Shown piece by piece: positions 1 to 64,000 of a stretch of DNA of 64,000 bases. The notes below the pieces were generated by a model. It did no database searches, was not told the origin of the DNA, and worked only from the letters and a program-made list of their open reading frames with translations. Position 1 is the stretch's first letter, and every line of letters starts with the position of its first letter. Both the position numbers and the translations under genes were made by a program. Source of the DNA: Methylosinus sp. H3A (GTDB lineage Bacteria; Pseudomonadota; Alphaproteobacteria; Rhizobiales; Beijerinckiaceae); the NCBI RefSeq assembly GCF_015709455.1, contig NZ_JADNQW010000003.1:124001-188000 (forward strand). Reading direction: 5' to 3'.

Positions 1-122
1 CCCGGAAGGCGCGCGTCGATGTCGGCGATTCCGAACGGAAGGACCGATTTGACGCGCCGCGCCCGGCCTTCGATCTTCTCGATCTGCGCGCGCAACGACT
101 CTATGGCGGGCTCGTGCCGCAA
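1..122 (-). CDS. imuA: ImuA-like SOS mutagenesis protein, N-terminal fragment (runs off the window)
   Basis: Reading leftward from a TTG at 122, the reverse strand encodes a continuous frame to the window edge. It includes ESLRAQIEKIEG followed by RVKSVLPFGIADIDARLP. That arrangement, a short helix and then a V-L-P-F-G-hydrophobic-x-x-I-D-x-x-L-P block, is what I know from the start of ImuA/SulA-like RecA-fold proteins. ImuA works with ImuB and DnaE2 in error-prone translesion synthesis. The LexA-type box 38 bases upstream fits the known SOS control of imuAB-dnaE2. A purine-rich GAGAAGG lies just before the TTG. Only about 40 codons are present and the start codon is a choice, so identity rests on a short block plus the regulatory site. 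Confidence 0.65.
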   Translation of the reverse strand, partial: MRHEPAIESLRAQIEKIEGRARRVKSVLPFGIADIDARLP

Positions 123-159
123 TCGCCTTCTCGACCTCTGGGTGTGGGTTCAACGTCAT

Positions 160-174
160 GTTCTCTAAATGTTC
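160..174. promoter_or_regulatory. LexA (SOS) box, alphaproteobacterial type
   Basis: The sequence GTTCTCTAAATGTTC is a perfect GTTC-N7-GTTC direct repeat, the LexA operator form described for Alphaproteobacteria. It lies between the divergent imuA-like gene (start 122) and the helicase gene (start 367). It is closer to imuA, a known SOS gene. It may or may not also act on the helicase gene. Confidence 0.8.
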
Positions 175-366
175 TCCCCTTCGAGGTCGGGAGTCAAGAG
201 GACGGGGTTGCGGATATTTCTCTGCGAGGAAGGCCGCGCGAACGCTTCGTGGCGCCTCGAGCAATTTCGAGGGGCCGCAGCTTCGATTTTCGTGATACGC
301 CGCCATTGCGAACAAAACAAGAATCATGGTTCAGTCCGCTGGCCCGCTCACCCTGCCGATTCGCCC

Positions 367-2430
367 ATGACCGCCGTCGCCTATCTCGAAAAGCTCAACG
401 CCGAACAGCGCCGCGCCGTCGAGCACGGCCTTGCTGACGGCTCGTCGGCCTCCGCCGGCGGCCCGCTGCTCATCATCGCGGGCGCAGGCTCCGGAAAGAC
501 GAACACGCTCGCCCATCGGGTCGCGCATCTCATCGTCCGGGGAGCCGATCCGCAGCGCATGTTGCTGATGACCTTCTCCCGCCGCGCCGCCGCCGAGATG
601 ACGCGGCGGGTCGAACGCATTTGCGCCGAGGCGCTGGGCGCCACAGGCGGCGGCGATGTCCTCGTCTGGGCCGGCACGTTTCACGCGATCGGCGCGAGGC
701 TGCTGCGCGAATATGCCGGCGCCATCGGGCTCGATCCCGCCTTCACCATTCATGATCGCGAAGATTCCGCCGATCTGATGAATCTCCTCCGCCACGAGCT
801 CGGATTCTCGAAGACCGAGAGCCGCTTCCCTGCCAAAGGCACATGCCTTTCGATCTACTCCCGCGCCGTGAACGCCGAAATCCCGCTCGAGCAGGCGCTG
901 CTCGGCGCCTTCCCTTGGTGCGCCCGCTGGCATGACGAGCTGCGCCGCATATTCGCCGCCTATGTCGAGGCGAAGCAGGCGCAGAATGTGCTCGATTACG
1001 ATGATCTCCTGCTCTATTGGGCGCAGATGATGCAGGACGAAGCCCTCGCAGACGAGATCGGCGGCCGCTTCGATCACATTCTCGTCGACGAATATCAGGA
1101 CACCAATCGCCTCCAGGCCTCCATCCTGCTCGCCTTGAAGCCCAAGGGCCAGGGGCTCACCGTCGTCGGCGACGATGCGCAATCCATCTACTCCTTCCGC
1201 GCCGCCACTGTGCGCAACATTCTGGAATTTCCGAAGAGCTTCACGCCGCGGGCGGAAATCGTCACGCTCGACCGCAATTATCGCTCGACCGAGCCGATTC
1301 TCGCCGCGGCCAACGCGGTCATCTCGCTCGCCGCCGAGCGCTACGCCAAGAACCTCTGGACCGAGCGCCGTTCCTCGGAGCGGCCGCAGCTCGTCGCCGT
1401 GCGCGACGAGAGCGATCAGGCGCGTTTCATCGCCGAGCGTGTGCTCGAGGCGCGCGAAGCCGGCATGACGCTGAAGCAGCAGGCGACTCTGTTCCGCGCC
1501 TCGCATCACAGCGCAATGTTGGAGCTGGAGCTCGCGCGCCGCAACATTCCCTTCGTGAAGTTCGGCGGGCTGAAGTTCCTCGACAGCTCCCATGTGAAGG
1601 ATGTTCTCGCTTTGCTGCGCTTCGCGCAGAATCCGCGCGATCGCGTCGCCGGCTTTCGCATTCTGCAAATCCTGCCCGGCGTCGGCCCCTCCTCCGCGCA
1701 GAAAATTCTCGATTTCCTCATCGAGCGCCCGGACCCGCTCGCCTGCCTCGCCGAGGCGCCGTCGCCGCCGCGCGCCGGCGAGGAGTGGCGCGGCCTCGTC
1801 GCGACGCTGCAAATTCTGCATGCGAGAGAGCGCTGGCCGGCGGAAATGGAAGCGGCGCGCCGCTGGTACGAGCCGCATCTCGAGCGGCTGCACGAGGACG
1901 CGCCGAGCCGCCTCGCCGATCTCGTCCAGCTCGAGCAGATCGCAGCTTGCTATCCCTCGCGCGAGCGCTTCCTCACCGAGCTGACGCTCGACCCTCCGGA
2001 CGCGACGAGCGACGAGGCCGGCCCGCCTCTGCGCGACGAGGATTATCTGATCCTATCGACGATTCATTCCGCCAAGGGGCAGGAGTGGAAGTCGGTCTTC
2101 GTGCTGAACGCTGTCGACGGTTGCATCCCCTCCGATCTCGCGACGGGAACGGCGGCGGAGATAGAGGAGGAGCGTCGGCTGCTCTATGTCGCGATGACGC
2201 GCGCGAAGGACAGCCTGCGCCTAGTGACGCCGCAGCGCTTTTTCACCCATGGCCAGCCGGCGCAGGGCGACCGGCATGTCTACGCCGCGCGCACGCGTTT
2301 CATTCCCGCGGAGCTGCTGCGGCATTTCGACTGCGTGAGCTGGCCGGTCGCTGCGGCCGCGGGCGAGCGTCTCGCCGGGGGTGGGCTGCGGGTCGATGTG
2401 CGTGCAAAGATGCGGGGGATGTGGGGGTGA
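367..2430 (+). CDS. UvrD/PcrA-type SF1A ATP-dependent DNA helicase
   Basis: A 687-aa helicase expected to unwind DNA 3' to 5' during repair. Family motifs appear in order: LNAEQRRAV (Q motif) at the start, GAGSGKT (Walker A, about residues 37-43), TFSRRAAAEM, DEYQD (Walker B), GDDAQSIYSFRAA, the RNYRS motif, TIHSAKGQEW and LLYVAMTRAK near the C-terminus. I chose the ATG at 367 because it places LNAEQ close to the N-terminus; an open frame extends upstream to 169 but its translation looks non-coding. It is somewhat shorter than E. coli UvrD (720 aa). It lies divergent from the imuA-like gene with a LexA box between them. It is probably a resident repair gene outside the mobile segment. Confidence 0.9.
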   Translation: MTAVAYLEKLNAEQRRAVEHGLADGSSASAGGPLLIIAGAGSGKTNTLAHRVAHLIVRGADPQRMLLMTFSRRAAAEMTRRVERICAEALGATGGGDVLVWAGTFHAIGARLLREYAGAIGLDPAFTIHDREDSADLMNLLRHELGFSKTESRFPAKGTCLSIYSRAVNAEIPLEQALLGAFPWCARWHDELRRIFAAYVEAKQAQNVLDYDDLLLYWAQMMQDEALADEIGGRFDHILVDEYQDTNRLQASILLALKPKGQGLTVVGDDAQSIYSFRAATVRNILEFPKSFTPRAEIVTLDRNYRSTEPILAAANAVISLAAERYAKNLWTERRSSERPQLVAVRDESDQARFIAERVLEAREAGMTLKQQATLFRASHHSAMLELELARRNIPFVKFGGLKFLDSSHVKDVLALLRFAQNPRDRVAGFRILQILPGVGPSSAQKILDFLIERPDPLACLAEAPSPPRAGEEWRGLVATLQILHARERWPAEMEAARRWYEPHLERLHEDAPSRLADLVQLEQIAACYPSRERFLTELTLDPPDATSDEAGPPLRDEDYLILSTIHSAKGQEWKSVFVLNAVDGCIPSDLATGTAAEIEEERRLLYVAMTRAKDSLRLVTPQRFFTHGQPAQGDRHVYAARTRFIPAELLRHFDCVSWPVAAAAGERLAGGGLRVDVRAKMRGMWG

Positions 2431-2433
2431 GCG

Positions 2434-2493
2434 ATGACGGCGACGGAGCCGAAGGTAAAGCGCGTCGTCTATGCCGCGCGCACCCACTCCTGA
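2434..2493 (+). pseudogene. Start of a truncated gene (19 codons) after the helicase gene
   Basis: Just after the helicase stop codon an ATG opens a frame reading MTATEPKVKRVVYAARTHS and then stops. It begins like an ordinary protein and sits where an operon partner would be, but it ends abruptly. Base composition falls after about 2490. I read this as a gene whose 5' end survives at the edge of an inserted segment. The function is unknown. Confidence 0.3.
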
Positions 2494-2942
2494 ATGAAGC
2501 TCAGTTCCGGGAATGACATAGCCGAAAGAAACCAAGAATACGCCCACCCCTGACCCTTTGCGGACTCTGGGAGCGTCCGGTTCAGGGTAGTTAGTTCGCT
2601 CTGGAACTGGTCTTCCCCAGTCCTAGCGACAGTTGCAATGTCATCTTAGATCTGGGCGGTTACGCGTAGGCCACTGACTGGCTCAGCGGTCGCGGCATTG
2701 ACGTTGACCGCATAACCTCGTCCGTTCCGAGTCGGCTACGATCCGGCGATCAAGTTGCTCTTCGAAAGTAGCCAGGATGTCGCTGAACGGCATGTAGCGC
2801 TGCATCTGATTGCGCGAATGGCGCTCAGCAACGACACTTTGCAACTTGCCGGCGGTCGGCGAAAAATGGTTCAAGAACTACCGGATGGCCGCCTGACGGT
2901 TCGCTAAAGGGTCAGGCGCTCGCTGAAGCAAGGGGGGCGTTC
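2494..2942. other. Intergenic stretch with possible gene remnant
   Basis: No complete gene is visible. On the + strand, a frame ending at the TAA at 2905-2907 reads like a C-terminal fragment (LIARMALSNDTLQLAGG, then KMVQELPDGRLTVR). It has no start codon in a sensible place and a stop just upstream. The leftward 63-codon frame here has no recognisable features. The promoter of the following operon should lie at the right end. Confidence 0.3.
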
Positions 2943-2948
2943 TTGGAT

Positions 2949-3602
2949 ATGAGGCACAATTCGGAAGCCGATTGGTGGTCCGAATGGAAGGAGCTCAGCG
3001 ATGCCGGCAGTCTTGGAACGCGAAGGCCCGAAGAGGTGGTCCGAGCCTGCCGTAAGCTTGACCAACCGCGGCACGATCGCCTGAGGGGCAAGCTCCTCAA
3101 GCATTTGACGGACCTGGCCAGAGCTTATCTTCGGCCACGCGTTCGTCAGGACCTGGTCGATGGCGGGCGCGAGGTCATCGAAGAGGTCATAGAGATCCTC
3201 TCCGTCGCGGTCTTGACGCCGTCCGCGGCAGATGGTGTCGGCTTCGAGACGGCCTTCCACGCGAAACTTCGCCAACGATTGGTGGATCGGATCAGGGCGT
3301 CGCTCAAGGATCGCGACGTCATCGAGCAAGAGGCCGTCGATCCCGAGACGGGCATCGCGACAGAGCCGCCGGACTGGAACCAACTCAGTCCGGAAGACAA
3401 CGCCGTAATCGCCGACGCCATCGCGAAATTACCGCATCTGCAACGAAAGGCCTTCCAGCTGCACCGCCTGGGTTTTCGCTACACGTCTTCCAACCCGAAC
3501 GAGAGCATTGCAGTAATGCTTGGGAAGACGCCGAAAACCGTCCAGGACTGGGTCGAGAAGGCCGAAAGGCAGATCCTTGAACTCTTGGGATCGAACAAAT
3601 GA
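2949..3602 (+). CDS. Sigma-70-like (ECF-type) factor, first gene of the ubiquitin-like operon
   Basis: A protein of about 217 aa whose C-terminal third looks like sigma region 4: DAIAKLPHLQRKAFQLHRLGF, then SIAVMLGKTPKTVQDWVEKAERQIL, a helix-turn-helix with the family's usual 'x-x-L-P-x-x-x-R-x-A-F' lead-in. The N-terminal part is helical and only weakly like region 2 (RLVDRIRASLKDRD). A G-rich tract at 2932-2937 is a plausible ribosome binding site and also fits a TTG start at 2943. The gene overlaps the next one by four bases (ATGA), so the two are probably translationally coupled. I infer that it directs transcription of this operon. Alternatively it is a DNA-binding regulator that has lost core-polymerase contacts. 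Confidence 0.7.
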   Translation: MRHNSEADWWSEWKELSDAGSLGTRRPEEVVRACRKLDQPRHDRLRGKLLKHLTDLARAYLRPRVRQDLVDGGREVIEEVIEILSVAVLTPSAADGVGFETAFHAKLRQRLVDRIRASLKDRDVIEQEAVDPETGIATEPPDWNQLSPEDNAVIADAIAKLPHLQRKAFQLHRLGFRYTSSNPNESIAVMLGKTPKTVQDWVEKAERQILELLGSNK

Positions 3603-4147
3603 TAAGCGCATCCGAAACACTCGACGACGTCCTATTCGAATTCCATCAGGTCGCGGACCCGATCTCTCCCGAGCTGCTCAACGCCTGGACGGGTCGTTAC
3701 CCTCAGTTCGCGGACGAGATCCGCGCCCACGCGGTCGAGATCATGGACATGGAACTGCTCGCCTCGAGGCAGGCCGCGGCAGCCGCGCAGCCTCTCGTCG
3801 GCGAGATTGTCACCCTACGCGCCGCGCTCCAGGAAGCCGGAACGTCGTTGCGCGACTTCGCCGATCGGCTCGACATATCGCGATCGGTGGTCTCGGATAT
3901 CAACTCCGGTCGGATCGACCCGGCAACGATACCAAAGCGCTTCGCCCGCCTGGGAGCCGCGCAGATCGATAGGGCCATGGACTGGTTCGAATCCATCGTG
4001 AGGTCGTCTCGCGAGATGGCACCTACGCCCGCGTTCAAGGCAAAGGCTGCGCCGACCACCGGTCGCCAGAGGACTTGGGAGGAGGCCATTCGCGGTTCGA
4101 ACATGGCCGAGGATCGCCGGTCCTTCTGGCTTTCCGACGAGGACTGA
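3599..4147 (+). CDS. XRE-like helix-turn-helix regulator (likely repressor paired with ImmA domain)
   Basis: A 182-aa protein. The segment TLRAALQEAGTSLRDFADRLD, continued by ISRSVVSDINSGRIDPATIPKR (roughly residues 75-110), has the layout of an XRE/Cro helix-turn-helix. The N-terminal part resembles short regulatory domains found before such HTHs. It overlaps the sigma-like gene by four bases, and the ImmA/IrrE-helicase gene starts two bases after its stop. In ICEBs1 (ImmR/ImmA) and Deinococcus (DdrO/IrrE), an HTH repressor gene next to an ImmA-type protease gene forms a cleavage switch. By analogy this HTH protein may be the substrate of the downstream protease domain. The substrate relationship is inference. 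Confidence 0.65.
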   Translation: MISASETLDDVLFEFHQVADPISPELLNAWTGRYPQFADEIRAHAVEIMDMELLASRQAAAAAQPLVGEIVTLRAALQEAGTSLRDFADRLDISRSVVSDINSGRIDPATIPKRFARLGAAQIDRAMDWFESIVRSSREMAPTPAFKAKAAPTTGRQRTWEEAIRGSNMAEDRRSFWLSDED

Positions 4148-4149
4148 TC

Positions 4150-7100
4150 GTGGATATCTGGCGCGACATTCGATTGAAGGCGCGCCAGCGCCACACGGAA
4201 TCGGCCGCGACGGCATCGGCCGCCACGGCCGACGCGCTCATCAGATCGGGACTGAAGATCGCGAAGCTTCAGGTCGACGAGTTCGATCCCGGAACGGTCT
4301 TCGGCCCTGGAGTGTTCGGCGCACTGGAACGCGACGACGGGTTCGTTCGGCTGGCTTCCAACCTCGACGACAGCCAGAAAGCGGTCGTGGCCGCCCATGA
4401 GCTCGGCCACTATTGGCTGCACGACGAGACGGCCTTCATGATCCGCTCGACGGAGGCCGGCTTCGGTGGGCAGCCTATCGAGACCGGTTCGGATCGCGTC
4501 GTCGCCTACTCGCCTCGCGCAAGGCAGGAGGTCCAGGCCGACATCTTCGCGCAGGAATTTCTCCTGCCCGCCGATGCGCTCCGCGAGAAGCTTGTTGTCC
4601 AGCGTCAGCGCCCTTCGAAGATCGCCGAGGAAGCTGGCCTGCCCGTCGAGTTCGTTCGCATGCAGGCGATCCGTGCACTGTTGCTTCCGCCACTGACCGC
4701 TCCGGTCACGCCCGAGGCCTCCGGGCCTAGCCATCCTCTGGATCCCGAGCAGCGTGAGGCGGCCGAGTGGGATGAACGTCCCCTCATTCTCGATGCAGGT
4801 CCCGGAACCGGCAAGACCAAGACGCTGGTCGCCCGCATCAGGCATCTGATCAACAAGGATATCCCGCCGTCGAGCATCCTAGCGCTGACCTACTCGAACA
4901 AGGCCGCGGCCGAGATGATCGAGCGGATCGAGACGGTCAGTCCGGCCTCCGCTCCGCTGATCTGGGTCGGCACGTTTCACGCGTTCGGCCTGGAGTTGCT
5001 TCGCCTCCACCATCAGGCCGCGGGCCTGCCCCCCGATTTCAAGGTGCTGGATGAGGCGACGGCCTTGGCCGTTCTGGAAGGGCTCCTTGCGGAACTCTCC
5101 CTCGTCCATTTTCAGAACCTCTGGGACCCGACCCTCGAATTGAAGCCGATCCTGAAGGCGATCTCCCGCGCCAAGGACGAGATGGTATCTTACCAGGAAT
5201 ACGAAACGGCCGCCGCCCAAACGCTCAAGGACGCTGTGAGCGCCGATGAGATTGAAAGGGCTCAGAAGGCGGTCGAGGTAGGCAGGGTTTACCGGATCTA
5301 TCAGCAGGCACTGCTCGACCGGCATTGCCTGGACTTCGGTGACCTCGTCTACCGATCGACGGAACTACTATCCCGAAACCGTGCCATTCGGGACGAGGTC
5401 AGGGCCAAGCACCGCCACGTTCTTGTCGACGAATATCAAGACGTCAACTTCGCGAGCACGTCGCTGCTCGCACAGATCACCGATCAGGGCAAGAGGCTTT
5501 GGGTCGTGGCCGATCCCCGCCAGTCGATCTATCGTTTCCGCGGCGCTGCTCCGGCCAATACGGTCGACTTCACGAACCGGTACCCAGGGGCCCAACGCCG
5601 GCAACTGAAGACGAACTACCGTTCCTGCGATACGGTGGTGCGGGTCTTCGAGCGCTTCGGCGCAAGCATAGCGGCGGCGCCTCGTCCGGCGGCGAGCTGG
5701 AAAGCTCACCGCGGCAAGGTCGGCTTCGTCGAATTGGTGCAGGCCCCCGACCTGCGATCGGAAGCCGTCGCGATGCGGGATCAGATCGAGCGCCTGCGCT
5801 CCCTGGGTATCGGGTACGAGGACCAGGCGATCCTCGCCGGTACCCACCTCTGCCTTGCCCGCTTCGGCCGCATCCTGCAGGAGCTCGGCGTTCCCATCCT
5901 CTATCTAGGCGACATCTTCGAGCGCCCGGAAGTTCGCGACCTTTTGGCCCTGATCTCGTTGGGGGCGGAGCCGGGCGGCGTCGGCTTGATGCGTGTAGCG
6001 CAGTTCCCGCAATACGGGGCGACGCGCGAGGACGCGAAACGGGTCATCGGTCACGCCCGGGAGGCGAAGGAAGACGTCGTCGCGGCCTGCGCCAAGGCGG
6101 GCACGATCGCCGGCGTGTCCCCCACGGGTGCCGCTGGGCTTCGCCTCCTGTCGCAACATCTGAGCGGAACGGAATGGAATACGAGTCCCTGGCACCTCCT
6201 GAGCCACTATCTGCTTGAAGCCAGCGATTACCTGCGTCCGCTGCTGGATGCCGGCGACATACGTTCCCAGCAGTCGCTCGTGGCGATCTATCAGCTCCTC
6301 AAGTTCTGCCGTGAGCATCTCGACGCGAACCGCGGCGTCGGGGGACGGCGTAAGTTGCTGGACGATATCCGGAGGCTCGAACGGCTCGACGACGATCGCC
6401 AGTTCCGGATCATTCCGCCGGAGGCAACGGGCATAGCCGCCGTCCGCATGATGACGATCCACGGCTCGAAGGGACTGGAATTCCCTGCCGTTCACCTGCC
6501 GCAGGTTGCGACGCGGTACGTGCCGGGGGGCCGGCGGGCGGTGACATGCCCGGCGCCGAAGGGGCTGGAGCGGCTGGAGCTCTCTCCCGCGGAGCATGAG
6601 GCCGAATCGGAATGCTTGTTCTTCGTCGCTCTTTCGCGCGCCCGGGACGCGATGACCATCAGTCATGCGAGGCATTACACCGCCAAGGCCACGTGCAACC
6701 CTTCGAAATTCCTAAAGGATCTCGGAGGCGTCCTGCCGAGTGCCCGCACCGCGAGCTTGTCGCAAGGCATGTCCGCGAAGGCGGTCAGAATTCCTATCCC
6801 TTTGCAGGCGGAATTCGAGGAGTGGCACCTCGAAGTCTATTCCAAGTGTCCCGCGCGGTATCGGTACGAAGTCATAGATGGCCTGAGAGGTCCCAGCGAC
6901 GACAGCGCCTATCTCAAGTTCCACGGCTGCGTGAGGAAGACGATCCGCTGGATCTTCGACGAAATCAGAGAAGGCCGAACCGTGACGGCGTCGCTGGCCG
7001 TGGCGCGCCTCAAGGCGATATGGGCCGAGCAGGGCCCCGACCATGCGTTCGCGCCATTCTACCTCGCGGAGGCGACCAAGATGGTCGAGGGCGCGGCGAA

Positions 7101-7503
7101 CATGCCGATGTTGGGGATCGATGCCGACCGGGCCTGGTTCGCCGACTTGGCCGGAAAGCGGATTACCATGCGACCGGATCGTGTCGTCCTGACGCCTACC
7201 GGAGGTATCCTCGCGCAGAGGCTGAGGACGGGTCGCAAGAGCAAGAGCGAGCCGACGAAGCCGATCTGGGAATTGTTGCATTTGGCCGGTCGCCAGATGT
7301 TTCCAGGCCAAGCGGTCGAACTGGAGGCGTATTACCCGGCCCAATCCGATCGGTCGCCCATTCCGACCGTCGCCGGCAAGGGGCTGGAAGGCTACGCCGA
7401 AAGCATTGCCGGCATCGAGCAGGGCGAGTTCGCGCCGGTAGCCGGTAAGGACTGTCCGACTTGCCAATTCTACTTCGTCTGCACCTCCGAAGATTTTTCC
7501 TGA
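4150..7503 (+). CDS. ImmA/IrrE protease - UvrD-like helicase - RecB/Cas4-type nuclease fusion
   Basis: A protein of about 1117 aa, started at GTG 4150 directly after the HTH gene. Three parts are visible. (1) Residues about 70-145: an ImmA/IrrE zinc metallopeptidase with AAHELGHYWLH (HExxH at 83-87) and a downstream EVQADIFAQEFLLP helix carrying the third ligand. (2) Residues about 195-830: an SF1 helicase with GPGTGKT (217-223), TYSNKAAAEMIER, DEYQD, DPRQSIYRFRGA, NYRS, TIHGSKGLEFPAV and LFFVALSRARD. (3) A C-terminal region with one Cys in SKCPARYRYE and three in CPTCQFYFVC, the spacing of the iron-sulphur cage of AddB/Cas4-type PD-(D/E)XK nucleases; the nuclease core itself is less clear. 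Its place in the operon suggests a DNA-sensing helicase tied to a regulatory protease. Confidence 0.85.
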   Translation: MDIWRDIRLKARQRHTESAATASAATADALIRSGLKIAKLQVDEFDPGTVFGPGVFGALERDDGFVRLASNLDDSQKAVVAAHELGHYWLHDETAFMIRSTEAGFGGQPIETGSDRVVAYSPRARQEVQADIFAQEFLLPADALREKLVVQRQRPSKIAEEAGLPVEFVRMQAIRALLLPPLTAPVTPEASGPSHPLDPEQREAAEWDERPLILDAGPGTGKTKTLVARIRHLINKDIPPSSILALTYSNKAAAEMIERIETVSPASAPLIWVGTFHAFGLELLRLHHQAAGLPPDFKVLDEATALAVLEGLLAELSLVHFQNLWDPTLELKPILKAISRAKDEMVSYQEYETAAAQTLKDAVSADEIERAQKAVEVGRVYRIYQQALLDRHCLDFGDLVYRSTELLSRNRAIRDEVRAKHRHVLVDEYQDVNFASTSLLAQITDQGKRLWVVADPRQSIYRFRGAAPANTVDFTNRYPGAQRRQLKTNYRSCDTVVRVFERFGASIAAAPRPAASWKAHRGKVGFVELVQAPDLRSEAVAMRDQIERLRSLGIGYEDQAILAGTHLCLARFGRILQELGVPILYLGDIFERPEVRDLLALISLGAEPGGVGLMRVAQFPQYGATREDAKRVIGHAREAKEDVVAACAKAGTIAGVSPTGAAGLRLLSQHLSGTEWNTSPWHLLSHYLLEASDYLRPLLDAGDIRSQQSLVAIYQLLKFCREHLDANRGVGGRRKLLDDIRRLERLDDDRQFRIIPPEATGIAAVRMMTIHGSKGLEFPAVHLPQVATRYVPGGRRAVTCPAPKGLERLELSPAEHEAESECLFFVALSRARDAMTISHARHYTAKATCNPSKFLKDLGGVLPSARTASLSQGMSAKAVRIPIPLQAEFEEWHLEVYSKCPARYRYEVIDGLRGPSDDSAYLKFHGCVRKTIRWIFDEIREGRTVTASLAVARLKAIWAEQGPDHAFAPFYLAEATKMVEGAANMPMLGIDADRAWFADLAGKRITMRPDRVVLTPTGGILAQRLRTGRKSKSEPTKPIWELLHLAGRQMFPGQAVELEAYYPAQSDRSPIPTVAGKGLEGYAESIAGIEQGEFAPVAGKDCPTCQFYFVCTSEDFS

Positions 7504-7591
7504 CACGACTACCGAATCCATCGGGCCAGGTTCGCTGAAAGGGTAGAAGGGGCGGCAGGTTCCGCCTCGCTGTTCGAATAGCGAGCCTTTC

Positions 7592-8458
7592 ATGATCCAG
7601 CCTGCCCACGCCAACGTCCCGCGTTTCCAGATCCTGATCGGGGACGCGGAGCTCAACTTTCGTCAGATCGAGATCCCCGATCCGATCGTCACCGGCCGCC
7701 AGATCCTCGAAGGTGCCGGCGCCCGCCCCGTCGACGAGCATTTGGCCATCGCCGTCCTGCCGGACGGTGCGCTGGAAACCCTGCGCGAGGAGGAACTCTT
7801 CGACCTTCGCGCGAAGGGGGCCGAGAAGGTCCTGATCTTCAAGACTGACCGCTCCTTCCGCTTCAAGGTCGACGACCGCGAGCGCGAATACGGGACCAAC
7901 TTGGTCAGCGGTCGCGCGCTCAAGATCCTGGCCGGCGTCGATCCCGCCACGCACGATGTCTACCAGGAAATCCGGGGCGGCGAGGACCTGCAGATCCGCA
8001 ACGCCGATTTCGTCGATCTGTCGAAGCCCGGCGTGGAGAAGTTCTTCACGGCGATCGCGCAGACGACCGAGGGCCTTTCCATCTTCCTGCCACCCCGCGA
8101 CGTTGAGTATCTCGCCAGGCGGGGCATAGCCTATGAGGACGGCTCGGAAGCAGGGCACGCTGGCGTCGTGTTGAAGGCGCTTCCTCTGCCAGAGGGCAAG
8201 TTCACATCGACGGCGGTCAATGTCCTGGTCCTCTTGCCGCCGGGCTACCCCGACTGCCCGCCGGACATGTTCTACTGCCTTCCCTGGCTGAAACTGCAGC
8301 GGACCGGAGGCGATCCCCGGGCGGCATCGGTACCGCATCCCTTCCGCGGCCAGACTTGGCAGCGCTGGTCGCGACACAAAAACGCGTGGCGTCCCGGCGT
8401 CGACGGTATTCACACGATGGTGAAGCGCATCGAGCTCGCCCTCACCGAGGCGGCCTGA
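7592..8458 (+). CDS. Tandem ubiquitin-like (multiubiquitin) - E2-like fusion protein
   Basis: A 288-aa protein. Residues about 11-84 and 88-155 are two similar beta-grasp units: each has a 'F-x-(I/V)-x-(I/V)-D/G...' first hairpin, a GRQIL or GRALKIL helix, and a D-E-H or T-H-D segment. This matches the bacterial multiubiquitin family. Residues about 164-288 look like the prokaryotic E2 family E: LLPPGYPDCPPDMFYCLP, then TWQRWSRH and AWRPGVDGI. In canonical E2 enzymes the catalytic Cys precedes the W-x-P motif. Here no Cys lies between WSRH and WRPG; the only nearby ones are in PDCPP and FYCLP. The chain ends LALTEAA without a terminal Gly-Gly. The E1 gene follows after one base, so the two are surely co-expressed. 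How the ubiquitin-like units become available for conjugation is unclear. Confidence 0.8.
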   Translation: MIQPAHANVPRFQILIGDAELNFRQIEIPDPIVTGRQILEGAGARPVDEHLAIAVLPDGALETLREEELFDLRAKGAEKVLIFKTDRSFRFKVDDREREYGTNLVSGRALKILAGVDPATHDVYQEIRGGEDLQIRNADFVDLSKPGVEKFFTAIAQTTEGLSIFLPPRDVEYLARRGIAYEDGSEAGHAGVVLKALPLPEGKFTSTAVNVLVLLPPGYPDCPPDMFYCLPWLKLQRTGGDPRAASVPHPFRGQTWQRWSRHKNAWRPGVDGIHTMVKRIELALTEAA

Positions 8459-8459
8459 C

Positions 8460-9836
8460 ATGCTCGACATGATCCTCCTCGAAGGGCACGAAGCGGAGCT
8501 GCGCGCCCTTCTGGCCGCCGCCGATGGCGCCGAGGCATCGGCTTACGTCCTTCTGGGCAAGGCTGACGTCACTGCCGATCCATGGACCCGCAAGGCGCGT
8601 CGGCGCCTTGTCTCCCACAAGGTCGTCCCGGTGCCGGCCGAGGACAGGATCTCGGCCTCCGGCGTTCACGTGACGTGGTCGACGAGGTCGTTCGTCAGGT
8701 TGCTGAAGCAGGCCGAGGAGAGCGGTCTCACGCTCGGCATCGTGCATACGCATCCCGGCAGCCATGCCTTCTTCTCCGATCAGGACGATCGCAACGAAAC
8801 CGAGCTGCTGCGGATCGTGACGAACCGGTCCGGCGCCGGCCATGGCTTCGCCAGCGTCGTGCTAGGCGGCGATGGCAGCGTCTGCGCTCGCCTGTGGACG
8901 AGTCCGTCAGAGGCGACGCTCTGCGAGCGCATCACGGTCCCGGGCCGCCGCCTGGTCGTCCACGGCATTCAGGCCCCAGCGTACGACGCGATGCTCGATC
9001 GGCAAGCGAGGCTGTTCGGCACGTCGTTCAATCCCATCGTGCGCAGCCTGCGGATCGGGGTGGTCGGCTGCGGCGGCACCGGCAGTCCCACGGCCATGAT
9101 GTTGGCCCGCCTCGGCGTGGGAGGCTTGCTGCTGGTCGATGACGACGTCATTGAGTTGACCAATCTCAACCGCGTCCACGGCTCCCGTCGAAGTGACGCC
9201 GATGGCGGTCGCGCGAAGGTCGATGTCCTGGCGCGGGAGATCCGGGAAGCCGATCTCGGCGTTGATGTCGTCACCTTCAAGGGATGGGTCGGCGATGCGA
9301 GAGCCCGCGATGCCCTGCGCTCCTGCGACGTCGTCTTCGGATGTACCGACGATCACGACGGCCGTCTTTTCCTGAACAGGCTCGCTTACTTCTACGGCAT
9401 CCCCGTCGTTGACATGGGCGTCCGTATCATTCCGGCCAGCAAGGACCGCCCCTATGAGATGGCCGGCCGCGTCACGCTCGTCACTCCTGGCGCGCCTTGT
9501 CTCCTGTGCCGCGGCTTGGTCGACCCGGTGCGGGCGCGCGAGGAGGCGCTCAAGCGCACCGATCCGGACGAGTACGACCGTCGCAAGGCCGAGGCCTACG
9601 TCGCGGGCGGCGGCGATCCTGCGCCTGTCGTGGTCACCTTCACGACGGAGACTGCCTGCATGGCCGTTAACGAGCTCCTTCAGGGTCTGACGGCGTTTCG
9701 AGGGGATGGCGGCATGAAGACGGAACGTCGGCGGCGCTTCGATACGGTCGAGTACCTGCGTCCCCCGGCGCGAGTGCGACCTGTGCGCGAACGACACGAT
9801 CTGGGGGCGAGCCGACGTAGCCCCGTTCCTGCATAG
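8460..9836 (+). CDS. JAMM deubiquitinase-like - ThiF/E1-like adenylyltransferase fusion
   Basis: A 458-aa two-domain protein. The N-terminal half is a JAB/MPN protease: HTHPGSHAFFSDQD gives a perfect JAMM signature (His96, His98, seven residues, Ser106, Asp109), with Glu25 as a candidate fourth residue. From about residue 195 it is a ThiF/E1 domain: GVVGCGGTGSPTAMMLARLG nucleotide loop (GxGGxG at 203-208), LLLVDDDVIELTNLNR, FGCTDDHDGR, and a PCLLC pair that could bind metal or include the reactive Cys. E1 enzymes adenylate the C-terminus of a ubiquitin-like protein; JAMM domains cut ubiquitin-like adducts or precursors. The fusion puts activation and processing in one chain. It starts one base after the upstream gene. 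Confidence 0.88.
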   Translation: MLDMILLEGHEAELRALLAAADGAEASAYVLLGKADVTADPWTRKARRRLVSHKVVPVPAEDRISASGVHVTWSTRSFVRLLKQAEESGLTLGIVHTHPGSHAFFSDQDDRNETELLRIVTNRSGAGHGFASVVLGGDGSVCARLWTSPSEATLCERITVPGRRLVVHGIQAPAYDAMLDRQARLFGTSFNPIVRSLRIGVVGCGGTGSPTAMMLARLGVGGLLLVDDDVIELTNLNRVHGSRRSDADGGRAKVDVLAREIREADLGVDVVTFKGWVGDARARDALRSCDVVFGCTDDHDGRLFLNRLAYFYGIPVVDMGVRIIPASKDRPYEMAGRVTLVTPGAPCLLCRGLVDPVRAREEALKRTDPDEYDRRKAEAYVAGGGDPAPVVVTFTTETACMAVNELLQGLTAFRGDGGMKTERRRRFDTVEYLRPPARVRPVRERHDLGASRRSPVPA

Positions 9837-9851
9837 GATTGGGTAGCCGTC

Positions 9852-10211
9852 ATGAAGCGCCTTATAGCAAAAACCTTCCGCTGGCTCGGCCTGATCGAAT
9901 TCGACCTGTTGTCGCGTAAGTCCGAGACCTATCCCCGCGAGGAGCAGGTGGTTCCTGGCGAACTCGTCTTCGTGGTCGACGCAGGAATCGAGAAATGGGC
10001 ATGCTTCAAATGCCCGGGAGGGTGTGGGACCACCATCCCTCTCTCCCTCAATCCTAAGCGCCGGCCAAGGTGGGCCGTCGCCCTGGACTGGTTTCAGAGA
10101 CCGACCGTAAATCCTTCGGTGCATCAGAAGAACGGTTGTGGTTGCCACTTCTGGATTACGCAGGGACGAATCGATTGGTGTAAGGACGGGAAACCAAACA
10201 CAGGTGCTTGA
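9852..10211 (+). CDS. DUF6527-like metal-binding protein of the ubiquitin-like operon
   Basis: A 119-aa protein with Cys and His arranged as a likely metal site: WACFKCPGGCGTTIPLSL in the middle, then NGCGCHFWI and IDWC near the C-terminus. This pattern matches the small DUF6527 family, which I know as a regular neighbour of bacterial multiubiquitin/E1/JAB genes. Its role is not established; a structural zinc or iron site is likely. It starts 15 bases after the JAMM-E1 stop and is the last gene of the operon. Confidence 0.65.
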   Translation: MKRLIAKTFRWLGLIEFDLLSRKSETYPREEQVVPGELVFVVDAGIEKWACFKCPGGCGTTIPLSLNPKRRPRWAVALDWFQRPTVNPSVHQKNGCGCHFWITQGRIDWCKDGKPNTGA

Positions 10212-10360
10212 GCATGACCTCCTCCTCGAACATCTTCTGGTTGCGGACTTCATTGGCAAGCTCGACAAAGGCGCTGACAGTGCGGAACATCCGATTTCGG
10301 GCAGTCGCTCAATGTCCGATCATGGCGCACCTCGCCGTTCGTGAACGTGAAAAAATGACC

Positions 10361-10380
10361 GATTGTGTTGAAAAACTCGG
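10361..10380. repeat. IS-end-like 20-bp repeat, copy 1
   Basis: GATTGTGTTGAAAAACTCGG occurs here and, identically and in the same orientation, at 17030-17049, where it precedes a broken IS1182-like transposase gene. Such GTTGAAAAACTC sequences are typical of ends of that IS group. No transposase is seen next to this copy, so it is probably a leftover or solo end. The rest of the 10212-10791 interval has no convincing gene. Confidence 0.6.
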
Positions 10381-10431
10381 GAAAATGGCACTCGTCAAAT
10401 CCGGTGCAAAGCACTTTTCAGGCGAGCATCG

Positions 10432-10701
10432 TCAGTGAATGCCATCGTGCGGGATCAGCCGAAGCCCAGCATTCATTTGACGCGTTGGCAGGTAGACCCC
10501 CGGCTCGTTTTCCGATTGGCGCATCACCGGCTTCGAGAAATTTCGACCGGCCTTCCAAAAGACTTTTTCAACAGTATCGACCCAAAGCGGCCGCTCGTCT
10601 ACCTCAACCGCGATGCACAACTTGGGTGGAAAGCCGTCTTCACTCCAACCGCCGACGATGACATCGATGCGCCAATTGCAACCTGGATGTCTATCGACCA
10701 T
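10432..10701 (-). CDS. Possible small hypothetical protein (uncertain)
   Basis: An 89-codon leftward frame starts with ATG at 10701 and contains NWRIDVIVGGWSEDG and LCIAVEVDERPLWVDTVEKV, which read like real protein. The overlapping rightward frame that leads into the metallophosphoesterase gene also lacks stops here, so the strand cannot be decided by eye. I recognise no family. It lies just right of the IS-end-like repeat and may be a remnant of the former element's cargo. Confidence 0.25.
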   Translation of the reverse strand: MVDRHPGCNWRIDVIVGGWSEDGFPPKLCIAVEVDERPLWVDTVEKVFWKAGRNFSKPVMRQSENEPGVYLPTRQMNAGLRLIPHDGIH

Positions 10702-10791
10702 TGCGTTGGACGCCTTCCGTCTAATATCCTCAGGCTTTGGCTTGCTGGAGATTCGGGTTCTCCTGCAGGTTTGTTATTGTTTTTACAGATG

Positions 10792-12090
10792 GAGGCGCTC
10801 TTGGCGTTCCGGTTTGTTCATAGCGCAGACATCCATCTGGACTCGCCGCTCAGGTCGCTGGCTCTTCTCAATCCGGAGTTGGGGGGCCTGATCGGCGGGG
10901 CGACCCGACAAGCCTTTAAGAACGTCGTCGATCTGTGCATTGAGGAGAGAGTGGACGCTCTCATCCTCGCCGGCGACCTTTATGATGGCGATCAGACGTC
11001 TATGAAGACGGCTCGCTTCTTTGCCAGCCAACTCGATCGCCTGGATAAGTCGGGTATCAAGGCGTTCGTCGTCCGTGGCAATCACGACGCAGAATCAAAA
11101 ATCTCGGCCGAGTTGACCTATCCGGAAAGTGCCAAGCTTTTCAGGGGATGGGCTGACTACGTTGAGTTGCTTGGTGTTTGCGGGGGAAGGAATGTTGCCA
11201 TCCACGGCATCAGTTTCGCCAAGCCTCATGCACCGGAAAGCTTGCTGCCGAAATTCAAGCCGCCGGTCTCGGGGGCGATCAACATAGGAATCATGCACAC
11301 GAGCCTGACGGGAAGCGATGGGCACAATGTCTATGCGCCGTGTAAGCTGACGGAACTGCAGGATTTTGGCTACCGCTACTGGGCTCTAGGTCATCTTCAT
11401 AAGAGAAGCATTTTTAAGGGCGATTGCACGATCGTCATGCCTGGCAATCCTCAAGGGCGTGATGTCAACGAAGCCGGCTCGAAGTCGGCGACTCTCGTGA
11501 CGGTGGGCGACGACGGCTCGTTTACGGTTGAAGAGCGCCCGACCAGTGTCGCGGAATTCGTCCGCATTCCGGTTTCAGTCGCGGGATGCGAGGACTGGAG
11601 ATCGGTCGTTGATACGGTCCGCAAGGGACTCGAAGCGGCGCGTTCGGAGGCTGTCTCTGATTACCTTGTCGGTCGCGTCCTTTTGTCCGGCGTGACTCCG
11701 ACGGCGTTCGAACTCTTCGCTAAAGCCGATCTTCTGAAAGAGGAGATCGACCATCAGGCGGGGCTTTTGGGCAAGACGTGGGTTGAAAAGATCGAGATCG
11801 CGTGTGCGTCTGGAGCAGCGCCATCGTCGGAGGATTCAGCGTCCACGATCGCTGAACTCGAAGCGATCATGAACGAAAACGTGATGGGGACGGACTCGTT
11901 CATGCTGGAGCTTCAGGGACTTGCCGACGAGTTGAAGAAGGGACTGAAAAACACCCCTCGTGAATCCTACGGGATTTTCGCGCCTTCCGACGAGGAGGTT
12001 TTCAAATCGCGTCTGAGCGAACTCGCCCGAGACGGCGCCCGGGAGGTGGTGGCTCGCTTGCGGATCGAATCTTCGAAGGAATCTCTTTGA
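10792..12090 (+). CDS. SbcD/Mre11/YhaO-like metallophosphoesterase (DNA exonuclease subunit)
   Basis: A protein of about 432 aa with the Mre11/SbcD motif series: VHSADIHLDSPL (D-x-H), ILAGDLYDGDQ (GDxxD), VVRGNHDAES (GNHD), a GIMHTSL His and LGHLHKRS (GHxH). These residues bind two metals for nuclease action. I chose ATG 10792 because the family begins with '(F/L)(V/I)H(S/T)ADxHL'; the frame is open further upstream but has no family resemblance there. The length fits YhaO/SbcD. Its TGA overlaps the ATG of the next gene (TGATG), which ties it to the large coiled-coil ATPase as a two-subunit machine. Such pairs act in end processing and also occur in phage-defence loci. Confidence 0.85.
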   Translation, partial: EALLAFRFVHSADIHLDSPLRSLALLNPELGGLIGGATRQAFKNVVDLCIEERVDALILAGDLYDGDQTSMKTARFFASQLDRLDKSGIKAFVVRGNHDAESKISAELTYPESAKLFRGWADYVELLGVCGGRNVAIHGISFAKPHAPESLLPKFKPPVSGAINIGIMHTSLTGSDGHNVYAPCKLTELQDFGYRYWALGHLHKRSIFKGDCTIVMPGNPQGRDVNEAGSKSATLVTVGDDGSFTVEERPTSVAEFVRIPVSVAGCEDWRSVVDTVRKGLEAARSEAVSDYLVGRVLLSGVTPTAFELFAKADLLKEEIDHQAGLLGKTWVEKIEIACASGAAPSSEDSASTIAELEAIMNENVMGTDSFMLELQGLADELKKGLKNTPRESYGIFAPSDEEVFKSRLSELARDGAREVVARLRIESSKESL

Positions 12091-15000
12091 TGCGCCTTCG
12101 TCGTCTCAACCTCGCGCGCTACGGAAAATTCACTGATTTTCCTTTTGATTTCGGTGCGCTGGAACCAGGAAAACCCGACTTTCACGTCATTTTCGGGCCG
12201 AACGAGGCGGGCAAGTCGACGACCTTATTCGCCATTCTCGACCTGTTGTTTGGGATCGAACATAACACACGCTACGGTCATCTCCATGGGTTCGACAATA
12301 TGGAGATCAGCGCGGAGGTCGAATTCGCCAGCGGCTTGCGAGAATTTCGTCGCCGGAAGAAGCGGTCGAACAGCTTGCTTGACGCTTATGGCAATCCATT
12401 GCCAGAAACCGCCATTTTGGATGAAATGGGCGGTTTGAGCCGGGAAGACTACCGGTTCATGTTCTCTCTCGACGAAGCTATGCTCGCAAAGGGCGGAGAA
12501 GCCATTCTGGCGAACAAGGGCGATCTGGGGCAATTGCTGTTTTCAGCTAGCGCCGGCCTTGCCGACCTCAGCCAGAATCTCAATGCGATGCGAGGTGTGA
12601 CCGAAGCCTTCTTTAAGGAGGGTGGCCGCAAGCATGAACTTGCAAGCCTCAAGGACTCTTTGAAGGATCTCGCTGAGAAGAGGGAAGAGTGCGACACGCA
12701 GGCCACGGTCTATGCGAAACTCGTGGCCGAAAGCAAATGCGCCGAGGAGAATTACAGAAAAGCGCTCGAAGACCGCACACAGGCGCAACGCGACAAGGAA
12801 GCGATCGAAGCGATCGAAATTGCACTCCCGCGCATCGTGAAGTTCGAGGAGTTGAGCCAGAAGATCGCCGAACTCGGCGAACTGCCGGATGCAGCGCCGG
12901 AATTAAAGGATACCGCCTCGAAGCTGCGCGACGAGGCGATCCGTCTGGAGACGGAGCTCGCGGGCGCTGTCGCTCGCGTCGCCGATCTCGAACGTGAGAT
13001 CGAGGCGATCGTCGCCGACGAGACAATTCTGAAGGAAGGCGAGACCTTCGCGAAGCTCGACAAACCGCGCTCCAGGAGCTTGACGGCCCTGGAGGACTTG
13101 CCAAATCGCAAACTTGAAAAAGATCGACTCAGCGCGAAGATCAAGACGGCGCTGCGCGATATCGGCCGGGATGAGAATGACGATGCCCGCGAGCTTCTGC
13201 TCGACGCCAGAACAAAAGTGCGGCTCACGGAGCTCGGCGGCGCATGGGGCGCTTTGGACACCGCGCAGAAGACGGCGAAGCGCGAGCAAGCGCAGGCGGT
13301 CGAAAAGGAGCACAAGGCCCGCGAAAGGAGAACCTCGGCCAGGGTCGTCGACAGCGGGAATGGCTTGCGCCTACTCTCTGGCGTCGTTCACGACGTTCGC
13401 GAAGGTGGTTTCGATACCAAGGTCTCGGAGGCGCGCAAGAAGGCGCATAAGTTGAAGTCTGAACTCGCCGGCGCGATGGCGCCGCTCGGTCCCTGGTCAG
13501 GCTGTGCGGAAGATCTGCGTTCGCTTCGGGTTCCCGGCCCGACGGCTATCGCGCAATGGGCGTCGGATGTCTCGACCGCTGAAAAGGCGTCAAAAGATAC
13601 CGAAAGCGCGGTCCAAACCTTATCGTTCGATATCGAGCGGCTCATTGCGGAGAGAGACTGCGCATCTGCCGGCTTTGGCGTCATGTCCGACAGCGAGGCC
13701 GCTGTAAGGCGCGGCGATCGCGAAAAGGCTTGGGCCGAGCACCGGCGCCGTCTCGACTCCGAAACCGCAGATGCGTTCGAGGAAGCCCTGCGCGCCGACG
13801 ATCTCGTGATATCGGCCCGGATCAATCACGCGAACGAGGTGGCGAAAGTCAATGTCGCCGTGGCGGCCATCATCCTCAAGGAAGCTGAACAAAAGACCGC
13901 GATCGTGGGTCGCGATAAGGCCAAGGGTGAAGAAGCCGCGTTGCGGAAAAAGATCGCCGACGCGATCACGATGATTTCGGAACATTTCCCGGAAAGCATG
14001 GATGTTGCCGCATTCGAGGCTTGGATCGAGCGCTACGAGACAGCAACCCGGGCTTTGAACGCCCTTTTAAACGGCGAAAGCGAGTTGCGTGGCTTCGAAT
14101 TGGACCTGTCCGAGGCTTTGTCGCGCCTTCGCAATGCTCTGGCGCGTGTCGGCGTCGCCTTTGCCGAAGGCGACGATCTGAAGACTCTTCTCCAGCTCGG
14201 GCAAAATGCGCTCGACGCAGAGATGACGCTCAAAGGGCTCGACGAATCTTTGACGACGGCGCAGGAGGATTTGAAGCAGCGCGACAAGGATCTTTCCGAT
14301 GCGCAAAAAGCCGTCGACCAATGGCGCGCCGACTGGAAAGAGGCCTGCGAATCCTGCTGGATCGGGCAAACGCACCCTGACGCCGCGACGACGCTCGTCA
14401 GCGCCATTGTCGAAAAACTGAAGACGCTCGAAGGAGACGTCTCTGCACACAAAGATCTCGATTATCGCATCGAGGCGATGACCAAGGACCTGGAGAATTT
14501 TGAAAAGGAAGTGCGAGAGATCGCCGCGAGGATAGGCGTCGGCGTCGATGGACGCTCGTCTCTCGCGCTGTTTGACGTTCTGAAAGCGCGCATCGAGGTC
14601 GAAGAGACTAAGGCGCGCGACCGCGACGCGAAATCGCAAGATCTCGATCAGGAGCGAGAAAAGGTCAGGAAATTTCACGATTCGAGCGATCAGAACGTGA
14701 CGCGCCAGCACGAGATCTTGTCGCTGCTGGGGGTTGAGACTCTCGACGCAGCCCTTGTTGTTCTCGCCAGGATCGCAACGCGAGCCAACTACCGAGAAAG
14801 TATGGCGTTCGAGGAGAAGGAAGTTCTCGGTCGACTGAAGGTCGACTCCATGGTGGAAGCGTCGGTCAAGGCGCGGGAAAGCGACTTGGCGGAAATGGCT
14901 AGCCTCAGGATAGACGCTCAAAACCGTTTCGATGAAGCCGACGGCCGAATGAGAACGTCTTTCGCTCAGAAGGCGAAACTTGACAGCGTAATCGAAACTG

Positions 15001-15563
15001 TCGGCGGGGATGACGCTGTTGCGCGAATCGAGGAGCAGCGTCGGACGATCTGCCTCGAGATCGAAGACAAGTCGCTACGCTGGTTCCGGCTGCGCGCCGG
15101 CGTGGTGGCCGCTGAGCGCGCATTGCGCATTTATCGCGACAAGCATCGCAGTTCGATGCTCGCCAGCGCGTCGGCCGCCTTCTCGACGATCAGTCGTGGG
15201 ATGTATGAGGGTTTATCGACGATTGTCGACGGGGCGAAAGAGCAACTCGTGGGCGTCGTCGCCGATACGAAGGGAACGCGAAATTCAGAGGAAATGTCCA
15301 CGGGAACGCGATTTCAGCTCTTCCTAGCGCTTCGTGTCGCAGGCTATCTGGAGTTTGCTAGGACGCGTCAATCCGGCGCGCTTGTTCCGTTCGTCGCGGA
15401 CGATATCCTGGAGACTTTCGACGACGGACGTTCCGAGGAGGCGTTCCGTCTCCTGTTGCAAATGGCCCAATTCGGACAGGTTATTTACCTAACCCATCAT
15501 GAGCATCTTTGCGCGATAGCCCAAGCGGTATGTCCTGATGTGAGGCTACACCGGTTCGACTAA
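12090..15563 (+). CDS. SbcC/Rad50/YhaN-like coiled-coil ATPase
   Basis: A protein of about 1157 aa. The N-terminus has GKFTDFPFDF followed by IFGPNEAGKSTTLFAILDLL (Walker A of the YhaN/AAA_27 type). The centre is a long heptad-rich coiled coil full of Glu, Lys, Asp and Ala. The C-terminus has TGTRFQLFLALRVAGYLEF (signature motif), VPFVADDILETFDDGR (Walker B and D-loop) and a final VIYLTHHEH His switch. I see no CxxC zinc hook in the middle, which fits YhaN better than SbcC. It partners the upstream phosphoesterase through a TGATG overlap. Location between an IS-end-like repeat and a broken resolvase suggests acquisition as a cargo pair. Confidence 0.85.
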   Translation: MRLRRLNLARYGKFTDFPFDFGALEPGKPDFHVIFGPNEAGKSTTLFAILDLLFGIEHNTRYGHLHGFDNMEISAEVEFASGLREFRRRKKRSNSLLDAYGNPLPETAILDEMGGLSREDYRFMFSLDEAMLAKGGEAILANKGDLGQLLFSASAGLADLSQNLNAMRGVTEAFFKEGGRKHELASLKDSLKDLAEKREECDTQATVYAKLVAESKCAEENYRKALEDRTQAQRDKEAIEAIEIALPRIVKFEELSQKIAELGELPDAAPELKDTASKLRDEAIRLETELAGAVARVADLEREIEAIVADETILKEGETFAKLDKPRSRSLTALEDLPNRKLEKDRLSAKIKTALRDIGRDENDDARELLLDARTKVRLTELGGAWGALDTAQKTAKREQAQAVEKEHKARERRTSARVVDSGNGLRLLSGVVHDVREGGFDTKVSEARKKAHKLKSELAGAMAPLGPWSGCAEDLRSLRVPGPTAIAQWASDVSTAEKASKDTESAVQTLSFDIERLIAERDCASAGFGVMSDSEAAVRRGDREKAWAEHRRRLDSETADAFEEALRADDLVISARINHANEVAKVNVAVAAIILKEAEQKTAIVGRDKAKGEEAALRKKIADAITMISEHFPESMDVAAFEAWIERYETATRALNALLNGESELRGFELDLSEALSRLRNALARVGVAFAEGDDLKTLLQLGQNALDAEMTLKGLDESLTTAQEDLKQRDKDLSDAQKAVDQWRADWKEACESCWIGQTHPDAATTLVSAIVEKLKTLEGDVSAHKDLDYRIEAMTKDLENFEKEVREIAARIGVGVDGRSSLALFDVLKARIEVEETKARDRDAKSQDLDQEREKVRKFHDSSDQNVTRQHEILSLLGVETLDAALVVLARIATRANYRESMAFEEKEVLGRLKVDSMVEASVKARESDLAEMASLRIDAQNRFDEADGRMRTSFAQKAKLDSVIETVGGDDAVARIEEQRRTICLEIEDKSLRWFRLRAGVVAAERALRIYRDKHRSSMLASASAAFSTISRGMYEGLSTIVDGAKEQLVGVVADTKGTRNSEEMSTGTRFQLFLALRVAGYLEFARTRQSGALVPFVADDILETFDDGRSEEAFRLLLQMAQFGQVIYLTHHEHLCAIAQAVCPDVRLHRFD

Positions 15564-15619
15564 CTGTTTTTCGCGGCTCCGGATGGGAGATTAATGATGA
15601 ACTGAATGTTCATCGCGGA

Positions 15620-15880
15620 GTGACAAGCTACATTCATATGGTCAAAACCGCGGAAAACCTGAAGGGCAGGGGAACAGGCCTCGTCTCTTTGACGGATGTT
15701 CGACACCTCGTCGTCGGGCGGGATGCTGGTTTTCGCACGCTTGCCACAATCGCCGAATTCGAGCGAGCCTTGATCCGCGAACGCACGGCAGCTGGACTCG
15801 CCGAGGCGAAGCACAAAGGCAAGATGGGCGGTCGGCCCAGTCGCCTGACGGAAAAGGACGTGACGGCGGCAAAGGTGTAA
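15620..15880 (+). pseudogene. Serine recombinase (Tn3-type resolvase) C-terminal remnant
   Basis: The frame includes ATIAEFERALIRERTAAGL and KMGGRPSRLTEKDVTAAKV, which are the E-helix and the start of the DNA-binding region of Tn3-family resolvases/invertases. The catalytic N-terminus is missing. In the middle the frame reads nonsense, while the next frame gives FDTSSSGGMLVFARL, the expected resolvase sequence, so two small deletions moved the frame out and back. The gene stops before the HTH is complete. It is a decayed fragment marking an old transposon or integron boundary. Confidence 0.8.
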
Positions 15881-16034
15881 TCGGATTCCGATCATGACCC
15901 CTTTCAGGGTCTCTCTTGGCAGCAAATATCAATCACTTACGTGCGTGACCCCTCGCCGATCGGCTTCGTGACCCCATGCCGATTTACGTGCTGATAACTC
16001 GCTGTGGTCAAATGCGCACCCGCTGGGACTAACA

Positions 16035-16943
16035 ATGGCCAGAATAGATAGCACGATCTCAGAGAGAACTGGCGTCAACGCTGTGGAGGCGATTTTTCTC
16101 AGGAGGCTAAAATGGCTCTTTCGGGAGCAACCGGTTTCGGATTTCGGGATCGACGCTCAAGCCGAGGTAACGGTTGACGGTGAACCGACAGGTAAACTGA
16201 TCGCGCTTCAGATCAAAAGTGGCCAATCTTTTTTTTCGCGCAAATGCCCCGAAGGTTTCATCTATCGTGGTGAAATGAGGCATCTGGATTACTGGGAGAA
16301 CCATTCGCTTCCCGTATTCCTCATTCTGCACAACCCTGATGATGGCACGACCCTGTGGCAGAAGATCGACCGCCGAATCTGCAAGCTTTCAAAACGCGGC
16401 TGGAGTGTTCTTGTTCCGAACGAAAACGTTCTGGACGAGAAGGCCCAATACCACCTTGCTCATGGTCTGGTGAATGACGACGAGTCCAAACGGCGTTTCG
16501 CCTTCAGCGTCGATGCATCGTTCATGGAGCGGTTCAAGGATGAGACCGTTACGATGATCTGGGAGGACTGGATCAACAAGGGGCTCGGCTTGCGCAATCC
16601 CACATTCAAGTTTCCTAATGGCGAGACCATGCGGTTCGAAAGCTGGTATCCAACCCACGATGTTTTTGAGGCGATGAGCTGCATCTATCCGTGGCTACAG
16701 TACGAGTACGCGGAAGAGATATCGGAAGAATCCGGGGAGGTTGAATTCCACGTTCTCGACGTTGAGCTTCGGCCAGCTGCAAAGGGATTTTTGGAGGCCG
16801 AAGCGTTCTTTCGCGAAGGAATAAACGAGAGTCCGCCCGAGCCGCTGGGGCGTGAAGACGACGACTTTGATGACGCCTGGTCGCAAGGGGAATACAGTGA
16901 ACTGGCTGAGACGCTTTGGAACGATAAGGACGACCCAATCTGA
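16035..16943 (+). CDS. DUF4365 protein, PD-(D/E)XK nuclease-like
   Basis: A 302-aa protein. The N-terminal half matches DUF4365: ISERTGVNAVEAIF, then DFGIDAQAEV and KLIALQIKSGQSFF. The Asp40 ... Gln59-x-Lys61 arrangement is a PD-(D/E)XK nuclease core in the (D)...(Q/E)xK form. This is followed by YRGEMRHLDYWENHSLPVFLIL, typical of the domain. The C-terminal half is acidic and unfamiliar. DUF4365 is common in defence islands, alone or fused; a DNA-cleaving or damaged-DNA role is inferred. Its codon use is less GC-rich than neighbours, pointing to separate acquisition. It appears to stand alone between two broken recombination genes. Confidence 0.75.
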   Translation: MARIDSTISERTGVNAVEAIFLRRLKWLFREQPVSDFGIDAQAEVTVDGEPTGKLIALQIKSGQSFFSRKCPEGFIYRGEMRHLDYWENHSLPVFLILHNPDDGTTLWQKIDRRICKLSKRGWSVLVPNENVLDEKAQYHLAHGLVNDDESKRRFAFSVDASFMERFKDETVTMIWEDWINKGLGLRNPTFKFPNGETMRFESWYPTHDVFEAMSCIYPWLQYEYAEEISEESGEVEFHVLDVELRPAAKGFLEAEAFFREGINESPPEPLGREDDDFDDAWSQGEYSELAETLWNDKDDPI

Positions 16944-17029
16944 CACTCAATATTCCGGTGAGTTCCATTCAATTCTGCAGCACCCTAATGAATCGGGTCT
17001 ACCCTTATTTCGAATGTCCGCAAATGGCG

Positions 17030-17049
17030 GATTGTGTTGAAAAACTCGG
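17030..17049. repeat. IS-end-like 20-bp repeat, copy 2 (left end of IS1182-like remnant)
   Basis: GATTGTGTTGAAAAACTCGG, identical to 10361-10380, lies 60 bases before the transposase-like start at 17111. It is therefore most likely the left terminal inverted repeat of the broken IS1182-like element that follows. No matching right end was found before the IS3 element. Confidence 0.65.
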
Positions 17050-17110
17050 CCATTGCCGGGCGCCGAGGCTCGTGATTCACTTTCCTCGCCGATTTGCGGG
17101 GGACGTGGCG

Positions 17111-17508
17111 ATGATGGGGACTCAGGCGGGAGCCGCCCGCTTTTTCTATGACTTCTGCCTCGACGATCACGTGCCGAAGGATTATGAGTTGCGTGGGATC
17201 GATCGGCATCTCGATCTCGATGGCATTCGCGCGACGTTGAAACCGTTCTACAGCAGCATCGGCCGGCCGTCGGTCGATCCAGAGCTGATGATCCGCATGC
17301 TGCTCGTCGGCTACTGTCTGGGCATTCGTTCAGAACGCCGCCTGTGCGAAGAAGTGCATCTCAATCTCGCCTATCGCTGGTTCTGCCGTTTGGGGCTGGA
17401 CGGCAAGGTCCCAGACCATTCTACGTTCTCCAAAACCGGCACGGCCGTTTTCGCGAGAGCAACATTTTTCGAGAACTCTTCGAAAATATCGTGGAGCGCT
17501 GTATGGCC
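17111..17508 (+). pseudogene. IS1182-family transposase, frameshifted and truncated
   Basis: The frame from ATG 17111 encodes a DUF772-type N-terminus: VDPELMIRMLLVGYCLGIRS and then LNLAYRWFCRLGLDGKVPDH. At about 17434 the sequence TCTCCAAAACCGG should read F-S-K-N-R-H-G; one A is missing. The +1 frame continues correctly as NRHGRFRESNIFRELFENIV and ERCMAAG. Similarity ends near 17508, before the DDE catalytic region. The element is dead: frameshifted, and cut short probably by deletion or by the adjacent IS3 insertion. Confidence 0.8.
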
Positions 17509-17697
17509 GCAGGCCCTCTTGACTCCCCTCATTTTTGAGATCGACTCATTTTCGCCGCGCCCGCTCGCGAAACCGTTCGTTAACGGATCGTTTCGATGGG
17601 TGGCAAGCAATGCGGACAGAGCTGGCCCCGCTTCTCTGGACAGCTCCCCGCGGATTTTGAGTGGATCTCTGCCGAGGTTTGCTGAACGCGGGGCTTT

Positions 17698-17756
17698 CGC
17701 GAATTTGTCGCGGCGTCGGGAGGGCGTAGCCCGACCAGAGGCGCGACAAATTCGCG
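17698..17756. terminator. Strong hairpin inside IS3 copy A, downstream of OrfB
   Basis: CGCGAATTTGTCGCG (17698-17712) and CGCGACAAATTCGCG (17742-17756) are a perfect 15-bp inverted repeat. A second pair, GTCGGG and CCCGAC, is nested inside. It follows the OrfB stop in the leftward direction and would end or stabilise the transposase transcript; each arm is also partly self-complementary. No T-run follows, so it may instead be a transposase or host-factor site. Confidence 0.5.
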
Positions 17757-17763
17757 GCGACGA

Positions 17764-18591
17764 TCATGCAGCCATCACGGCCTCTCCACAACCGAAATAA
17801 GCCTCGTCTGGCGTGCGGGCGTCAAGGCTCGAATGCGGGCGCCGCTCATTGTAAAAGGCCAGATATTTGGCGATCGACGCGCGCGCCTCGGACACGCTGT
17901 CGTAGGCGTGCAGATAGATCTCTTCATATTTGACGCTGCGCCACAGCCTCTCGACGAACACATTGTCGCGCCAGGCGCCCTTGCCGTCCATGCTGATGGC
18001 GATCTTCGCATCGAGCAGCACACTCGTGAAGTCATGGCCGGTGAACTGGCTGCCCTGGTCCGTGTTGAAAATTTCCGGTCTGCCATGCTTTGCCAGCGCC
18101 TCTTTCAACGCCTCGACGCAAAACTCCGCCTCCATCGTGATCGACACGCGATGCGCCAGCACGCGCCGGCTCGCCACGTCGACAACCGCCGCGAGATAGA
18201 CGAAGCCGCGCCGCATCGGGATATAGGAGATGTCCGTCGCCCAGACATGATTGGGCCGCTCGATCTTCACGCCGCGCAGGAGATAAGGGTAGATCTTATG
18301 CCCCGGCGCCGGCTTGCTCGTGTTCGGACGCCGATAGATCGCGGCGATGCCCATGCGCTTCATCAACGTCGCCACATGTCGACGACCGACGGCGACACCT
18401 TCGCGCCGCAAAAGATCACGCAGCATCCGCGCCCCCGCGAAGGGATGATCGAGATGCAGCTCGTCAATGCGGCGCATGAGATTCAAGTCCTCGGCCGAGA
18501 CCGGCCGCGTCTTGTAATAGACCGAGCTGCGGGCGACGCCGAGCGCGCGCGCCTGACGGGCGATGGGAAGTTCATGGCTGCGGTCGATCAT
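17764..18591 (-). CDS. IS3-family transposase OrfB (DDE integrase domain)
   Basis: A 275-aa protein with the IS3 OrfB layout: HTH_21-like start ([19 protein letters not shown]), [17 protein letters not shown], then the rve integrase core with [20 protein letters not shown] (first Asp), [14 protein letters not shown] (second Asp) and [20 protein letters not shown] (Glu), ending [23 protein letters not shown]. It looks intact. Its start overlaps the OrfA stop (ATGA), so expression is by coupling or by frameshifting to an OrfAB fusion. It catalyses cut and strand transfer for the element. Confidence 0.93.
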
Positions 18592-18896
18592 CGTTTTACG
18601 CTCAGCAATCCCGCTTTGGTGAGCGCGCCGGACAAAAAATCATTGGTCAGCGTCAGTTCGCCGATCTTGGCGTGAAGCGCCTTCAAATCGACCGCCGCTT
18701 CCTTCGCTTCCGGTTTTTCCTGACCGAAAACGCCCGCCGCGCCTTCGAGAAGCTGGCCCTTCCAGGTCGTGATCTGGTTCGGATGAACGTCGAACTGCTG
18801 TGCGAGTTCGCTGAGCGTCTTCTCGCCCTTGATCGCGGCCAAAGCCACCTTCGCTTTAAACGCCGGGGAATGCGTCCGGCGGCTCTTCTTCGTCAT
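18588..18896 (-). CDS. IS3-family transposase OrfA (HTH)
   Basis: A 102-aa protein: [20 protein letters not shown], then [20 protein letters not shown] (helix-turn-helix) and a leucine-rich C-terminal helix ([18 protein letters not shown]) that would mediate multimerisation. The stop overlaps the OrfB start by four bases. It binds the ends of the element. Confidence 0.92.
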
Positions 18897-18966
18897 CGAA
18901 TGCTCCTGATTCGCAGCGAGAATCCTCGCCGCTGTCAGGCAGAAAATCCACTCAAGCTACTGTCCG

Positions 18967-19347
18967 AATTTCCGAGGCCGGCTCTGACTGTGGCGCAGAG
19001 CCTCGGATTTATTGAAGTCAAGGACGGCGCCAGCTCCGATCGCCGCGCATCGCTCGCGGATGGAGCTCTCGAGCAGGAACTGATCAGGCCCATCATGATC
19101 GCTACGCGCATCTCCCTTTTCACTGTTCTCGCCGCTGACGTGAGAGCTGGAACGGCGTGAACGCCGAAGTCATCATTTTCCGCGCCCGTGTGACCGATAT
19201 CTCCCGGCGCGACCCCACTTCGGGCACGTTGGAGCGTTCGGTCGGCGGCAATCTCCTCAACTTAAATAAGCGTATTAATGCATTTAATGTGAGACGCTCC
19301 GCGTCGGCGGCCGACGCGCCACCATGAGGGCGGATGGAGGTGGTTGG
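18967..19347. other. Intergenic region with an AT-rich core
   Basis: No gene found. The segment 19259-19290 (AACTTAAATAAGCGTATTAA and on) is strikingly AT-rich in a GC-rich setting and could hold a promoter or a protein-binding site. A rightward frame through 18967-19160 has protein-like stretches ([12 protein letters not shown]) but no start outside the IS element. Confidence 0.3.
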
Positions 19348-20652
19348 TCAAGCGGGGCCACTGGACCGGTTTGCGCGCAGCTCAGAGAGAAAGGCAGCGG
19401 CGAGCTCCGCCGCTGCTGTCGCAGCGTCCAGGGGCACGTTGAAGCCCTGCGCGGCCTGGTTCAGCAGCTTTAGCGCGGCGTCGAGTTCGGGATTACGGGC
19501 TGGGGCCGTGCCGGTCCGGGCCAACTCTTCCAGGGCGGCACGGATCGTGAGTGGGTGTTCGATCATTCCGCGCTCTTCGAAAAGAGATCGAAGCTCGCGC
19601 TCGATCTCGATGCGTAACTCGACCAGTGACATGAGCGGGAACTCTCGAGCGAACTCCGCAACGGTCGGCAGCTCAGCCCGGAGCGGTTCCGGCAGCGCGG
19701 CCGAGAGCCGGTATTCGGCGACGCCCATCGGCTTTGCTGAATCACGCAGTGCGTATTCGACGATGACTTCGTTCTTGCCCTTGCAAAGGATGATGCCGAT
19801 GCTGGGCGCATCTGTCACATGCCGGAGCTGATCGTCGACGGCCGACAGATAAAAATTCATCTTGCCGGCGAATTCCGGCTTGAACTCCTCGATTTTCAGC
19901 TCGACGATCACGAAACACCGTAAGTGGAGGTGGTAGAAGAGCAAGTCGAGGTAGTAGTCGTGGCCACCCACCTCTAAATGATATTGATTTGCAACGAACG
20001 CGAAGCCCTTTCCGAGCTCCAGAATGACGGCGCGGAGATGCTCCAACAGCGCGCGCTCGAGTTCTCGTTCCGATATTTTCGGGCCGAGGGAAAGAAAGTC
20101 GAAGCTGTAGGGGTCCTTGATGAGCTCTTGAGCGAGCTCGGACTGCGGCGCCGGTAAGGTTCGTGCAAAGTTCGTCAGAGCCTTGCCCTGCCTTCCGAAC
20201 AGGCCGCTCTCGATCTGGTGGGCGAGAACAGCGCGGCTCCAGCCATGCTCGACGGCTTGCCGGGCGTACCATAGCCTCTGGTCCAGGTCCTTGAGCCCCT
20301 CGACCAGCTTGATGATATGGCCCCAGGGCAATTGTGCAACAACCTGCTGCACAATTTCGTCGTCGACGAAGGCCTCGGCGAACGCGCGCATATATTTGAG
20401 GTTCCGCGGCGAGAGCCCAGTCATTTCGGGAAAGTCGCGGCGCAGGTCCGCCGCGAGACGGTCGATAACTCGTGTACCCCAGCCCTCCGCCTCCTGACGG
20501 GTCAGGATGTCACGGCCGACGCTCCAGTAGAGCAGAATCAGTTCTCGGTTGACGGCAACGGCCGCCTTCAGGCGGGCTGCACGGATTCGCTCCTTCAGCT
20601 CGGCGAGCAGGTTGGCGTAGCTTTCGCCCTCGAATGGGGTAGGTAGAGTCAT
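19348..20652 (-). CDS. DUF1016/YhcG-like PD-(D/E)XK nuclease-domain protein
   Basis: A 434-aa protein of the YhcG family. The N-terminal domain has NRELILLYWSVGRDIL, then VIDRLAADLRRDFPEMTGLS and PRNLKYMRAFAEAF. The middle has QLPWGHIIKLVEGLKD and WYARQAVEHGWSRAVLAHQI. The C-terminal nuclease-like core includes DYYLDLLFYHLHLRCFVIVE followed by LKI (Asp ... Glu-x-Lys) and then AGKMNFYLSAVDDQLRH. Family members are frequent in type I restriction and defence loci; the cleavage activity is inferred. The C-terminal 90 residues extend beyond the usual domain. It lies alone between two IS3 elements and is probably island cargo. Confidence 0.85.
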   Translation of the reverse strand: MTLPTPFEGESYANLLAELKERIRAARLKAAVAVNRELILLYWSVGRDILTRQEAEGWGTRVIDRLAADLRRDFPEMTGLSPRNLKYMRAFAEAFVDDEIVQQVVAQLPWGHIIKLVEGLKDLDQRLWYARQAVEHGWSRAVLAHQIESGLFGRQGKALTNFARTLPAPQSELAQELIKDPYSFDFLSLGPKISERELERALLEHLRAVILELGKGFAFVANQYHLEVGGHDYYLDLLFYHLHLRCFVIVELKIEEFKPEFAGKMNFYLSAVDDQLRHVTDAPSIGIILCKGKNEVIVEYALRDSAKPMGVAEYRLSAALPEPLRAELPTVAEFAREFPLMSLVELRIEIERELRSLFEERGMIEHPLTIRAALEELARTGTAPARNPELDAALKLLNQAAQGFNVPLDAATAAAELAAAFLSELRANRSSGPA

Positions 20653-20882
20653 TCGGCGATCCTAGCAGGGCAAAGCCTGAAAGGCTTCAAGTTTGGCGAC
20701 TGTCGACGGTCTTCCACTGGCTGGCCGACGTCAGATCATGCGACCGTGATCTCGGGTCGTCGATCTCTCCTCTGCGCCGCTTAGTTGATCCAGTGATGCA
20801 GGCTCATCCAAGACGCCGGCAAGGAGAATGATTGAACCGCGCCGGGATTGCCGGAGGCTCCAAGCCTTGAGAGGATGGAGCC

Positions 20883-21218
20883 ATGGATACGAAGAAGAAG
20901 ACATCGAACAGATTTTCACCTGAGGTTCGGGAACGGGCGGTTCGGATGGTGCTGGAGCACCGGGGCGATCATGCCTCGCAATGGGCGGCGATCGCCTCGA
21001 TCGCGGCGAAGATCGGCTGCACGGGCGAGACGTTGCGGAACTGGGTCCGCCAGGCGGAGCGCGACTCGGGCGCCCGCCCTGGCGCGACGACGGATGAGCG
21101 CGAGCGGATCAAGGCGCTGGAGCGCGAGAACCGCGAGTTGCGGCAGGCCAATGATATCCTGCGCAAGGCGTCGGCTTATTTTGCGGCGGCGGAGCTCGAC
21201 CGCCGCTCGAAACAATGA
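20883..21218 (+). CDS. IS3-family (IS51-like) transposase OrfA
   Basis: A 111-aa protein: [20 protein letters not shown], then [20 protein letters not shown] (HTH) and a coiled-coil tail ([20 protein letters not shown]) that ends [16 protein letters not shown]. This is the standard OrfA of the IS51/IS1400 type. The last bases overlap OrfB (ATGA), the usual place for coupling or -1 frameshifting. Confidence 0.93.
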
Positions 21219-22120
21219 TCGCCTTCATCGACGATCACCGGGACAAGCACGGGGTCGAGCCGATCTGCAAGCTGTTGCCGATCGCCCCTTCCACCTATTG
21301 GGCGCATGCGGCGCGCCGGCGTGACCCTGCGAAGGCCTCGGCCAGAGCGCGCCGAGACGCGGTCCTTCGCAAAGAGATACGGCGCGTCTACGACGAGAAC
21401 TTCCAGGTCTATGGCGTACGCAAGGTGTGGAAGCAGTTGGACCGGGAGGGCGAAAAGGTCGCGCGCTGCACGGTGGCGCGGCTGATGCGGAACATGGGGT
21501 TGCAAGGGATCGTGCGCGGCCGGCCGGTCAAAACGACGGTGAGCGACCGCAAGGCTCCATGCCCGCTCGACAAGGTGAACCGGCAATTTCGGGCGGCGCG
21601 GCCGAATGCGCTGTGGCTGTCCGACTTCACTTATGTCTCGACTTGGCAAGGCTTCGTCTATGTGGCTTTCGTGATCGACGCCTTCGCTCGGCGGATCGTC
21701 GGCTGGCGCGCCTCGCGCACGGCGCATGCGGGCTTCGTGCTCGACGCGCTCGAGCAGGCGCTGCATGATCGTCGGCCGGTTCATGGCGGCGGCCTCGTCC
21801 ATCATAGCGACCGCGGCGTTCAATACGTCTCTATAAAATACACCGAGCGCCTCGCCGAGGCCGGCGTCGAACCATCGGTCGGCAGCGTCGGCGACAGCTA
21901 CGACAACGCGCTCGCCGAGACGATCAACGGGCTCTACAAGGCCGAGCTGATCTGGCGACGCGGGCCGTGGCGAAACTTCGAAGCGGTCGAGTTCGCCACG
22001 CTCGAATGGGTCGACTGGTTCAACAATCGAAGACTGCTCGAGCCGATCGGAAACATTCCGCCGGCCGAAGCCGAAGCGCGCTATTATGCGCAACTCGAGG
22101 AGCCCGCCATCGCGGCGTGA
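21215..22120 (+). CDS. IS3-family (IS51-like) transposase OrfB
   Basis: A 301-aa protein beginning [20 protein letters not shown], the typical OrfB start of this group. The integrase core has [20 protein letters not shown] (first Asp), [20 protein letters not shown] (second Asp) and [20 protein letters not shown] (Glu), then [20 protein letters not shown]. All parts are present, so the element is probably active. Confidence 0.94.
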
Positions 22121-22276
22121 CTCAAACCAAATGGCCTCCGGCGATCCCGGCGCGGTTCAGATGTTCGCTTCTGGCGCATTGCCCGAAACTCAAACGGAGA
22201 CGCTATCAAATTGGGCGCCCGCTTCCCATTCGCGCAGAGCGCTGCAACGCTTCGCCTCCGTAGAGGAGGCGCAACT

Positions 22277-22594
22277 ATGTCCAAGGAATTGCAAGAGGGT
22301 CTCGCCCGGGTCGAGCAGGAAAGCCACCAGATCGTCGAAGCGGTCGGTCTTCAGAACGAGCAGATCCGCATCACCATCACCCGCCTCGACGAGATCATCG
22401 CCCTGCTCACGCCCAAGGACGACGCCGGCGAGCCGACACTGAGCGATTTGCTCGCCCATTTGATCGCGCAGAACCGCGAGCAGCTCATCCTCTCGCGCAA
22501 GACCGTCGAGCTCCTCGTCGACACGCAGCAAAGCCTTCCGGACAAGACCGTCGAGGCCCTGGAAAAGCGCTTCTCTTCCCTCGCGAAGGCCTGA
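22277..22594 (+). CDS. Small protein paired with MobF relaxase, copy 1
   Basis: A 105-aa, mostly helical acidic protein started at ATG 22277 after GGAGGCGCAACT. It contains EGLARVEQESHQIVEAVGLQ and IRITITRLDEIIALL. It ends three bases before the relaxase ATG. A near-identical copy precedes the second relaxase at 30445, so it is a conserved part of the mobilisation unit. By position it could be an accessory that helps the relaxase bind the origin of transfer, but I recognise no family and see no ribbon-helix-helix motif. Confidence 0.7.
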   Translation: MSKELQEGLARVEQESHQIVEAVGLQNEQIRITITRLDEIIALLTPKDDAGEPTLSDLLAHLIAQNREQLILSRKTVELLVDTQQSLPDKTVEALEKRFSSLAKA

Positions 22595-22597
22595 TCG

Positions 22598-23948
22598 ATG
22601 ATCACTTTCCGCAAATTTGCGGCGGCCTCCGACGGCAAGCTCGTCCGTATGTATTTCACGGAAGCGAGGCTCGGCCCGCCGCCGCCCGAGCAGGCGACCG
22701 AGGCCCTCGGTCAGCAGCAGCTGGAGCCGGGGTCGCGCCTCACCAGCTACTACACCGGCCGCGACGCCGGGCCGGCCTGGCGAGCGGACATGCCGCTCTC
22801 CGTCGCCCGCGCGCTCGGCATCAATTCTCACCATGCGCCAAAGGACGAGGAGCTCGATCGGCTCTTCGAGGGCAAGCGCGCCGACACGGGCGAGGCCTGG
22901 TCGAAGCACAAACGAGAAATCAGCGGCTACGACTTCACCTTCTCACCCCACAAATCCGTGACGCTCGCCGCCGAATTCGCGCAGGATCCAGCGGAGGCCG
23001 CCGCCATCCGCAACGCCATCTATCGCGCCAATGACGCGGCGATGCGCTATGTCGCCCGCGAGATCGGCTGGGCGCGGCGCGGGCGCGCGGGGAAGAGCGG
23101 CGCCGATCCCGGCGCGGTCGGGTGGGTGAGCTTCAAGCATTATATCGCCCGTCCGACCCTGCCGGTCCAGGACGGCCGCGAGGGAGCGACCTATCTCCTC
23201 GAAGCGCCGATCGCCGGCGATCCCCACGACCACATCCACAATGCGCTGTTCAATCTGGTCGTTACCGGCGAAGGCCATATCGGATCGCTCGACACCCAGC
23301 GCCTTCACGCCCGCGTCCATGAGTTCGGCGCCTTCGCCCAGGCCGTCCTCGCCGACGAGCTGCGCGCGCTCGGCATTCGCGTCGCCTACGACGAGAAGGA
23401 ACAGGCCGCCGTCATCCTCGCCATCCCGCAATTCGCCAATGAGGCGTTCAGCAAGAGCACCCATCAGGTCCTGCGCAACGCCAAGGCCTTCGCGGCCGGG
23501 CAAGGGCTCGATTGGGACGACATCTCTGCGGAAAAGAAAGCCGAAATCCTCCGCGAAGCGGCGGCAGCCGCGCGCCTCGCCAAGCATGGCGAGAAGACCG
23601 ATCACAAAATCTGGCGCGACCAGGCCGAGGCGATGGGTTGGGAACACTCGACCGTCATGGAGGATGCGAGGATTGCCGCGCTGTCGAACGAGGAGCGCAT
23701 CGAGCGGGCCTACGCCTTCGCGGCGAAACATCTCGCCGAGGAATTCCACACGGCCGCCGTCATCGACCATGATCGTCTTCGCATCCACGCCGCGCGGGGA
23801 TTGATCGGCGTGGGCGTCGCCGGCGGCGTCAAGGATATCGACCGGGTCGTCGAGCAGATCGAGCGAAAGGGCGTCGATCTTCACGGCGAGCACGTCGATC
23901 TGGTCGCCGCCTGGGCGAAGCGCGAGAATCCCGAGGACGAGCCGCGAC
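22598..23948 (+). pseudogene. MobF (TrwC/TraI) relaxase copy 1, 5' part, interrupted by IS21
   Basis: The first 450 codons of a TrwC-type relaxase, closely matching copy 2 at 30766. It keeps SYYTGRDAG with candidate tyrosines, the SGYDFTFSPHKSVTLAAEF block and the HDHIHN three-histidine metal site. At 23948 the frame runs into an IS21-family element; the coding sequence resumes at 26600 after the duplicated target bases. The ORF as read continues about 28 codons into the IS. The nicking domain could still be made as a truncated protein, but the gene is broken. Confidence 0.9.
23942..23948. repeat. IS21 target site duplication, left copy
   Basis: CCGCGAC here is repeated at 26593-26599, flanking the IS21-like element exactly. 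The uninterrupted copy-2 relaxase has a single CCGCGAC followed by AGGTGCTCC at the same point, which confirms a clean insertion. Confidence 0.9.
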
Positions 23949-24134
23949 TGCGAATTCCGACGCAATCCGGCCGGGGATTCCGATTTGATCCCGGCCGGCG
24001 TTCCGATTTGAAGTCGGCCACCATTCCGAACTGAAGCCGGCCACCAGGAGGCCTTTCCGGTCCTCTTTTCGTCTGCTGTCCGCAGGTCAGCAACTGCGGC
24101 ATTCCGCTTCGTCGAGATCGACGAGGAGAACGGG

Positions 24135-25676
24135 ATGCCGGCGAAGAGAGAACTGACGATGCGACAACTTCGGCAGATGCTGCGGCTCGCCCATGAGGGG
24201 GTGAGCGCGCGGGAGATCGGGCGGCGGCTCGGCGTGGCGCGCAGCACGGTGCAGGATTATTTGAAGCGAACGGCGGCCGCGGGGCTGATCTGGCCGCTTC
24301 CGGAGGAGGTCGGCGACGACGCGCTGGAGCAGCGGCTGTTCGCGCGCCCCAGCTTCAAGACGGGCCAACGGCGTCGGGTCGAGCCGGACTGGGCGGAGCT
24401 GGCGCGGGAGATGAAGCGCCCCGGGGTCAATTTGATGATCCTGTGGGAGGAATATCGGGACGCCAACCCCGAGGGCTATGGCTACAGCCGGTTCTGCGAT
24501 CTTTTTCGCGGCTTCGAGCAGCGGTTGACGCCGGTGATGCGGCAGCACCATGTCGCTGGCGACAAGGTCTTCGTCGATTATTCCGGCAAGCGGATCGGGA
24601 TCGTGAACCCGGTGACCGGCGAGATCCGTGAGGCGGAGATTTTCGTCGCCGTGCTCGGCGCCTCCAATCTCACCTACGCCGAGGCGAGCTGGACGCAGAA
24701 GCTGGCGGATTGGACCGGCGCGCATGTGCGCATGTTCCGCTTTTTCGGCGGGACGCCGCGGCTGCTGGTTCCCGATAATCTCAAGAGCGGCGTCAATAAG
24801 TCCTCTTTCTACGACCCCGAGATCAATCGGACCTATGGCGCGCTGACGTCGCATTACGACGTCGGCGTGCTGCCGACCCGCCCCCGAAAGCCGCGCGACA
24901 AGGCCAAGGTCGAAGCCGGGGTGAGATTCGCGCAGTTCTACATTCTGGGACGCCTGCGGCGGCAGATCTTCTTCTCGCTCGCCGAATGCAACGCCGCCAT
25001 CGCGCGCTCCATGGAGACGATGAACGGCCGGCCGATGCGCAAGCTGGGGATCAGCCGAAGAGAGCTGTTCGAGAAAATAGAGCGCGACGCCCTCGGCCCC
25101 TTGCCAGCGACGGATTGGGAGTTCGCCGAGTGGAAGCGGGCGCGCGTCAATATCGATTATCACATCGAGGTCGAGAGCTTCTTCTACTCGGTTCCGCACG
25201 CCCTCATCCACGCCGAGGTCGACGTGCGCGTCACCGAGCGGATGATCGAGGTTTTTCACCGTGGTCAGCGCGTCGGCCTGCACGAGCGCCGCTTCATGGG
25301 CGCCCGGCACGGCACGGCCCCGGAGCACATGCCGAGCGCGCACCGGCGTTACGCCGCCTGGACGCCGGATCGCTTCCGCCGCTGGGCGGCGACGATCGGG
25401 CCGCACACCGAAGGGCTCATCGTCGCCGTGCTCGCCGCGCGGCGTCATCCCGAGCAGGGCTTTCGGACCTGCCTCGGCGTGCTGAAGCTCTATCGCGGCG
25501 TCGAGGCCGCCCAGGCCGAAGCCGTCTCCGCCCGCGCGCTGGAAATCGGCGCCTTCAATTGCAAGAGCGTCGCCGCATTGCTCGCCGGCAAATCCAGGGC
25601 TTCCGGCGCGAGGGACGGCGCTCCGGCAACGCTGCTCGATCACGAAAATCTCCGCGGTCCCGGCTATTACCACTGA
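24135..25676 (+). CDS. istA: IS21-family transposase IstA
   Basis: A 513-aa transposase. The N-terminal HTH region (TMRQLRQMLRLAHEGVSARE, then IGRRLGVARSTVQDYL) is followed by the integrase core: GDKVFVDYSGKRIGIVNP (Asp), LLVPDNLKSGVNKSSFYDPE (Asp) and KAKVEAGVRFAQFYILGRL (Glu). The C-terminal part with YHIEVESFFYSVPHALI and VDVRVTERMIEVFHRGQRVG is typical of IstA. It appears complete. IstB follows after 13 bases. Confidence 0.95.
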   Translation: MPAKRELTMRQLRQMLRLAHEGVSAREIGRRLGVARSTVQDYLKRTAAAGLIWPLPEEVGDDALEQRLFARPSFKTGQRRRVEPDWAELAREMKRPGVNLMILWEEYRDANPEGYGYSRFCDLFRGFEQRLTPVMRQHHVAGDKVFVDYSGKRIGIVNPVTGEIREAEIFVAVLGASNLTYAEASWTQKLADWTGAHVRMFRFFGGTPRLLVPDNLKSGVNKSSFYDPEINRTYGALTSHYDVGVLPTRPRKPRDKAKVEAGVRFAQFYILGRLRRQIFFSLAECNAAIARSMETMNGRPMRKLGISRRELFEKIERDALGPLPATDWEFAEWKRARVNIDYHIEVESFFYSVPHALIHAEVDVRVTERMIEVFHRGQRVGLHERRFMGARHGTAPEHMPSAHRRYAAWTPDRFRRWAATIGPHTEGLIVAVLAARRHPEQGFRTCLGVLKLYRGVEAAQAEAVSARALEIGAFNCKSVAALLAGKSRASGARDGAPATLLDHENLRGPGYYH

Positions 25677-25689
25677 AAGGAATCCATCG

Positions 25690-26442
25690 ATGCTCGCCCA
25701 TCCGACACTCGATCTATTGAACGCGCTCGGGCTCTATGGCCTCGCCAAAGGGTTCAAGGAACTGGAACACAAGGCCGAGGCCCGAGGCCTCGAGCACGCC
25801 GAATGGCTCGGCCTGCTGCTCGAATACGAGCTGACGCTGCGTCGTCAGAAGCGCTTCGAGACGCGCTCCCGCGCCGCTCGCCTGCGCCATCCGGCCAGCG
25901 TCGAGGACGTGGACTATCAGAGCACACGCGGGCTCGACCGGGCTCTGTTCCTGAAGCTCGCCGCCTGCGACTGGATCGCCGAACGGCGCAATCTGCTGAT
26001 CACCGGGGCGAGCGGCCTCGGCAAAAGTTGGCTCGCCTGCGCGCTCGGCCAAAAGGCCTGCCGGCAGGACATATCGGTGCTCTATTATCGCGTGCCTCGG
26101 CTGTTCACCGATCTCGCCGTCGCGCATGGCGATGGAAGCTACGGCCGGCTGCTGCGCAAGATCGCACGCGCGCGACTGCTGATCCTCGATGATTGGGGGC
26201 CGGAGGCGCTCGTCGGCGATCAGGCGCGCGATCTGCTGGAGATCGTCGAGGACCGCTACGACGCCGGCTCCCTCGTCATCACCAGCCAGGTTCCGGTCGA
26301 TCGTTGGCACGAGATGATCGGCATACCGACGATCGCCGACGCCATCCTCGACCGCGTCATCCATAACGCCTACCGGCTCGAGCTCTCCGGCGACAGCCTC
26401 CGCAAGCGCCGCTCGGCGCCCGCAAAACTCGAACAGGCTTGA
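25690..26442 (+). CDS. istB: IS21-family helper ATPase IstB
   Basis: A 250-aa AAA+ ATPase related to DnaC: NLLITGASGLGKSWLACALG (Walker A), RARLLILDDWGPEAL (Walker B), LVITSQVPVDRWHEMIG (sensor 1) and ADAILDRVIHNAYRLELSGD at the C-terminus. It assists IstA in target capture. Length and order are normal for the family. Confidence 0.95.
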   Translation: MLAHPTLDLLNALGLYGLAKGFKELEHKAEARGLEHAEWLGLLLEYELTLRRQKRFETRSRAARLRHPASVEDVDYQSTRGLDRALFLKLAACDWIAERRNLLITGASGLGKSWLACALGQKACRQDISVLYYRVPRLFTDLAVAHGDGSYGRLLRKIARARLLILDDWGPEALVGDQARDLLEIVEDRYDAGSLVITSQVPVDRWHEMIGIPTIADAILDRVIHNAYRLELSGDSLRKRRSAPAKLEQA

Positions 26443-26592
26443 CCGCGTCCACGACGCGAAACATCATCCAAATCGATCTGCGCACGCACGACGCCGGTGG
26501 CCGACATCAAATCGGAACGCTGGCCGGCTTCGGATCGGAACAGGTGGCCGGCTTCATATTGGAATGCATGGCCGGCTTCGTCGGAATACGCA

Positions 26593-27137
26593 CCGCGACA
26601 GGTGCTCCGCGTCACCAATTCCGCGCAGATCCGTGTCGAGGAGAGCCTTCGCTCCCAAGCCGCGCGCGCCGCGCTCGGCACATCCGGCGCGCTGGCGGCC
26701 GCCGACATCCGGCGCGCCATCGAGGCTTCGGGGCTCGATTTCGACAGCGAGCCGGAGCATGGCGCCGCGCAAAAGGCCGCGATCTATGCGCTCGGCCAGG
26801 GCGGCGCGCTGTCGCTCCTCACCGGCGTCGCCGGCGCGGGAAAATCCACGCTGCTGCAGCCTCTCGTCGCCGCCTGGAAGGCCGACACGCGCTTCGACGC
26901 CTCGGGCCGCGAGCTCGTCGGCGTCTCGACCGCATGGCGGCAGGCCGACGCGCTGCAGGACGCCGGCATCGCGCAGACCCGGGCGCTCGAGCCGTTCCTC
27001 AAATCCGTCGATGCCGGCGAATTCATGCCGACCCGCAACACGATCCTGATCATAGACGAGATCAGCCAGATCGCGCCGCGGCCGATGCTGCGGCTGCTCG
27101 AGCTGCAGGCCGAGACCGGCATGACCATCAAGGCGCT
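26593..27137 (+). pseudogene. MobF relaxase copy 1, helicase part, truncated at 27137
   Basis: After the second CCGCGAC the relaxase coding sequence resumes with RQVLRVTNSAQIRVE, then the RecD-like helicase start: LTGVAGAGKSTLLQPLVAAW (Walker A) and ILIIDEISQIAPRPMLRLLE (Walker B). Identity with copy 2 stops abruptly at 27137, inside TIKAL-G; copy 2 continues with DREQAQAIEAGD. The remaining 420 or so codons are absent. The end is therefore a recombination or deletion joint and not the IS insertion. Confidence 0.88.
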
Positions 27138-27276
27138 GGCCGCTTTGACGCGCAGGATATGTTGCCTGCCTGTCGGTCATGGGGTGGGAAGCGGCCCGTC
27201 CGCTTTCGGAAACTCGCATGGTAGAAGCTGACGCTCGTTCAGGAAATCACTTCGGCAGGTCGCCGGGAAGGGACCA

Positions 27277-29523
27277 ATGAGCGATAATCTTTCGCGTCGT
27301 ATGCTCTGCCGCGTTGGCCTCAACAATGAGGGTGTTTTGACTCAGTCGCCGCCAGTCTCCGACCTCGTAGCCCGCCTGCTTTCCGCCAAGACCCAGGCAT
27401 CCATGGTGTCGTTGCTCCGCACGGAGGCACGCCCACCCGCGACCAAGGCGCTTTCGGCGGAAGTCAAGGCGCATGTCTCGGTGCTCGCGGGGCACCTGAC
27501 TGAAGGGCGGCCGCGCGAGGCGATCGCGACCGCTTTGGCGATGATCTTCCTCGACCCCGATCACGCCATCTCCTGCATGCGGCGCGACGGCGTGCTCCGC
27601 GCGTCGCGCTACGAATACAGGGGATCCCTGATCGGCAGGATCGCCAAGGCCGTGCTCAACGTCCGCGACCTGCTGGCCACGTCGCCGGATTGCATCGCCT
27701 ACCTTGAATCGGTCGAGGCGCTGTCGCGCGTTGCGGGGAACGCCCTGACGTTGAAGTTGGAGGTCGAGGCGACGGTGCGGGCGCATCGATCCGTGGTGCT
27801 GAAGACCATTTTCGTCATGGTCAACAGCCTCTTCTATCATGAATGGATCAACGACCAGGAAGCCAGTTCGCTGGATGGCAGGCGTTACTCGTCCGAGGAG
27901 TACGCCGAGGCTGCCTCGCTCGTATTGTATACCTACGCGTCGATGTTCCCGGTCGACGGCCTCTCCTTCGCCCATGTCGACACCGAGGCCTCCGGGAAGA
28001 ACGCGCTCGTCTACGAGCGGCTGTTGGTGGCCGCAATTCGGCTTACGAAGTTCAGGGAGGCGGAGCTGTTCATCGACGGGCTGCCATACCGCGCGGACTA
28101 CGAAGGGAAGACGATTACGGTCTCCTCGATCGACCCCGACGTCGAGCGTGCGGTCCGCCTTGGGTTTATGCAGCACCAGAACCAAACGATAATTCGGCAA
28201 ATCCACCTGCGGGAAGCGGATTCAGCGATCTCCATCCGGGCCGTGATAGACCGGGCCTTTGATCGCGGTTTCGACCGGCTGCTTGAGATCAACGATCAGA
28301 TCGTAAGACGCTTGGTCCTGCGGTTGCCCGCGATCCCGGAGATGTTCGATGCCTTGTTCGCGCGGGACGAGCTATTCCGCGACGAGATTCAGATGCTACT
28401 GGCGCTGGACGTCGACAACTTCGGAACGTTCGACGACCTCATCTTCCCCATCACCGACAACATCTCATCGTTGGACGTGTTCAAGGTGCAGCGCTACTTC
28501 AACTTCATCAGCTGCGCGTACCAGCGTCGGCTGGCGGACCTTGAGGATCCGGCCGAGCGCGAAACGTTGACCCTGACCTCGACACTCCTGCTCATACCGC
28601 ACGATGCGATGGTCGAGCAGATGCGGCTGATCTTCGGCGACGGGGACAAGGGCAGCGATATTATCGGACTTTTGACAATGGATCCCGGAGATTCGCATCT
28701 CGATCTCCAGTACCGCCCGTTCGTAGATGTCGGTGGCTACTACGTGATTGCCCCGCACGTGGTGGCCGTCTCCAACCTTGTGCGCAACACCATCGTCGCC
28801 AACCGCCTCAGGTCGGCCGCGATCGGTCCGAAGGACCGCATGGTCCACTCCGTCACCGAGGCGCTCCGCTCTGCAGGCTTCGAGGTCGAAAGCGACTTCA
28901 AGGCGAAGGTCGCCGGGGAGCAGTTGGAGCTGGATATCGTCGCGCGGCGCGACGGTTCGCTCTTCCTTTTCGAGTGCAAGAACGCCTATCATCCCGTGTC
29001 TGTCCACGAGATGCGGAACAGCTGGGACCACATCCGCAGCGCCAAAAAGCAGCTCGACAAGCGGCGGGAAATTCTCACCGAGCCGGCGAACCAGGCGCAA
29101 CTCTTCCGAAGGCTTGGCTGGGAGATCGGTTCCCCGTTCCCGGTGCACACCGGCATCGTTATTGCAAACCGGGTGTTCCACGGAGCCAGTCTCAACGGGC
29201 ACCCTATCCGGCAAGCGCACGAACTGATCAACGTACTGACGAGCGGTCGGATCGGCGCGAACGAAGACAGCCTATCGTTCTGGCTCGGGGCTGAATTTCA
29301 AACCGCCGATCTCACCACCTATCTCGGCCCCAGGTCCATTGCCGCCGACCAACTGGCAGCGCTCGATGCTCGCCAGTGGCGCTACTCGATGGGACACCGC
29401 GATCTCGTCTTCTCGTCCTACATGCTCGACACACTCAAGTGGAACCGGGAAATGCGGGAGAGGTACGGACCGCCGGTGGTTGAAGGTGGCGCGAGCTCCC
29501 GCATTTCTGTTCACGAAATTTGA
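27277..29523 (+). CDS. Large protein with C-terminal PD-(D/E)XK nuclease-like motif
   Basis: A 748-aa protein that I cannot assign to a named family. The first 500 residues are mostly helical, with no motif I recognise. Residues 549-568 read QLELDIVARRDGSLFLFECK: Glu551, Asp553 and Glu566-x-Lys568 form a convincing PD-(D/E)XK active site, preceded by a helix (VTEALRSAGFEVESDF) as in restriction-endonuclease folds. A following VSVHEMRNSWDHIRSAKKQL helix also fits. No signal peptide or membrane segment is visible. It sits between the truncated relaxase and the HU-like gene, in the interval separating the two mobilisation units. A nucleic-acid defence role is inference from fold and setting. Confidence 0.6.
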   Translation: MSDNLSRRMLCRVGLNNEGVLTQSPPVSDLVARLLSAKTQASMVSLLRTEARPPATKALSAEVKAHVSVLAGHLTEGRPREAIATALAMIFLDPDHAISCMRRDGVLRASRYEYRGSLIGRIAKAVLNVRDLLATSPDCIAYLESVEALSRVAGNALTLKLEVEATVRAHRSVVLKTIFVMVNSLFYHEWINDQEASSLDGRRYSSEEYAEAASLVLYTYASMFPVDGLSFAHVDTEASGKNALVYERLLVAAIRLTKFREAELFIDGLPYRADYEGKTITVSSIDPDVERAVRLGFMQHQNQTIIRQIHLREADSAISIRAVIDRAFDRGFDRLLEINDQIVRRLVLRLPAIPEMFDALFARDELFRDEIQMLLALDVDNFGTFDDLIFPITDNISSLDVFKVQRYFNFISCAYQRRLADLEDPAERETLTLTSTLLLIPHDAMVEQMRLIFGDGDKGSDIIGLLTMDPGDSHLDLQYRPFVDVGGYYVIAPHVVAVSNLVRNTIVANRLRSAAIGPKDRMVHSVTEALRSAGFEVESDFKAKVAGEQLELDIVARRDGSLFLFECKNAYHPVSVHEMRNSWDHIRSAKKQLDKRREILTEPANQAQLFRRLGWEIGSPFPVHTGIVIANRVFHGASLNGHPIRQAHELINVLTSGRIGANEDSLSFWLGAEFQTADLTTYLGPRSIAADQLAALDARQWRYSMGHRDLVFSSYMLDTLKWNREMRERYGPPVVEGGASSRISVHEI

Positions 29524-29981
29524 AAAATTCGGCCCCGCAAGAGCAACGACTAAGCTGTGTTTCGCTTCGTCTTGATCATAAATAGAGGTCTGAAGTTGGC
29601 ATCGGGAATGCCAACGCCAATGCCCGCATCGGGGTCGGGTCTAGAAGGGCAGCTATACTGCATTCGCTACCGGATAGCTGACAGTCCGCTCCCGGCCCCC
29701 TTTGCGACATTATTGCCTCGTCGCAGAGCGTCAGTAGCTGGCGCATCATCCCCATCGGCGCTCGCGACATCGGGGGCGCCGGCTACTCGCTGGGGTCGCC
29801 AACGAAAAACTGCAGTGACCAAATACCAAGCGCGGGCGGCGCTGGTCCGCCCTGTCCTTGCGGGTTAGACATTCTCCAGCCGCACTGTGATTCGGTTTGC
29901 CCTGCGGGGGGCGCGGTGTGTTTTCGAGGGAACGGCGGAAAGCCGGATGGGATTTTGGACGCAGCTGTTTCCAGGAGCACG
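29524..29981. other. Intergenic region before the HU-like gene
   Basis: No gene with convincing coding character; several overlapping short frames on both strands are mutually exclusive and lack ribosome sites. The right end should carry the promoter for the HU-like gene. Confidence 0.4.
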
Positions 29982-30293
29982 GTGACGCGTGATGACCTCG
30001 CGCATGCCATTTACGCCCGCATCCCCGGCCTCTCCCGTGCGGACGCAAAATCCCTGCTCGATTGCGCGCTCGCGGAAATGCTGTCCGCCCTGACCAGCGG
30101 AGAAGACGTAAGTCTTCGCGGCTTCGGCACTTTTCGCATCCGCTCCAAAAACGCTCGCCCGGGCCGCAATCCGAGAACCGGAGCTGCGGCTCTCGTCTCT
30201 TCGCGTCGGGTCGTTGTGTTCAAAGCGGCGCCACATCTCAAATCGGCCGTGGCGGCGTCGGGAGCATCCCCGGTCGCCGGCGACTCTCCGTAG
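29982..30293 (+). CDS. HU/IHF-family DNA-binding protein
   Basis: A 103-aa protein started at GTG 29982, five bases after a good CAGGAG ribosome site. It has the HU/IHF fold sequence: TRDDLAHAIYARIPGLSRAD, then LLDCALAEMLSALTSGEDVS, LRGFGTFRIRSKNARPGRNP and RTGAA, with the DNA-bending beta-arm at the NP position. The C-terminal tail is extended. IHF-like proteins commonly assist relaxosomes and integration; it lies directly upstream of mobilisation unit 2, so a role at the origin of transfer is plausible. Confidence 0.85.
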   Translation: MTRDDLAHAIYARIPGLSRADAKSLLDCALAEMLSALTSGEDVSLRGFGTFRIRSKNARPGRNPRTGAAALVSSRRVVVFKAAPHLKSAVAASGASPVAGDSP

Positions 30294-30444
30294 AGCGGTC
30301 GCGGGCGCGGCGTGGTGTGAGCGCCGATCACCGTTGATGTCGCGAGCTGCGCGCCGCCGGCGCCGGCCGCCATCTTTCGGCGCCCGATCGTTTTCATTCG
30401 CGCAGACTCCGGCGACCCTTCGCTGTCATAGCGGAGGCGCAATT

Positions 30445-30762
30445 ATGTCCAAGGAATTGAAGGAAGGGCTCGCTCGCGTCGAGCAGGAATCCCACCAGAT
30501 CGCCGAAGCGGTCGGCCTTCAGAACGAGCAGATCCGCATCACCATCGCCCGTCTCGACGAGATCGTCGCACTCCTGACGCCCAAGGACGACGCCGGCGAG
30601 CCGACACTGAGCGACTTGCTCGCCCATCTGATCGCGCAGAATCGCGAGCAGCTCATTCTCACGCGCAAGGCCGTCGATCTCCTCGTCGACATGCAGCAAA
30701 GCCTCCCGGAGAAGACCGTCGAGGCCCTGGAAAAGCGCTTCTCTTCCCCCGCCAAGGCCTGA
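30445..30762 (+). CDS. Small protein paired with MobF relaxase, copy 2
   Basis: A 105-aa protein, near-identical to the product at 22277 with a few substitutions such as K for Q at residue 6 and A for V at residue 20. It has the same GGAGGCGCAA-type ribosome site and the same three-base gap to the relaxase gene. Conservation of both genes and the upstream leader shows that the whole unit was duplicated. Function unknown; an accessory to the relaxase is the best guess. Confidence 0.7.
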   Translation: MSKELKEGLARVEQESHQIAEAVGLQNEQIRITIARLDEIVALLTPKDDAGEPTLSDLLAHLIAQNREQLILTRKAVDLLVDMQQSLPEKTVEALEKRFSSPAKA

Positions 30763-30765
30763 TCG

Positions 30766-33700
30766 ATGATCACTTTCCGCAAGTTCGCCGCAGCGTCCGA
30801 CGGCAAGCTCGTCCGCATGTATTTCACGGAAGCGAGGCTCGGGCCGCCGCCGTCTGAGCAGGCGACCGAGGCCCTCGGCCAGCAGCAACTGGAGCCGGGG
30901 TCGCGCCTCACCAGCTACTACACCGGTCGCGACGCCGGACCGGCCTGGCGCTCGGACATGCCGCTCTCTGTCGCCCGCGCGCTCGGCATTAATTCTTACC
31001 ACGCGCCCAAGGACGAGGAGCTCGACCGGCTGTTCGAGGGCAAGCGGGCCGATACGGGAGAGGCCTGGTCTAAGCATAAGCGAGAAATCAGCGGTTACGA
31101 CTTCACCTTCTCGCCCCACAAATCCGTGACGCTCGCGGCGGAATTCGCGCAGGACCCAGCGGAGGCCGCCGGCATCCGCAATGCGATCTATCGCGCCAAT
31201 GACGCGGCGATGCGCTATATCGCCCGGGAGATCGGCTGGGCGCGGCGCGGACGCGCGGGGGAGAGCGGCGCCGATCCTGGCGCTGTCGGCTGGGTCAGCT
31301 TCCGCCATTACATCGCCCGTCCGACCCTGCCGGTCCAGGATGGCCGCGAGGGCGCGACCTACCTCCTCGAATCGCCGATCGCCGGCGATCCCCACGATCA
31401 CATCCACAATGCGCTGTTCAATCTGGTCGTCACCGGCGAGGGCCATATCGGATCGCTCGACACACAGCGCCTCCACGCCCGCGTCCACGAGTTTGGAGCC
31501 TTCGCCCAGGCCGTCCTCGCCGATGAGCTGCGCGCGCTCGGCATTCGTGTCGCCTATGACGATAAGGAGCAGGCCGCCGTCATCCTCGCCATCCCGCAAT
31601 TCGCCAATGAGGCCTTCAGCAAGAGCACCCATCAGGTCCTACGCAACGCCAAGGCCTTCGCGGCCGGCCAAGGGCTCGATTGGGACGACATCTCCGCGGA
31701 AAAGAAAGCCGAAATCCTCCGCGAAGCGGCGGCCGCCGCGCGCCTCGCCAAGCATGGCGAGAAGACCGATCATAAAATCTGGCGCGACCAGGCCGAGGCG
31801 ATGGGCTGGGAACACGCGACCGTCATGGAGGACGCGAAGATCGCCGCGCTGTCGAACGATGAGCGGTTCGAGCGGGCCTACGCCTTCGCGGCGAAACATC
31901 TCGCCGAGGAATTCCACACGGCGGCCGTCATCGACCATGATCGTCTTCGCGTCCACGCCGCGCGCGGCTTGATCGGCGCGGGCGTCACCGGCGGCGTCAA
32001 GGATATCGACCGGGTCGTCGAGCTGATCGAGCGCAAGGGCGTCGAGCTTCATGGCGAGCACGTCGATCTGGTCGCCGCCTGGGCGAAGCGCGAGAATGCC
32101 TACGACGAGCCGCGACAGGTGCTCCGCGTCACCAATTCCGCACAGATCCGCGTCGAGGCGAACCTCCGCTCCCATGCCGCGCGCGCCGCGCTCGACACTT
32201 CGGGGGCGCTGGCGGCCGCCGACATCCGGCGGGCCATCGAGGCTTCCGGGCTCGATTTCGACAGCGAGCCGGAGCATGGCGCCGCCCAAAAGGCCGCGAT
32301 CTATGCGCTCGGCCAGGGCGGCGCGCTGTCGCTCCTCACCGGCGTCGCTGGCGCGGGAAAATCCACGCTGCTCCGGCCCCTCGTCGCCGCCTGGAAGGCG
32401 GACACCCGCTTCGACGCCTCGGGCCGCGAGCTCGTCGGCGTCTCGACGGCATGGCGACAAGCCGATCAGTTGCAGGACGCCGGCATCGAGAAGACCCGGG
32501 CGCTCGAACCATTCCTCAAATCGCTCGAGGCCGGCGAGTTCGTCCCGACCCGCAACACGATCCTCGTCATCGACGAGATCAGCCAGATCGCGCCGCGGCC
32601 GATGCTGCGGCTGCTCGAGCTGCAGGCCGAGACCGGCATGACCATCAAGGCGCTGGGCGACCGCGAGCAGGCGCAGGCGATCGAAGCCGGCGACACGATC
32701 GAAATTCTGCGCCGCGCGCTGCCGAAACCGGCGCAACCCGAGCTCCTCACCGCCGTCCGTCAGCTCGATCGGCGCGACCGCCAGATCGCCGGCATGTTCC
32801 GCGACTCCGAGGCTGCAACCGCGCTCGCGATGAAACGCGCCGAGGGAACGGCCATGCTGGTCGGCGGCGATTTCGATCAGGTCGCCGCAAAGATCGCCGA
32901 TTTCTATGTCAGCCGGCGGGACATTCTCGAGGCCGCCGGCTCGAAGCGCGGAATCACGATTTCCGCGCCGACCAATGAGGACGCCGCTGCGATCAGCATG
33001 GCGATCCGGACGCGGCTCAAAGCGCGGGGCGAGATCGGCGCTGATGAGACTGTTCACAAGGCGATCGCGCCGCGCGGCGCGAAGGAGTCGCACGCCTTCG
33101 ATCTGCCGATCGCCACCGGCGACCATCTTCGCCTCTACCGCTACACCTGGGCCAAGATCGACGGCAAGGAAGGCCCGATCGGCTATAACGGCCATATCGT
33201 GAAGGTGATGGGCAAGACCGCCGGCGGCCTCCGCCTGCAAAACGCCAAGGGCCAGATTGGCGAGGTCGAATGGCGTCGCCTGACCGATCCCGTCACCAAG
33301 CGGCTGATGCTCGGCTTCGGCCATGCGCTGACGAACGACGCCGCGCAAGGCGTCACCTCGGACGAGCACATCGACGCGCTGCCGCGCGGCAGCGCCGGCA
33401 TCACCGCCTTCAAGGCCTATGTCGCGGAAAGCCGGGCCAGGGGCACGACCTGGACGATGATTTCCGAAGCGGCCGTCCATGAAGCCGAGAGGCGAAGCCG
33501 TGCGCTCGGCGACGCCAAGCCGATCGAGGCGGAAGATCTCTGGAAGCGGATCGCAGCCGACATGGCCGCCAAGCCCTATAAATCCCTCGCTCTCGATCTC
33601 GTCGAGGCCTGCCGGCGGACGCGCGAGCGGTCGATCGACTCCTTCATCGAGCAGGGCCGCACGTTCCACCGGCGGCCCGCCGACGCCAAGGATCCTGGCC

Positions 33701-33906
33701 GAAAGGCGCGAGAGCGCGTGCGCTCGAAGATCGCCACGGAAGAAGTTGCGCCCCACATCGCCGATCTCGCCGCCGACGTCGAGCGAAACGCCGCCCTATT
33801 GCGCGAGACGAAAGAGAACATCGAGTCCCGCCTCGACAAGCAGTGGCCCGAGCCTCCCTCGCCGAATGCGGCTATTGACCGGCCCTCTCCATTTCCTTTC
33901 CGCTAA
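30766..33906 (+). CDS. MobF conjugative relaxase/helicase (TrwC/TraI type)
   Basis: A 1046-aa protein, intact. The relaxase domain (about 1-330) has candidate nicking tyrosines in MYFTEAR and SYYTGRDAG, the SGYDFTFSPHKSVTLAAEF block and HDHIHN (about 209-214), the metal-binding histidines. The helicase domain has GVAGAGKST (about 526-534), VIDEISQIAPRPM (about 601) and a C-terminal UvrD-like block ending TNDAAQGVTSDEHIDALPR. It nicks one strand at the origin of transfer, stays bound, and unwinds DNA into the secretion channel through the coupling protein. It is the only intact relaxase here and would serve the Dot/Icm-type apparatus downstream, or another transfer system. No oriT was recognised by eye. 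Confidence 0.93.
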   Translation: MITFRKFAAASDGKLVRMYFTEARLGPPPSEQATEALGQQQLEPGSRLTSYYTGRDAGPAWRSDMPLSVARALGINSYHAPKDEELDRLFEGKRADTGEAWSKHKREISGYDFTFSPHKSVTLAAEFAQDPAEAAGIRNAIYRANDAAMRYIAREIGWARRGRAGESGADPGAVGWVSFRHYIARPTLPVQDGREGATYLLESPIAGDPHDHIHNALFNLVVTGEGHIGSLDTQRLHARVHEFGAFAQAVLADELRALGIRVAYDDKEQAAVILAIPQFANEAFSKSTHQVLRNAKAFAAGQGLDWDDISAEKKAEILREAAAAARLAKHGEKTDHKIWRDQAEAMGWEHATVMEDAKIAALSNDERFERAYAFAAKHLAEEFHTAAVIDHDRLRVHAARGLIGAGVTGGVKDIDRVVELIERKGVELHGEHVDLVAAWAKRENAYDEPRQVLRVTNSAQIRVEANLRSHAARAALDTSGALAAADIRRAIEASGLDFDSEPEHGAAQKAAIYALGQGGALSLLTGVAGAGKSTLLRPLVAAWKADTRFDASGRELVGVSTAWRQADQLQDAGIEKTRALEPFLKSLEAGEFVPTRNTILVIDEISQIAPRPMLRLLELQAETGMTIKALGDREQAQAIEAGDTIEILRRALPKPAQPELLTAVRQLDRRDRQIAGMFRDSEAATALAMKRAEGTAMLVGGDFDQVAAKIADFYVSRRDILEAAGSKRGITISAPTNEDAAAISMAIRTRLKARGEIGADETVHKAIAPRGAKESHAFDLPIATGDHLRLYRYTWAKIDGKEGPIGYNGHIVKVMGKTAGGLRLQNAKGQIGEVEWRRLTDPVTKRLMLGFGHALTNDAAQGVTSDEHIDALPRGSAGITAFKAYVAESRARGTTWTMISEAAVHEAERRSRALGDAKPIEAEDLWKRIAADMAAKPYKSLALDLVEACRRTRERSIDSFIEQGRTFHRRPADAKDPGRKARERVRSKIATEEVAPHIADLAADVERNAALLRETKENIESRLDKQWPEPPSPNAAIDRPSPFPFR

Positions 33907-33987
33907 ACCCTGCCTTACGCACTATCGGCGCCCGCCGCTTTGATCGGACGTTGGAAAGGCGCTTTCACGCCGCCCTCACCTATCCGA

Positions 33988-34689
33988 TCATGGAGCCCAG
34001 CGCATGACGCCGTCATCGAATGGACTCCACAACGCCGTGCGAACGCCGGCGGCGCGCAGAGCTTCGTTTGTCCAGGCGTTGCAGGTTCGAAACGCGTTGT
34101 AATGGCCGCGCGCGCCGTAAAAGATGTCGTTCTGGCCATAGCCGTGGATGACCTCGCGCCGGTCTGCGAACGTCGCATCGATGAAGGCGGAGAGGCGGCG
34201 GTATTGCTCGGGCGCGAGCCGCAGCGGACGAACTGTCTCGCCCGGGCGGACGTCCTCGAGGAGGTCCACATGCACCAGCGTCGACCCCTGCCCTGTCACA
34301 GCCTTCAGTCCTCGGAGGAGTGAAAACTCCGCCCAGGTCGGCGTGTTGAGATAAAAGTCCCGATCGCCCCAGCCGAAAGCGAGCCAGCGCGGCGTGGTCG
34401 CCCAACCAGGCGCATCACCCGGGTGGATGCGATTGCTCCAATCGACGCCGGCGGCGTTCGCCGGCACGACGACGCCGGTATGCACGCCATTGGTCTGCAC
34501 GAAGATGGTTATGCCGCCATCCAGCTCGCGCCAGTCGTCGTTGACGGGAATGCGGCTCGCGATCGAGGCAAAGGCGAGATAGAGGGAGGCCGAGACGAGC
34601 GGCGCGATGAGGATGAGGGCGAAGGTGCGCGCGGCGCGGCGCATGGACTGCCTAAACCAGGTTTGCAATCGAGGTACCTTCGAGGACAT
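33988..34689 (-). CDS. TIGR02117/DUF2459 family protein
   Basis: A 233-aa protein with one N-terminal membrane anchor (FALILIAPLVSASLYLAFAS) and the family blocks IFVQTNGVHTGVVVPA, then LAFGWGDRDFYLNTPTW, HGYGQNDIFYGARGHYNAF and TCNAWTNEALRAAGV. A Cys, two His and an Asn in these blocks suggest a papain-like (NlpC-like) active site facing the periplasm. The family is often chromosomal, and its role is unknown. Here it ends the leftward set; its link to the secretion genes is uncertain. Confidence 0.8.
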   Translation of the reverse strand: MSSKVPRLQTWFRQSMRRAARTFALILIAPLVSASLYLAFASIASRIPVNDDWRELDGGITIFVQTNGVHTGVVVPANAAGVDWSNRIHPGDAPGWATTPRWLAFGWGDRDFYLNTPTWAEFSLLRGLKAVTGQGSTLVHVDLLEDVRPGETVRPLRLAPEQYRRLSAFIDATFADRREVIHGYGQNDIFYGARGHYNAFRTCNAWTNEALRAAGVRTALWSPFDDGVMRWAP

Positions 34690-34746
34690 GGCCGCTCTCG
34701 TCTACGCGAATTCTGTGGGCTTCGAGAATTGTTCCGTCTCACGGGA

Positions 34747-35478
34747 TCAATTGACGCGCCCGTGTCTCCAACCCGCGGCGACCGCCTCTTCCTCCGAGCA
34801 GAACCAGCGCTCTCCGGAATTCTGGTCGATTTTGACGCGGGCGTAGAATGGCTCGCCGGGCTTATGGAATATACGTTCGCCATTGCGACTGATGTTCCCT
34901 TTGATCTCGCAGTTCGAAGGCGCCGTCGATTTCGTCGAAGCCGGAGCCGCGCCTCGCGAGGCGAAAGCGGGACCAGGAGCAAGGATCGGCTTTGCGGCCG
35001 ACCAGATTTGCTCGAAACGCGCCTCGAACGTTTGGGCGGCCGCTCGATCGCGGATGACCACGACATCATTATCCTGCTGCTTCATCCCCGACGCGGTGAA
35101 ATTCGCGGAGCCCGTCCGCAACAGCATGTCGTCAACGGAATAGGATTTCAGATGCATGAAAGGACCGGGCAGGCTCGTACGCAGGCTCTGCGACACTTCT
35201 CGCAGCCGATCGAGATCGCTCGCCTGGCTGGGGTCCAGAACGATTCTGATCGCGACGCCGCGTCGATGCGCATCGATCAATGCGTCGATGACGGGCCAGT
35301 CCGTCAGCACATAGGCGGCGAGGTCGATCTTGACGTGCGCCGCGCGCAGAAGCGCTACATCGAGGCGTTCCAGATTCTCGGTGGGGGCATAATGGATTTC
35401 AGGCGCTTCGGACGCCGAGACAAATGGCGGCGCTGCAAGAGCCAGCGCGCCAGCGAGAAGCGACAGGCGAAAGGACAT
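34747..35478 (-). CDS. Secreted phospholipase D-family nuclease with C-terminal 'sunset' domain
   Basis: A 243-aa protein with a signal peptide (SLLAGALALAAPPFVSA). A single PLD motif, HLKSYSVDDMLLRTGSANF, gives His-x-Lys-x4-Asp, so it should dimerise like the Nuc endonuclease of conjugative plasmids. VLDPSQASDLDRL precedes it. The tail CEIKGNISRNGERIFHKPGE and WFCSEEEAVAAGWR is a sunset-type domain with two Cys. Nuc-like nucleases accompany many type IV transfer regions and act in the periplasm on non-specific DNA. It lies downstream of the coupling-protein gene, on the same strand. Confidence 0.85.
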   Translation of the reverse strand: MSFRLSLLAGALALAAPPFVSASEAPEIHYAPTENLERLDVALLRAAHVKIDLAAYVLTDWPVIDALIDAHRRGVAIRIVLDPSQASDLDRLREVSQSLRTSLPGPFMHLKSYSVDDMLLRTGSANFTASGMKQQDNDVVVIRDRAAAQTFEARFEQIWSAAKPILAPGPAFASRGAAPASTKSTAPSNCEIKGNISRNGERIFHKPGEPFYARVKIDQNSGERWFCSEEEAVAAGWRHGRVN

Positions 35479-35527
35479 TCGATAATGCTCCCGTCAATCC
35501 GAAGGTCTCACGCATCGATTTTCATTC

Positions 35528-36061
35528 TCACCCGATCGTTCGAAGACCGGAACGAGCTGTTTTAGCGACACCGGCCTCACGCAGCAATGTCTGGAGCGCG
35601 GCAACGGTGTAAGCACGTCGCGCCCTCGCCCGCAGCAGCGGGATACCGATCTCGCTGAACACCGCGTCGACGAAAGTGTCGCGTTCCCTTCGATGCGGCA
35701 GCGCGTGCGTCTTGTCGTCCAGCTCGATGGCCGCGACGGGCTCGAGGCTGGCGGAATCGCAGATGAGGTAATCGATGCTTTTGCCAAACACCCTATTCAT
35801 CGCAGCGCGTCTCTTCGAATTGCTCGCGCTCAGATCGACGTCGACGAGCTCAGCGAGCCGCACCTGTGCGAAAACGCGATAGCCCTCGCCGACCGCTTCG
35901 TCCAACACGGCGAGAAATCGCTTCTCATTTGGCGTCAGAAATCGCCCGCGCCGATAGGCGGGCCGACGCGAGCCGATGAACGCGACGACAGCGAGAATAA
36001 TCACTCCGAGCAGCGCGAGAGGAGCGACATGCTCGATATCGATAAGCCGCATCGGCGACAT
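35528..36061 (-). CDS. DUF2726 domain protein, membrane-anchored
   Basis: A 177-aa protein with one N-terminal transmembrane helix (PLALLGVIILAVVAFIG) and a DUF2726 domain: FLTPNEKRFLAVLDEAVGEG, then VFAQVRLAELVDVD, DYLICDSASLEPVAAIELDD and DTFVDAVFSEIGIPLLRARA. The latter segments resemble a degenerate PD-(D/E)XK core (D ... E-L-D-D). Its first codon shares bases with the dotL stop, so it is coupled to the coupling-protein gene. DUF2726 proteins recur next to transfer genes. The biochemical role is unknown. Confidence 0.75.
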   Translation of the reverse strand: MSPMRLIDIEHVAPLALLGVIILAVVAFIGSRRPAYRRGRFLTPNEKRFLAVLDEAVGEGYRVFAQVRLAELVDVDLSASNSKRRAAMNRVFGKSIDYLICDSASLEPVAAIELDDKTHALPHRRERDTFVDAVFSEIGIPLLRARARRAYTVAALQTLLREAGVAKTARSGLRTIG

Positions 36062-38379
36062 TATGGGGAAGCCTCCACTCGCCGCCGGGGCGCCAGCTGT
36101 TGCGCCGCCTCGGCGTCCGCCGCGATCATCGACGTGACCGCTGCCAAATCCGCTCGCAGCTTCTCCCGATTTTCCCGGCTGGGCAACGTCCCCTCGGTCT
36201 CCTTCGCCGCCGCCTCGATCTTGCCGAGCAGCGTCGCGGCGCGCTCCCGGGCCGCGGCCTCGTCCTCGCCGATCGCAGCCTCGATCTCGACGATTTTTTC
36301 GTACAGCGCTTTGTCGAAAGGTTCAGCGGGCCGATCGCCGCCCGACGCCTCTCCTTCCGTTCCATGCACCGCCGATTCGAGCATGAGAAGAAGGCGCGTC
36401 GCCGCGCCCTTCCTTCCCTCATACGGGGTAAAGGGAACCTCGCCCGCGGCGCGGATCGCCGCTTCGACGCAGGCGTCTCGATCGCCTCCATTCGCCTTCG
36501 CGTCGCGAAAGGCTTCGTATATCGCCCTCAGCGTCGGCTCCATGGGCTCGCGGCCCCCGGCGGCGACGATCCCATTTTCGATATTGGTCGCGATTTCGTG
36601 GACGGCGTCGAGCCTCGCCTCCAGCTCGGCGCGGGCGGGCGGCGCGAGAGACAGGCGTCTGACGAGGGGCTTCGGCCCGGACTTGTCGACATTCGCGTGA
36701 AAAACCTTCGCGTAGATGCGGCGGCCGCCGAACAGCATGATCGCCTCGCCCTCGATGAGGCTCTGCAGGTCTCGCCAATTGACGCGAGACACCTGACGAA
36801 CGTCGGCCTGGCGCGTGTCGTGATAGACGCCGATATCGCCGCCGCGAAAGCTCGTCGCCTGCGCCACATCCGTCTTGCCCGACGTCTCCTCGATCCATTC
36901 GCGCGTGCGATTGGCGTCCTGCTGGCGCATCGCCGCGGTCAGATTGGCGTTGCCGAGCAGCGTGTAGGTCTTCTCGCCGAGCCGCGCGAAGATCCCCGAG
37001 ACCTCCTGAAAGCCGAGCCAGAAGGCGATGTTGAGGCTGCGGCCCTGCGCCATCATCCGGTCGAGATCGCTCGTCGCGTAATAGGCGAGCTCGTCCAACA
37101 CGATATGATAGGGAGCCTCCATTCCGAGCTTCTCCTTCGGCATGCCGAGCATTTGCGCCATCATGCCGCGCAGCGACGTCACCACGATCTTGCCGAGCCC
37201 GGCCAATGTGTCGGAGGAGTTCTCCAGCGCAGGCAGAGAGACGACCAGAATGCGCCGGTTCAAGACCACGTCGCGCATGTCGATGTCGCCCTGCTCGATC
37301 TTGAATATGTGCCCAAGCGAAACGCCGAGCTGGGTGAACATCTCGGTGAAGTAGAACCGCGCATAGCCATGCTGCTTGGATGGATCGTCGGACTTTTGCT
37401 TGTTGTAGTCGAGGTCCGTGTCATAGCCGGGCAGCTCGCCGAGATAGGCGAGCAGCGGATAGACGACGTCCTGTGGGAGGTCGAGAGCAATGTCCTTCGT
37501 CTTGCCGGTCGCGGGGTCGCGCAATTCATAGAGACCCTTGACGGCGAGCTTCCAGATCACGCGCAGCTCGAGCGCGTCGCGGATCTTCTCGATGTCGATC
37601 GGAACGCCGGCGTGATCTCTGATCCAAGTCAGAACGGGGATCACCGCCCCGATCAAGGCGACCGCGCGGCTGCGGAAGACGCCGTTTGAATCATTGGCGG
37701 CCTGCTCGCCGAGCTGGCTGACCACCATCTCGCGGATCGCGTCGGCGTTGCCCGTGGCGAAGGGATTGAAGCTGTTGCTCTCTTTGCTGCCGCTCGCGAC
37801 CAGCAGATTGAGATGCAGCACATCGTCCTCGCGGCCGAATCGCCGCGCGAGCGCCATCACCTCGCCGAACAACGTGTGGTCGGCCTTGCCGTCGACGAGA
37901 ACGAAGCCGCTCGCATGGGTCAGCGCATTGGAGACGAAGCCCAAAATCGCGGTCGTCTTGCCGGCGCCGGTCGTTCCTGGAATGGTCGCATGTTGCCGGC
38001 CGTCCTCGGCGGTGATCCACAATTCCCGGCCGGAGACGTCGCGGCCGAGATAGATGATGCCGGCCGCCATGCGGGGTGCGCGGTTCTTCGGATCGGGATA
38101 GTTCCAGTCCGCGACGGCGGCGCTCTTGGGAAGCCGCATCGGCAACTCGACGCGTCGCGTCAGGACGAGGGCCGCGTAGCCGATCGCCGCGGGGACGATG
38201 AGATCGACCGACGCGGGCTCGAGCAGCATGAGCCCGGCCCCGACGCTGAGCATGGCGCCGGAAAACTCGCTCATCAGCGAGCCCCAGACACGTGTCGACA
38301 TCGGCCGCAGATCGCGCAGCGCTTGCGCGCCGGACCGCTCGAACCGCTCCTGCGGCCCCGAAATCTCGCGTGGGATCAT
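36061..38379 (-). CDS. dotL: Type IVB coupling ATPase DotL/IcmO (TrbC-like)
   Basis: A 772-aa protein, close to Legionella DotL in length (about 783). Two hydrophobic stretches lie in residues 40-75, then GTTGAGKTT (Walker A, 135-143), FVLVDGKADHTLFGEVMALA, VVLNRRILVVSLPALE and HIVLDELAYYATSDLDRMMA (Walker B and sensor). It docks substrates at the inner membrane and feeds them to the channel: DNA with relaxase in conjugation, and effectors in Legionella. Its C-terminal 150 residues are Ala/Glu-rich helices, the region that in Legionella binds DotN and IcmS/IcmW. The other coupling subunits dotM, dotN and icmS-like are in the same leftward cluster. Confidence 0.92.
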   Translation of the reverse strand: MIPREISGPQERFERSGAQALRDLRPMSTRVWGSLMSEFSGAMLSVGAGLMLLEPASVDLIVPAAIGYAALVLTRRVELPMRLPKSAAVADWNYPDPKNRAPRMAAGIIYLGRDVSGRELWITAEDGRQHATIPGTTGAGKTTAILGFVSNALTHASGFVLVDGKADHTLFGEVMALARRFGREDDVLHLNLLVASGSKESNSFNPFATGNADAIREMVVSQLGEQAANDSNGVFRSRAVALIGAVIPVLTWIRDHAGVPIDIEKIRDALELRVIWKLAVKGLYELRDPATGKTKDIALDLPQDVVYPLLAYLGELPGYDTDLDYNKQKSDDPSKQHGYARFYFTEMFTQLGVSLGHIFKIEQGDIDMRDVVLNRRILVVSLPALENSSDTLAGLGKIVVTSLRGMMAQMLGMPKEKLGMEAPYHIVLDELAYYATSDLDRMMAQGRSLNIAFWLGFQEVSGIFARLGEKTYTLLGNANLTAAMRQQDANRTREWIEETSGKTDVAQATSFRGGDIGVYHDTRQADVRQVSRVNWRDLQSLIEGEAIMLFGGRRIYAKVFHANVDKSGPKPLVRRLSLAPPARAELEARLDAVHEIATNIENGIVAAGGREPMEPTLRAIYEAFRDAKANGGDRDACVEAAIRAAGEVPFTPYEGRKGAATRLLLMLESAVHGTEGEASGGDRPAEPFDKALYEKIVEIEAAIGEDEAAARERAATLLGKIEAAAKETEGTLPSRENREKLRADLAAVTSMIAADAEAAQQLAPRRRVEASP

Positions 38380-38407
38380 AGTGCTCCCCGCGCCGCCGGC
38401 GCTCGCA

Positions 38408-38848
38408 TCATTGCTGCAGGCCGAAGGCGGCAGGACCCGATTGGCTCGCGCCGGCCGGGGTTCCCGGCGCGGGCGTGATCTGCGGGGGCCGCTGCAGGTC
38501 GCGAGCGAGCGTTTCGGGCAATGAAGTGGGCGACGCCGTCGCGGCGGACCCTTGAGAAACCGCCGCCTGGTTCACGCCGAAATCTTTTTGCTGAGACGAA
38601 ACGCTTCCCGCCCGAAAGCCCACATAGCCGACGGCCGACACGCCGAAACCCACGAGGAGCGTCGTGAGCAATGATCGTCTCGTCGGCGCGGCGGAAACGT
38701 TACGACGTTCGCTCTCCGTGACGATGGGCTCTCGCTGGCCGGCCGCGGTCGCGACGATCGGCCCGTCCAGATGCACATGAACGTCGATATGAATATGCGG
38801 CGGCTCGTGAGCGACCTTGATCGTATCGGTAGAAACCTCGTCCATCAT
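38408..38848 (-). CDS. Hypothetical single-pass membrane protein in the dot/icm cluster
   Basis: A 146-aa protein, unknown family. The N-terminal part is His-rich (HEPPHIHIDVHVHLDG), followed by one transmembrane helix (SLLTTLLVGFGVSAVGYVGF) after an RR pair, and a Ser/Pro/Ala/Gln-rich tail that would lie in the periplasm. It sits between dotM and dotL on the same strand with short gaps, so it is part of the operon. The alternating His residues could bind metal. Confidence 0.6.
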   Translation of the reverse strand: MMDEVSTDTIKVAHEPPHIHIDVHVHLDGPIVATAAGQREPIVTESERRNVSAAPTRRSLLTTLLVGFGVSAVGYVGFRAGSVSSQQKDFGVNQAAVSQGSAATASPTSLPETLARDLQRPPQITPAPGTPAGASQSGPAAFGLQQ

Positions 38849-38908
38849 GATCTCCTATTTTTGTCGAGAGCCGATGTTCGTGCCGAGCCGCGCGAATGAG
38901 AAGGCGCA

Positions 38909-40045
38909 TCAGACCTTCCGAACCGCCGCGAGCGCATTGTCGATCGAGGCGCCGCGCAAGGGCGCGCCCGCGATCAATTCGGCCGCCCAATGGTCGCGCG
39001 CCCCGATCGCTTCGACGAGCGGCGTCGCGTGGAGAAGAGGGTCGAACATGTCCGCCGGGTAGCCCAATGAGTGCAGCGCGTACCAGAGCCGCCGATCGAC
39101 GAGCTTCAGGAAGTTGAACTGCGCCGGCGGCAGAACGCCGCCTTCCGCCCGCGCGGCGAGGAGAACGCTCATAGTCGCGGGGGTGGTGAAGCCATGCGCC
39201 GCCATCGTCTTGACCAGTGGCTGGCGCAAATCTCGTTCGCCCAACCATTGATCCGCGCGCTCGATCAGGGCGGTCGGAAAAAGGAGCGCGCGATCGGGAC
39301 CTGTTCGGCCTTCCTTGCCGATCGGCCCCAGCGCCGACGAGAGATCGCCCAGATAGCGCTGCGCTTCGTCGCGGCGCTGCGCCCGATGCAGCGAAAACGC
39401 CGCCAGGATGCAACGGACATGCGGCGCCGCGTCTCCCGGCTTGCCGCGGACCGAGCCGAGCTGACGCATGAGCTCGGCCCGCGCCGCGGCCTCATTGAAA
39501 GCGCCCTTGTCGTCTGTCGCCCAGCGCCCGATCCATTCGGCGCGGGTCAACGCCCGATCGGCGGGACGCGGCTTGCCCGGCTCGACATCGACGAGCCCCA
39601 GCCGTCTGCGCACGAAGGCGGCCGGCGTCCGAAACGATCGCAGCTGCTCGCGCATCAAAGCTTCGAGATCGAGCGGCCGGGAAAAGCGCTTCGCCCCGGC
39701 GCGGCTGGCGCAAACGGTGGCGAGAGCCAGAACGACGCCGATCGAGGGCAGGAGAAAGAAGCGCCCGACCTCGCGGGCGAGGCGCAGCAGCTGCGGAAAT
39801 TTCACCGTCGCGGGATTTGTCGCGAGAAGCTGGGCGTCGGCGACGTCGTAGCGATCCGTGAACAGATGGATAAATGTCATCTGGCCGTGCAGGCCCTGCA
39901 TGACGATCGCGCTGATCGCCGCGTGCTGCTCCTCCCAGAGATACCAGCCGCCGAAGCCGACGCCGACGATGAAGACGGCGACGCTCATCAAAAAGGCGGC
40001 GCCGTCGCTCACATTGCCCTGTGACGAGTGCGAAACCGACATCAC
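38909..40045 (-). CDS. dotM: Type IVB coupling-complex protein DotM/IcmP (TrbA-like)
   Basis: A 378-aa protein, the same size as Legionella DotM. Two transmembrane helices (FLMSVAVFIVGVGFGGWYLW and FFLLPSIGVVLALATVCA) flank a short periplasmic stretch. The cytosolic part has LDLEALMREQLRSFRTPAAF, then GAFNEAAARAELMRQLGS and LVKTMAAHGFTTPATMSVL, with LWYALHSLGYPADMFDPL near the end, all features of the DotM/TrbA family. DotM binds DotL and in Legionella recognises acidic effector tails. It overlaps the transglycosylase gene by four bases. Confidence 0.9.
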   Translation of the reverse strand: MMSVSHSSQGNVSDGAAFLMSVAVFIVGVGFGGWYLWEEQHAAISAIVMQGLHGQMTFIHLFTDRYDVADAQLLATNPATVKFPQLLRLAREVGRFFLLPSIGVVLALATVCASRAGAKRFSRPLDLEALMREQLRSFRTPAAFVRRRLGLVDVEPGKPRPADRALTRAEWIGRWATDDKGAFNEAAARAELMRQLGSVRGKPGDAAPHVRCILAAFSLHRAQRRDEAQRYLGDLSSALGPIGKEGRTGPDRALLFPTALIERADQWLGERDLRQPLVKTMAAHGFTTPATMSVLLAARAEGGVLPPAQFNFLKLVDRRLWYALHSLGYPADMFDPLLHATPLVEAIGARDHWAAELIAGAPLRGASIDNALAAVRKV

Positions 40046-40575
40046 CTCGCTCCAACGGTGACGGCGCCTTTGTCGGCCGAGGCAATCTCGCCGGCGGCCT
40101 GCCGCTGCAGACGCCGGCCCTGCGCCAGGACCAGGCGGCGATAGGTGGCCTTGTGTCGTTCATTGTGCGAATGATAGAGCCCGATCCCTTCCCAGAGATC
40201 GCCATCCGCCTCGTCGAGCGCCTGCCGCAGGATCCACGCCCCGCCTTCGACATTGGCGCAGAATTCGTCGCGAAGAGCGCGATAGGTCGCCTCTCGCGAC
40301 GCGCGCCAATGTTCCGCGAGCTTCGGCACCCAAATCTGGTTCACCTGCATCGGTCCGATGTCGACAGTGTCGTTGGTGTTCTGGCTCACTTTTCCGAGCC
40401 GCCCATTCTCGACATTCAGAAGGATCAAGAGAATCTCGGCGGGGATCGAATGCGTCTTCGAGGCCGCGTCGATGCACTCCTTGACGTAGGCGCCTTTCGC
40501 CAGATCATCGGCGGCACGCGCCGGTCCGCTGATCGCGACCATGGAGCTAGCGAGAATTGCGAAAAACCGTCTCAT
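40042..40575 (-). CDS. Lytic transglycosylase (VirB1-like)
   Basis: A 177-aa protein started at ATG 40575, which gives a signal peptide (MRRFFAILASSMVAISGPAR, then AA). The SLT core has IPAEILLILLNVENGRLG (catalytic Glu about 56), followed by DIGPMQVNQIWVPKLAEHW and LYHSHNERHKATYRRLVLA. It would open peptidoglycan locally so that the secretion channel can cross the wall. Its start overlaps the stop of the IcmS-like gene and its stop overlaps the dotM start, so it is firmly within the operon. Confidence 0.9.
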   Translation of the reverse strand: MRRFFAILASSMVAISGPARAADDLAKGAYVKECIDAASKTHSIPAEILLILLNVENGRLGKVSQNTNDTVDIGPMQVNQIWVPKLAEHWRASREATYRALRDEFCANVEGGAWILRQALDEADGDLWEGIGLYHSHNERHKATYRRLVLAQGRRLQRQAAGEIASADKGAVTVGAR

Positions 40576-40970
40576 TGCCGCTGTTCCTTCCCTCGCTGGT
40601 CGGCCTCGAAGCGTTCGTTCGACGCCGACCAGACGTCGCCGAGCTTCTCCACCTCGACCCCGTTCGGCCCGCAGGCCTGCGATATCGCCTCCATCGTCGC
40701 CAACATCGCCATTGTGAAGGATCCGGCGTCGATCACGGCGAGGCGATAGCCGAGGAGAGCCCCTTCGTCGGGCTGCGTCGTAAGTCCGAAGCCCTCGCCC
40801 TTGACCTCGCGCCACAAGGCTTCGCCCGTCAGCAGGAACAGCGGCAGCAATCCATCCGCCGCGGCTGCGCTGTCGAATGGTACGGTCACGCCCTCGAACA
40901 GCACCGGCTGCCCGCCTTTACGTAGAAGCTTCTCGAGCACAGCCTCGACATCCCCTATATCCAGGATCAT
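40572..40970 (-). CDS. IcmS-like type IVB secretion chaperone (tentative)
   Basis: A 132-aa soluble acidic protein started at ATG 40970, overlapping the icmT stop by four bases. It has no signal peptide or membrane helix. It lies directly after icmT, the icmS position in Legionella icmTS. As I remember Legionella IcmS, its middle reads G-L-L-P, then G-L-G-A-T, then E-G-A-L-L-G; this protein has GLLP at 40-43, EGFGL at 59-63 and EGALLGYR at 69-76, with matching spacing. In Legionella IcmS pairs with IcmW on DotL and delivers effectors. The tail (NERFEADQRGKEQRQ) is extra. The assignment needs a profile search, since it relies on memory of the sequence plus synteny. Confidence 0.55.
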   Translation of the reverse strand: MILDIGDVEAVLEKLLRKGGQPVLFEGVTVPFDSAAAADGLLPLFLLTGEALWREVKGEGFGLTTQPDEGALLGYRLAVIDAGSFTMAMLATMEAISQACGPNGVEVEKLGDVWSASNERFEADQRGKEQRQ

Positions 40971-41215
40971 GCCGCCCTCCTGCGCTTCCAGGTCGGAACG
41001 GCGGTTCGGATCGGCCCGATCAGCATGCGCCGCAGCAGCCGCAAGACCGACGAAACCGTGAGGCCCGCCCAGCTGACGACAATGAAAAAGGTCATGCCGC
41101 CGATCGCTATGTAGAAAGTGAGCCAGCTCCAATAGACGACGAAGACCAGCAGGGGCAGGCAGGCTCGCCCGTCCAGAAACAATATCCGCGTCGGCAGAGC
41201 GGTGTTCCGCCACAT
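40967..41215 (-). CDS. icmT: IcmT/TraK-like inner-membrane protein
   Basis: An 82-aa protein (Legionella IcmT is 86 aa) started at ATG 41215, which overlaps the dotB stop (TGATG). The sequence WRNTALPTRILFLDGRACLP is a strong IcmT/TraK start. It is followed by two closely spaced hydrophobic segments (LLVFVVYWSWLTFYIAIGG and MTFFIVVSWAGLTVSSVL) and a basic end. It is a small inner-membrane component of type IVB systems. Confidence 0.88.
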   Translation of the reverse strand: MWRNTALPTRILFLDGRACLPLLVFVVYWSWLTFYIAIGGMTFFIVVSWAGLTVSSVLRLLRRMLIGPIRTAVPTWKRRRAA

Positions 41216-42372
41216 CAGCCTTCCTCCCTCAATTCGCGGGCCGCCGTTTCCTCGCTGATGCGGCCATCCTGCAAGGCCTTGTCGATCGCCTGCGCAAAAG
41301 ACTGTCCCTGCTCCTCGATGGCGCGGCGCGTCAGGCCCGGCCATTGCGCCGGATCCGTTTCCAGAAAGCGAGTGCGCAGCTTTCGATCGAACGCCAGGAA
41401 CTCTCGCAGCGCCGTGCGCTTCCCGTCCAGGGACCGCGTCAGCCTCTGATTGACGACGAGCCGCAGCGATTGCGCGACGGCGCTGATCAAATTCTCGCGC
41501 TCGGCCAATGGGCAGAGGCTCGCGATGCGCTGCATCGTCAGCGCGACGTCATTGGCATGGATCGTCGTGGTCAGAGCATGGCCGGAGATCGCCGCCTGAA
41601 TGGCCGCGCTCATCGTCACCGAATCGCGGCACTCACCGACGATGATGTCTGTCGGCTCGCGTCGCATGCAGCCACGAATGAACTGTTCGAAAGTCGGAAG
41701 ATCGCGGGGAATCTCGCTCTGATTGATCGTCGAGTTCGGGCTCTTGACGCGATCGAGCAAAAACTCGACCGGGGCGGCTCCTTCGATTATGTCATAGTGC
41801 CCGTTCGGGTCGAAAAGTTTGGCGACCGTCATACCGGCGATCAGCGTGGACTTTCCCGAGCCCGTGCCGCCCGACACGATGACCATGCCGTTTCGCGGGC
41901 GGAACGCCTCCATGATGCCGGGCTCGACGAGCTGCACCTCCAGGGATGGCGGCAATCCGGGGATCGGACGCAGCACGATATTGACGGACCTCCGGCTGCC
42001 GCGCGTCGACGTGACGTTGAGCCGGTAGCGAAGCCGCTCGGTGCGGCTCAAGGCGATCTCATAGGTCGTATCGAGCTCGCCGCCGCCCTGCATATGCGCC
42101 ATGCCGTCGGCGCCATAGAGATGATTGACGATCTGTGCGATCTCCGCCTCATCGACCGTCGTGTCGCCGACCCTGCGATTGCGGCTGTAGATCCTCAGCC
42201 GAGGGCAGTGCCCCGTCTGAAACGAGACTTTCGACGCTCCCGAGCGATAGGCCCAGGTGAGCAGTGAATCCAAGCCGGGCGCGCTCTTTCTCGGGTCCGC
42301 CACCCAGGAAAGACCGGCGCTATCCCACGTTTCATCAGCCGACGCGTCCGTCGCTAAATCATGAAGCGTCAC
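41215..42372 (-). CDS. dotB: Type IVB secretion ATPase DotB (TraJ-like)
   Basis: A 385-aa VirB11-like ATPase (Legionella DotB is 377 aa). I chose the GTG at 42372, which follows a GGGAGG ribosome site; the frame stays open upstream only as a shadow over dotC. Key motifs are GGTGSGKST (168-176), YDIIEGAAPVEFLLDRVKS (Asp box), RREPTDIIVGECRDSVTMS (Walker B) and SGHALTTTIHANDVALTMQR (His box). It forms a hexamer that docks on DotO and powers assembly or transport. It is coupled to icmT. Confidence 0.92.
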   Translation of the reverse strand: MTLHDLATDASADETWDSAGLSWVADPRKSAPGLDSLLTWAYRSGASKVSFQTGHCPRLRIYSRNRRVGDTTVDEAEIAQIVNHLYGADGMAHMQGGGELDTTYEIALSRTERLRYRLNVTSTRGSRRSVNIVLRPIPGLPPSLEVQLVEPGIMEAFRPRNGMVIVSGGTGSGKSTLIAGMTVAKLFDPNGHYDIIEGAAPVEFLLDRVKSPNSTINQSEIPRDLPTFEQFIRGCMRREPTDIIVGECRDSVTMSAAIQAAISGHALTTTIHANDVALTMQRIASLCPLAERENLISAVAQSLRLVVNQRLTRSLDGKRTALREFLAFDRKLRTRFLETDPAQWPGLTRRAIEEQGQSFAQAIDKALQDGRISEETAARELREEG

Positions 42373-42424
42373 GTCTCTCCCTCCCCGAGTGCGCGGTGTT
42401 CGTCGAGCTGCTCTCATCCCGCTC

Positions 42425-43384
42425 TCACCTCGGGCAGGGGCCGTGGCGCTTGGACGCCCAGCGCCGCGCATCGGCCTGCAGGCCGGGCTGACCGGTAATG
42501 CGGACGATCCGATCGCCGGCGCGCAGCTCGTCGCGGCCGCCGTTGACGACGCTATTCTGGAAGGCGACCTTCGGATGCTCGACCAGTCCAGCGCGCAGCA
42601 GCACCCGGTACCGCGCCATGCCGACGATATCGCGCTGCAAGCGACCGAGGTCGGACAGGAATATTTCGACCGCCTGCTTCTCGCCCTGCGCCCACCCTTC
42701 GGCGACCCATTTGTTCCAATAGGCGGCTTCCTGCTCGGTGCGTGGAAGCACGGCGTCATGGGGCCGCGTCGGCGCTTTCCAATTGCGCACGAGATAGGCG
42801 CGCCAATTCGGCGGGGCGGAGGCGAGCTGCGCTTCGCGCGTAATCTGATAGACGCAGTCCGTCTCCCGGGCGACCTGCGCATTCTCGCCGAGCGCGAAGG
42901 CGAGCTGTCCCTGGGTCACGACTGGCGGGCGCAGCAGGGTCCGGCCGCCGCCGAGCGGCAGCACCACGGAGCCGAAATCATAGCTCTTGTCGAGCGTCGG
43001 CTCATAGCGCCGCAGCATATCGTTGATCGCGAAAGATCGCGCCGCCAGGCCGCCTTGCGCCCCGAAGCTCAGCGCCGCCTGATACAGCGTGTCCTCTCGT
43101 CCCGGCTCCAGCCCGAGCCCAGGATCGCCCCGCCCAGCGCGCACCGCCTGCAGCGCCTCGAGGGACGGCGGACGTTCGCCTCCGACGACCGCAGGCTCCT
43201 GCGACGCTCCGGTGATCGGCTTGTTCAGCGGATTGCCGAGAACATGAGCCGCCGCGTCGATCTCCGCGGGCGAAGGAGCCGGAGGGACAGGATAGACCTT
43301 GATCCCTTCGGCGAAAGCCGAGGAAGCGAGAAGGGTCGAGGCCAGGAATGTCGAGACGAGTTTACGGAGCGTGACTTTAGACAT
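42425..43384 (-). CDS. dotC: Outer-membrane-core protein DotC (TraI-like)
   Basis: A 319-aa protein with a signal peptide (LVSTFLASTLLASSAFA) but no lipobox Cys, unlike Legionella DotC. DotC features follow: ALSFGAQGGLAARSFAINDM, LLRPPVVTQGQLAFALGENA, RAYLVRNWKAPTRPHDAVLP and WVAEGWAQGEKQAVEIFLSD. DotC works with DotD to place DotH at the outer membrane. It overlaps dotD by eight bases. Confidence 0.9.
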   Translation of the reverse strand: MSKVTLRKLVSTFLASTLLASSAFAEGIKVYPVPPAPSPAEIDAAAHVLGNPLNKPITGASQEPAVVGGERPPSLEALQAVRAGRGDPGLGLEPGREDTLYQAALSFGAQGGLAARSFAINDMLRRYEPTLDKSYDFGSVVLPLGGGRTLLRPPVVTQGQLAFALGENAQVARETDCVYQITREAQLASAPPNWRAYLVRNWKAPTRPHDAVLPRTEQEAAYWNKWVAEGWAQGEKQAVEIFLSDLGRLQRDIVGMARYRVLLRAGLVEHPKVAFQNSVVNGGRDELRAGDRIVRITGQPGLQADARRWASKRHGPCPR

Positions 43385-43844
43385 GATAGATCACCTCGAT
43401 GCGATGATGCTGCGCATCGACCTGCACGGTCGCGCGGTCTCCCGCGGCGCTGCCGATGGCCTGGAAAATTTCGTAGACGCGCCGGGGGCCGGATTTGATG
43501 CCGATCGACACCGACTGAACATTGAACGCAGAGTCGACGACGACGTCGTATCCGATCTCGCCGGCGAGCTTTTTCACCGCGCCTTCGATCGGTCCTTCCC
43601 ATTCGAAGGCGACGATTTTTTGCAGCTCGGCAGGCACGACGGCAGAGCCTTGACGCGGAGCCGGGCGCATTCGACCGATCTCGCCCATCTCCTTGTCGAC
43701 ATGGTCGACGCTTCGTTGAAGGGCGATCTCCGCATTCGGCATGCCCGCGACGTCGACCGTCGTCGCAACATCATGCGCGCAGCCGCCCAGAATGCTCGAC
43801 GCCAGTAGTAGGACGAGAACGCGACATGGATGGTTGGCGCTCAT
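43377..43844 (-). CDS. dotD: Outer-membrane lipoprotein DotD (TraH-like)
   Basis: A 155-aa protein started at ATG 43844, giving a lipoprotein signal (RVLVLLLASSILGGC, lipobox LGGC). The body has VAFEWEGPIEGAVKKLAGEI and GYDVVVDSAFNVQSVSI, an N0-secretin-like fold as in DotD. The gene precedes dotC with an eight-base overlap, the standard order. It makes the outer-membrane ring with DotC and DotH. Confidence 0.88.
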   Translation of the reverse strand: MSANHPCRVLVLLLASSILGGCAHDVATTVDVAGMPNAEIALQRSVDHVDKEMGEIGRMRPAPRQGSAVVPAELQKIVAFEWEGPIEGAVKKLAGEIGYDVVVDSAFNVQSVSIGIKSGPRRVYEIFQAIGSAAGDRATVQVDAQHHRIEVIYHV

Positions 43845-43870
43845 GTGATCTGCTCCATATTTTTGCGCGA

Positions 43871-44086
43871 TCACGCTATTCGGCGTCGGCGCGAATGACG
43901 ATGAAGTCTCGGCCGCTTGTCTCGACCTTTGATGAGGCGACGAAGTTCGGCCTCTTCGGCGTTCGCGACCGATTCGGCGTTATCGAGATCGAGGGCGCGG
44001 CGATGCTCCATTCGAGCGACGTCGCGCGTCCCCGAGCCGAACATGACGACGCCGTTAGGACGAAGCTGGATGCGAAAGCTGGGCAT
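43871..44086 (-). CDS. Small basic hypothetical protein between dotO and dotD
   Basis: A 71-aa frame from ATG 44086, preceded by GAGGAGCG at a proper distance, with strong third-position G/C bias. It begins PSFRIQLRPNGVVMFGSG and ends in an Arg-rich tail. No family is recognised. Since it has a good ribosome site and fills the only gap between dotO and dotD, it is probably translated. Confidence 0.5.
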   Translation of the reverse strand: MPSFRIQLRPNGVVMFGSGTRDVARMEHRRALDLDNAESVANAEEAELRRLIKGRDKRPRLHRHSRRRRIA

Positions 44087-44181
44087 GGCGACGCTCCTCG
44101 ATCACGAAATCAGGCCGAAACGATTCCCCTGCTCTGCGCGAATTTCAAACGCCCCCGCGGACGAGAGCGAAGAGCTGATAT

Positions 44182-47100
44182 CTAATGAGCCGCCATCGCG
44201 GAGAACTCCGAGCCGCTATTTTCATATCGGAGCTTCGCGCCGATCCCGCGCGCATCGGCCAGCTCGTTCGCCAATTCGTCGACGACGCCGGTTTCCGCGC
44301 GCGTGTCGAGCTCGCCCCGCCGCATGCGCTTGGCCTTGCGTTCCTCGATCTCTTTTTCCGCCGATCCGCCCGGAAATATTCTCGCGAGACGACGCAGCGC
44401 CTCTCGAAACCCGATGCGGTCGTAGAGACGATTGCGCAGCGCTCTATCGCCAGGGGTCGTCGACAGCGCCCACAGCTCGATCGGCCCGAGCGTGTTGACG
44501 AGCATCTGCTCATATTTGGCGTTGTCCGCATGCAGCACCACCAGGAACGGCGCGCCGGCGGGACCGGGTCCATGAAGGCGGTGGCGGACGATGTCGGCGC
44601 TCGCTTCGGAGAGATTGAAGCGCTGCACAATCTCTTCGGCTTCCGCGTCGTCGCCGGCCCGCAGCACGAAGCGTCCCGTCGATTGGCTGACAATCGCGTC
44701 GCCCATGTCGCTCAAGCGCTGACTGGCAAAGCCGAGCTGAACATTGTGCTTGGGGCCTTCGCGCACATCGAGCTCGGCTTGCGCGCGGACCTGCGGACTG
44801 CCTTGCGTGCGATGCCATTCGTCATAGTCGAGTCGCTTCACCGACTCGTAGATTTCCTGGAAGCGGGGTTGGTGGAAGCCGCGCGCCTCTGCTGGCACGA
44901 ATGGCAGGTAATCCGGCTTCAGGAAGAAATTGCGCGCGATGATGTGGCGCGCCAGCATATACATCATCTCGGTCTGGCGATTGGCCGCCGCCGAGCCGGT
45001 CGGCGCGACTTCCGCGAGATCCATGACGATGATCCGCGCCGCTCCGAAATCGAGCCGCGTCGGGCTGTTCAAAGTCGGAAACTTGCGAATGACATCGTAG
45101 ATATAGCGTTCGAAGAGGTCCGAGGCCTGCTCCGCCGTCATGGCGATGGTGAGCTTGCCGAACATGTCCTTGACCTGGTCGGTTCTCGCGGCTCCGACCA
45201 GATCCTCCAACACAGGGACGGAGTGCCGTTGCGCCACTTCGGCGAGACGATAATTTCCGACCGCGCATAGGGCCTGCACCACGTCTCGCCAATGCGGCTC
45301 GTCATGATGCAATTCGATGCCGTGTTGTTCGATCGCTGCATCGATGTGAGGCTCGACCCCGCGCCGATAGCGCTTGGGCGACGCCCCCGGAACATCGGTG
45401 CAGAGCCGATAGGCTTCGTCGATCACGATGCCGATCATCTGGGTCATGCCTTCGAAGGGCGTGCTCTGATCCGGCGGCAGCGTGATCAGCGCGAGAAAAT
45501 TCTGCAAGAAAGCCTTTTCGAGCGGCAGCGGATATGCGCAGCCGACCTGCAGGTCGAAGACGTTGAACTCGAAGCCCGGTGCGAATTGCATGCGCGTGTA
45601 GATCGCCTCGTGCCGGCGCTGTGGTCCCAGGGCTTCTTGAATGAGAAGCACGAAGCCTTCCGCCGAATCCCCGATATCGACCTTGCCGATTAGCGGCAGC
45701 TTCGCCCCGACCGCGCCGAGCGCGACGGAGCTGAGGCAGAGGCCGAGGTTGATCGTATTGGCCAGCACCGATTTTCCCGAACGGGGCGGCGCGACGAATG
45801 TGTCGAGCACCTGCGGCCGCTTCGAGCCGCCGGACGGGTCATAGGGCCACATCGCCCCATTCGGCTGGCGGAACAGCACGCTGCCTCGGTCCCAAGGGGA
45901 CGCCGTTCGTCCCCAAGGCAGCATCGCCAGCACGTCTCCGATCAGCGCCACCGATGGCGGCGCCGTGGACGCCAGCGCCAGTCCCGGCACGCTGCTCATG
46001 ACGCCTTCGAGCGGATCGCCGATGACGGTCGTGCCCCGGCAATTTCCCCAAGCCTCGAGTCGCTGCTTCAGCGTCGACAGTCGTAGCCGCAGCTTGCCCA
46101 CTTCTCCGAACGGAGCCCAGGTCGCAAAGGACGCCCGCAGGCGCACCGCGATATGGTTGTTGTTTTCGCGCTCGCGCTTCAAAAGCTCGAAGGCGCGGGT
46201 GATGTCCCGATTGCCGGGGAACATCCACAAGAACTGCGCGCCGGCGCTCTTCAGGAGCATGTCCGAATTGCCGCCGCCCTCGATCAAGAAGGAGACGCGC
46301 CAAGGGACGCGATCCTGCCCGAGCCGCGACGACAGCTCGACGAACGGCCGCGGGTCCTCCGGCCCCATCGTCATATCGACGCAGCCATAATCATAGAGGC
46401 CGATCTCCACCCTTTGCCCGTCATGGACGACGGCGTCGGAGTCGAAGAAGAAATCGCGGATCGCCGGCCACATCAGCGTTTCCAGGATCGGACGCTCATC
46501 CTTCTCATCCGGCCAGCGCGGGCGAAAGGCGTCTCCGACCAGGGTCGGACGCCAGGCGGAACCGACCGTCTCGCGATACATGGCCTCGCGCGCGACCACC
46601 AGAGCATCATGGGCCGAGATTTCCGTCGCGGCGACGTCGAGCCCTTTCAACGACGACACGACGCGCGAGACGAAGCCGCTGTGTCGCGCCGCCATGACGT
46701 CGCTGCGCAAATAGTATTTCTGAGCGTCGCCGATGTTCGGGCATTTCTTGGCCAGCGCCGCCTGCTCCTCCTTCATCTGCTTGCGCTCTTCCTTGGTGAG
46801 CGTCGTCGCGCGCGTCCACAAGATGAAATACGCCGCCTCCCAGCGCATCATGCCGGTCCAGAGCTTTTTGCGTTCCTCGAAAATATCGCCCAGCTCCAGC
46901 CCGATTTCCTTGGCGATCTCCCGGCAGGCCGACATGTTGACGCGCTCGATTTCGACGGCCGCGAGATCGGGATCGGAGGCGTACCATCCGACGATCGCAT
47001 GTCCCCTATTCTCCAGCGTTCCCGAGATGTCGATGCGCATGGCGTTGGCCAAGCGATCGATATCGGCCCGCGTCGACATGCGGCGCATGCCGCCGAGACG

Positions 47101-47235
47101 AAGGAAGCTCACATAGTCGCCTTGCTTGGTGACGAGCGCGTCGCCATGCGCGGCTTCGATATCGCAAAAGCTGGTGAGGGGCTGCTTCGCTATCAACGAC
47201 ATTGCGGCGAGCCCACGAGATATCCAATGGAGCAT
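44182..47235 (-). CDS. dotO: Type IVB secretion ATPase DotO/IcmB (TraU-like)
   Basis: A 1017-aa protein (Legionella DotO is 1009 aa). The start MLHWISRGLAAMSLIAKQ and TSFCDIEAAHGDALVTKQGD, then SFLRLGGM, matches the family. The VirB4-like ATPase core has TFVAPPRSGKSVLANTINLG (Walker A, about residue 480-495), GKVDIGDSAEGFVLLIQEAL and RIIVMDLAEVAPTGSAAANR (Walker B). The C-terminal part has VLHADNAKYEQMLVNTLGPI and ELWALSTTPGDRALRNRL, typical of DotO. It forms the cytosolic barrel on which DotB docks. The ATG lies three bases after the repaired dotN stop. Confidence 0.93.
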   Translation of the reverse strand: MLHWISRGLAAMSLIAKQPLTSFCDIEAAHGDALVTKQGDYVSFLRLGGMRRMSTRADIDRLANAMRIDISGTLENRGHAIVGWYASDPDLAAVEIERVNMSACREIAKEIGLELGDIFEERKKLWTGMMRWEAAYFILWTRATTLTKEERKQMKEEQAALAKKCPNIGDAQKYYLRSDVMAARHSGFVSRVVSSLKGLDVAATEISAHDALVVAREAMYRETVGSAWRPTLVGDAFRPRWPDEKDERPILETLMWPAIRDFFFDSDAVVHDGQRVEIGLYDYGCVDMTMGPEDPRPFVELSSRLGQDRVPWRVSFLIEGGGNSDMLLKSAGAQFLWMFPGNRDITRAFELLKRERENNNHIAVRLRASFATWAPFGEVGKLRLRLSTLKQRLEAWGNCRGTTVIGDPLEGVMSSVPGLALASTAPPSVALIGDVLAMLPWGRTASPWDRGSVLFRQPNGAMWPYDPSGGSKRPQVLDTFVAPPRSGKSVLANTINLGLCLSSVALGAVGAKLPLIGKVDIGDSAEGFVLLIQEALGPQRRHEAIYTRMQFAPGFEFNVFDLQVGCAYPLPLEKAFLQNFLALITLPPDQSTPFEGMTQMIGIVIDEAYRLCTDVPGASPKRYRRGVEPHIDAAIEQHGIELHHDEPHWRDVVQALCAVGNYRLAEVAQRHSVPVLEDLVGAARTDQVKDMFGKLTIAMTAEQASDLFERYIYDVIRKFPTLNSPTRLDFGAARIIVMDLAEVAPTGSAAANRQTEMMYMLARHIIARNFFLKPDYLPFVPAEARGFHQPRFQEIYESVKRLDYDEWHRTQGSPQVRAQAELDVREGPKHNVQLGFASQRLSDMGDAIVSQSTGRFVLRAGDDAEAEEIVQRFNLSEASADIVRHRLHGPGPAGAPFLVVLHADNAKYEQMLVNTLGPIELWALSTTPGDRALRNRLYDRIGFREALRRLARIFPGGSAEKEIEERKAKRMRRGELDTRAETGVVDELANELADARGIGAKLRYENSGSEFSAMAAH

Positions 47236-47238
47236 TAT

Positions 47239-47845
47239 CTATCTCCTCAAAATCGAAGCGAGCCTCTCCTTGACGAGCAAGCGCGGATAAATGTCGCAGC
47301 CGTCGACAAAAAAAGCGTCCGAGCGATAGCAAGCGCGCGCCGCCGAGCAGCTCGTGGCGACGGGCGTAGGAATTCTGCGATACGAACGACAGAGCTTCGG
47401 CGAGATCGCGCGGTGAAGACGTGCCGAGGCGCTGCTTCGCGATCACACTGCGCTCGACGAGGGCGGCATAGGCCGAGCCGGCGGCGAACAGATCGCCAGG
47501 ACTGTTCGCGGGAAGGGGATCGAGAGGCCACGACACGGGTTTCTCGTGTCTCGCGAAAGACGAATGCACGCGATGCACGAGCGCATTGACGGCGCCCTGC
47601 GTGAATTCCGGCGCCCAGATCAGGATGGCCTCGCGATCGATTTCGGGGCGTTCGAGATTTTGAGCGAGGCAGCACAGCGCGCAGCCAAATGACCCATCGG
47701 TAGCTTCCGATCGCCCTTCGCTCCAGTTCGTGATCTCGCATCCACAATGCGGGCAGCGATCGGCGAATTCTCGTGCGCGCGGCTGCGCTGCCGCGAAAGC
47801 GGGCCGTTTGCTATGGCTCGTTGCCGATAGTGAAAGAGTGAGCAT
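47239..47845 (-). pseudogene. dotN: DotN/IcmJ (TraT-like) coupling-complex protein, with a one-base frameshift
   Basis: From ATG 47845 the protein has a four-Cys zinc site (CPHCGCEITNW and CALCCLAQ) and EAILIWAPEFTQGAVNALVH, the DotN/IcmJ hallmark. After LGGARLLSLGRFF the frame goes wrong and would run 230 bases into dotO. Removing one base from an A7 run (47308-47314, T7 on the coding strand) gives FVDGCDIYPRLLVKERLAS and a TAG at 47239-47241, three bases before the dotO ATG. The repaired protein has about 201 aa, near Legionella DotN (208). DotN binds the DotL tail. The shift is a real mutation, a sequencing error, or slippage at T7. Confidence 0.82.
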
Positions 47846-47861
47846 CGCGCCGCGCCGATCT

Positions 47862-47920
47862 TCAAAAACTGATGCGCCCTCGCCGGTCTTCGGCTTTGCG
47901 ACCGAACCACCGGCGAGGGC
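47862..47920 (-). terminator. Hairpin plus T-run between icmD and dotN
   Basis: GCCCTCGCCGGT (47876-47887) and ACCGGCGAGGGC (47909-47920) pair perfectly over 12 bp. Read leftward, the hairpin is followed by GCATCAGTTTTTG. It lies between the icmD stop (47979) and the dotN start (47845), so it looks like an intrinsic terminator or attenuator that lowers expression of dotN and later genes. Confidence 0.65.
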
Positions 47921-47978
47921 CGATTGTCCCCTGCGCCTCGCCGCGTCACGCCGGCGAGGAACAGGAGAGCATTGGGCA

Positions 47979-48389
47979 TCACTGGAAGGTGATGACGCCG
48001 GCCTGGTCGGTCACTTTCGCGCCCGCGCCAGTGGTCGTGTAGGAGGCCTTCTGGATCCACGAGCCGCCGGCGACGAACAGACCGGTCAGCACGAGACCCG
48101 TGAGACCGGCGGCGACTTTCCCGCTCTCGCGATTTTCCGGCTGACGCGACTGCCACAGGAACCAGACGCCGGCGACGAAGGTCACCAGAGCGGCGACATA
48201 CATAGCGGTCGAGCCGGCGAAGCCGCCGGCGGTCGAGAACTCCTTCGAAATGCTCTGCACCTGCGAGCCGAGCGTCTGGCCGGCGGCCTGAGCAAAGGCG
48301 CTCGTCGCTCCGAGAGAAACGGAGAGCGCCGCGCCGGCGAGCAACGACGACACATGGGATTTGATTTTGGCGATGGTCTGCAAGTTCAT
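47979..48389 (-). CDS. icmD: IcmD/DotP (TraR-like) inner-membrane protein
   Basis: A 136-aa protein (Legionella IcmD is about 132 aa) with a signal-type start (LLAGALSVSLGATSAFAQ in outline, residues 16-34), then a segment AGGFAGSTAMYVAALVTFVA and a second hydrophobic helix (VAAGLTGLVLTGLFVAGGSW). The block GVWFLWQSRQPENRESGK between them is characteristic of the IcmD/TraR/IcmC group. A strong AAGGAG ribosome site precedes ATG 48389. A hairpin with a T-run upstream (CGCCCGAAAC...GAGGGCG) may separate it from the previous genes. Confidence 0.8.
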   Translation of the reverse strand: MNLQTIAKIKSHVSSLLAGAALSVSLGATSAFAQAAGQTLGSQVQSISKEFSTAGGFAGSTAMYVAALVTFVAGVWFLWQSRQPENRESGKVAAGLTGLVLTGLFVAGGSWIQKASYTTTGAGAKVTDQAGVITFQ

Positions 48390-48494
48390 CTCCTTCGATT
48401 GAGAGAGCGCCTCACGCCCTCGAAAAAAAGTTTCGGGCGAAGCTGTGCGAATATCGAGCGTCGCGTTTGTACGCCGAAAAATATTTTTGTGAGC

Positions 48495-48635
48495 CTATCG
48501 CTGCCGAGCGCAGAGATGGGCGCTCACGAACAGCCACACGCCGGGGTTCATCGCGATCCCCCAAAACAAACCCTTCGCGACCTTCTCGTACATGGTTGTT
48601 GCGGGCGCCACGAGGCGATGGAGGAACCGCCTCAT
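48495..48635 (-). CDS. 46-aa membrane microprotein coupled to the upstream gene
   Basis: ATG 48635 overlaps the stop of the preceding gene by four bases (ATGA). The product starts MRRFLHRLVAPATT and has one hydrophobic segment (LFWGIAMNPGVWLFVSAHLC). It is too short for ordinary gene calling but the coupling, basic start and membrane helix argue that it is real. Possibly a small inner-membrane part of the secretion system. Confidence 0.5.
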   Translation of the reverse strand: MRRFLHRLVAPATTMYEKVAKGLFWGIAMNPGVWLFVSAHLCARQR

Positions 48636-48982
48636 TGCGGGCCTGCGAGGAGAAGCATGCTCATTCCGGCGAGGCCGACGCCGACCGCCGGAACCATTGC
48701 GATATCGGCCAGCCCGTATCGTCCGGCGTTGATGAGAAATAGCCGCGCCCAACGGGCTATGGCCCAAAGATAGACGGCGCAGCTCACCAGCGCCGCCAGC
48801 CCGAAATAGAGCCCCATCGCTGTGGCGAATCGTTCCGCGAGCGCTTGCTTCTCGGCGAGGTCGAAGACAGTCGATGCCGACAATCCGAGACCCGCCATCG
48901 AAAACAACCACGAATAGAACAACGCCCAACCGACCAAGGTGATCACGATTGGAAGCTGCTTCAGCTTCTCGACAATCTGCAT
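48632..48982 (-). CDS. Hypothetical inner-membrane protein in the dot/icm cluster
   Basis: A 116-aa protein started at ATG 48982, after AGCGCGGAGAAAACATC. Three hydrophobic helices are visible: PIVITLVGWALFYSWLFSMA, a central one (YFGLAALVSCAVYLWAIARW) and ADIAMVPAVGVGLAGMSMLL. No family is recognised; by place it could stand in for a TraS-like or DotV-like component. It lies between dotE and icmD with short gaps. Confidence 0.6.
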   Translation of the reverse strand: MQIVEKLKQLPIVITLVGWALFYSWLFSMAGLGLSASTVFDLAEKQALAERFATAMGLYFGLAALVSCAVYLWAIARWARLFLINAGRYGLADIAMVPAVGVGLAGMSMLLLAGPQ

Positions 48983-49076
48983 GATGTTTTCTCCGCGCTG
49001 GAGAGCGTTTTGGATCAAAGGGGTCTGCGTCGGTGCGCTGGAACGCGAATGCAAATCGACGGACGCCCTCGACGGT

Positions 49077-49613
49077 TCACGTTCGAAACACGGAAACCAG
49101 CCATGTCGCGATGGTCACGACATTGATGAGCATGATCCCGAACATGAACTGCACGCCACAACCGCCGGGGCTACGATTGCTGCGGCCCGCGATCACCGCA
49201 TTCCAGGTCAGCATCGCAAAGAAGCAGGACATCGCGCCGACGGCCTGGAAGAACCCCTGGAACAGCGTCACGATATTGACGACGGAGTCGCCAGGAGTTT
49301 GTCCCAACAGATTCCCATTGACCGTCGGCGCCGTGTAGCTCGTCATCGCCCCGATCGACACTTGCAGATTGGTTCCGGCCGTATTGTTCGCCATCGTCAG
49401 AATCGACGGAAACGACGCGAAGGCGCCCGAGAGGACGAGCGCCACGAACGGAACCCAGGGACGGCCGCGATAGGGATTGTGGCTCTGTGATTGTGTCCAG
49501 AATCCCCATCCGGCCGACATGAACAGCGCGAGCGCTGTCAGATAACAAAAGGTCGGCAACAGAATCGCGATCGCGTTGCCGATCTCTCCTGCGAAATTGA
49601 CCAATCCTTGCAC
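49077..49613 (-). CDS. dotE: DotE/IcmC (TraQ-like) inner-membrane protein
   Basis: A 178-aa protein with four hydrophobic stretches, including ILLPTFCYLTALALFMSAGW, then GRPWVPFVALVLSGAFASFP, GFFQAVGAMSCFFAMLTWNA and FMFGIMLINVVTIATWLVS. The motif GWGFWTQSQS between the first two is shared with the IcmC/IcmD/TraQ group. Legionella DotE has about 194 aa. Position after dotF matches the icmGC order of Legionella and traPQ of IncI plasmids. Confidence 0.82.
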   Translation of the reverse strand: MQGLVNFAGEIGNAIAILLPTFCYLTALALFMSAGWGFWTQSQSHNPYRGRPWVPFVALVLSGAFASFPSILTMANNTAGTNLQVSIGAMTSYTAPTVNGNLLGQTPGDSVVNIVTLFQGFFQAVGAMSCFFAMLTWNAVIAGRSNRSPGGCGVQFMFGIMLINVVTIATWLVSVFRT

Positions 49614-49652
49614 GTCAGCCCCCTTCTACCGAATGCCGGGACGCCGACCCGC

Positions 49653-51080
49653 TCAGCGGATCGGCCCCTTCTCCGTCTGCACGACCCATTCGGTCCCGCG
49701 CTGGCTGATCTTGGTGACGCGCCCATAGCCCGGCACATGCGCTCCGATCCCGATTTGCAGCGGCGCGATTTCGTCGCCACTACGATCGAGCTCGGCCAAC
49801 ATGGCGAGTCCCGGCGACGCCGCCTGCACACGATATCGGGCGGGCGGAGTGGGAGTGTCGGGCTCGTTCTTCGTCGACAAGGACGCCGGGACGACGCCCT
49901 TCATCGCGGCCGGCCGCGTGGCCGGGGGCGCGACGGGGGGGCTCGCTTGTTCCGGCGGCGATGTCGGAGTGGCTTTCGCCGCGTCGAGCGAGCGTTGGGC
50001 CTCGCCGAGGTTCAGCCGGCGCTCGAAATCGTTCAGCTTCGCCTCGATGGCGCGCGCCGTTCTCTTGTCGCTGTCCTGCAGAGTGGCGATTTCCTCCCTG
50101 GTGCGTCGCACCAATGTCGAGAGCTCGGTGATCATGCCGAACAGCCTCGTTTCCATCTCCAGCTGCTTCTCTTCCGCCTTGACGGGCGAGTCCGGCGGCA
50201 ATGACGCGACGCGCTTGATCCCTTCCTCTCTCACCTTGGCGGAGGGCTCGCCCGTGGAGGCCGGCGCCACAGCGACCGTCGCGATCGGGGCGGGCGACGT
50301 CGAGGCGGGCGCAGCCGCCGCCTTTGCGGCGACGGCCGGCGCGACTTTCGGCGCCTCGGGAGCCGCCGTCGCGGGTCTTACGCCGACCTCTCCGACGACC
50401 TCCGCCGACACCGGAGCGGGCGCGGCGCCGGCGAGGGGCTTTCGGTTCTCACGGTCCTTTTCTTTTTCGGGGCTCCAGAACGCCTGGACCTCCTCTGCGA
50501 TCTTCTGAGGGGGCGACGCCGCCGGCATTTCCAAGGTGCGCTCGACGCGTTCGTTCAGCGGCACTGCAGCGAGCTTCGACGCCGGAGCCATGAGCCCGGC
50601 GTCGACGCCTTTCTCCGTCACCCCGCCCTCGAAGGCTCCGCTATTCGGCAAAAGAGCGACTGCGGCGATGGTCGCGACGCCGAGAGCCGCGAGAGAAACA
50701 GAAGTCGCGAGCTTATAGCGTTCGAACGGATCGAAGAGGTTCGTCCGCGCCTTCTTTTCTGCGGCTCGCGGAGCCGGATCGGTCTCGGCGACGAACGGGG
50801 CGTTCGGATCGGCGTCCGTGTCCGCGCCCGTTCCCGAGAAAGGCGGCTCCTCCTTCGCCGCGGCGGCGATAGGCTTTCCTCGGGGACCGAGGAATTCCGT
50901 GCGGATGCGCGCGAAGCTGGTCGCGATCGACGCGGCCAGCGTTTGCTTGTCAGAACCCTTGTCCTCCTCGGACGAGGGCTTGTTCGGCGCCGTCTCGGCG
51001 TCCGACTCCGGTAGGCCAAGCGCAAGCCCTTTGTCTTCGTCGCGTTCGACGAAATGCAGATTGGCGGCGACATCGCTCAT
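49653..51080 (-). CDS. dotF: DotF/IcmG (TraP-like) inner-membrane protein
   Basis: A 475-aa bitopic protein: cytosolic acidic N-terminus, one transmembrane helix (YKLATSVSLAALGVATIAAV, about 122-144), a Pro/Ala-rich periplasmic linker (VAAKAAAAPASTSPAPIATV), a coiled coil (LEMETRLFGMITELSTLVRR, and on) and a compact end (GIGAHVPGYGRVTKISQRGT). This architecture is that of DotF/IcmG, though it is much longer than the Legionella protein (269 aa), mainly in the linker. Assignment leans on position after dotG. It lies nine bases after dotG. Confidence 0.8.
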   Translation of the reverse strand: MSDVAANLHFVERDEDKGLALGLPESDAETAPNKPSSEEDKGSDKQTLAASIATSFARIRTEFLGPRGKPIAAAAKEEPPFSGTGADTDADPNAPFVAETDPAPRAAEKKARTNLFDPFERYKLATSVSLAALGVATIAAVALLPNSGAFEGGVTEKGVDAGLMAPASKLAAVPLNERVERTLEMPAASPPQKIAEEVQAFWSPEKEKDRENRKPLAGAAPAPVSAEVVGEVGVRPATAAPEAPKVAPAVAAKAAAAPASTSPAPIATVAVAPASTGEPSAKVREEGIKRVASLPPDSPVKAEEKQLEMETRLFGMITELSTLVRRTREEIATLQDSDKRTARAIEAKLNDFERRLNLGEAQRSLDAAKATPTSPPEQASPPVAPPATRPAAMKGVVPASLSTKNEPDTPTPPARYRVQAASPGLAMLAELDRSGDEIAPLQIGIGAHVPGYGRVTKISQRGTEWVVQTEKGPIR

Positions 51081-51089
51081 GGTCTTCTC

Positions 51090-52424
51090 CTACTTCGTGT
51101 TGAGACTCGCGGGATCGACGCTCGCCGTTTCTGGCGGTGCGGCGACATTGGACAAGAAGATGACGCCGACGCCCGCATTGGCGGCGAGAAAGACGGTCGC
51201 GCCCTTCGGCGTTTGCTGTTGCAGCGTCTGTCCGATTTGTGCAGCCGCCGCGCCGCCGGCGATGCCAGCCTGCTGTCGGAAATCCAGCTTGCCGTAGCTC
51301 TGGATCATGCCGCCGTACGGCGTGTAGCCGATCGTCGAGTTCGATAGCGCGATGGCCTGTCCGAGACCGGCGACGAAAGCCGCCGCCGTCGGCAGGGCGA
51401 AGCGTTCGATGTAGTGCTGATCGACGCTGGTCGCGACGGCGGTCTCCATGCTGTCCGGCGCGATCACCAGGCCTTGCACGTTGATCGTCTGACCGTGGTG
51501 CTCGACGGAATTGATCCGGACAACGAGCCGCTCGGTGTCGCCGAACAACGCGCCGACCGCCTGGTTCTTGGAGAAGGTCCCGATCATTCGGTCTCCCGCC
51601 AGCGGTCCCGTGTCCGCCTGCAGGACGATCGGTCCTCCCGTGTCGGAATTGACCGAGAGCACCGTATGGGCGTAGACGCCGCGCCCTGCCGGGACCAAGA
51701 CGTTTTCCGCCGCGCGTTGCTGTTGTTGCGCCGGCGGCGCCGAGCGCGTGCTCGTCGCCCGCGGCTCGACGCGGTTGCCCTGCCCCGGCGCGAGATCGTC
51801 TCGGACATCCGTCGCCGGCGCCAACACCAGATCCGTGCGCGGCGGCCGTCCTTCCCACTGCTTGAACAGATCGCCCACCGCCTGCCGGAATTGCTCCTCG
51901 TTCGCTCCCCCGTTCGCGTTCGCGTTCGTGCTCGGGCTCGGGGGCTCGTTGGCGGCGACCTGTTCGACGCGCGCTTCCTCTTGTGGTCTTTCGGGCGGGA
52001 CGTAGATCGGCGCCGGCTCTGGTATCGGGACCACTGCCGGCTCGGGCGGAGGCTCGGACACGGCGACCTCCTCGGGCTCGCGCCGATCGACGAGCCGCAG
52101 GGGCGCCGCGGCAGGCAGGGGCGGCGTATAGGACGCCCCAGACGCGAGCGCTTTGTCCGCTTGGCTCTGCGCATGTCGCTTCAGCAGCGCGTCCTGCGCC
52201 GGATTGCTGTGCATGCCGCCCGGCAGCGGGTCGACCTCCGGCATTTTGGCGACCGACGACTCGGGGAGAGCCGGATGCGAGATCGACGAAACGCCGATGA
52301 GAAGCGCGGTCATCGACACGCCGACCACGGCGATCGTGACGATCCGAGCCGGGCCGCCCCGCCCGCCTCGGTTGAACTCGCGAAGCTGCGACAGCAGCGG
52401 GATCTTGGAAAATAGGTCGGACAT
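51090..52424 (-). CDS. dotG: Channel protein DotG/IcmE (TraO-like, VirB10-like C-terminus)
   Basis: A 444-aa protein with one transmembrane helix near residues 27-48 (RIVTIAVVGVSMTALLIGVS), a Pro-rich linker (ILE-free PEEVAVSEPPPEPAVVPIPE) and a VirB10/TrbI-like C-terminal domain: LSVNSDTGGPIVLQADTGPL, then RMIGTFSKNQAVGALFGDTE and GLGQAIALSNSTIGYTPYGG. It spans both membranes and forms the channel. It is like TraO (about 430 aa) and lacks the very long repeat region of Legionella DotG (1048 aa). It directly abuts dotH. Confidence 0.92.
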   Translation of the reverse strand: MSDLFSKIPLLSQLREFNRGGRGGPARIVTIAVVGVSMTALLIGVSSISHPALPESSVAKMPEVDPLPGGMHSNPAQDALLKRHAQSQADKALASGASYTPPLPAAAPLRLVDRREPEEVAVSEPPPEPAVVPIPEPAPIYVPPERPQEEARVEQVAANEPPSPSTNANANGGANEEQFRQAVGDLFKQWEGRPPRTDLVLAPATDVRDDLAPGQGNRVEPRATSTRSAPPAQQQQRAAENVLVPAGRGVYAHTVLSVNSDTGGPIVLQADTGPLAGDRMIGTFSKNQAVGALFGDTERLVVRINSVEHHGQTINVQGLVIAPDSMETAVATSVDQHYIERFALPTAAAFVAGLGQAIALSNSTIGYTPYGGMIQSYGKLDFRQQAGIAGGAAAAQIGQTLQQQTPKGATVFLAANAGVGVIFLSNVAAPPETASVDPASLNTK

Positions 52425-53381
52425 TCAATCCTCCGTCAAAGAGGCCGAAACGGTGCGTCCCTGATGAGAGAGCAGCACGACCGGCGTCGCGGGAAGCTGG
52501 TAGACGGTGAGGCCCCCTTCGGCGGCCTCCGACGCCGTCCATTCCGGGGAGATCAAGGTGAGACGCGTGCGCAGATAGACGCGATCGCCGAGCCGCCACG
52601 CGCGCAGCTCGTCAGGAGAGACGCCTCGAACCGACATTGGCGTCGCCTCCGCGGGCGGAACGCCGTCCAGCATGGCGGTGAGGAACGGCGCCGCCGTGTC
52701 GGGCGCGCTCGCGCGAACAGTCCCCGCCTTCGCGTTCGGGCCGCGCTCCGCCACCTGGATCGAGATATCGGCGTCGTAGCGAGCGCCCCCGCCGATCAAC
52801 AGGAAGCTGATCGGCTTCGGCGCGCCCTGCAGCGTCACCACGAGTCCGCCGCGCGGCTGTAGCGACATCGGCGTGATCTCCAGGACGTTCGATCCCTTGG
52901 CAGGCGTGCAGACGTAAAAGCCCGTGGCGGCGACCGCGGGGCCGCTGGCGTTCTGCCCTGTGTTGCAATTCCCGCCATCCGTCACAGCGGCCGGATTGCT
53001 ATTCGTGTCCCATTGGATCGGCCATGGCTCGCCGGTGCGGTCGAAGAAGGAGATCGCAGTCGGATAACCCTTGACGGTCTGGATGATGTTGACCGCCTGC
53101 CCCGGTGCGAAGGACACATTGACGCGCCGGCTGGCAGGCGCCGCGAACTCCGTCGTCGCCTGTTCCTGCGCGCGCTTGTTGTCCCCGAAGCGCTTGCCCA
53201 GATCCCGGATCATTCCGGGCGTCAGAGGAATGATGTTCGCGGCTCGATCAGCCGTTCCCGACGCCTGCACGCCGCCGCCGTCCGCGGCTCCAGGAATGCT
53301 CGCCGATTGCTGCGCCAGACCGTGCGAAACAGTCGCCAACAGGACGACTGCGGCGCCGCATAATATGCGTTTGTTCAGCAT
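52425..53381 (-). CDS. dotH: Outer-membrane-core protein DotH/IcmK (TraN-like)
   Basis: A 318-aa protein with a signal peptide (ILCGAAVVLLATVSHGLAQ). DotH blocks are clear: IIPLTPGMIRDLGKRFGDNK, then VNVSFAPGQAVNIIQTVKGY and PTAISFFDRTGEPWPI, followed by NVLEITPMSLQPRGGLVVTL and VYLRTRLTLISPEW. DotH is inserted at the outer membrane by DotC and DotD and joins DotG in the core complex. Its stop touches the dotG start. Confidence 0.93.
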   Translation of the reverse strand: MLNKRILCGAAVVLLATVSHGLAQQSASIPGAADGGGVQASGTADRAANIIPLTPGMIRDLGKRFGDNKRAQEQATTEFAAPASRRVNVSFAPGQAVNIIQTVKGYPTAISFFDRTGEPWPIQWDTNSNPAAVTDGGNCNTGQNASGPAVAATGFYVCTPAKGSNVLEITPMSLQPRGGLVVTLQGAPKPISFLLIGGGARYDADISIQVAERGPNAKAGTVRASAPDTAAPFLTAMLDGVPPAEATPMSVRGVSPDELRAWRLGDRVYLRTRLTLISPEWTASEAAEGGLTVYQLPATPVVLLSHQGRTVSASLTED

Positions 53382-53397
53382 CTTTTCGTCCTCATTG

Positions 53398-54024
53398 CTA
53401 TTGGCGAACCGCCACGAGCTCGTCGATCTCCAAGCCGTCCAATCGATCCTCGTCGTTCGTTCTCGTGACGAGCGCTTTGATCACGAGATTTTGCGTGATG
53501 TTCTGCTGGCTGTTCTGGCAGGTCTGAACGATCGGAACTTGGATGCGGTAAGCGAGCGCTCCCGCGATCGTGGCGACTTCGCTGATGACGGCGGCGCGCT
53601 GCGCCTGCGCATAGCAGAGCAGCATCGACCGCTTCATCGTGTCGAAATTCTTGGTGTCCACGACGCTGGTGGCGAAACTGTTCCAGCCGCGTTTGGAGAA
53701 TCTTCGACTCGCAGCGGAAAGCTGCTGCGGATAATCATTGTAGTTGATGTTGTAGGGAGCGAGCGCGGCGCGCGTCGACCAATCGAGCAGCTGCGCGTCG
53801 TCGACGATCGGCGTGTCCAGCGCAGTGACCTCGCGCGTTTTCCTTCCGTCGATCACAAAATATTTCGGGGTCGGCGGATGCGTCCACAGATACGCGTCAT
53901 GGACCGCGAAGACCGTCGCCAGCAGCGACGATCCGATAGCCAGGCCGATGGTCTTGGATAGAAGAGACGCCTGAAAATCCGGATCGGACAATCGGCGATT
54001 GATCGCGGCGTGTTCGTTTTGCAT
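53398..54024 (-). CDS. dotI: DotI/IcmL (TraM-like) inner-membrane protein
   Basis: A 208-aa protein (Legionella DotI is 212 aa): short cytosolic start, one transmembrane helix (TIGLAIGSSLLATVFAVHDA, about 25-47), and a VirB8-like periplasmic domain with PKYFVIDGRKTREVTALDTP, SVVDTKNFDTMKRSMLL and IQVPIVQTCQNSQQNITQNL. DotI forms a ring in the inner membrane. It is the first gene of the long leftward dot/icm run; the 295-base gap to its right has no gene and should carry the main promoter. Confidence 0.92.
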   Translation of the reverse strand: MQNEHAAINRRLSDPDFQASLLSKTIGLAIGSSLLATVFAVHDAYLWTHPPTPKYFVIDGRKTREVTALDTPIVDDAQLLDWSTRAALAPYNINYNDYPQQLSAASRRFSKRGWNSFATSVVDTKNFDTMKRSMLLCYAQAQRAAVISEVATIAGALAYRIQVPIVQTCQNSQQNITQNLVIKALVTRTNDEDRLDGLEIDELVAVRQ

Positions 54025-54319
54025 GAAGCCATCCCTCTCGAATAGATTCGACGTCGACGATCATCGAGAGGGTGCGTGCGAATATGAAGCGACAAATTAT
54101 CGAAGCGCTACGCTCGCCTTCTTTCGCGAAGCGCGCGAAATGACGAGGCGTCACGACGGGCTGCGTCGCGACCGTCGCGGTCGAACGACATTCGCTCACT
54201 CTGCGAATCGTGCGACGTGCACACCCGCGCACATCGGCTCACGCGCAGCGCTCGCCGTTCGCGCAGAAGCGTGCGTACAAGTGAAGTCAGCTTTGTCGGA
54301 ATGCTGTCGCAGACGAAGT

Positions 54320-55645
54320 CTATATCGTGAAGTCGAAGGGCTTCGACAGGCATTTCATGGCGCGCAGGCTCACGCCCCGTCGAATCTCGATGCCGGCCGC
54401 CCACGCATCGTCTTTCCGCTTTTGCGCGGCGGCCGCGACGAGCTGCGCGCTCTTGCCTGTCGTCGCATTTCGTCTCTTCTCGTTGCGCTTCGCCACGATG
54501 GAGATTCGATAATCTCCGGGCGCATGGAATATCAAGCGTCGCGTCGCGCCGTCAGCCTTCGGAGTAAGCACTTTCATCGCGTCCTCGTATCGCTGCCGAT
54601 CGAAGGTGAGGCTTTTCGCGCTTTTCGAGCTGAGATGCAGCCGCTCGACGTGGCTGCCTACGCACGAACGGCCGAACCCTGCCGCTTCTTGGATTGCGGG
54701 CTTGCTCATTCCGCCGAGGATCGCGATGGCCGTGATGACGTAATTCTTCGTGCCGTAATGGCGCACCGTGTCCACATTGGTGGGCAGTAGCCTCGCCATG
54801 AAATCCTCGACCGCCGCATGCCACTCGGGTTGCGTCTCGGCGGACAATGTCGACGGCTTCGCTTGCCGCGGAGTACGCGGCTTTTTCACTTTGGCGTCGA
54901 CGAGCGACGCTTCCTTTTGCGATTGGGTGGGGCGATCGGAAGGAGGCGTGGCGAGCGACGGGTCCGCCGGTTCCACTTGCGTCGTCGGCGCTTCCTGCGT
55001 TGTCGCCGCCGCTTCCGCCACGGGGCAAACCATAGGCGTCGATGAGACGTTCGGCGCTGTCTGCAGCGTTTCCGGTGTCTCATGCAACGTCGGCGTTGCG
55101 AATGTTTCGGGGGACGGCTGACGATGCGTTCGCCTCCGTTTTCCCGTCGCAAGCGCGGAGGCCGCGTCGCGCGTCGTCGCCGTTGCGGCGGCGGGTTTCT
55201 TTGGCCGCTTGGACTTCCGACTACCATCCGTCTTCGGCACACGTCGCGTGGGCAAGCCGATGCGGCGCCGCTTTCCATAGAGCGAACCCGCGGAACGCCC
55301 GAGAAATTCGGCCAATGCCGGGACATGGACGCCACAGGTCCATCCGACGATGAACAGCGTGTGATCCATCAGCGACCATGCGTTCTTGCGTGGTCGGAAT
55401 GGCTTTTCGAGCTGATCCAGGCCGATGGGAATCCCACGGTCCGAGATTTCGTCGAGGATGGTTGTTCGCGTACTGCCCAAATAGGCTGCGATGGCGTCGA
55501 CGCCGAGACCGGCGCGCAACATGCCTTCGATGAGGCCTTCGGCGCTGGCCAATTCTCGGCCCAAAAGCGCCAAAAGCAATCCCGCCTCGTTGGGCGTGGC
55601 TTTGAAAAGGGTGGTTTCAAATGAATGACGATCGCAATCGAGCAT
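54320..55645 (-). CDS. Putative regulator with two helix-turn-helix-like regions
   Basis: A 441-aa protein of unknown family. The N-terminal part has LRAGLGVDAIAAYLGSTRTT and VHVPALAEFLGRSAGSLYGK, both HTH-like and similar to the DNA-reading starts of GcrA-like proteins. The centre (about 145-265) is a low-complexity Thr/Pro/Lys linker. The C-terminal part has ITAIAILGGMSKPAIQEAAG followed by FGRSCVGSHVERL, a third HTH-like unit, and ends KPFDFTI. It lies upstream of dotI on the same strand, so it could control the transfer genes. No signal peptide or membrane segment. Confidence 0.5.
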   Translation of the reverse strand: MLDCDRHSFETTLFKATPNEAGLLLALLGRELASAEGLIEGMLRAGLGVDAIAAYLGSTRTTILDEISDRGIPIGLDQLEKPFRPRKNAWSLMDHTLFIVGWTCGVHVPALAEFLGRSAGSLYGKRRRIGLPTRRVPKTDGSRKSKRPKKPAAATATTRDAASALATGKRRRTHRQPSPETFATPTLHETPETLQTAPNVSSTPMVCPVAEAAATTQEAPTTQVEPADPSLATPPSDRPTQSQKEASLVDAKVKKPRTPRQAKPSTLSAETQPEWHAAVEDFMARLLPTNVDTVRHYGTKNYVITAIAILGGMSKPAIQEAAGFGRSCVGSHVERLHLSSKSAKSLTFDRQRYEDAMKVLTPKADGATRRLIFHAPGDYRISIVAKRNEKRRNATTGKSAQLVAAAAQKRKDDAWAAGIEIRRGVSLRAMKCLSKPFDFTI

Positions 55646-55718
55646 GGTGTCTGCTCCGGTTCGTGCCGAAGCAGGCTACTCATGCGTTATGGAATGTCAA
55701 CCTAAAATACGGGTCCGG

Positions 55719-56174
55719 TTATCGAGGCGGCTTCCCTTTCGATCCATCTTTGAGAAATTTCATGAGCTGTTCGTGAGATGCAGCCACTTTCTCAACCTCT
55801 TTGGTAAGCGCCTTGTCTTGTTCGTTGCGGGTATTCATGAACTCATTCAGCTTATCGACCACATGCACCAACTGGTGAACGGACCGATCCGTCGGCGCAG
55901 CTTGCAGCTCGGCGTCCGAAAGCAAATCCTCGATCGGCGCCTTTAGACCGGCGGCGATCCGCCGGAAAACACTCAGCGTCATATTCTGTCGTCCGCGCTC
56001 CGTGAGATATATGTACGCGGAGCTCACACCTGCAACATTTCCGAGATGCTCTTGCGTCATTCCCGCATCAACTCTCAATTTTTTGATGCGACGGCCAATT
56101 TCCACCAGGAACGGATCGGACCCTAGCTTTTCGTCCACTGGCTCTTTGACTTCCTTTTTTTTGGTCATACTCAT
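55719..56174 (-). CDS. XRE-family transcriptional regulator
   Basis: A 151-aa protein. Residues about 22-80 form a standard Cro/C1-type HTH: LVEIGRRIKKLRVDAGMTQE, then HLGNVAGVSSAYIYLTERGR and QNMTLSVFRRIAAGLKAPIE. The C-terminal half is helical with a heptad tendency (VHVVDKLNEFMNTRNEQDKA) and would dimerise. It is divergent from the plus-strand transfer genes at 56392 and upstream of the leftward ones, a good position for a switch controlling both. A start at Met3 (56168) is equally possible. Confidence 0.85.
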   Translation of the reverse strand: MSMTKKKEVKEPVDEKLGSDPFLVEIGRRIKKLRVDAGMTQEHLGNVAGVSSAYIYLTERGRQNMTLSVFRRIAAGLKAPIEDLLSDAELQAAPTDRSVHQLVHVVDKLNEFMNTRNEQDKALTKEVEKVAASHEQLMKFLKDGSKGKPPR

Positions 56175-56391
56175 CTTCCCCAGCTTTTCAGGCCCGCGCG
56201 CCGCGACTGAGCATATTCAGCCGCCCCATCGGCGCGAGCTTTCCCCTCATAGCGATCCAATTCGATTCGATTGAATTCTACATTTCGATTTCCGTCGTCA
56301 TTCGCGCAGACCGATAGCACGCTTCGTGGCTCACACTGGAGTCATACGCTATGCGAGCCACGACGATCCTGCCAATCCTTCTCTTTTATGT

Positions 56392-56745
56392 ATGCCCGTC
56401 CCGGTCAACGCCGATTTTGCGATGCTGCAGTCCGAAAAAGGCGACACCCCGCCCGCGACGGCGGCTTCCGCTCCCCCCAAACTCGTGGCGAAAGGGCAGA
56501 AGACCCGCAGGGAGCTGAAGCCCCCCCGCGCCCGCGGCTTTGGAAATCGTATCCCGCTCTCCTTCGCAATACGGCAAATCGTCCCGTCTCCGGTCAAGGT
56601 CAGGTTCGCCCGCGAGGACGATCGCGGCGCCCTCGTCGATTGGCGCGGCGGTCGACCATGGCCGAGCGTGCTCCGCGAGGCCGTTCGTCCGCTCGGCCTT
56701 CGTGCGGTCGTTCGCCAGAACATCGTTTCCGTCACCCCTAGATAA
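56392..56745 (+). CDS. TcpQ-like C-terminal domain protein
   Basis: A 117-aa protein started at ATG 56392. The second half fits the TcpQ C-terminal domain, a short fold found in pilus and type IV secretion proteins: IRQIVPSPVKVRFAREDD, then GALVDWRGGRPWPSVLREAV and RPLGLRAVVRQNIVSVTP, with the expected 'V-D-W-x-G-G-x-x-W-x-x-x-L' core. No signal peptide is visible from this start, which is odd for an envelope protein; an upstream start does not provide one. It opens the rightward cluster that ends with dotA. Confidence 0.6.
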   Translation: MPVPVNADFAMLQSEKGDTPPATAASAPPKLVAKGQKTRRELKPPRARGFGNRIPLSFAIRQIVPSPVKVRFAREDDRGALVDWRGGRPWPSVLREAVRPLGLRAVVRQNIVSVTPR

Positions 56746-56805
56746 TTCGGCTCGTTATTCGCGCACAACGCTTCGACTCTGTCGTCAAGCGGAAAAGGAG
56801 GCCGA

Positions 56806-57294
56806 ATGCCCGATCTCGTCACAATGGACATTGGCGGCTGGCTCCACCCGAGCCAGCTAGATCTCATGAGCGAGCTGCCCGACGCGGCTCGACGCGCGGA
56901 GTTGGACCCTACGATCGAGTCGGCGGTCGTCGCTCTCGGCGTCGCCCTCGACGACGCCGCGTCGCTCGACCCGCCAGGCCTAGCGCAATGCATTCGAACC
57001 GATCCGGCTCGAACCTTGTTCCAGTCCGTGCTCGCGCAGCTCGGGAGCGAACGCCTCCTGCGCATGCTCGATTGGTTGACCGAACCCGATAAGCCCGACC
57101 GGCAGGTGATACTCGCCGCTCTCTTCGCGCTCGAGGCGGGAGACGCCACCGAGGCAATCTGTAGAGCGACGCGATTTGCGAGCAGGCATGCGCTGCTCCG
57201 ACGCATCATCGCCCACATTCGCATCCGCTCTCTCGCCCTCTGCGCGATGGAGCGCCATCGAGACAAAACCAATCAAAGGAAACTTCATCGATGA
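56806..57294 (+). CDS. IcmW-like type IVB secretion chaperone (tentative)
   Basis: A 162-aa soluble, helical protein without signal or membrane segment, preceded by AAAAGGAGG. From memory of Legionella IcmW (151 aa), it aligns in order: a start MPDL, an L-G-x-x-L-D-D block (residues 44-50), a G-x-x-R-L-L-x-x-(I/L)-D block (80-89) and a C-terminal helix of the type R-L-R-L-L-S-R-V-F-x-x-Y-R-L (here RHALLRRIIAHIRI, 127-140). IcmW pairs with IcmS on DotL and delivers effectors. It overlaps the next gene by four bases. The call depends on remembered sequence and on the presence of an IcmS-like gene in the same cluster; a profile or structure comparison would settle it. Confidence 0.5.
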   Translation: MPDLVTMDIGGWLHPSQLDLMSELPDAARRAELDPTIESAVVALGVALDDAASLDPPGLAQCIRTDPARTLFQSVLAQLGSERLLRMLDWLTEPDKPDRQVILAALFALEAGDATEAICRATRFASRHALLRRIIAHIRIRSLALCAMERHRDKTNQRKLHR

Positions 57295-57842
57295 GACGAA
57301 CGATCATCTCGGCAACCTTTTCGATTGCCCTTTCCACTGCCGCTCTGGCGCAAACCGCGCCGCCGTCCGGTTCCGCAGGCGCGTGCGGGACGCTCTACCA
57401 ACAGGCCGCCAGCGCGGCCGCCGCGCGCATCGCCGCGGACGACAAGGACATTGCACCGCCCCAGACCGTCAAATCGCTGACCTGTCTCGACAATATCTTG
57501 AAGGGCGTCGGCCTCAATGTCGTGGTCAATCTCCTGGACCCGACGAACTTATTCAACGCGATCGAAGGCCAGCTCTGCAACGCCGTGACCAACGCCTGGA
57601 AGAAGGCGCTCGGCAGCGCTCAGTGCGGCATCACGCTCAGCGGCTTCAATCTCGGCGCGTTCAACTTCGGCGGAAGTCTCGGCGGCGGTCTTTCCTGCCC
57701 GAAGCTGAGCTTCGGCGGCGGAGGGCCGCCCATGGGCTACATCGGAATCGGTGGGGCCGGTGGGAGCGGCAGTCTCTATGTCAACGGCTCCGGTCGTGCG
57801 CCGACCGGATACACGCTTCCCAACTCGATCGGCCTTTGGTGA
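57291..57842 (+). CDS. Exported Gly-rich hypothetical protein
   Basis: A 183-aa protein with a clear signal peptide (IISATFSIALSTAALAQ). The mature part has Cys in GACGTLYQQAA, SLTCLDNIL, GQLCNAV, AQCGI and GLSCPKLSF, then a Gly-rich tail (GGGGPPMGYIGIGGAGGSG). The even number of Cys suggests periplasmic disulphides. No family recognised. It overlaps the IcmW-like gene and precedes another exported protein by 12 bases, so it is probably an envelope part of the secretion system. Confidence 0.6.
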   Translation: MRRTIISATFSIALSTAALAQTAPPSGSAGACGTLYQQAASAAAARIAADDKDIAPPQTVKSLTCLDNILKGVGLNVVVNLLDPTNLFNAIEGQLCNAVTNAWKKALGSAQCGITLSGFNLGAFNFGGSLGGGLSCPKLSFGGGGPPMGYIGIGGAGGSGSLYVNGSGRAPTGYTLPNSIGLW

Positions 57843-57854
57843 GGAGCAATTTCA

Positions 57855-59063
57855 ATGAACAAAACCTCTCATCTTCTTTCCGCGACGACCGGCGTCGTTC
57901 TCGGCGCGATCGTCTTCGGCGCGTCACCCGCAAGTGCGCAATTGGCTGTCTTGGATGCGACGTCGATCGCTGTTCAGCAGGCGCTGCAAAAGCTTCAGGA
58001 CCAAGCCAACAATTTCTTGAACACGATCACGAGCCAGTTGGGTCTGAGTGGTCCTCTCGCGAGCTTGCTCGGCTCCAGCACCTATGGCGACGTCACGACA
58101 TTGCTTCGCCAGGGCTTTACCCAAAACGCCAATTACTCGAAGGCGCAGGTCTCTGCCCAACGACAGATCGCCGACGCGTCGAACACCGCTATGGCGCGGT
58201 TCGAGCGCGATAAGCGAAACGCCGTGATCCGCGACGAGCATGTCGTCAGCCCATTGCATTGCGCCCATCTCGACAACGGACAGACCATCACTGTCGGAGC
58301 GGGCCAATCGTGGAAAGTCGCCAGTGCGATCCAGATCGTCGCCGACCAGCGCGGCGAAGCGGCAAAGGGCACGCCTTCCTATTATGGAGCCTCGCAAGCC
58401 GTCGAGGCGATCAATATGCTTCACTATTCACGATATTGCTCGGCGGACGAAGCCGCTGCGGGCCTTTGTAGCACGTCGCAACGTGAAAATGCCGATCAGC
58501 GTGCCTCTTCGCTGTTCGGCACAGGCACCTATGACGGCCAGGACGGCGTCAATTCCGCCAATGATTACGTCACCAATCTGATCCAACCCATCGTGCCGAC
58601 GGCGCAGCGCGGCGGGCAAATGACGTCGCTGGTCGCCAAGGAGGCGTCGGTCCGGCGCCGTCAATACGAGTCGCGCATCTCGCTGGCGCGTAGCGTTCTC
58701 AACGAAGTCCTCGCCGCTCAATCGCCGTCGATCCCGCTCAATGCCGCGCAGAAGCAGCAGATGCAGAACGAAGGTCTTACGGCCGTCGACACCGGCTCCT
58801 GGGTGCAGGCGCTGCAACTCGACGTGCATCGCCGCTACAGCGACGTCAATTGGGCGGCGCAGCTGCAGAGCATGACGCCCGCCGCGGTCGAACGCGAGAT
58901 CGCCAATGAGCTCGCCGTCACCAATTATCTGCTCCTGGAGAACTACCGGATGGCGATGAAGAACGCGAGCGTCAACGCGACGACGCTCGCCGCTGTCGCC
59001 GAACGCGACCTTCAAACTCTGAAGCCCGCCGTCGAGCTGCCGACCCCGAACCTCTCCAACTGA
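57855..59063 (+). CDS. Exported protein, possibly VirB5/IcmX-like
   Basis: A 402-aa protein with a signal peptide (TTGVVLGAIVFGASPASA) and a long helical body: SIAVQQALQKLQDQANNFLN, then SKAQVSAQRQIADASNTAMA. A VVSPLHCAHLDNGQTI segment and a later SRYCSADEAAAGLCS carry Cys pairs. Helical, exported proteins at this place in type IV clusters include VirB5-like and IcmX/TraW-like proteins. I cannot choose between them. Length suits IcmX (about 466 aa) only roughly. Confidence 0.5.
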   Translation: MNKTSHLLSATTGVVLGAIVFGASPASAQLAVLDATSIAVQQALQKLQDQANNFLNTITSQLGLSGPLASLLGSSTYGDVTTLLRQGFTQNANYSKAQVSAQRQIADASNTAMARFERDKRNAVIRDEHVVSPLHCAHLDNGQTITVGAGQSWKVASAIQIVADQRGEAAKGTPSYYGASQAVEAINMLHYSRYCSADEAAAGLCSTSQRENADQRASSLFGTGTYDGQDGVNSANDYVTNLIQPIVPTAQRGGQMTSLVAKEASVRRRQYESRISLARSVLNEVLAAQSPSIPLNAAQKQQMQNEGLTAVDTGSWVQALQLDVHRRYSDVNWAAQLQSMTPAAVEREIANELAVTNYLLLENYRMAMKNASVNATTLAAVAERDLQTLKPAVELPTPNLSN

Positions 59064-59128
59064 TCGACCCATGCTCTCCACCGCAACAAATTCTTCTCCA
59101 TTTCTCTGTTCCACGAGGCTAGCATCCC

Positions 59129-61198
59129 ATGCCTACCGAACCCGAGAATTCTCCCCCCAAGCCCGATCCGACCTCTGCTTCTGACGACCGGCGCGTCGAT
59201 GCGCCCAACGCGCAACATGTCGAGGAGCTGCGCGCCGAGCTGAACGGCGCAATGAACCCGCGCGAGCGCAAGGCGATCGGCGAAGAGCTGACCCGCGCCC
59301 GTGACTATATGGCGACAGCCGGGCTGCTCGCCGTGCTGGAGGAACAGCGGCCGCGGATCGAAGCGCGGGATCCGCAGCTAGCCGCTCGCATCGATCGCGT
59401 TGGCGACGCGTTCATGGACAATCCGATCGAGCGGCTCCGCGATCCAAAATTCAAGACGGATCTCGCCTATGCTCTCGAAGACACCGAAAAACTCGTCGAA
59501 CCGTTGCGCGTGGACAGGGACCTTCGCGACCAGCTCACGCAACTGGCGGCGTCGAGCCCTGGGCTCAAAAACGAGCAGATGCGCAGTCTTCTTCAAAAGA
59601 CCCAAACGCTCGACGACCCCGATCTGGTCCAGCGGCTTCGCGATAAGGCGGCGGAAATCGCCGCCAAATCGAACCAGACGACGAAGGCAGTCCAGGGCGA
59701 AATATTCGCCCTGTCCTTCGAGGTGCTGGAGGCCCCACGCCGAGAGGCCGTCGCGCAATCGATCGCCAATCCGCCGATCGACGTCGAACGCCCGACCGCG
59801 CAGCCTCCTGTCTCCGCTGTCTCGTCTGCCGGTCCTCCGGCGAACGGACCGGAACCGACCGTCGAAACTCGGCTCGGCACTTCGAGGCAGGCGGCGATCG
59901 ACGCCTTAGATGATCCGACGGCCGGCTCCTGGCCAGCGAATTTCGATCGTGCTCCGAGCGACGCCGCACCGCAATCGGAGTCCGAGGGAGCATCGACGCG
60001 ACCCGCGACCGCCGAAGGATCTCCGCGTAATGTAGCGGCTTTCGCTGCGCCGGCAGATCCGAGCGTAACCTTGCGCGACAAGCCGGCGGACGAAGCCGCG
60101 AATACACCCCCCTCGCCCCCGGATCGAAGCAAAATCGAGATCGCGGCCTTCGATGCTGCGCCTCCATCCACGGCCCGCGCGTCGACTGTTTCCGAGCCTG
60201 CCCAGGACACGCCGAACGCACAGGCGAAGTCCTCGCAATCGCCGTCATCCGAAGGTCCAGCGCCTGCTTCGCGCGGCGCTCCGGCTCCCGCGACGCCTGC
60301 CAATGACGACCGCAATCTTGCCGCCTCCGCCGCTCGACCCGCCTCGCCGGCGACGCCTAGCAACGCGCCGAAAGCGCCGGCATCGTCGGGAGCGCCGGAC
60401 GAGGACGAGACTGATCCCACCACGAAACATGAAGTGCAATTCGTGCAGGAAAAGCTCGTCGTCGGCGGCGTGTTCGGGAAGGCGCTCGGGGCCGTCGGGC
60501 GCTCCGCCAGCGCCATCGGGCGAATCCTGGAGGCCGCCACGCCGTCGTCACAAGCGGCAATGCAGCCTGGCGCTCAACAGCCGCGCGAGCAATCGGCGCG
60601 TGAGAAGCAGGCGAACACCGAAGACGTCCAGCGGCGCCTGCAGAACTTCGAGAACACGCGCATGCAGTCCAAACGCAACGACTCGATGCTCCACGCCGCC
60701 GATGCGTCCGGGTGTGCGGCCCTCGATGCGATGGGCGCGCTTCGAGACGCGCCGGGAGCCTCGATCCTTAATCGTATCCAGGACGCCGCCGCCAACAACA
60801 AGGGCGGCATGAATGTCGTGCTCGAGGGCATGAAGGCCGGAGGCCCGTTCGAAGGGCTGCGCAAGGAATTGAAGGCTGCGATCGGTCAGAATAACGCATT
60901 CGGTGCCGCTTACGATCGAGCCGCCGAAGCGCTCATCCAATACGGTAAGGACCGAGGAGCGATTATCTCGGCTCTTGCCTCAAATCCCAATGCTTCGAAC
61001 TGGAACGAGCATTTCAAAAAGCTCGACGCTGCCGTCGGCGAAGCCGCTTCCTCTATTCCGAAGAAAGAGGGCGACGGTAGCATGCTGGAGCACCTCGGCG
61101 AAAAGGCCCGTGAGATCGTCGAAAAAGTGCTCGAAAAAATCAAAGCCGTGTTTCACCGAGATCCCGAAGCGCGGCCCTCCCCGAGCCCGGGACCCTGA
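59129..61198 (+). CDS. Large low-complexity cytosolic protein upstream of dotA
   Basis: A 689-aa protein with no signal peptide. The N-terminal 190 residues are helical (PNAQHVEELRAELNGAMNPR, then LTRARDYMATAGLLAVLEEQ). Residues about 200-430 are disordered, rich in Ala, Pro, Ser and Asp (APASRGAPAPATPANDDRN). The C-terminal 250 residues are helical again, ending in a Lys/Glu-rich helix and PSPSPGP. No enzyme motif is visible. Being soluble, large and encoded between exported proteins and dotA, it could be a transferred substrate or a cytosolic scaffold. Unknown family. Confidence 0.5.
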   Translation: MPTEPENSPPKPDPTSASDDRRVDAPNAQHVEELRAELNGAMNPRERKAIGEELTRARDYMATAGLLAVLEEQRPRIEARDPQLAARIDRVGDAFMDNPIERLRDPKFKTDLAYALEDTEKLVEPLRVDRDLRDQLTQLAASSPGLKNEQMRSLLQKTQTLDDPDLVQRLRDKAAEIAAKSNQTTKAVQGEIFALSFEVLEAPRREAVAQSIANPPIDVERPTAQPPVSAVSSAGPPANGPEPTVETRLGTSRQAAIDALDDPTAGSWPANFDRAPSDAAPQSESEGASTRPATAEGSPRNVAAFAAPADPSVTLRDKPADEAANTPPSPPDRSKIEIAAFDAAPPSTARASTVSEPAQDTPNAQAKSSQSPSSEGPAPASRGAPAPATPANDDRNLAASAARPASPATPSNAPKAPASSGAPDEDETDPTTKHEVQFVQEKLVVGGVFGKALGAVGRSASAIGRILEAATPSSQAAMQPGAQQPREQSAREKQANTEDVQRRLQNFENTRMQSKRNDSMLHAADASGCAALDAMGALRDAPGASILNRIQDAAANNKGGMNVVLEGMKAGGPFEGLRKELKAAIGQNNAFGAAYDRAAEALIQYGKDRGAIISALASNPNASNWNEHFKKLDAAVGEAASSIPKKEGDGSMLEHLGEKAREIVEKVLEKIKAVFHRDPEARPSPSPGP

Positions 61199-61251
61199 CG
61201 GCCTCTTTCGCCACCCGAAATCGCTTTGGCCAATCGACACGCGAGGACATC

Positions 61252-63639
61252 ATGTCACGCCGAATCTTTCCCACCCTATCGATCGCCCTCATCGCCCTGG
61301 CTTATGTCGCGCCGGCGCTCGCCCAATCCGCCGCGCCGACGACGCCAAACTACGACGTCAGCTGGTCCGCGCTCGATCCCGGTCAGGATTGGGCCGCGGA
61401 AGTGATCAAAGCCGTCTTCCCCATCAACGGAAGCAGCTGCAACGGCGGAGCGCAATCCGCGACATGCACCGGCTCGGCCGCCACTGTCATCGGCGAGCTG
61501 CTCGGTCGGTTCACCGGCTTCTCCATGGCTCTCGGCATGTTCTACGTGTGCTATCTGACCATCTGGAATATCTATCGCACGGCCGAGACCAGCAATCTGC
61601 TCACCAACTCGATGACCTCGATGTTCGTCGTGAGGATTGGCTTCGCCGCCATCATGATGTTTCCGATAACGTCCGGCTTCTCGATCGGCCAGGCCGCCGT
61701 CGTCCAAACTTCCATGTGGGGCATCGGTATGGCGGGATCGCTCTTCAAATTCGCGATCAAGGCCATGGGGCCGGATGCGATGGTCATCGCCACGCCGATC
61801 ATCCCCGGCACGAAGAATATCGTGCTCGGCGTCCTGGAGAACGAGCTCTGCCGAGCCTTCGTCAACGAGGCGACCGCCAATCCGCAAATCGCGCCGGCCC
61901 CGACGCCGACGCTCGTTTCCGGCTCGACCACCTGGGCCTATTCATTGTCCCCCGGCAATCAGACGGGCTCGCCGAGCTGCGGCACGATCACGGTCAACCA
62001 GCCCTCCGGCGCGCAGCAGCCGATCGCCGGCGTCAACACGGACATGACGGCCAAGCAGAAAGAAATTCTGCAGAACGTCATAACATCGGATATTCGTCCC
62101 GTCGCCGAGAGCGTCGCGAAAAGTTATTGGCAGACGAAGCAGACCTCGGCGCTCACCCCACTGCTCGCCGCCTATCAGAACGCGACCCGAGATTACACGC
62201 AGCAGCTCACCTCCGCGGCCAGCGACATTCAGAAGCAGCTCCAGAACGCCATCAAGCCGCAAGACGCGCGCGCTGGGAAGCTCGGTCTCATCAACAATAC
62301 GACGACCGATTTGTCGACGCTCGGATGGGCTTCGGCCGGGTCCTATTATCTGACCTTCGCCCAATTGAACGGGCGCACGCTGTCGCTGCTCAACGACCTA
62401 CCGATCGTCAATGGTCCGAGCTACAGCGGCTGGAGCACTGCGCTCAAGACCGATCTCGCCCCGCTCATCCAAGCCAGCGACAACTTCCTCGCGCAGTTGC
62501 GCACCTATGTGAACACCGCCGACGGCGCCAATCCTCCGACCGGCAACGCCGACACATTCGGCAACGCTGCCGCTCGCGAAGGCGGCTCGTGGATCGAGCG
62601 GGTTTTTCGTTCGATCAATCTCAACGAGCCTCTCTTGAACTATATCGCGAACAGCATCTCACCGACGTCGAACCAATGGTCTGATCCGTTCGGCTCGCTC
62701 ATCACGCTCGGTCAATATCTCATGACCGCGGCGCTGACTGCCTACGGGCTCGCGATCGCGGCGTCGTCCGGGACCGTCCAGACGGGAGCGGCCGCCTTCT
62801 CTTTGCTCACCGGCAATTTCGCAGGCGCGCTCGCCGCCGCCGGACTCGCCACGGTATCCGATGTCTTTAAGGCGCTGTTGACGCCCTTGTTCTTCGGTCT
62901 CCTGGCGCTTCTCATTCCCGGGATCATGATCGCCTATGTCCTCCCGATGATCCCCTGGGTGATGTGGATCGCCGGCGTGACCGGCTATCTGATCCTGGTG
63001 ATCGAGGCGGTCATTGCAGTGCCGCTCATGATGGTCGCGCATATGACGTTCGAAGGCGAGGGCCTGCATGGCCGCGCCATCCAGGTCTATGAGCTGCTCT
63101 TCAACGTGCTGTTCCGGCCGGTCCTCATGCTCCTCGGGCTCTTCGCAGGCTATTTCGTGTTCTCGTCGGTCTCCTGGCTCATTCGTATAAGCTTCGGAGT
63201 CGCCGTGCATTTCGTTCTCGAAAAGGGCTGGTTCGTCACCAATCTGATCGGGCTCGTCGTCCTGCTGGCGATTTTCGTCTTGCTGCATATCGTCGTCGCG
63301 ATCAAAGCCTTCGGACTGATCTCGCTCATACCGCATCATGTGCCCAAGATGCTGGGCTTCTCGCCCGCGAACCGTGTCGACATGGACGAGTTCAGCAAGG
63401 CGGCCGCATGGACAGGCACCGAGGGAACGATCAAAACGATCAACAGATACGCGAGAAATCAGTTGTCTGACTCGTCGGGACAAAGTGGCGGAAACGGTGT
63501 AGGGTCCTCTTCGACCCGAGCGTTATCCTCTCCGCGGAAGGGTATCACTGGTCCCGCTGACAGCTCGGCGAAAGGCGGTAACGTCGACTCGACCTTGAGC
63601 GCACAAACGGACGTCGGAGATCATAATAAGGAGGCCTGA
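61252..63639 (+). CDS. dotA: DotA/TraY-like polytopic inner-membrane protein
   Basis: A 795-aa protein with a signal peptide (LSIALIALAYVAPALAQ). Early block: GQDWAAEVIKAVFP, then GRFTGFSMALGMFYVCYLTI and NSMTSMFVVRIGFAAIMMFP. A large periplasmic part follows (about 200-470). The C-terminal half has several membrane helices (GLLALLIPGIMIAYVLPMIP, then WVMWIAGVTGYLILVIEAVI, PVLMLLGLFAGYFVFSSVSW and NLIGLVVLLAIFVLLHIVV). This layout is that of DotA/TraY. It completes the type IVB set and lies apart from the leftward genes, as dotA does in several systems. Confidence 0.92.
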   Translation: MSRRIFPTLSIALIALAYVAPALAQSAAPTTPNYDVSWSALDPGQDWAAEVIKAVFPINGSSCNGGAQSATCTGSAATVIGELLGRFTGFSMALGMFYVCYLTIWNIYRTAETSNLLTNSMTSMFVVRIGFAAIMMFPITSGFSIGQAAVVQTSMWGIGMAGSLFKFAIKAMGPDAMVIATPIIPGTKNIVLGVLENELCRAFVNEATANPQIAPAPTPTLVSGSTTWAYSLSPGNQTGSPSCGTITVNQPSGAQQPIAGVNTDMTAKQKEILQNVITSDIRPVAESVAKSYWQTKQTSALTPLLAAYQNATRDYTQQLTSAASDIQKQLQNAIKPQDARAGKLGLINNTTTDLSTLGWASAGSYYLTFAQLNGRTLSLLNDLPIVNGPSYSGWSTALKTDLAPLIQASDNFLAQLRTYVNTADGANPPTGNADTFGNAAAREGGSWIERVFRSINLNEPLLNYIANSISPTSNQWSDPFGSLITLGQYLMTAALTAYGLAIAASSGTVQTGAAAFSLLTGNFAGALAAAGLATVSDVFKALLTPLFFGLLALLIPGIMIAYVLPMIPWVMWIAGVTGYLILVIEAVIAVPLMMVAHMTFEGEGLHGRAIQVYELLFNVLFRPVLMLLGLFAGYFVFSSVSWLIRISFGVAVHFVLEKGWFVTNLIGLVVLLAIFVLLHIVVAIKAFGLISLIPHHVPKMLGFSPANRVDMDEFSKAAAWTGTEGTIKTINRYARNQLSDSSGQSGGNGVGSSSTRALSSPRKGITGPADSSAKGGNVDSTLSAQTDVGDHNKEA

Positions 63640-63640
63640 G

Positions 63641-64000
63641 ATGAGTGACGACGACGAACCCGGCTCCGGGAGTGGCCTCCTTTGGTATGCGGCGGGCCGT
63701 TCCAGCGGCTATTCGAGTGGTGAAGCCGATGGCCTTGAGGATGGCAAAAGGCGTGGCTTTCGCAATGGCGAACAAGCGGCCCTGCGCAATCTCAACGCCC
63801 GGCAGGACGCCGAGTATCGCGCCGGCTGGCGTTCGATCCATATCAACGATTTCAACGCCTGGATGGACCTCCTCAATGAAGAGCGGAGGCGCAACGCTCA
63901 GCTCGCCGCGGAAAACGAATCCCTGCGACAGTCTCTGGCCAACTCCGATAGTCATGGCGAAGAGACTTCCAGAAAGCTGTTGAAGACACAGGATTTCAGA
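63641..64000 (+). CDS. Partial hypothetical protein downstream of dotA
   Basis: An open frame from ATG 63641, one base after the dotA stop and preceded by AAGGAGG, runs 120 codons off the window. It begins SDDDEPGSGSGLLWYAAGRS, with Gly-rich spacing (SSGYSSGEADGLEDGKRRGF), then YRAGWRSIHINDFNAWMDLL and a coiled-coil-like stretch (EERRRNAQLAAENESLRQSL). No family recognised. The tight spacing suggests it is translated with dotA. Confidence 0.6.
   Translation, partial: MSDDDEPGSGSGLLWYAAGRSSGYSSGEADGLEDGKRRGFRNGEQAALRNLNARQDAEYRAGWRSIHINDFNAWMDLLNEERRRNAQLAAENESLRQSLANSDSHGEETSRKLLKTQDFR

Follow-up and report, generated by a model that had tools for sequence, protein, structure and literature searches.

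How is a bacterial ubiquitin-like conjugation operon kept silent, and what would switch it on? The question is raised by six genes on the plus strand between positions 2949 and 10211 of the window, i.e. the whole 64,000-nt stretch analysed here (Methylosinus sp. H3A, NZ_JADNQW010000003.1, positions 124,001 to 188,000). An initial annotation had described these genes as tightly packed, and all six were present as such according to domain matches and gap sizes: the first two overlap by 4 nt and the later gaps measure 2, 88, 1 and 15 nt. No tRNA was found in the window, nor any known RNA family within its bases 1-16000.

The last three genes belong to a known type, as the initial annotation had stated for bacterial Multiubiquitin/E1/JAB gene sets, namely a Bub operon. 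BubAB (7592..8458, +) consists of two ubiquitin-like domains (two Multi_ubiq stretches), a TTEG sequence and an E2-like domain (Prok-E2_E, 153.6). BubCD (8460..9836, +) joins a JAMM peptidase (Prok-JAB, 43.8) to an E1 domain (ThiF, 134.1) and carries the JAMM motif HTHPGSHAFFSDQD and the motif GCGGTGS, and the gene at 9852..10211 (+) encodes a zinc-finger-like DUF6527 protein (score 84.7). Matches were obtained to chains that the PDB labels Citrobacter BubA, BubB and BubCD, the last with an E-value of 6.2e-40. The closest known system is accordingly the Bub pathway (Gong 2025 and Ye 2026, cited in PMC13373217; PDB 9ea4, 9ea5, 9ea8, 9eae, 9eav), with which we count the 2006 operon type in Table 1, row 6e, of PMC1779556. 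It shares with the window operon the ubiquitin-like repeats, an E2-like fold without conserved cysteine, the JAB-E1 fusion and a zinc-finger companion, the DUF6527 type of which is described in PMC1779556; it differs in that BubA and BubB are fused in the window. According to the Bub coverage of PMC13373217, protection from phages has so far not been demonstrated for Bub operons. The operon may thus serve a general DNA-damage stress pathway or the maintenance of a mobile element rather than phage defence, which would leave the control circuit unchanged. We consider this quite possible while stopping short of calling it probable: conjugation genes are present downstream in the window and 15 homologues are located on plasmids, and nothing decisive speaks against it, although related ubiquitin-like systems act in defence, as PMC13373217 states for Bil.

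The three genes in front point to the control of this operon. The first (2949..3602, +) encodes an ECF-like sigma factor of 217 aa (219 aa with a TTG start at 2943), which matched TIGR02937 (sigma70-ECF) with 44.1 bits (cut-off 42.9) over model positions 4-164 of 165, covering sigma regions 2 and 4. The Pfam model Sigma70_r4_2 scored 25.1, slightly below its cut-off of 25.7, and Sigma70_r2 gave no match to the protein. TIGR02937 was also matched by 41 of 42 homologues, and the predicted structure (md9f577e4f6ed) reached a pLDDT of 81.8 and a pTM of 0.53. A profile comparison of this family with the second sigma factor found 5' of Bub operons with standalone M78 proteases gave nothing, and a 211-aa protein of another group proved unrelated, being acetyltransferase-like by eye. 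The second gene (3599..4147, +) encodes a 182-aa helix-turn-helix (HTH) protein (HTH_3 25.4, cut-off 23; predicted structure mdac50dfbde31, pLDDT 78.2, pTM 0.54), presumably an anti-sigma factor or repressor and the substrate of a protease. It is a member of the conserved family A4/A8, whose similarity to HTH proteins is faint beyond the close clade, with Pfam HTH_3 recognised in 3 of 17 members at E 1.

The third gene (4150..7503, +) encodes a fusion of 1117 aa in which an M78 (ImmA/IrrE) protease (Peptidase_M78, 51.6) is followed by a UvrD helicase (214.9) and an Fe-S PD-(D/E)XK-like domain (PDDEXK_1, 26.3; cut-off 22). The HExxH motif of the protease and the helicase motifs are intact. AddB/Cas4-type Fe-S nucleases serve as our template for the C...CxxC...C cluster; like them, the fusion matches PDDEXK_1 and has four invariant cysteines, but it carries Arg at position 1024 in place of the catalytic acid before the motif lysine. 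The same Arg occupies this site in 94% of the 39 proteins of the Bub set, in 76% of close and in 100% of distant homologues. The nuclease domain is therefore probably inactive, judged from its residues, and the label "nuclease" given initially was too strong. As the upstream Asp is kept in 97-100% of close and distant homologues, and in 58% of the Bub set, the case for nuclease death rests mainly on Arg 1024. This bears on the idea that the fusion is itself the effector, a helicase-nuclease attacking foreign DNA with the protease as a safety catch and tagged or controlled by the conjugation genes. UvrD-type helicases are defence parts, with GajB-like matches seen here, and the intact helicase motifs would suit such a role. 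We nevertheless regard it as very improbable: an active nuclease effector is disfavoured by the replaced acid, the fusion gene sits with the regulators, ahead of the second of two promoter-like elements (P1 and P2, below), and one locus (L050) has lost the fusion yet kept the sigma, HTH and Bub genes and both element sites. A phage-borne system was also rejected: searched with the window fusion, viral contigs yielded two distant helicases that lack the M78 part (27% identity over residues 197-869).

Is the front part a unit? A genome scan left 80 Bub loci for comparison, and in 44 of them a fusion homologue lay directly upstream. Wherever the upstream DNA was long enough to judge (40 loci, 38 of them by script, L023 and L056 by their listed ORFs), a sigma-sized and then an HTH-sized gene preceded the fusion in the same order, sigma identity being tested in 30 of them; the other four begin inside the fusion gene at a contig end. 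Loci chosen by the fusion alone carried ubiquitin-like conjugation genes of three kinds in 25 of 25 cases, adjacent in 24 and beyond an insertion sequence in one, and profiles recognised the sigma factor in 21 and the HTH protein in 24 of them. These counts exclude a chance neighbourhood and support the conclusion that the three front genes form one conserved unit accompanying ubiquitin-like conjugation genes in the sample. The initial annotation had named operons regularly lacking the first three genes as evidence against its reading. The counts bear this out by half: 36 of the 80 Bub loci are without the fusion directly upstream, but the fusion was never seen without conjugation genes in the 25-locus sample.

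The window contains two promoter-like elements. P1 (CTACCGGAT-N13-TTCGCTAA, 2878..2907, +) lies 41 nt 5' of the ATG of the sigma gene, and P2 (CTACCGAAT-N13-TTCGCTGA, 7509..7538, +) lies in the gap 5' of BubAB, followed by a leader of the conjugation operon (7539..7591, +) with a hairpin that recurs in an aligned set made up of relatives only, the window itself being left out. With a matrix trained on the scored loci, which are related (L101 and L102 share an identical sigma gene), P2 exceeded the 99th percentile of the background in 60 of 68 gaps of cassette-bearing loci. It did so in none of 30 cassette-free Bub loci, that is, the 36 without an upstream fusion minus four cut by a contig end (L033, L048, L052, L068), the remnant L050, and L057, whose cassette is on the opposite strand and whose operon is still preceded by an element. 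Trained on 14 loci, a matrix surpassed 99% of the null in 31 of the 43 loci that belong to other clades and kinds outside the window clade. Box 2 of the window clade differs (TTCGCT), and the general matrices consequently score this clade 0/6; a sister element of P2 was found in other clades. Within the clade, both sites recurred with at most one mismatch and the same spacing in 6/6 loci, as opposed to 0/34 other loci. When the entire locus was scored, P1 and P2 came out as the top two places in 37/39 loci of kind A and 8/8 of kind B. Kind C was weak in this respect (4/9).

Outside the window clade, the element copy paired with P2 can lie inside the sigma coding sequence, and the region upstream of the sigma gene shows at least 4 mismatches in 34/34 loci outside the close clade. 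The choice among synonymous codons in this intragenic copy is fixed or nearly so, with ATT in 34/34, GCG in 33/33 and CGG in 33/34 loci (expected fractions 0.30, 0.31 and 0.22), and these three columns are the most frozen among 53 conserved ones. In the window genome, perfect matches to the pattern, which was drawn from these two sites, occurred only at P1 and P2. In G633, the two sites (0 and 1 mismatch) were accompanied by four other one-mismatch places, with the reversed-pattern control giving four in all, and we therefore make no claim of genome-wide uniqueness outside the window genome. A pairwise search for two-box words in both upstream regions is likewise not used as proof, because scores of 13-16/16 in the window clade compare with 12-15 elsewhere. 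For L131 and L133, whose operons are divergent, a crude pattern search next to these operons found no element. That the promoter-like element tracks the cassette is supported by these counts; the paired conserved elements are consistent with cognate promoters of the sigma factor, and we infer that P1 and P2 would be read by it.

Could control instead rest on repression only, as in CapH+CapP? The HTH protein would then be a repressor, the paired element its operator and the sigma factor a side component or co-regulator, with cleavage lifting repression. CapW or CapH+CapP adjoins 219 of 544 Bub operons according to PMC13373217, HTH+M78 pairs occur beside Bub loci of the L074 and L100 types in our sample, and box 1 contains the palindrome ACCGGT. 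Still, two unlike boxes 13-14 nt apart are more in keeping with a promoter than with a dimer site, the sigma gene is as constant as the counts above indicate (40/40 judgeable and, by profile, 21/25 fusion-chosen loci), and the HTH fold is barely recognisable in most relatives, all of which makes this alternative unlikely in our view. The window resembles CapH+CapP and PprI(IrrE)-DdrO in having an HTH protein followed by an HExxH M78 protease beside an immune-type operon, with DNA as the presumed signal. It departs from the two-gene arrangement with a standalone protease described for CapH+CapP in PMC13373217, as its M78 domain is fused to the UvrD helicase and the Fe-S pseudo-nuclease and it additionally has an ECF-like sigma factor with a pair of elements of its own. 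CapK+CapS and CapW, which are also reported as DNA-damage controllers of Bub operons, are protein families other than those of the window cassette; among the loci scanned with Pfam, the HATPase_c/HTH and wHTH-like proteins of L028 fit CapK+CapS. The initial annotation knew of no description of the full wiring. Because HTH-plus-M78 control of Bub operons has been reported, the idea is partly in print, whereas the cassette of sigma factor, HTH protein and fusion with its paired elements was not found in the Bub coverage of PMC13373217.

Our best reading is an inducible sigma/HTH/protease design. The Bub operon is probably driven by its dedicated ECF-like sigma factor, which would be silenced by the HTH protein and released by DNA-triggered M78 cleavage to fire P1 and P2. 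At rest, the HTH protein would silence the sigma factor or its promoters. Upon DNA damage or the processing of foreign DNA, the helicase part may engage DNA ends or single strands, whereupon the activated M78 domain would cut the HTH protein; PprI-DdrO and CapP-CapH, activated by single-stranded DNA, are precedents. Firing of P1 would then feed the regulator genes as positive feedback, and P2 would start BubAB-BubCD-DUF6527. BubCD should then process BubAB, its JAMM domain cleaving behind TTEG to free the mature ubiquitin-like part for activation by the E1 domain. The inducible design proposed initially is partly supported by the conserved three-gene unit (25/25 fusion-chosen loci) and the element that tracks it; DNA sensing by the helicase, cleavage of the HTH protein by M78 and reading of the element by the sigma factor are its conjectural parts.

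We lean slightly towards a self-contained sigma regulon, in which a protease-helicase DNA sensor would free a sigma factor for just two promoters, the first serving the conjugation genes and the second lying ahead of, or within, its own gene, as a feedback switch. In this reading, the same cassette fronts at least three different conjugation systems, in proteobacteria as well as cyanobacteria and other phyla. The element is also a case of a promoter-like sequence preserved within coding sequence across wide evolutionary distance, and it provides a candidate promoter sequence usable for reporters. Sigma factors would thereby join the devices controlling immune-type operons. Together this explains in concrete, testable terms how many ubiquitin-like operons of bacteria may switch on, and which signal to seek.

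The window belongs to contig C3 of a 5.38-Mb genome, and its positions 2949-10211 are occupied by six genes, all on the + strand. The product of 7592-8458 (BubAB) combines two ubiquitin-like domains with an E2-like domain and matches PDB chains named Citrobacter BubA and BubB; that of 8460-9836 (BubCD) joins JAB and E1 domains and matches a PDB chain named Citrobacter BubCD. Judged by these matches, the last three genes, ending with DUF6527 at 9852-10211, are a Bub operon, in agreement with the initial annotation of six packed genes with ubiquitin-like/E2 and JAMM-E1 fusions. The ubiquitin-like part of BubAB also matched PDB 8u38 (Ubl-BilA), which is named for Methylobacterium brachiatum, a species that also carries a homologue (P0151, 58% identical) of the fusion protein described below, a comparison at species level only. 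Bub-type operons with a zinc-finger companion have been on record since 2006 (PMC1779556), and a term search of that paper's main text returned no helicase, sigma or helix-turn-helix. No column of the E2-like domain holds an invariant cysteine among 35 aligned homologues, which agrees with the 2006 description of an E2-like domain without a conserved cysteine. The BubAB search match was split into two pieces in 19 loci; BubA and BubB are separate genes in 18 of them, where BubA ends in exactly TTEG, and the nineteenth (L036) carries a broken gene. All 35 aligned BubAB-type proteins have TTEG at the BubA/BubB junction, and among 61 one-piece ORFs examined with a looser pattern, 55 had TTEG, 5 had TTAG and 1 had neither. 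Since separate BubA ends in the residues that are invariant in the fused proteins, fused BubAB is probably a precursor with a predicted JAMM-domain cut at TTEG.

The first three genes form a cassette encoding an ECF-like sigma factor, an HTH protein and a fusion of M78 protease, UvrD helicase and PDDEXK-like domains. The sigma protein matched TIGR02937 above the cut-off, 41 of 42 homologues match this model, and PDB profiles returned sigma-E and other ECF factors (E ~1e-4); its predicted model is all-helical save for single residues (pLDDT 81.8, pTM 0.53). The window's HTH protein matches HTH_3, which at E 1 recovers only 3/17 members of its family; N-terminal helices and an FK..xKP-like stretch are conserved (model pLDDT 78.2, pTM 0.54). 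Among 39 fusion proteins of the Bub set, HExxH, Walker A and DEYQD as well as cysteines 900, 1102, 1105 and 1111 are 100% conserved. The nuclease part of the initial annotation is probably inactive: position 1024, the nuclease acid, is Arg in 94% of the Bub set (n = 39), 76% of close and 100% of distant homologues. Further upstream, position 1010 retains its Asp in 58%, 97% and 100%, respectively. From sequence, we read the fusion as a protease-helicase with a putative DNA-gripping Fe-S pseudo-nuclease.

Just 5' of the operon lies a second UvrD-family helicase (169-2430, + strand), and directly 3' of it a pair of SbcD-like phosphoesterase and AAA_27 proteins (10792-15563). Further along are two ORFs for TrwC relaxases (22598-24034 and 30766-33906), the first with a Mu/IS21-like transposase 3' of it (24135-25676), as well as a TraD/TraG-like gene (36061-38379) and a T2SSE ATPase (41215-42882). 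With conjugation genes at 22598-42882, the operon is located near a predicted conjugative element.

When the BubAB alignment was run against a single genome from each species, 188 relatives were obtained, and the best 80 were kept. In 44 of these 80, the fusion gene is the immediate same-strand neighbour upstream. In all 40 of the 44 that the contig start does not truncate, it follows a sigma-sized and then an HTH-sized gene, as in the window (38 by script; L023 and L056 by their listed ORFs); sigma identity was checked by family model in 30 of the 40, and by gene size and order in the others. The sigma, HTH and fusion genes are one unit. Among the 36 of the best 80 lacking a fusion directly upstream, the contig begins inside a fusion piece in L033, L048 and probably L052, hardly any upstream DNA is available for L068, only a remnant of the fusion persists in L050, and L057 carries the cassette on the opposite strand. 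As these 36 loci do without a fusion directly upstream, the cassette is dispensable for Bub operons. L050 (7853-9905) is a natural deletion with intact sigma and HTH genes. Many beta/gamma loci (L031-L050) have an ORF of ~740 aa shortly before the sigma gene (roughly 2700-4950; 5637-7856 in L050).

Loci were also chosen by the fusion: 10 genomes, not counting that of the window, in which the fusion had a near-full-length match (3/60 relatives, 2/289 in class, 5/398 in phylum) and 15 plasmid records selected for spread among two match lists of 88 and 91. One of these 25 loci, L116, is identical to L069. All 25 contain ubiquitin-like conjugation genes, adjacent in 24, of which L131 and L133 have them divergent from the cassette; in L128 they lie on the far side of IS66. 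The fusion, which the initial annotation treated as part of the system, is thus often missing directly upstream of Bub genes (36/80), but within this sample every fusion-chosen locus has conjugation genes (25/25). These genes are of three kinds: Bub-like with JAB-E1 (kind A, n = 8; L114 and L123 by profile score only), triple ubiquitin-like protein with DUF6791-E1 and DUF6527 (kind B, n = 8), and small protein, DUF7665, JAB and ThiF proteins (kind C, n = 9). Profiles detected the sigma gene in 21/25 and the HTH gene in 24/25; a gene annotated LuxR-like occupies the sigma position in L132 and L135. Among genus mates of the window, the cassette precedes kind C in L112 and L113 and kind A in L114; it is therefore exchanged between conjugation systems.

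Two copies of a promoter-like element, CTACCG(G/A)AT-N13-TTCGCT(A/G)A, occur in the window, one 41 nt 5' of the sigma ATG (P1, 2878-2907) and one within the 88 nt that separate the fusion gene from bubAB (P2, 7509-7538). Across the window's genome, CTACCGRAT-N13-TTCGCT with at most two mismatches has 19 places vs 11 for the reversed control. Perfect matches are the two operon sites only, by construction because the pattern derives from them, which does not apply to the absence of other perfect sites; one further place has one mismatch. In the close clade (the window and L023-L027, related to one another, with L026 and L027 the diverged members), both regions carry the element with at most one mismatch and identical spacing (12/12). 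Against this pattern, 34 other loci always had at least 4 mismatches in the upstream region and at least 5 in the gap.

Other clades carry a sister element, CTTWCCGGT-N13/14-GCGATTGAC, immediately 3' of the fusion stop. With a threshold of 11.8, the score below which 99% of 760 random 150-mers drawn from the scanned loci fall, a matrix from 68 gaps scored 60 of those same training gaps higher, and nowhere exceeded 7.6 in 30 Bub loci without cassette. Below 11.8 were five close-clade loci, L105, L113 and L029, where a broken fusion gene shifted the region scored and a site of 24.5 is present at 9888. A matrix from 14 beta/gamma loci alone exceeded 99% of the null in 19/22 other kind-A, 4/8 kind-B, 5/9 kind-C and 3/4 further kind-A loci, and in 0/6 window-clade loci because box 2 differs. 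In whole-locus searches with the general matrix, the two best places were the P2 gap and P1 in 37/39 kind-A, 8/8 kind-B and 4/9 kind-C loci, and in 0/6 of the close clade. P1 lies inside the sigma gene, ~200-220 nt from its 3' end, in 36/37 kind-A and 8/8 kind-B loci, and upstream of it in the four kind-C loci, as in the window. Both sites are kept in L050 despite loss of the fusion, and L057 has the element before the operon despite its inverted cassette.

Intragenic P1 uses Arg CGG in 33/34, Ala GCG in 33/33 and Ile ATT in 34/34 loci, where the codon usage of the individual loci predicts 0.22, 0.31 and 0.30. Relatedness inflates these counts (L101 and L102, for instance, do not differ here), but alpha-, beta- and gamma-proteobacteria are all represented among the loci, and the kind-B locus L110 comes from a cyanobacterial plasmid. 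These are the top three for freezing among 53 conserved codon columns. A frozen Leu TTA just downstream (23/34 vs 0.03 expected) suggests that the element extends past the boxes.

The leader that separates P2 from the start codon (7539-7591 in the window, + strand) has a hairpin that recurs among relatives (median z -2.5 in 61 leaders, < -1 in 85%); 11 aligned leaders showed compensatory changes in 6/11 pairs (covariation term -0.52). In several leaders the outer stem is formed by the 5' end and the AAGG stretch that precedes the start codon, so the hairpin may also tune translation.

HTH repressors cut by ssDNA-activated M78 proteases are known from PprI-DdrO and CapP-CapH, according to PMC10904395 and PMC13373217. 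The latter places CapW or CapH+CapP beside 219/544 Bub operons and CapK+CapS beside 59 (231 in a wider search), states that phage blocking by Bub operons is not demonstrated, and contains the term 'helicase' 0 times. Within the open-licence literature, we found no description of a sigma factor with a helicase fusion or of paired promoters; the cassette could already be in the tables of the two primary Bub papers and the CapH/CapP paper, perhaps under CapH+CapP.

Other Bub loci carry M78 proteases in different settings. The L074 type has an HTH gene and a standalone M78. The L100 type (L100:7500-9561, with Pfam run on L100 only; also L054, L058, L064, L082, L084, L085 and L091) has an acetyltransferase-like protein, labelled by eye, an HTH_19 protein and M78, divergent from the Bub genes. 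The L079 type (L079:7959-9780; also L067, L073, L081, L092, L096 and L098) combines a small protein and a standalone M78 with a different ECF sigma (7/7 match TIGR02937), divergently transcribed; this M78 was checked by Pfam in L079, and those of L073, L081 and L098 aligned with it. Bub operons are thus preceded by a sigma factor with an M78 protease in two dissimilar arrangements, in support of this combination being a working design.
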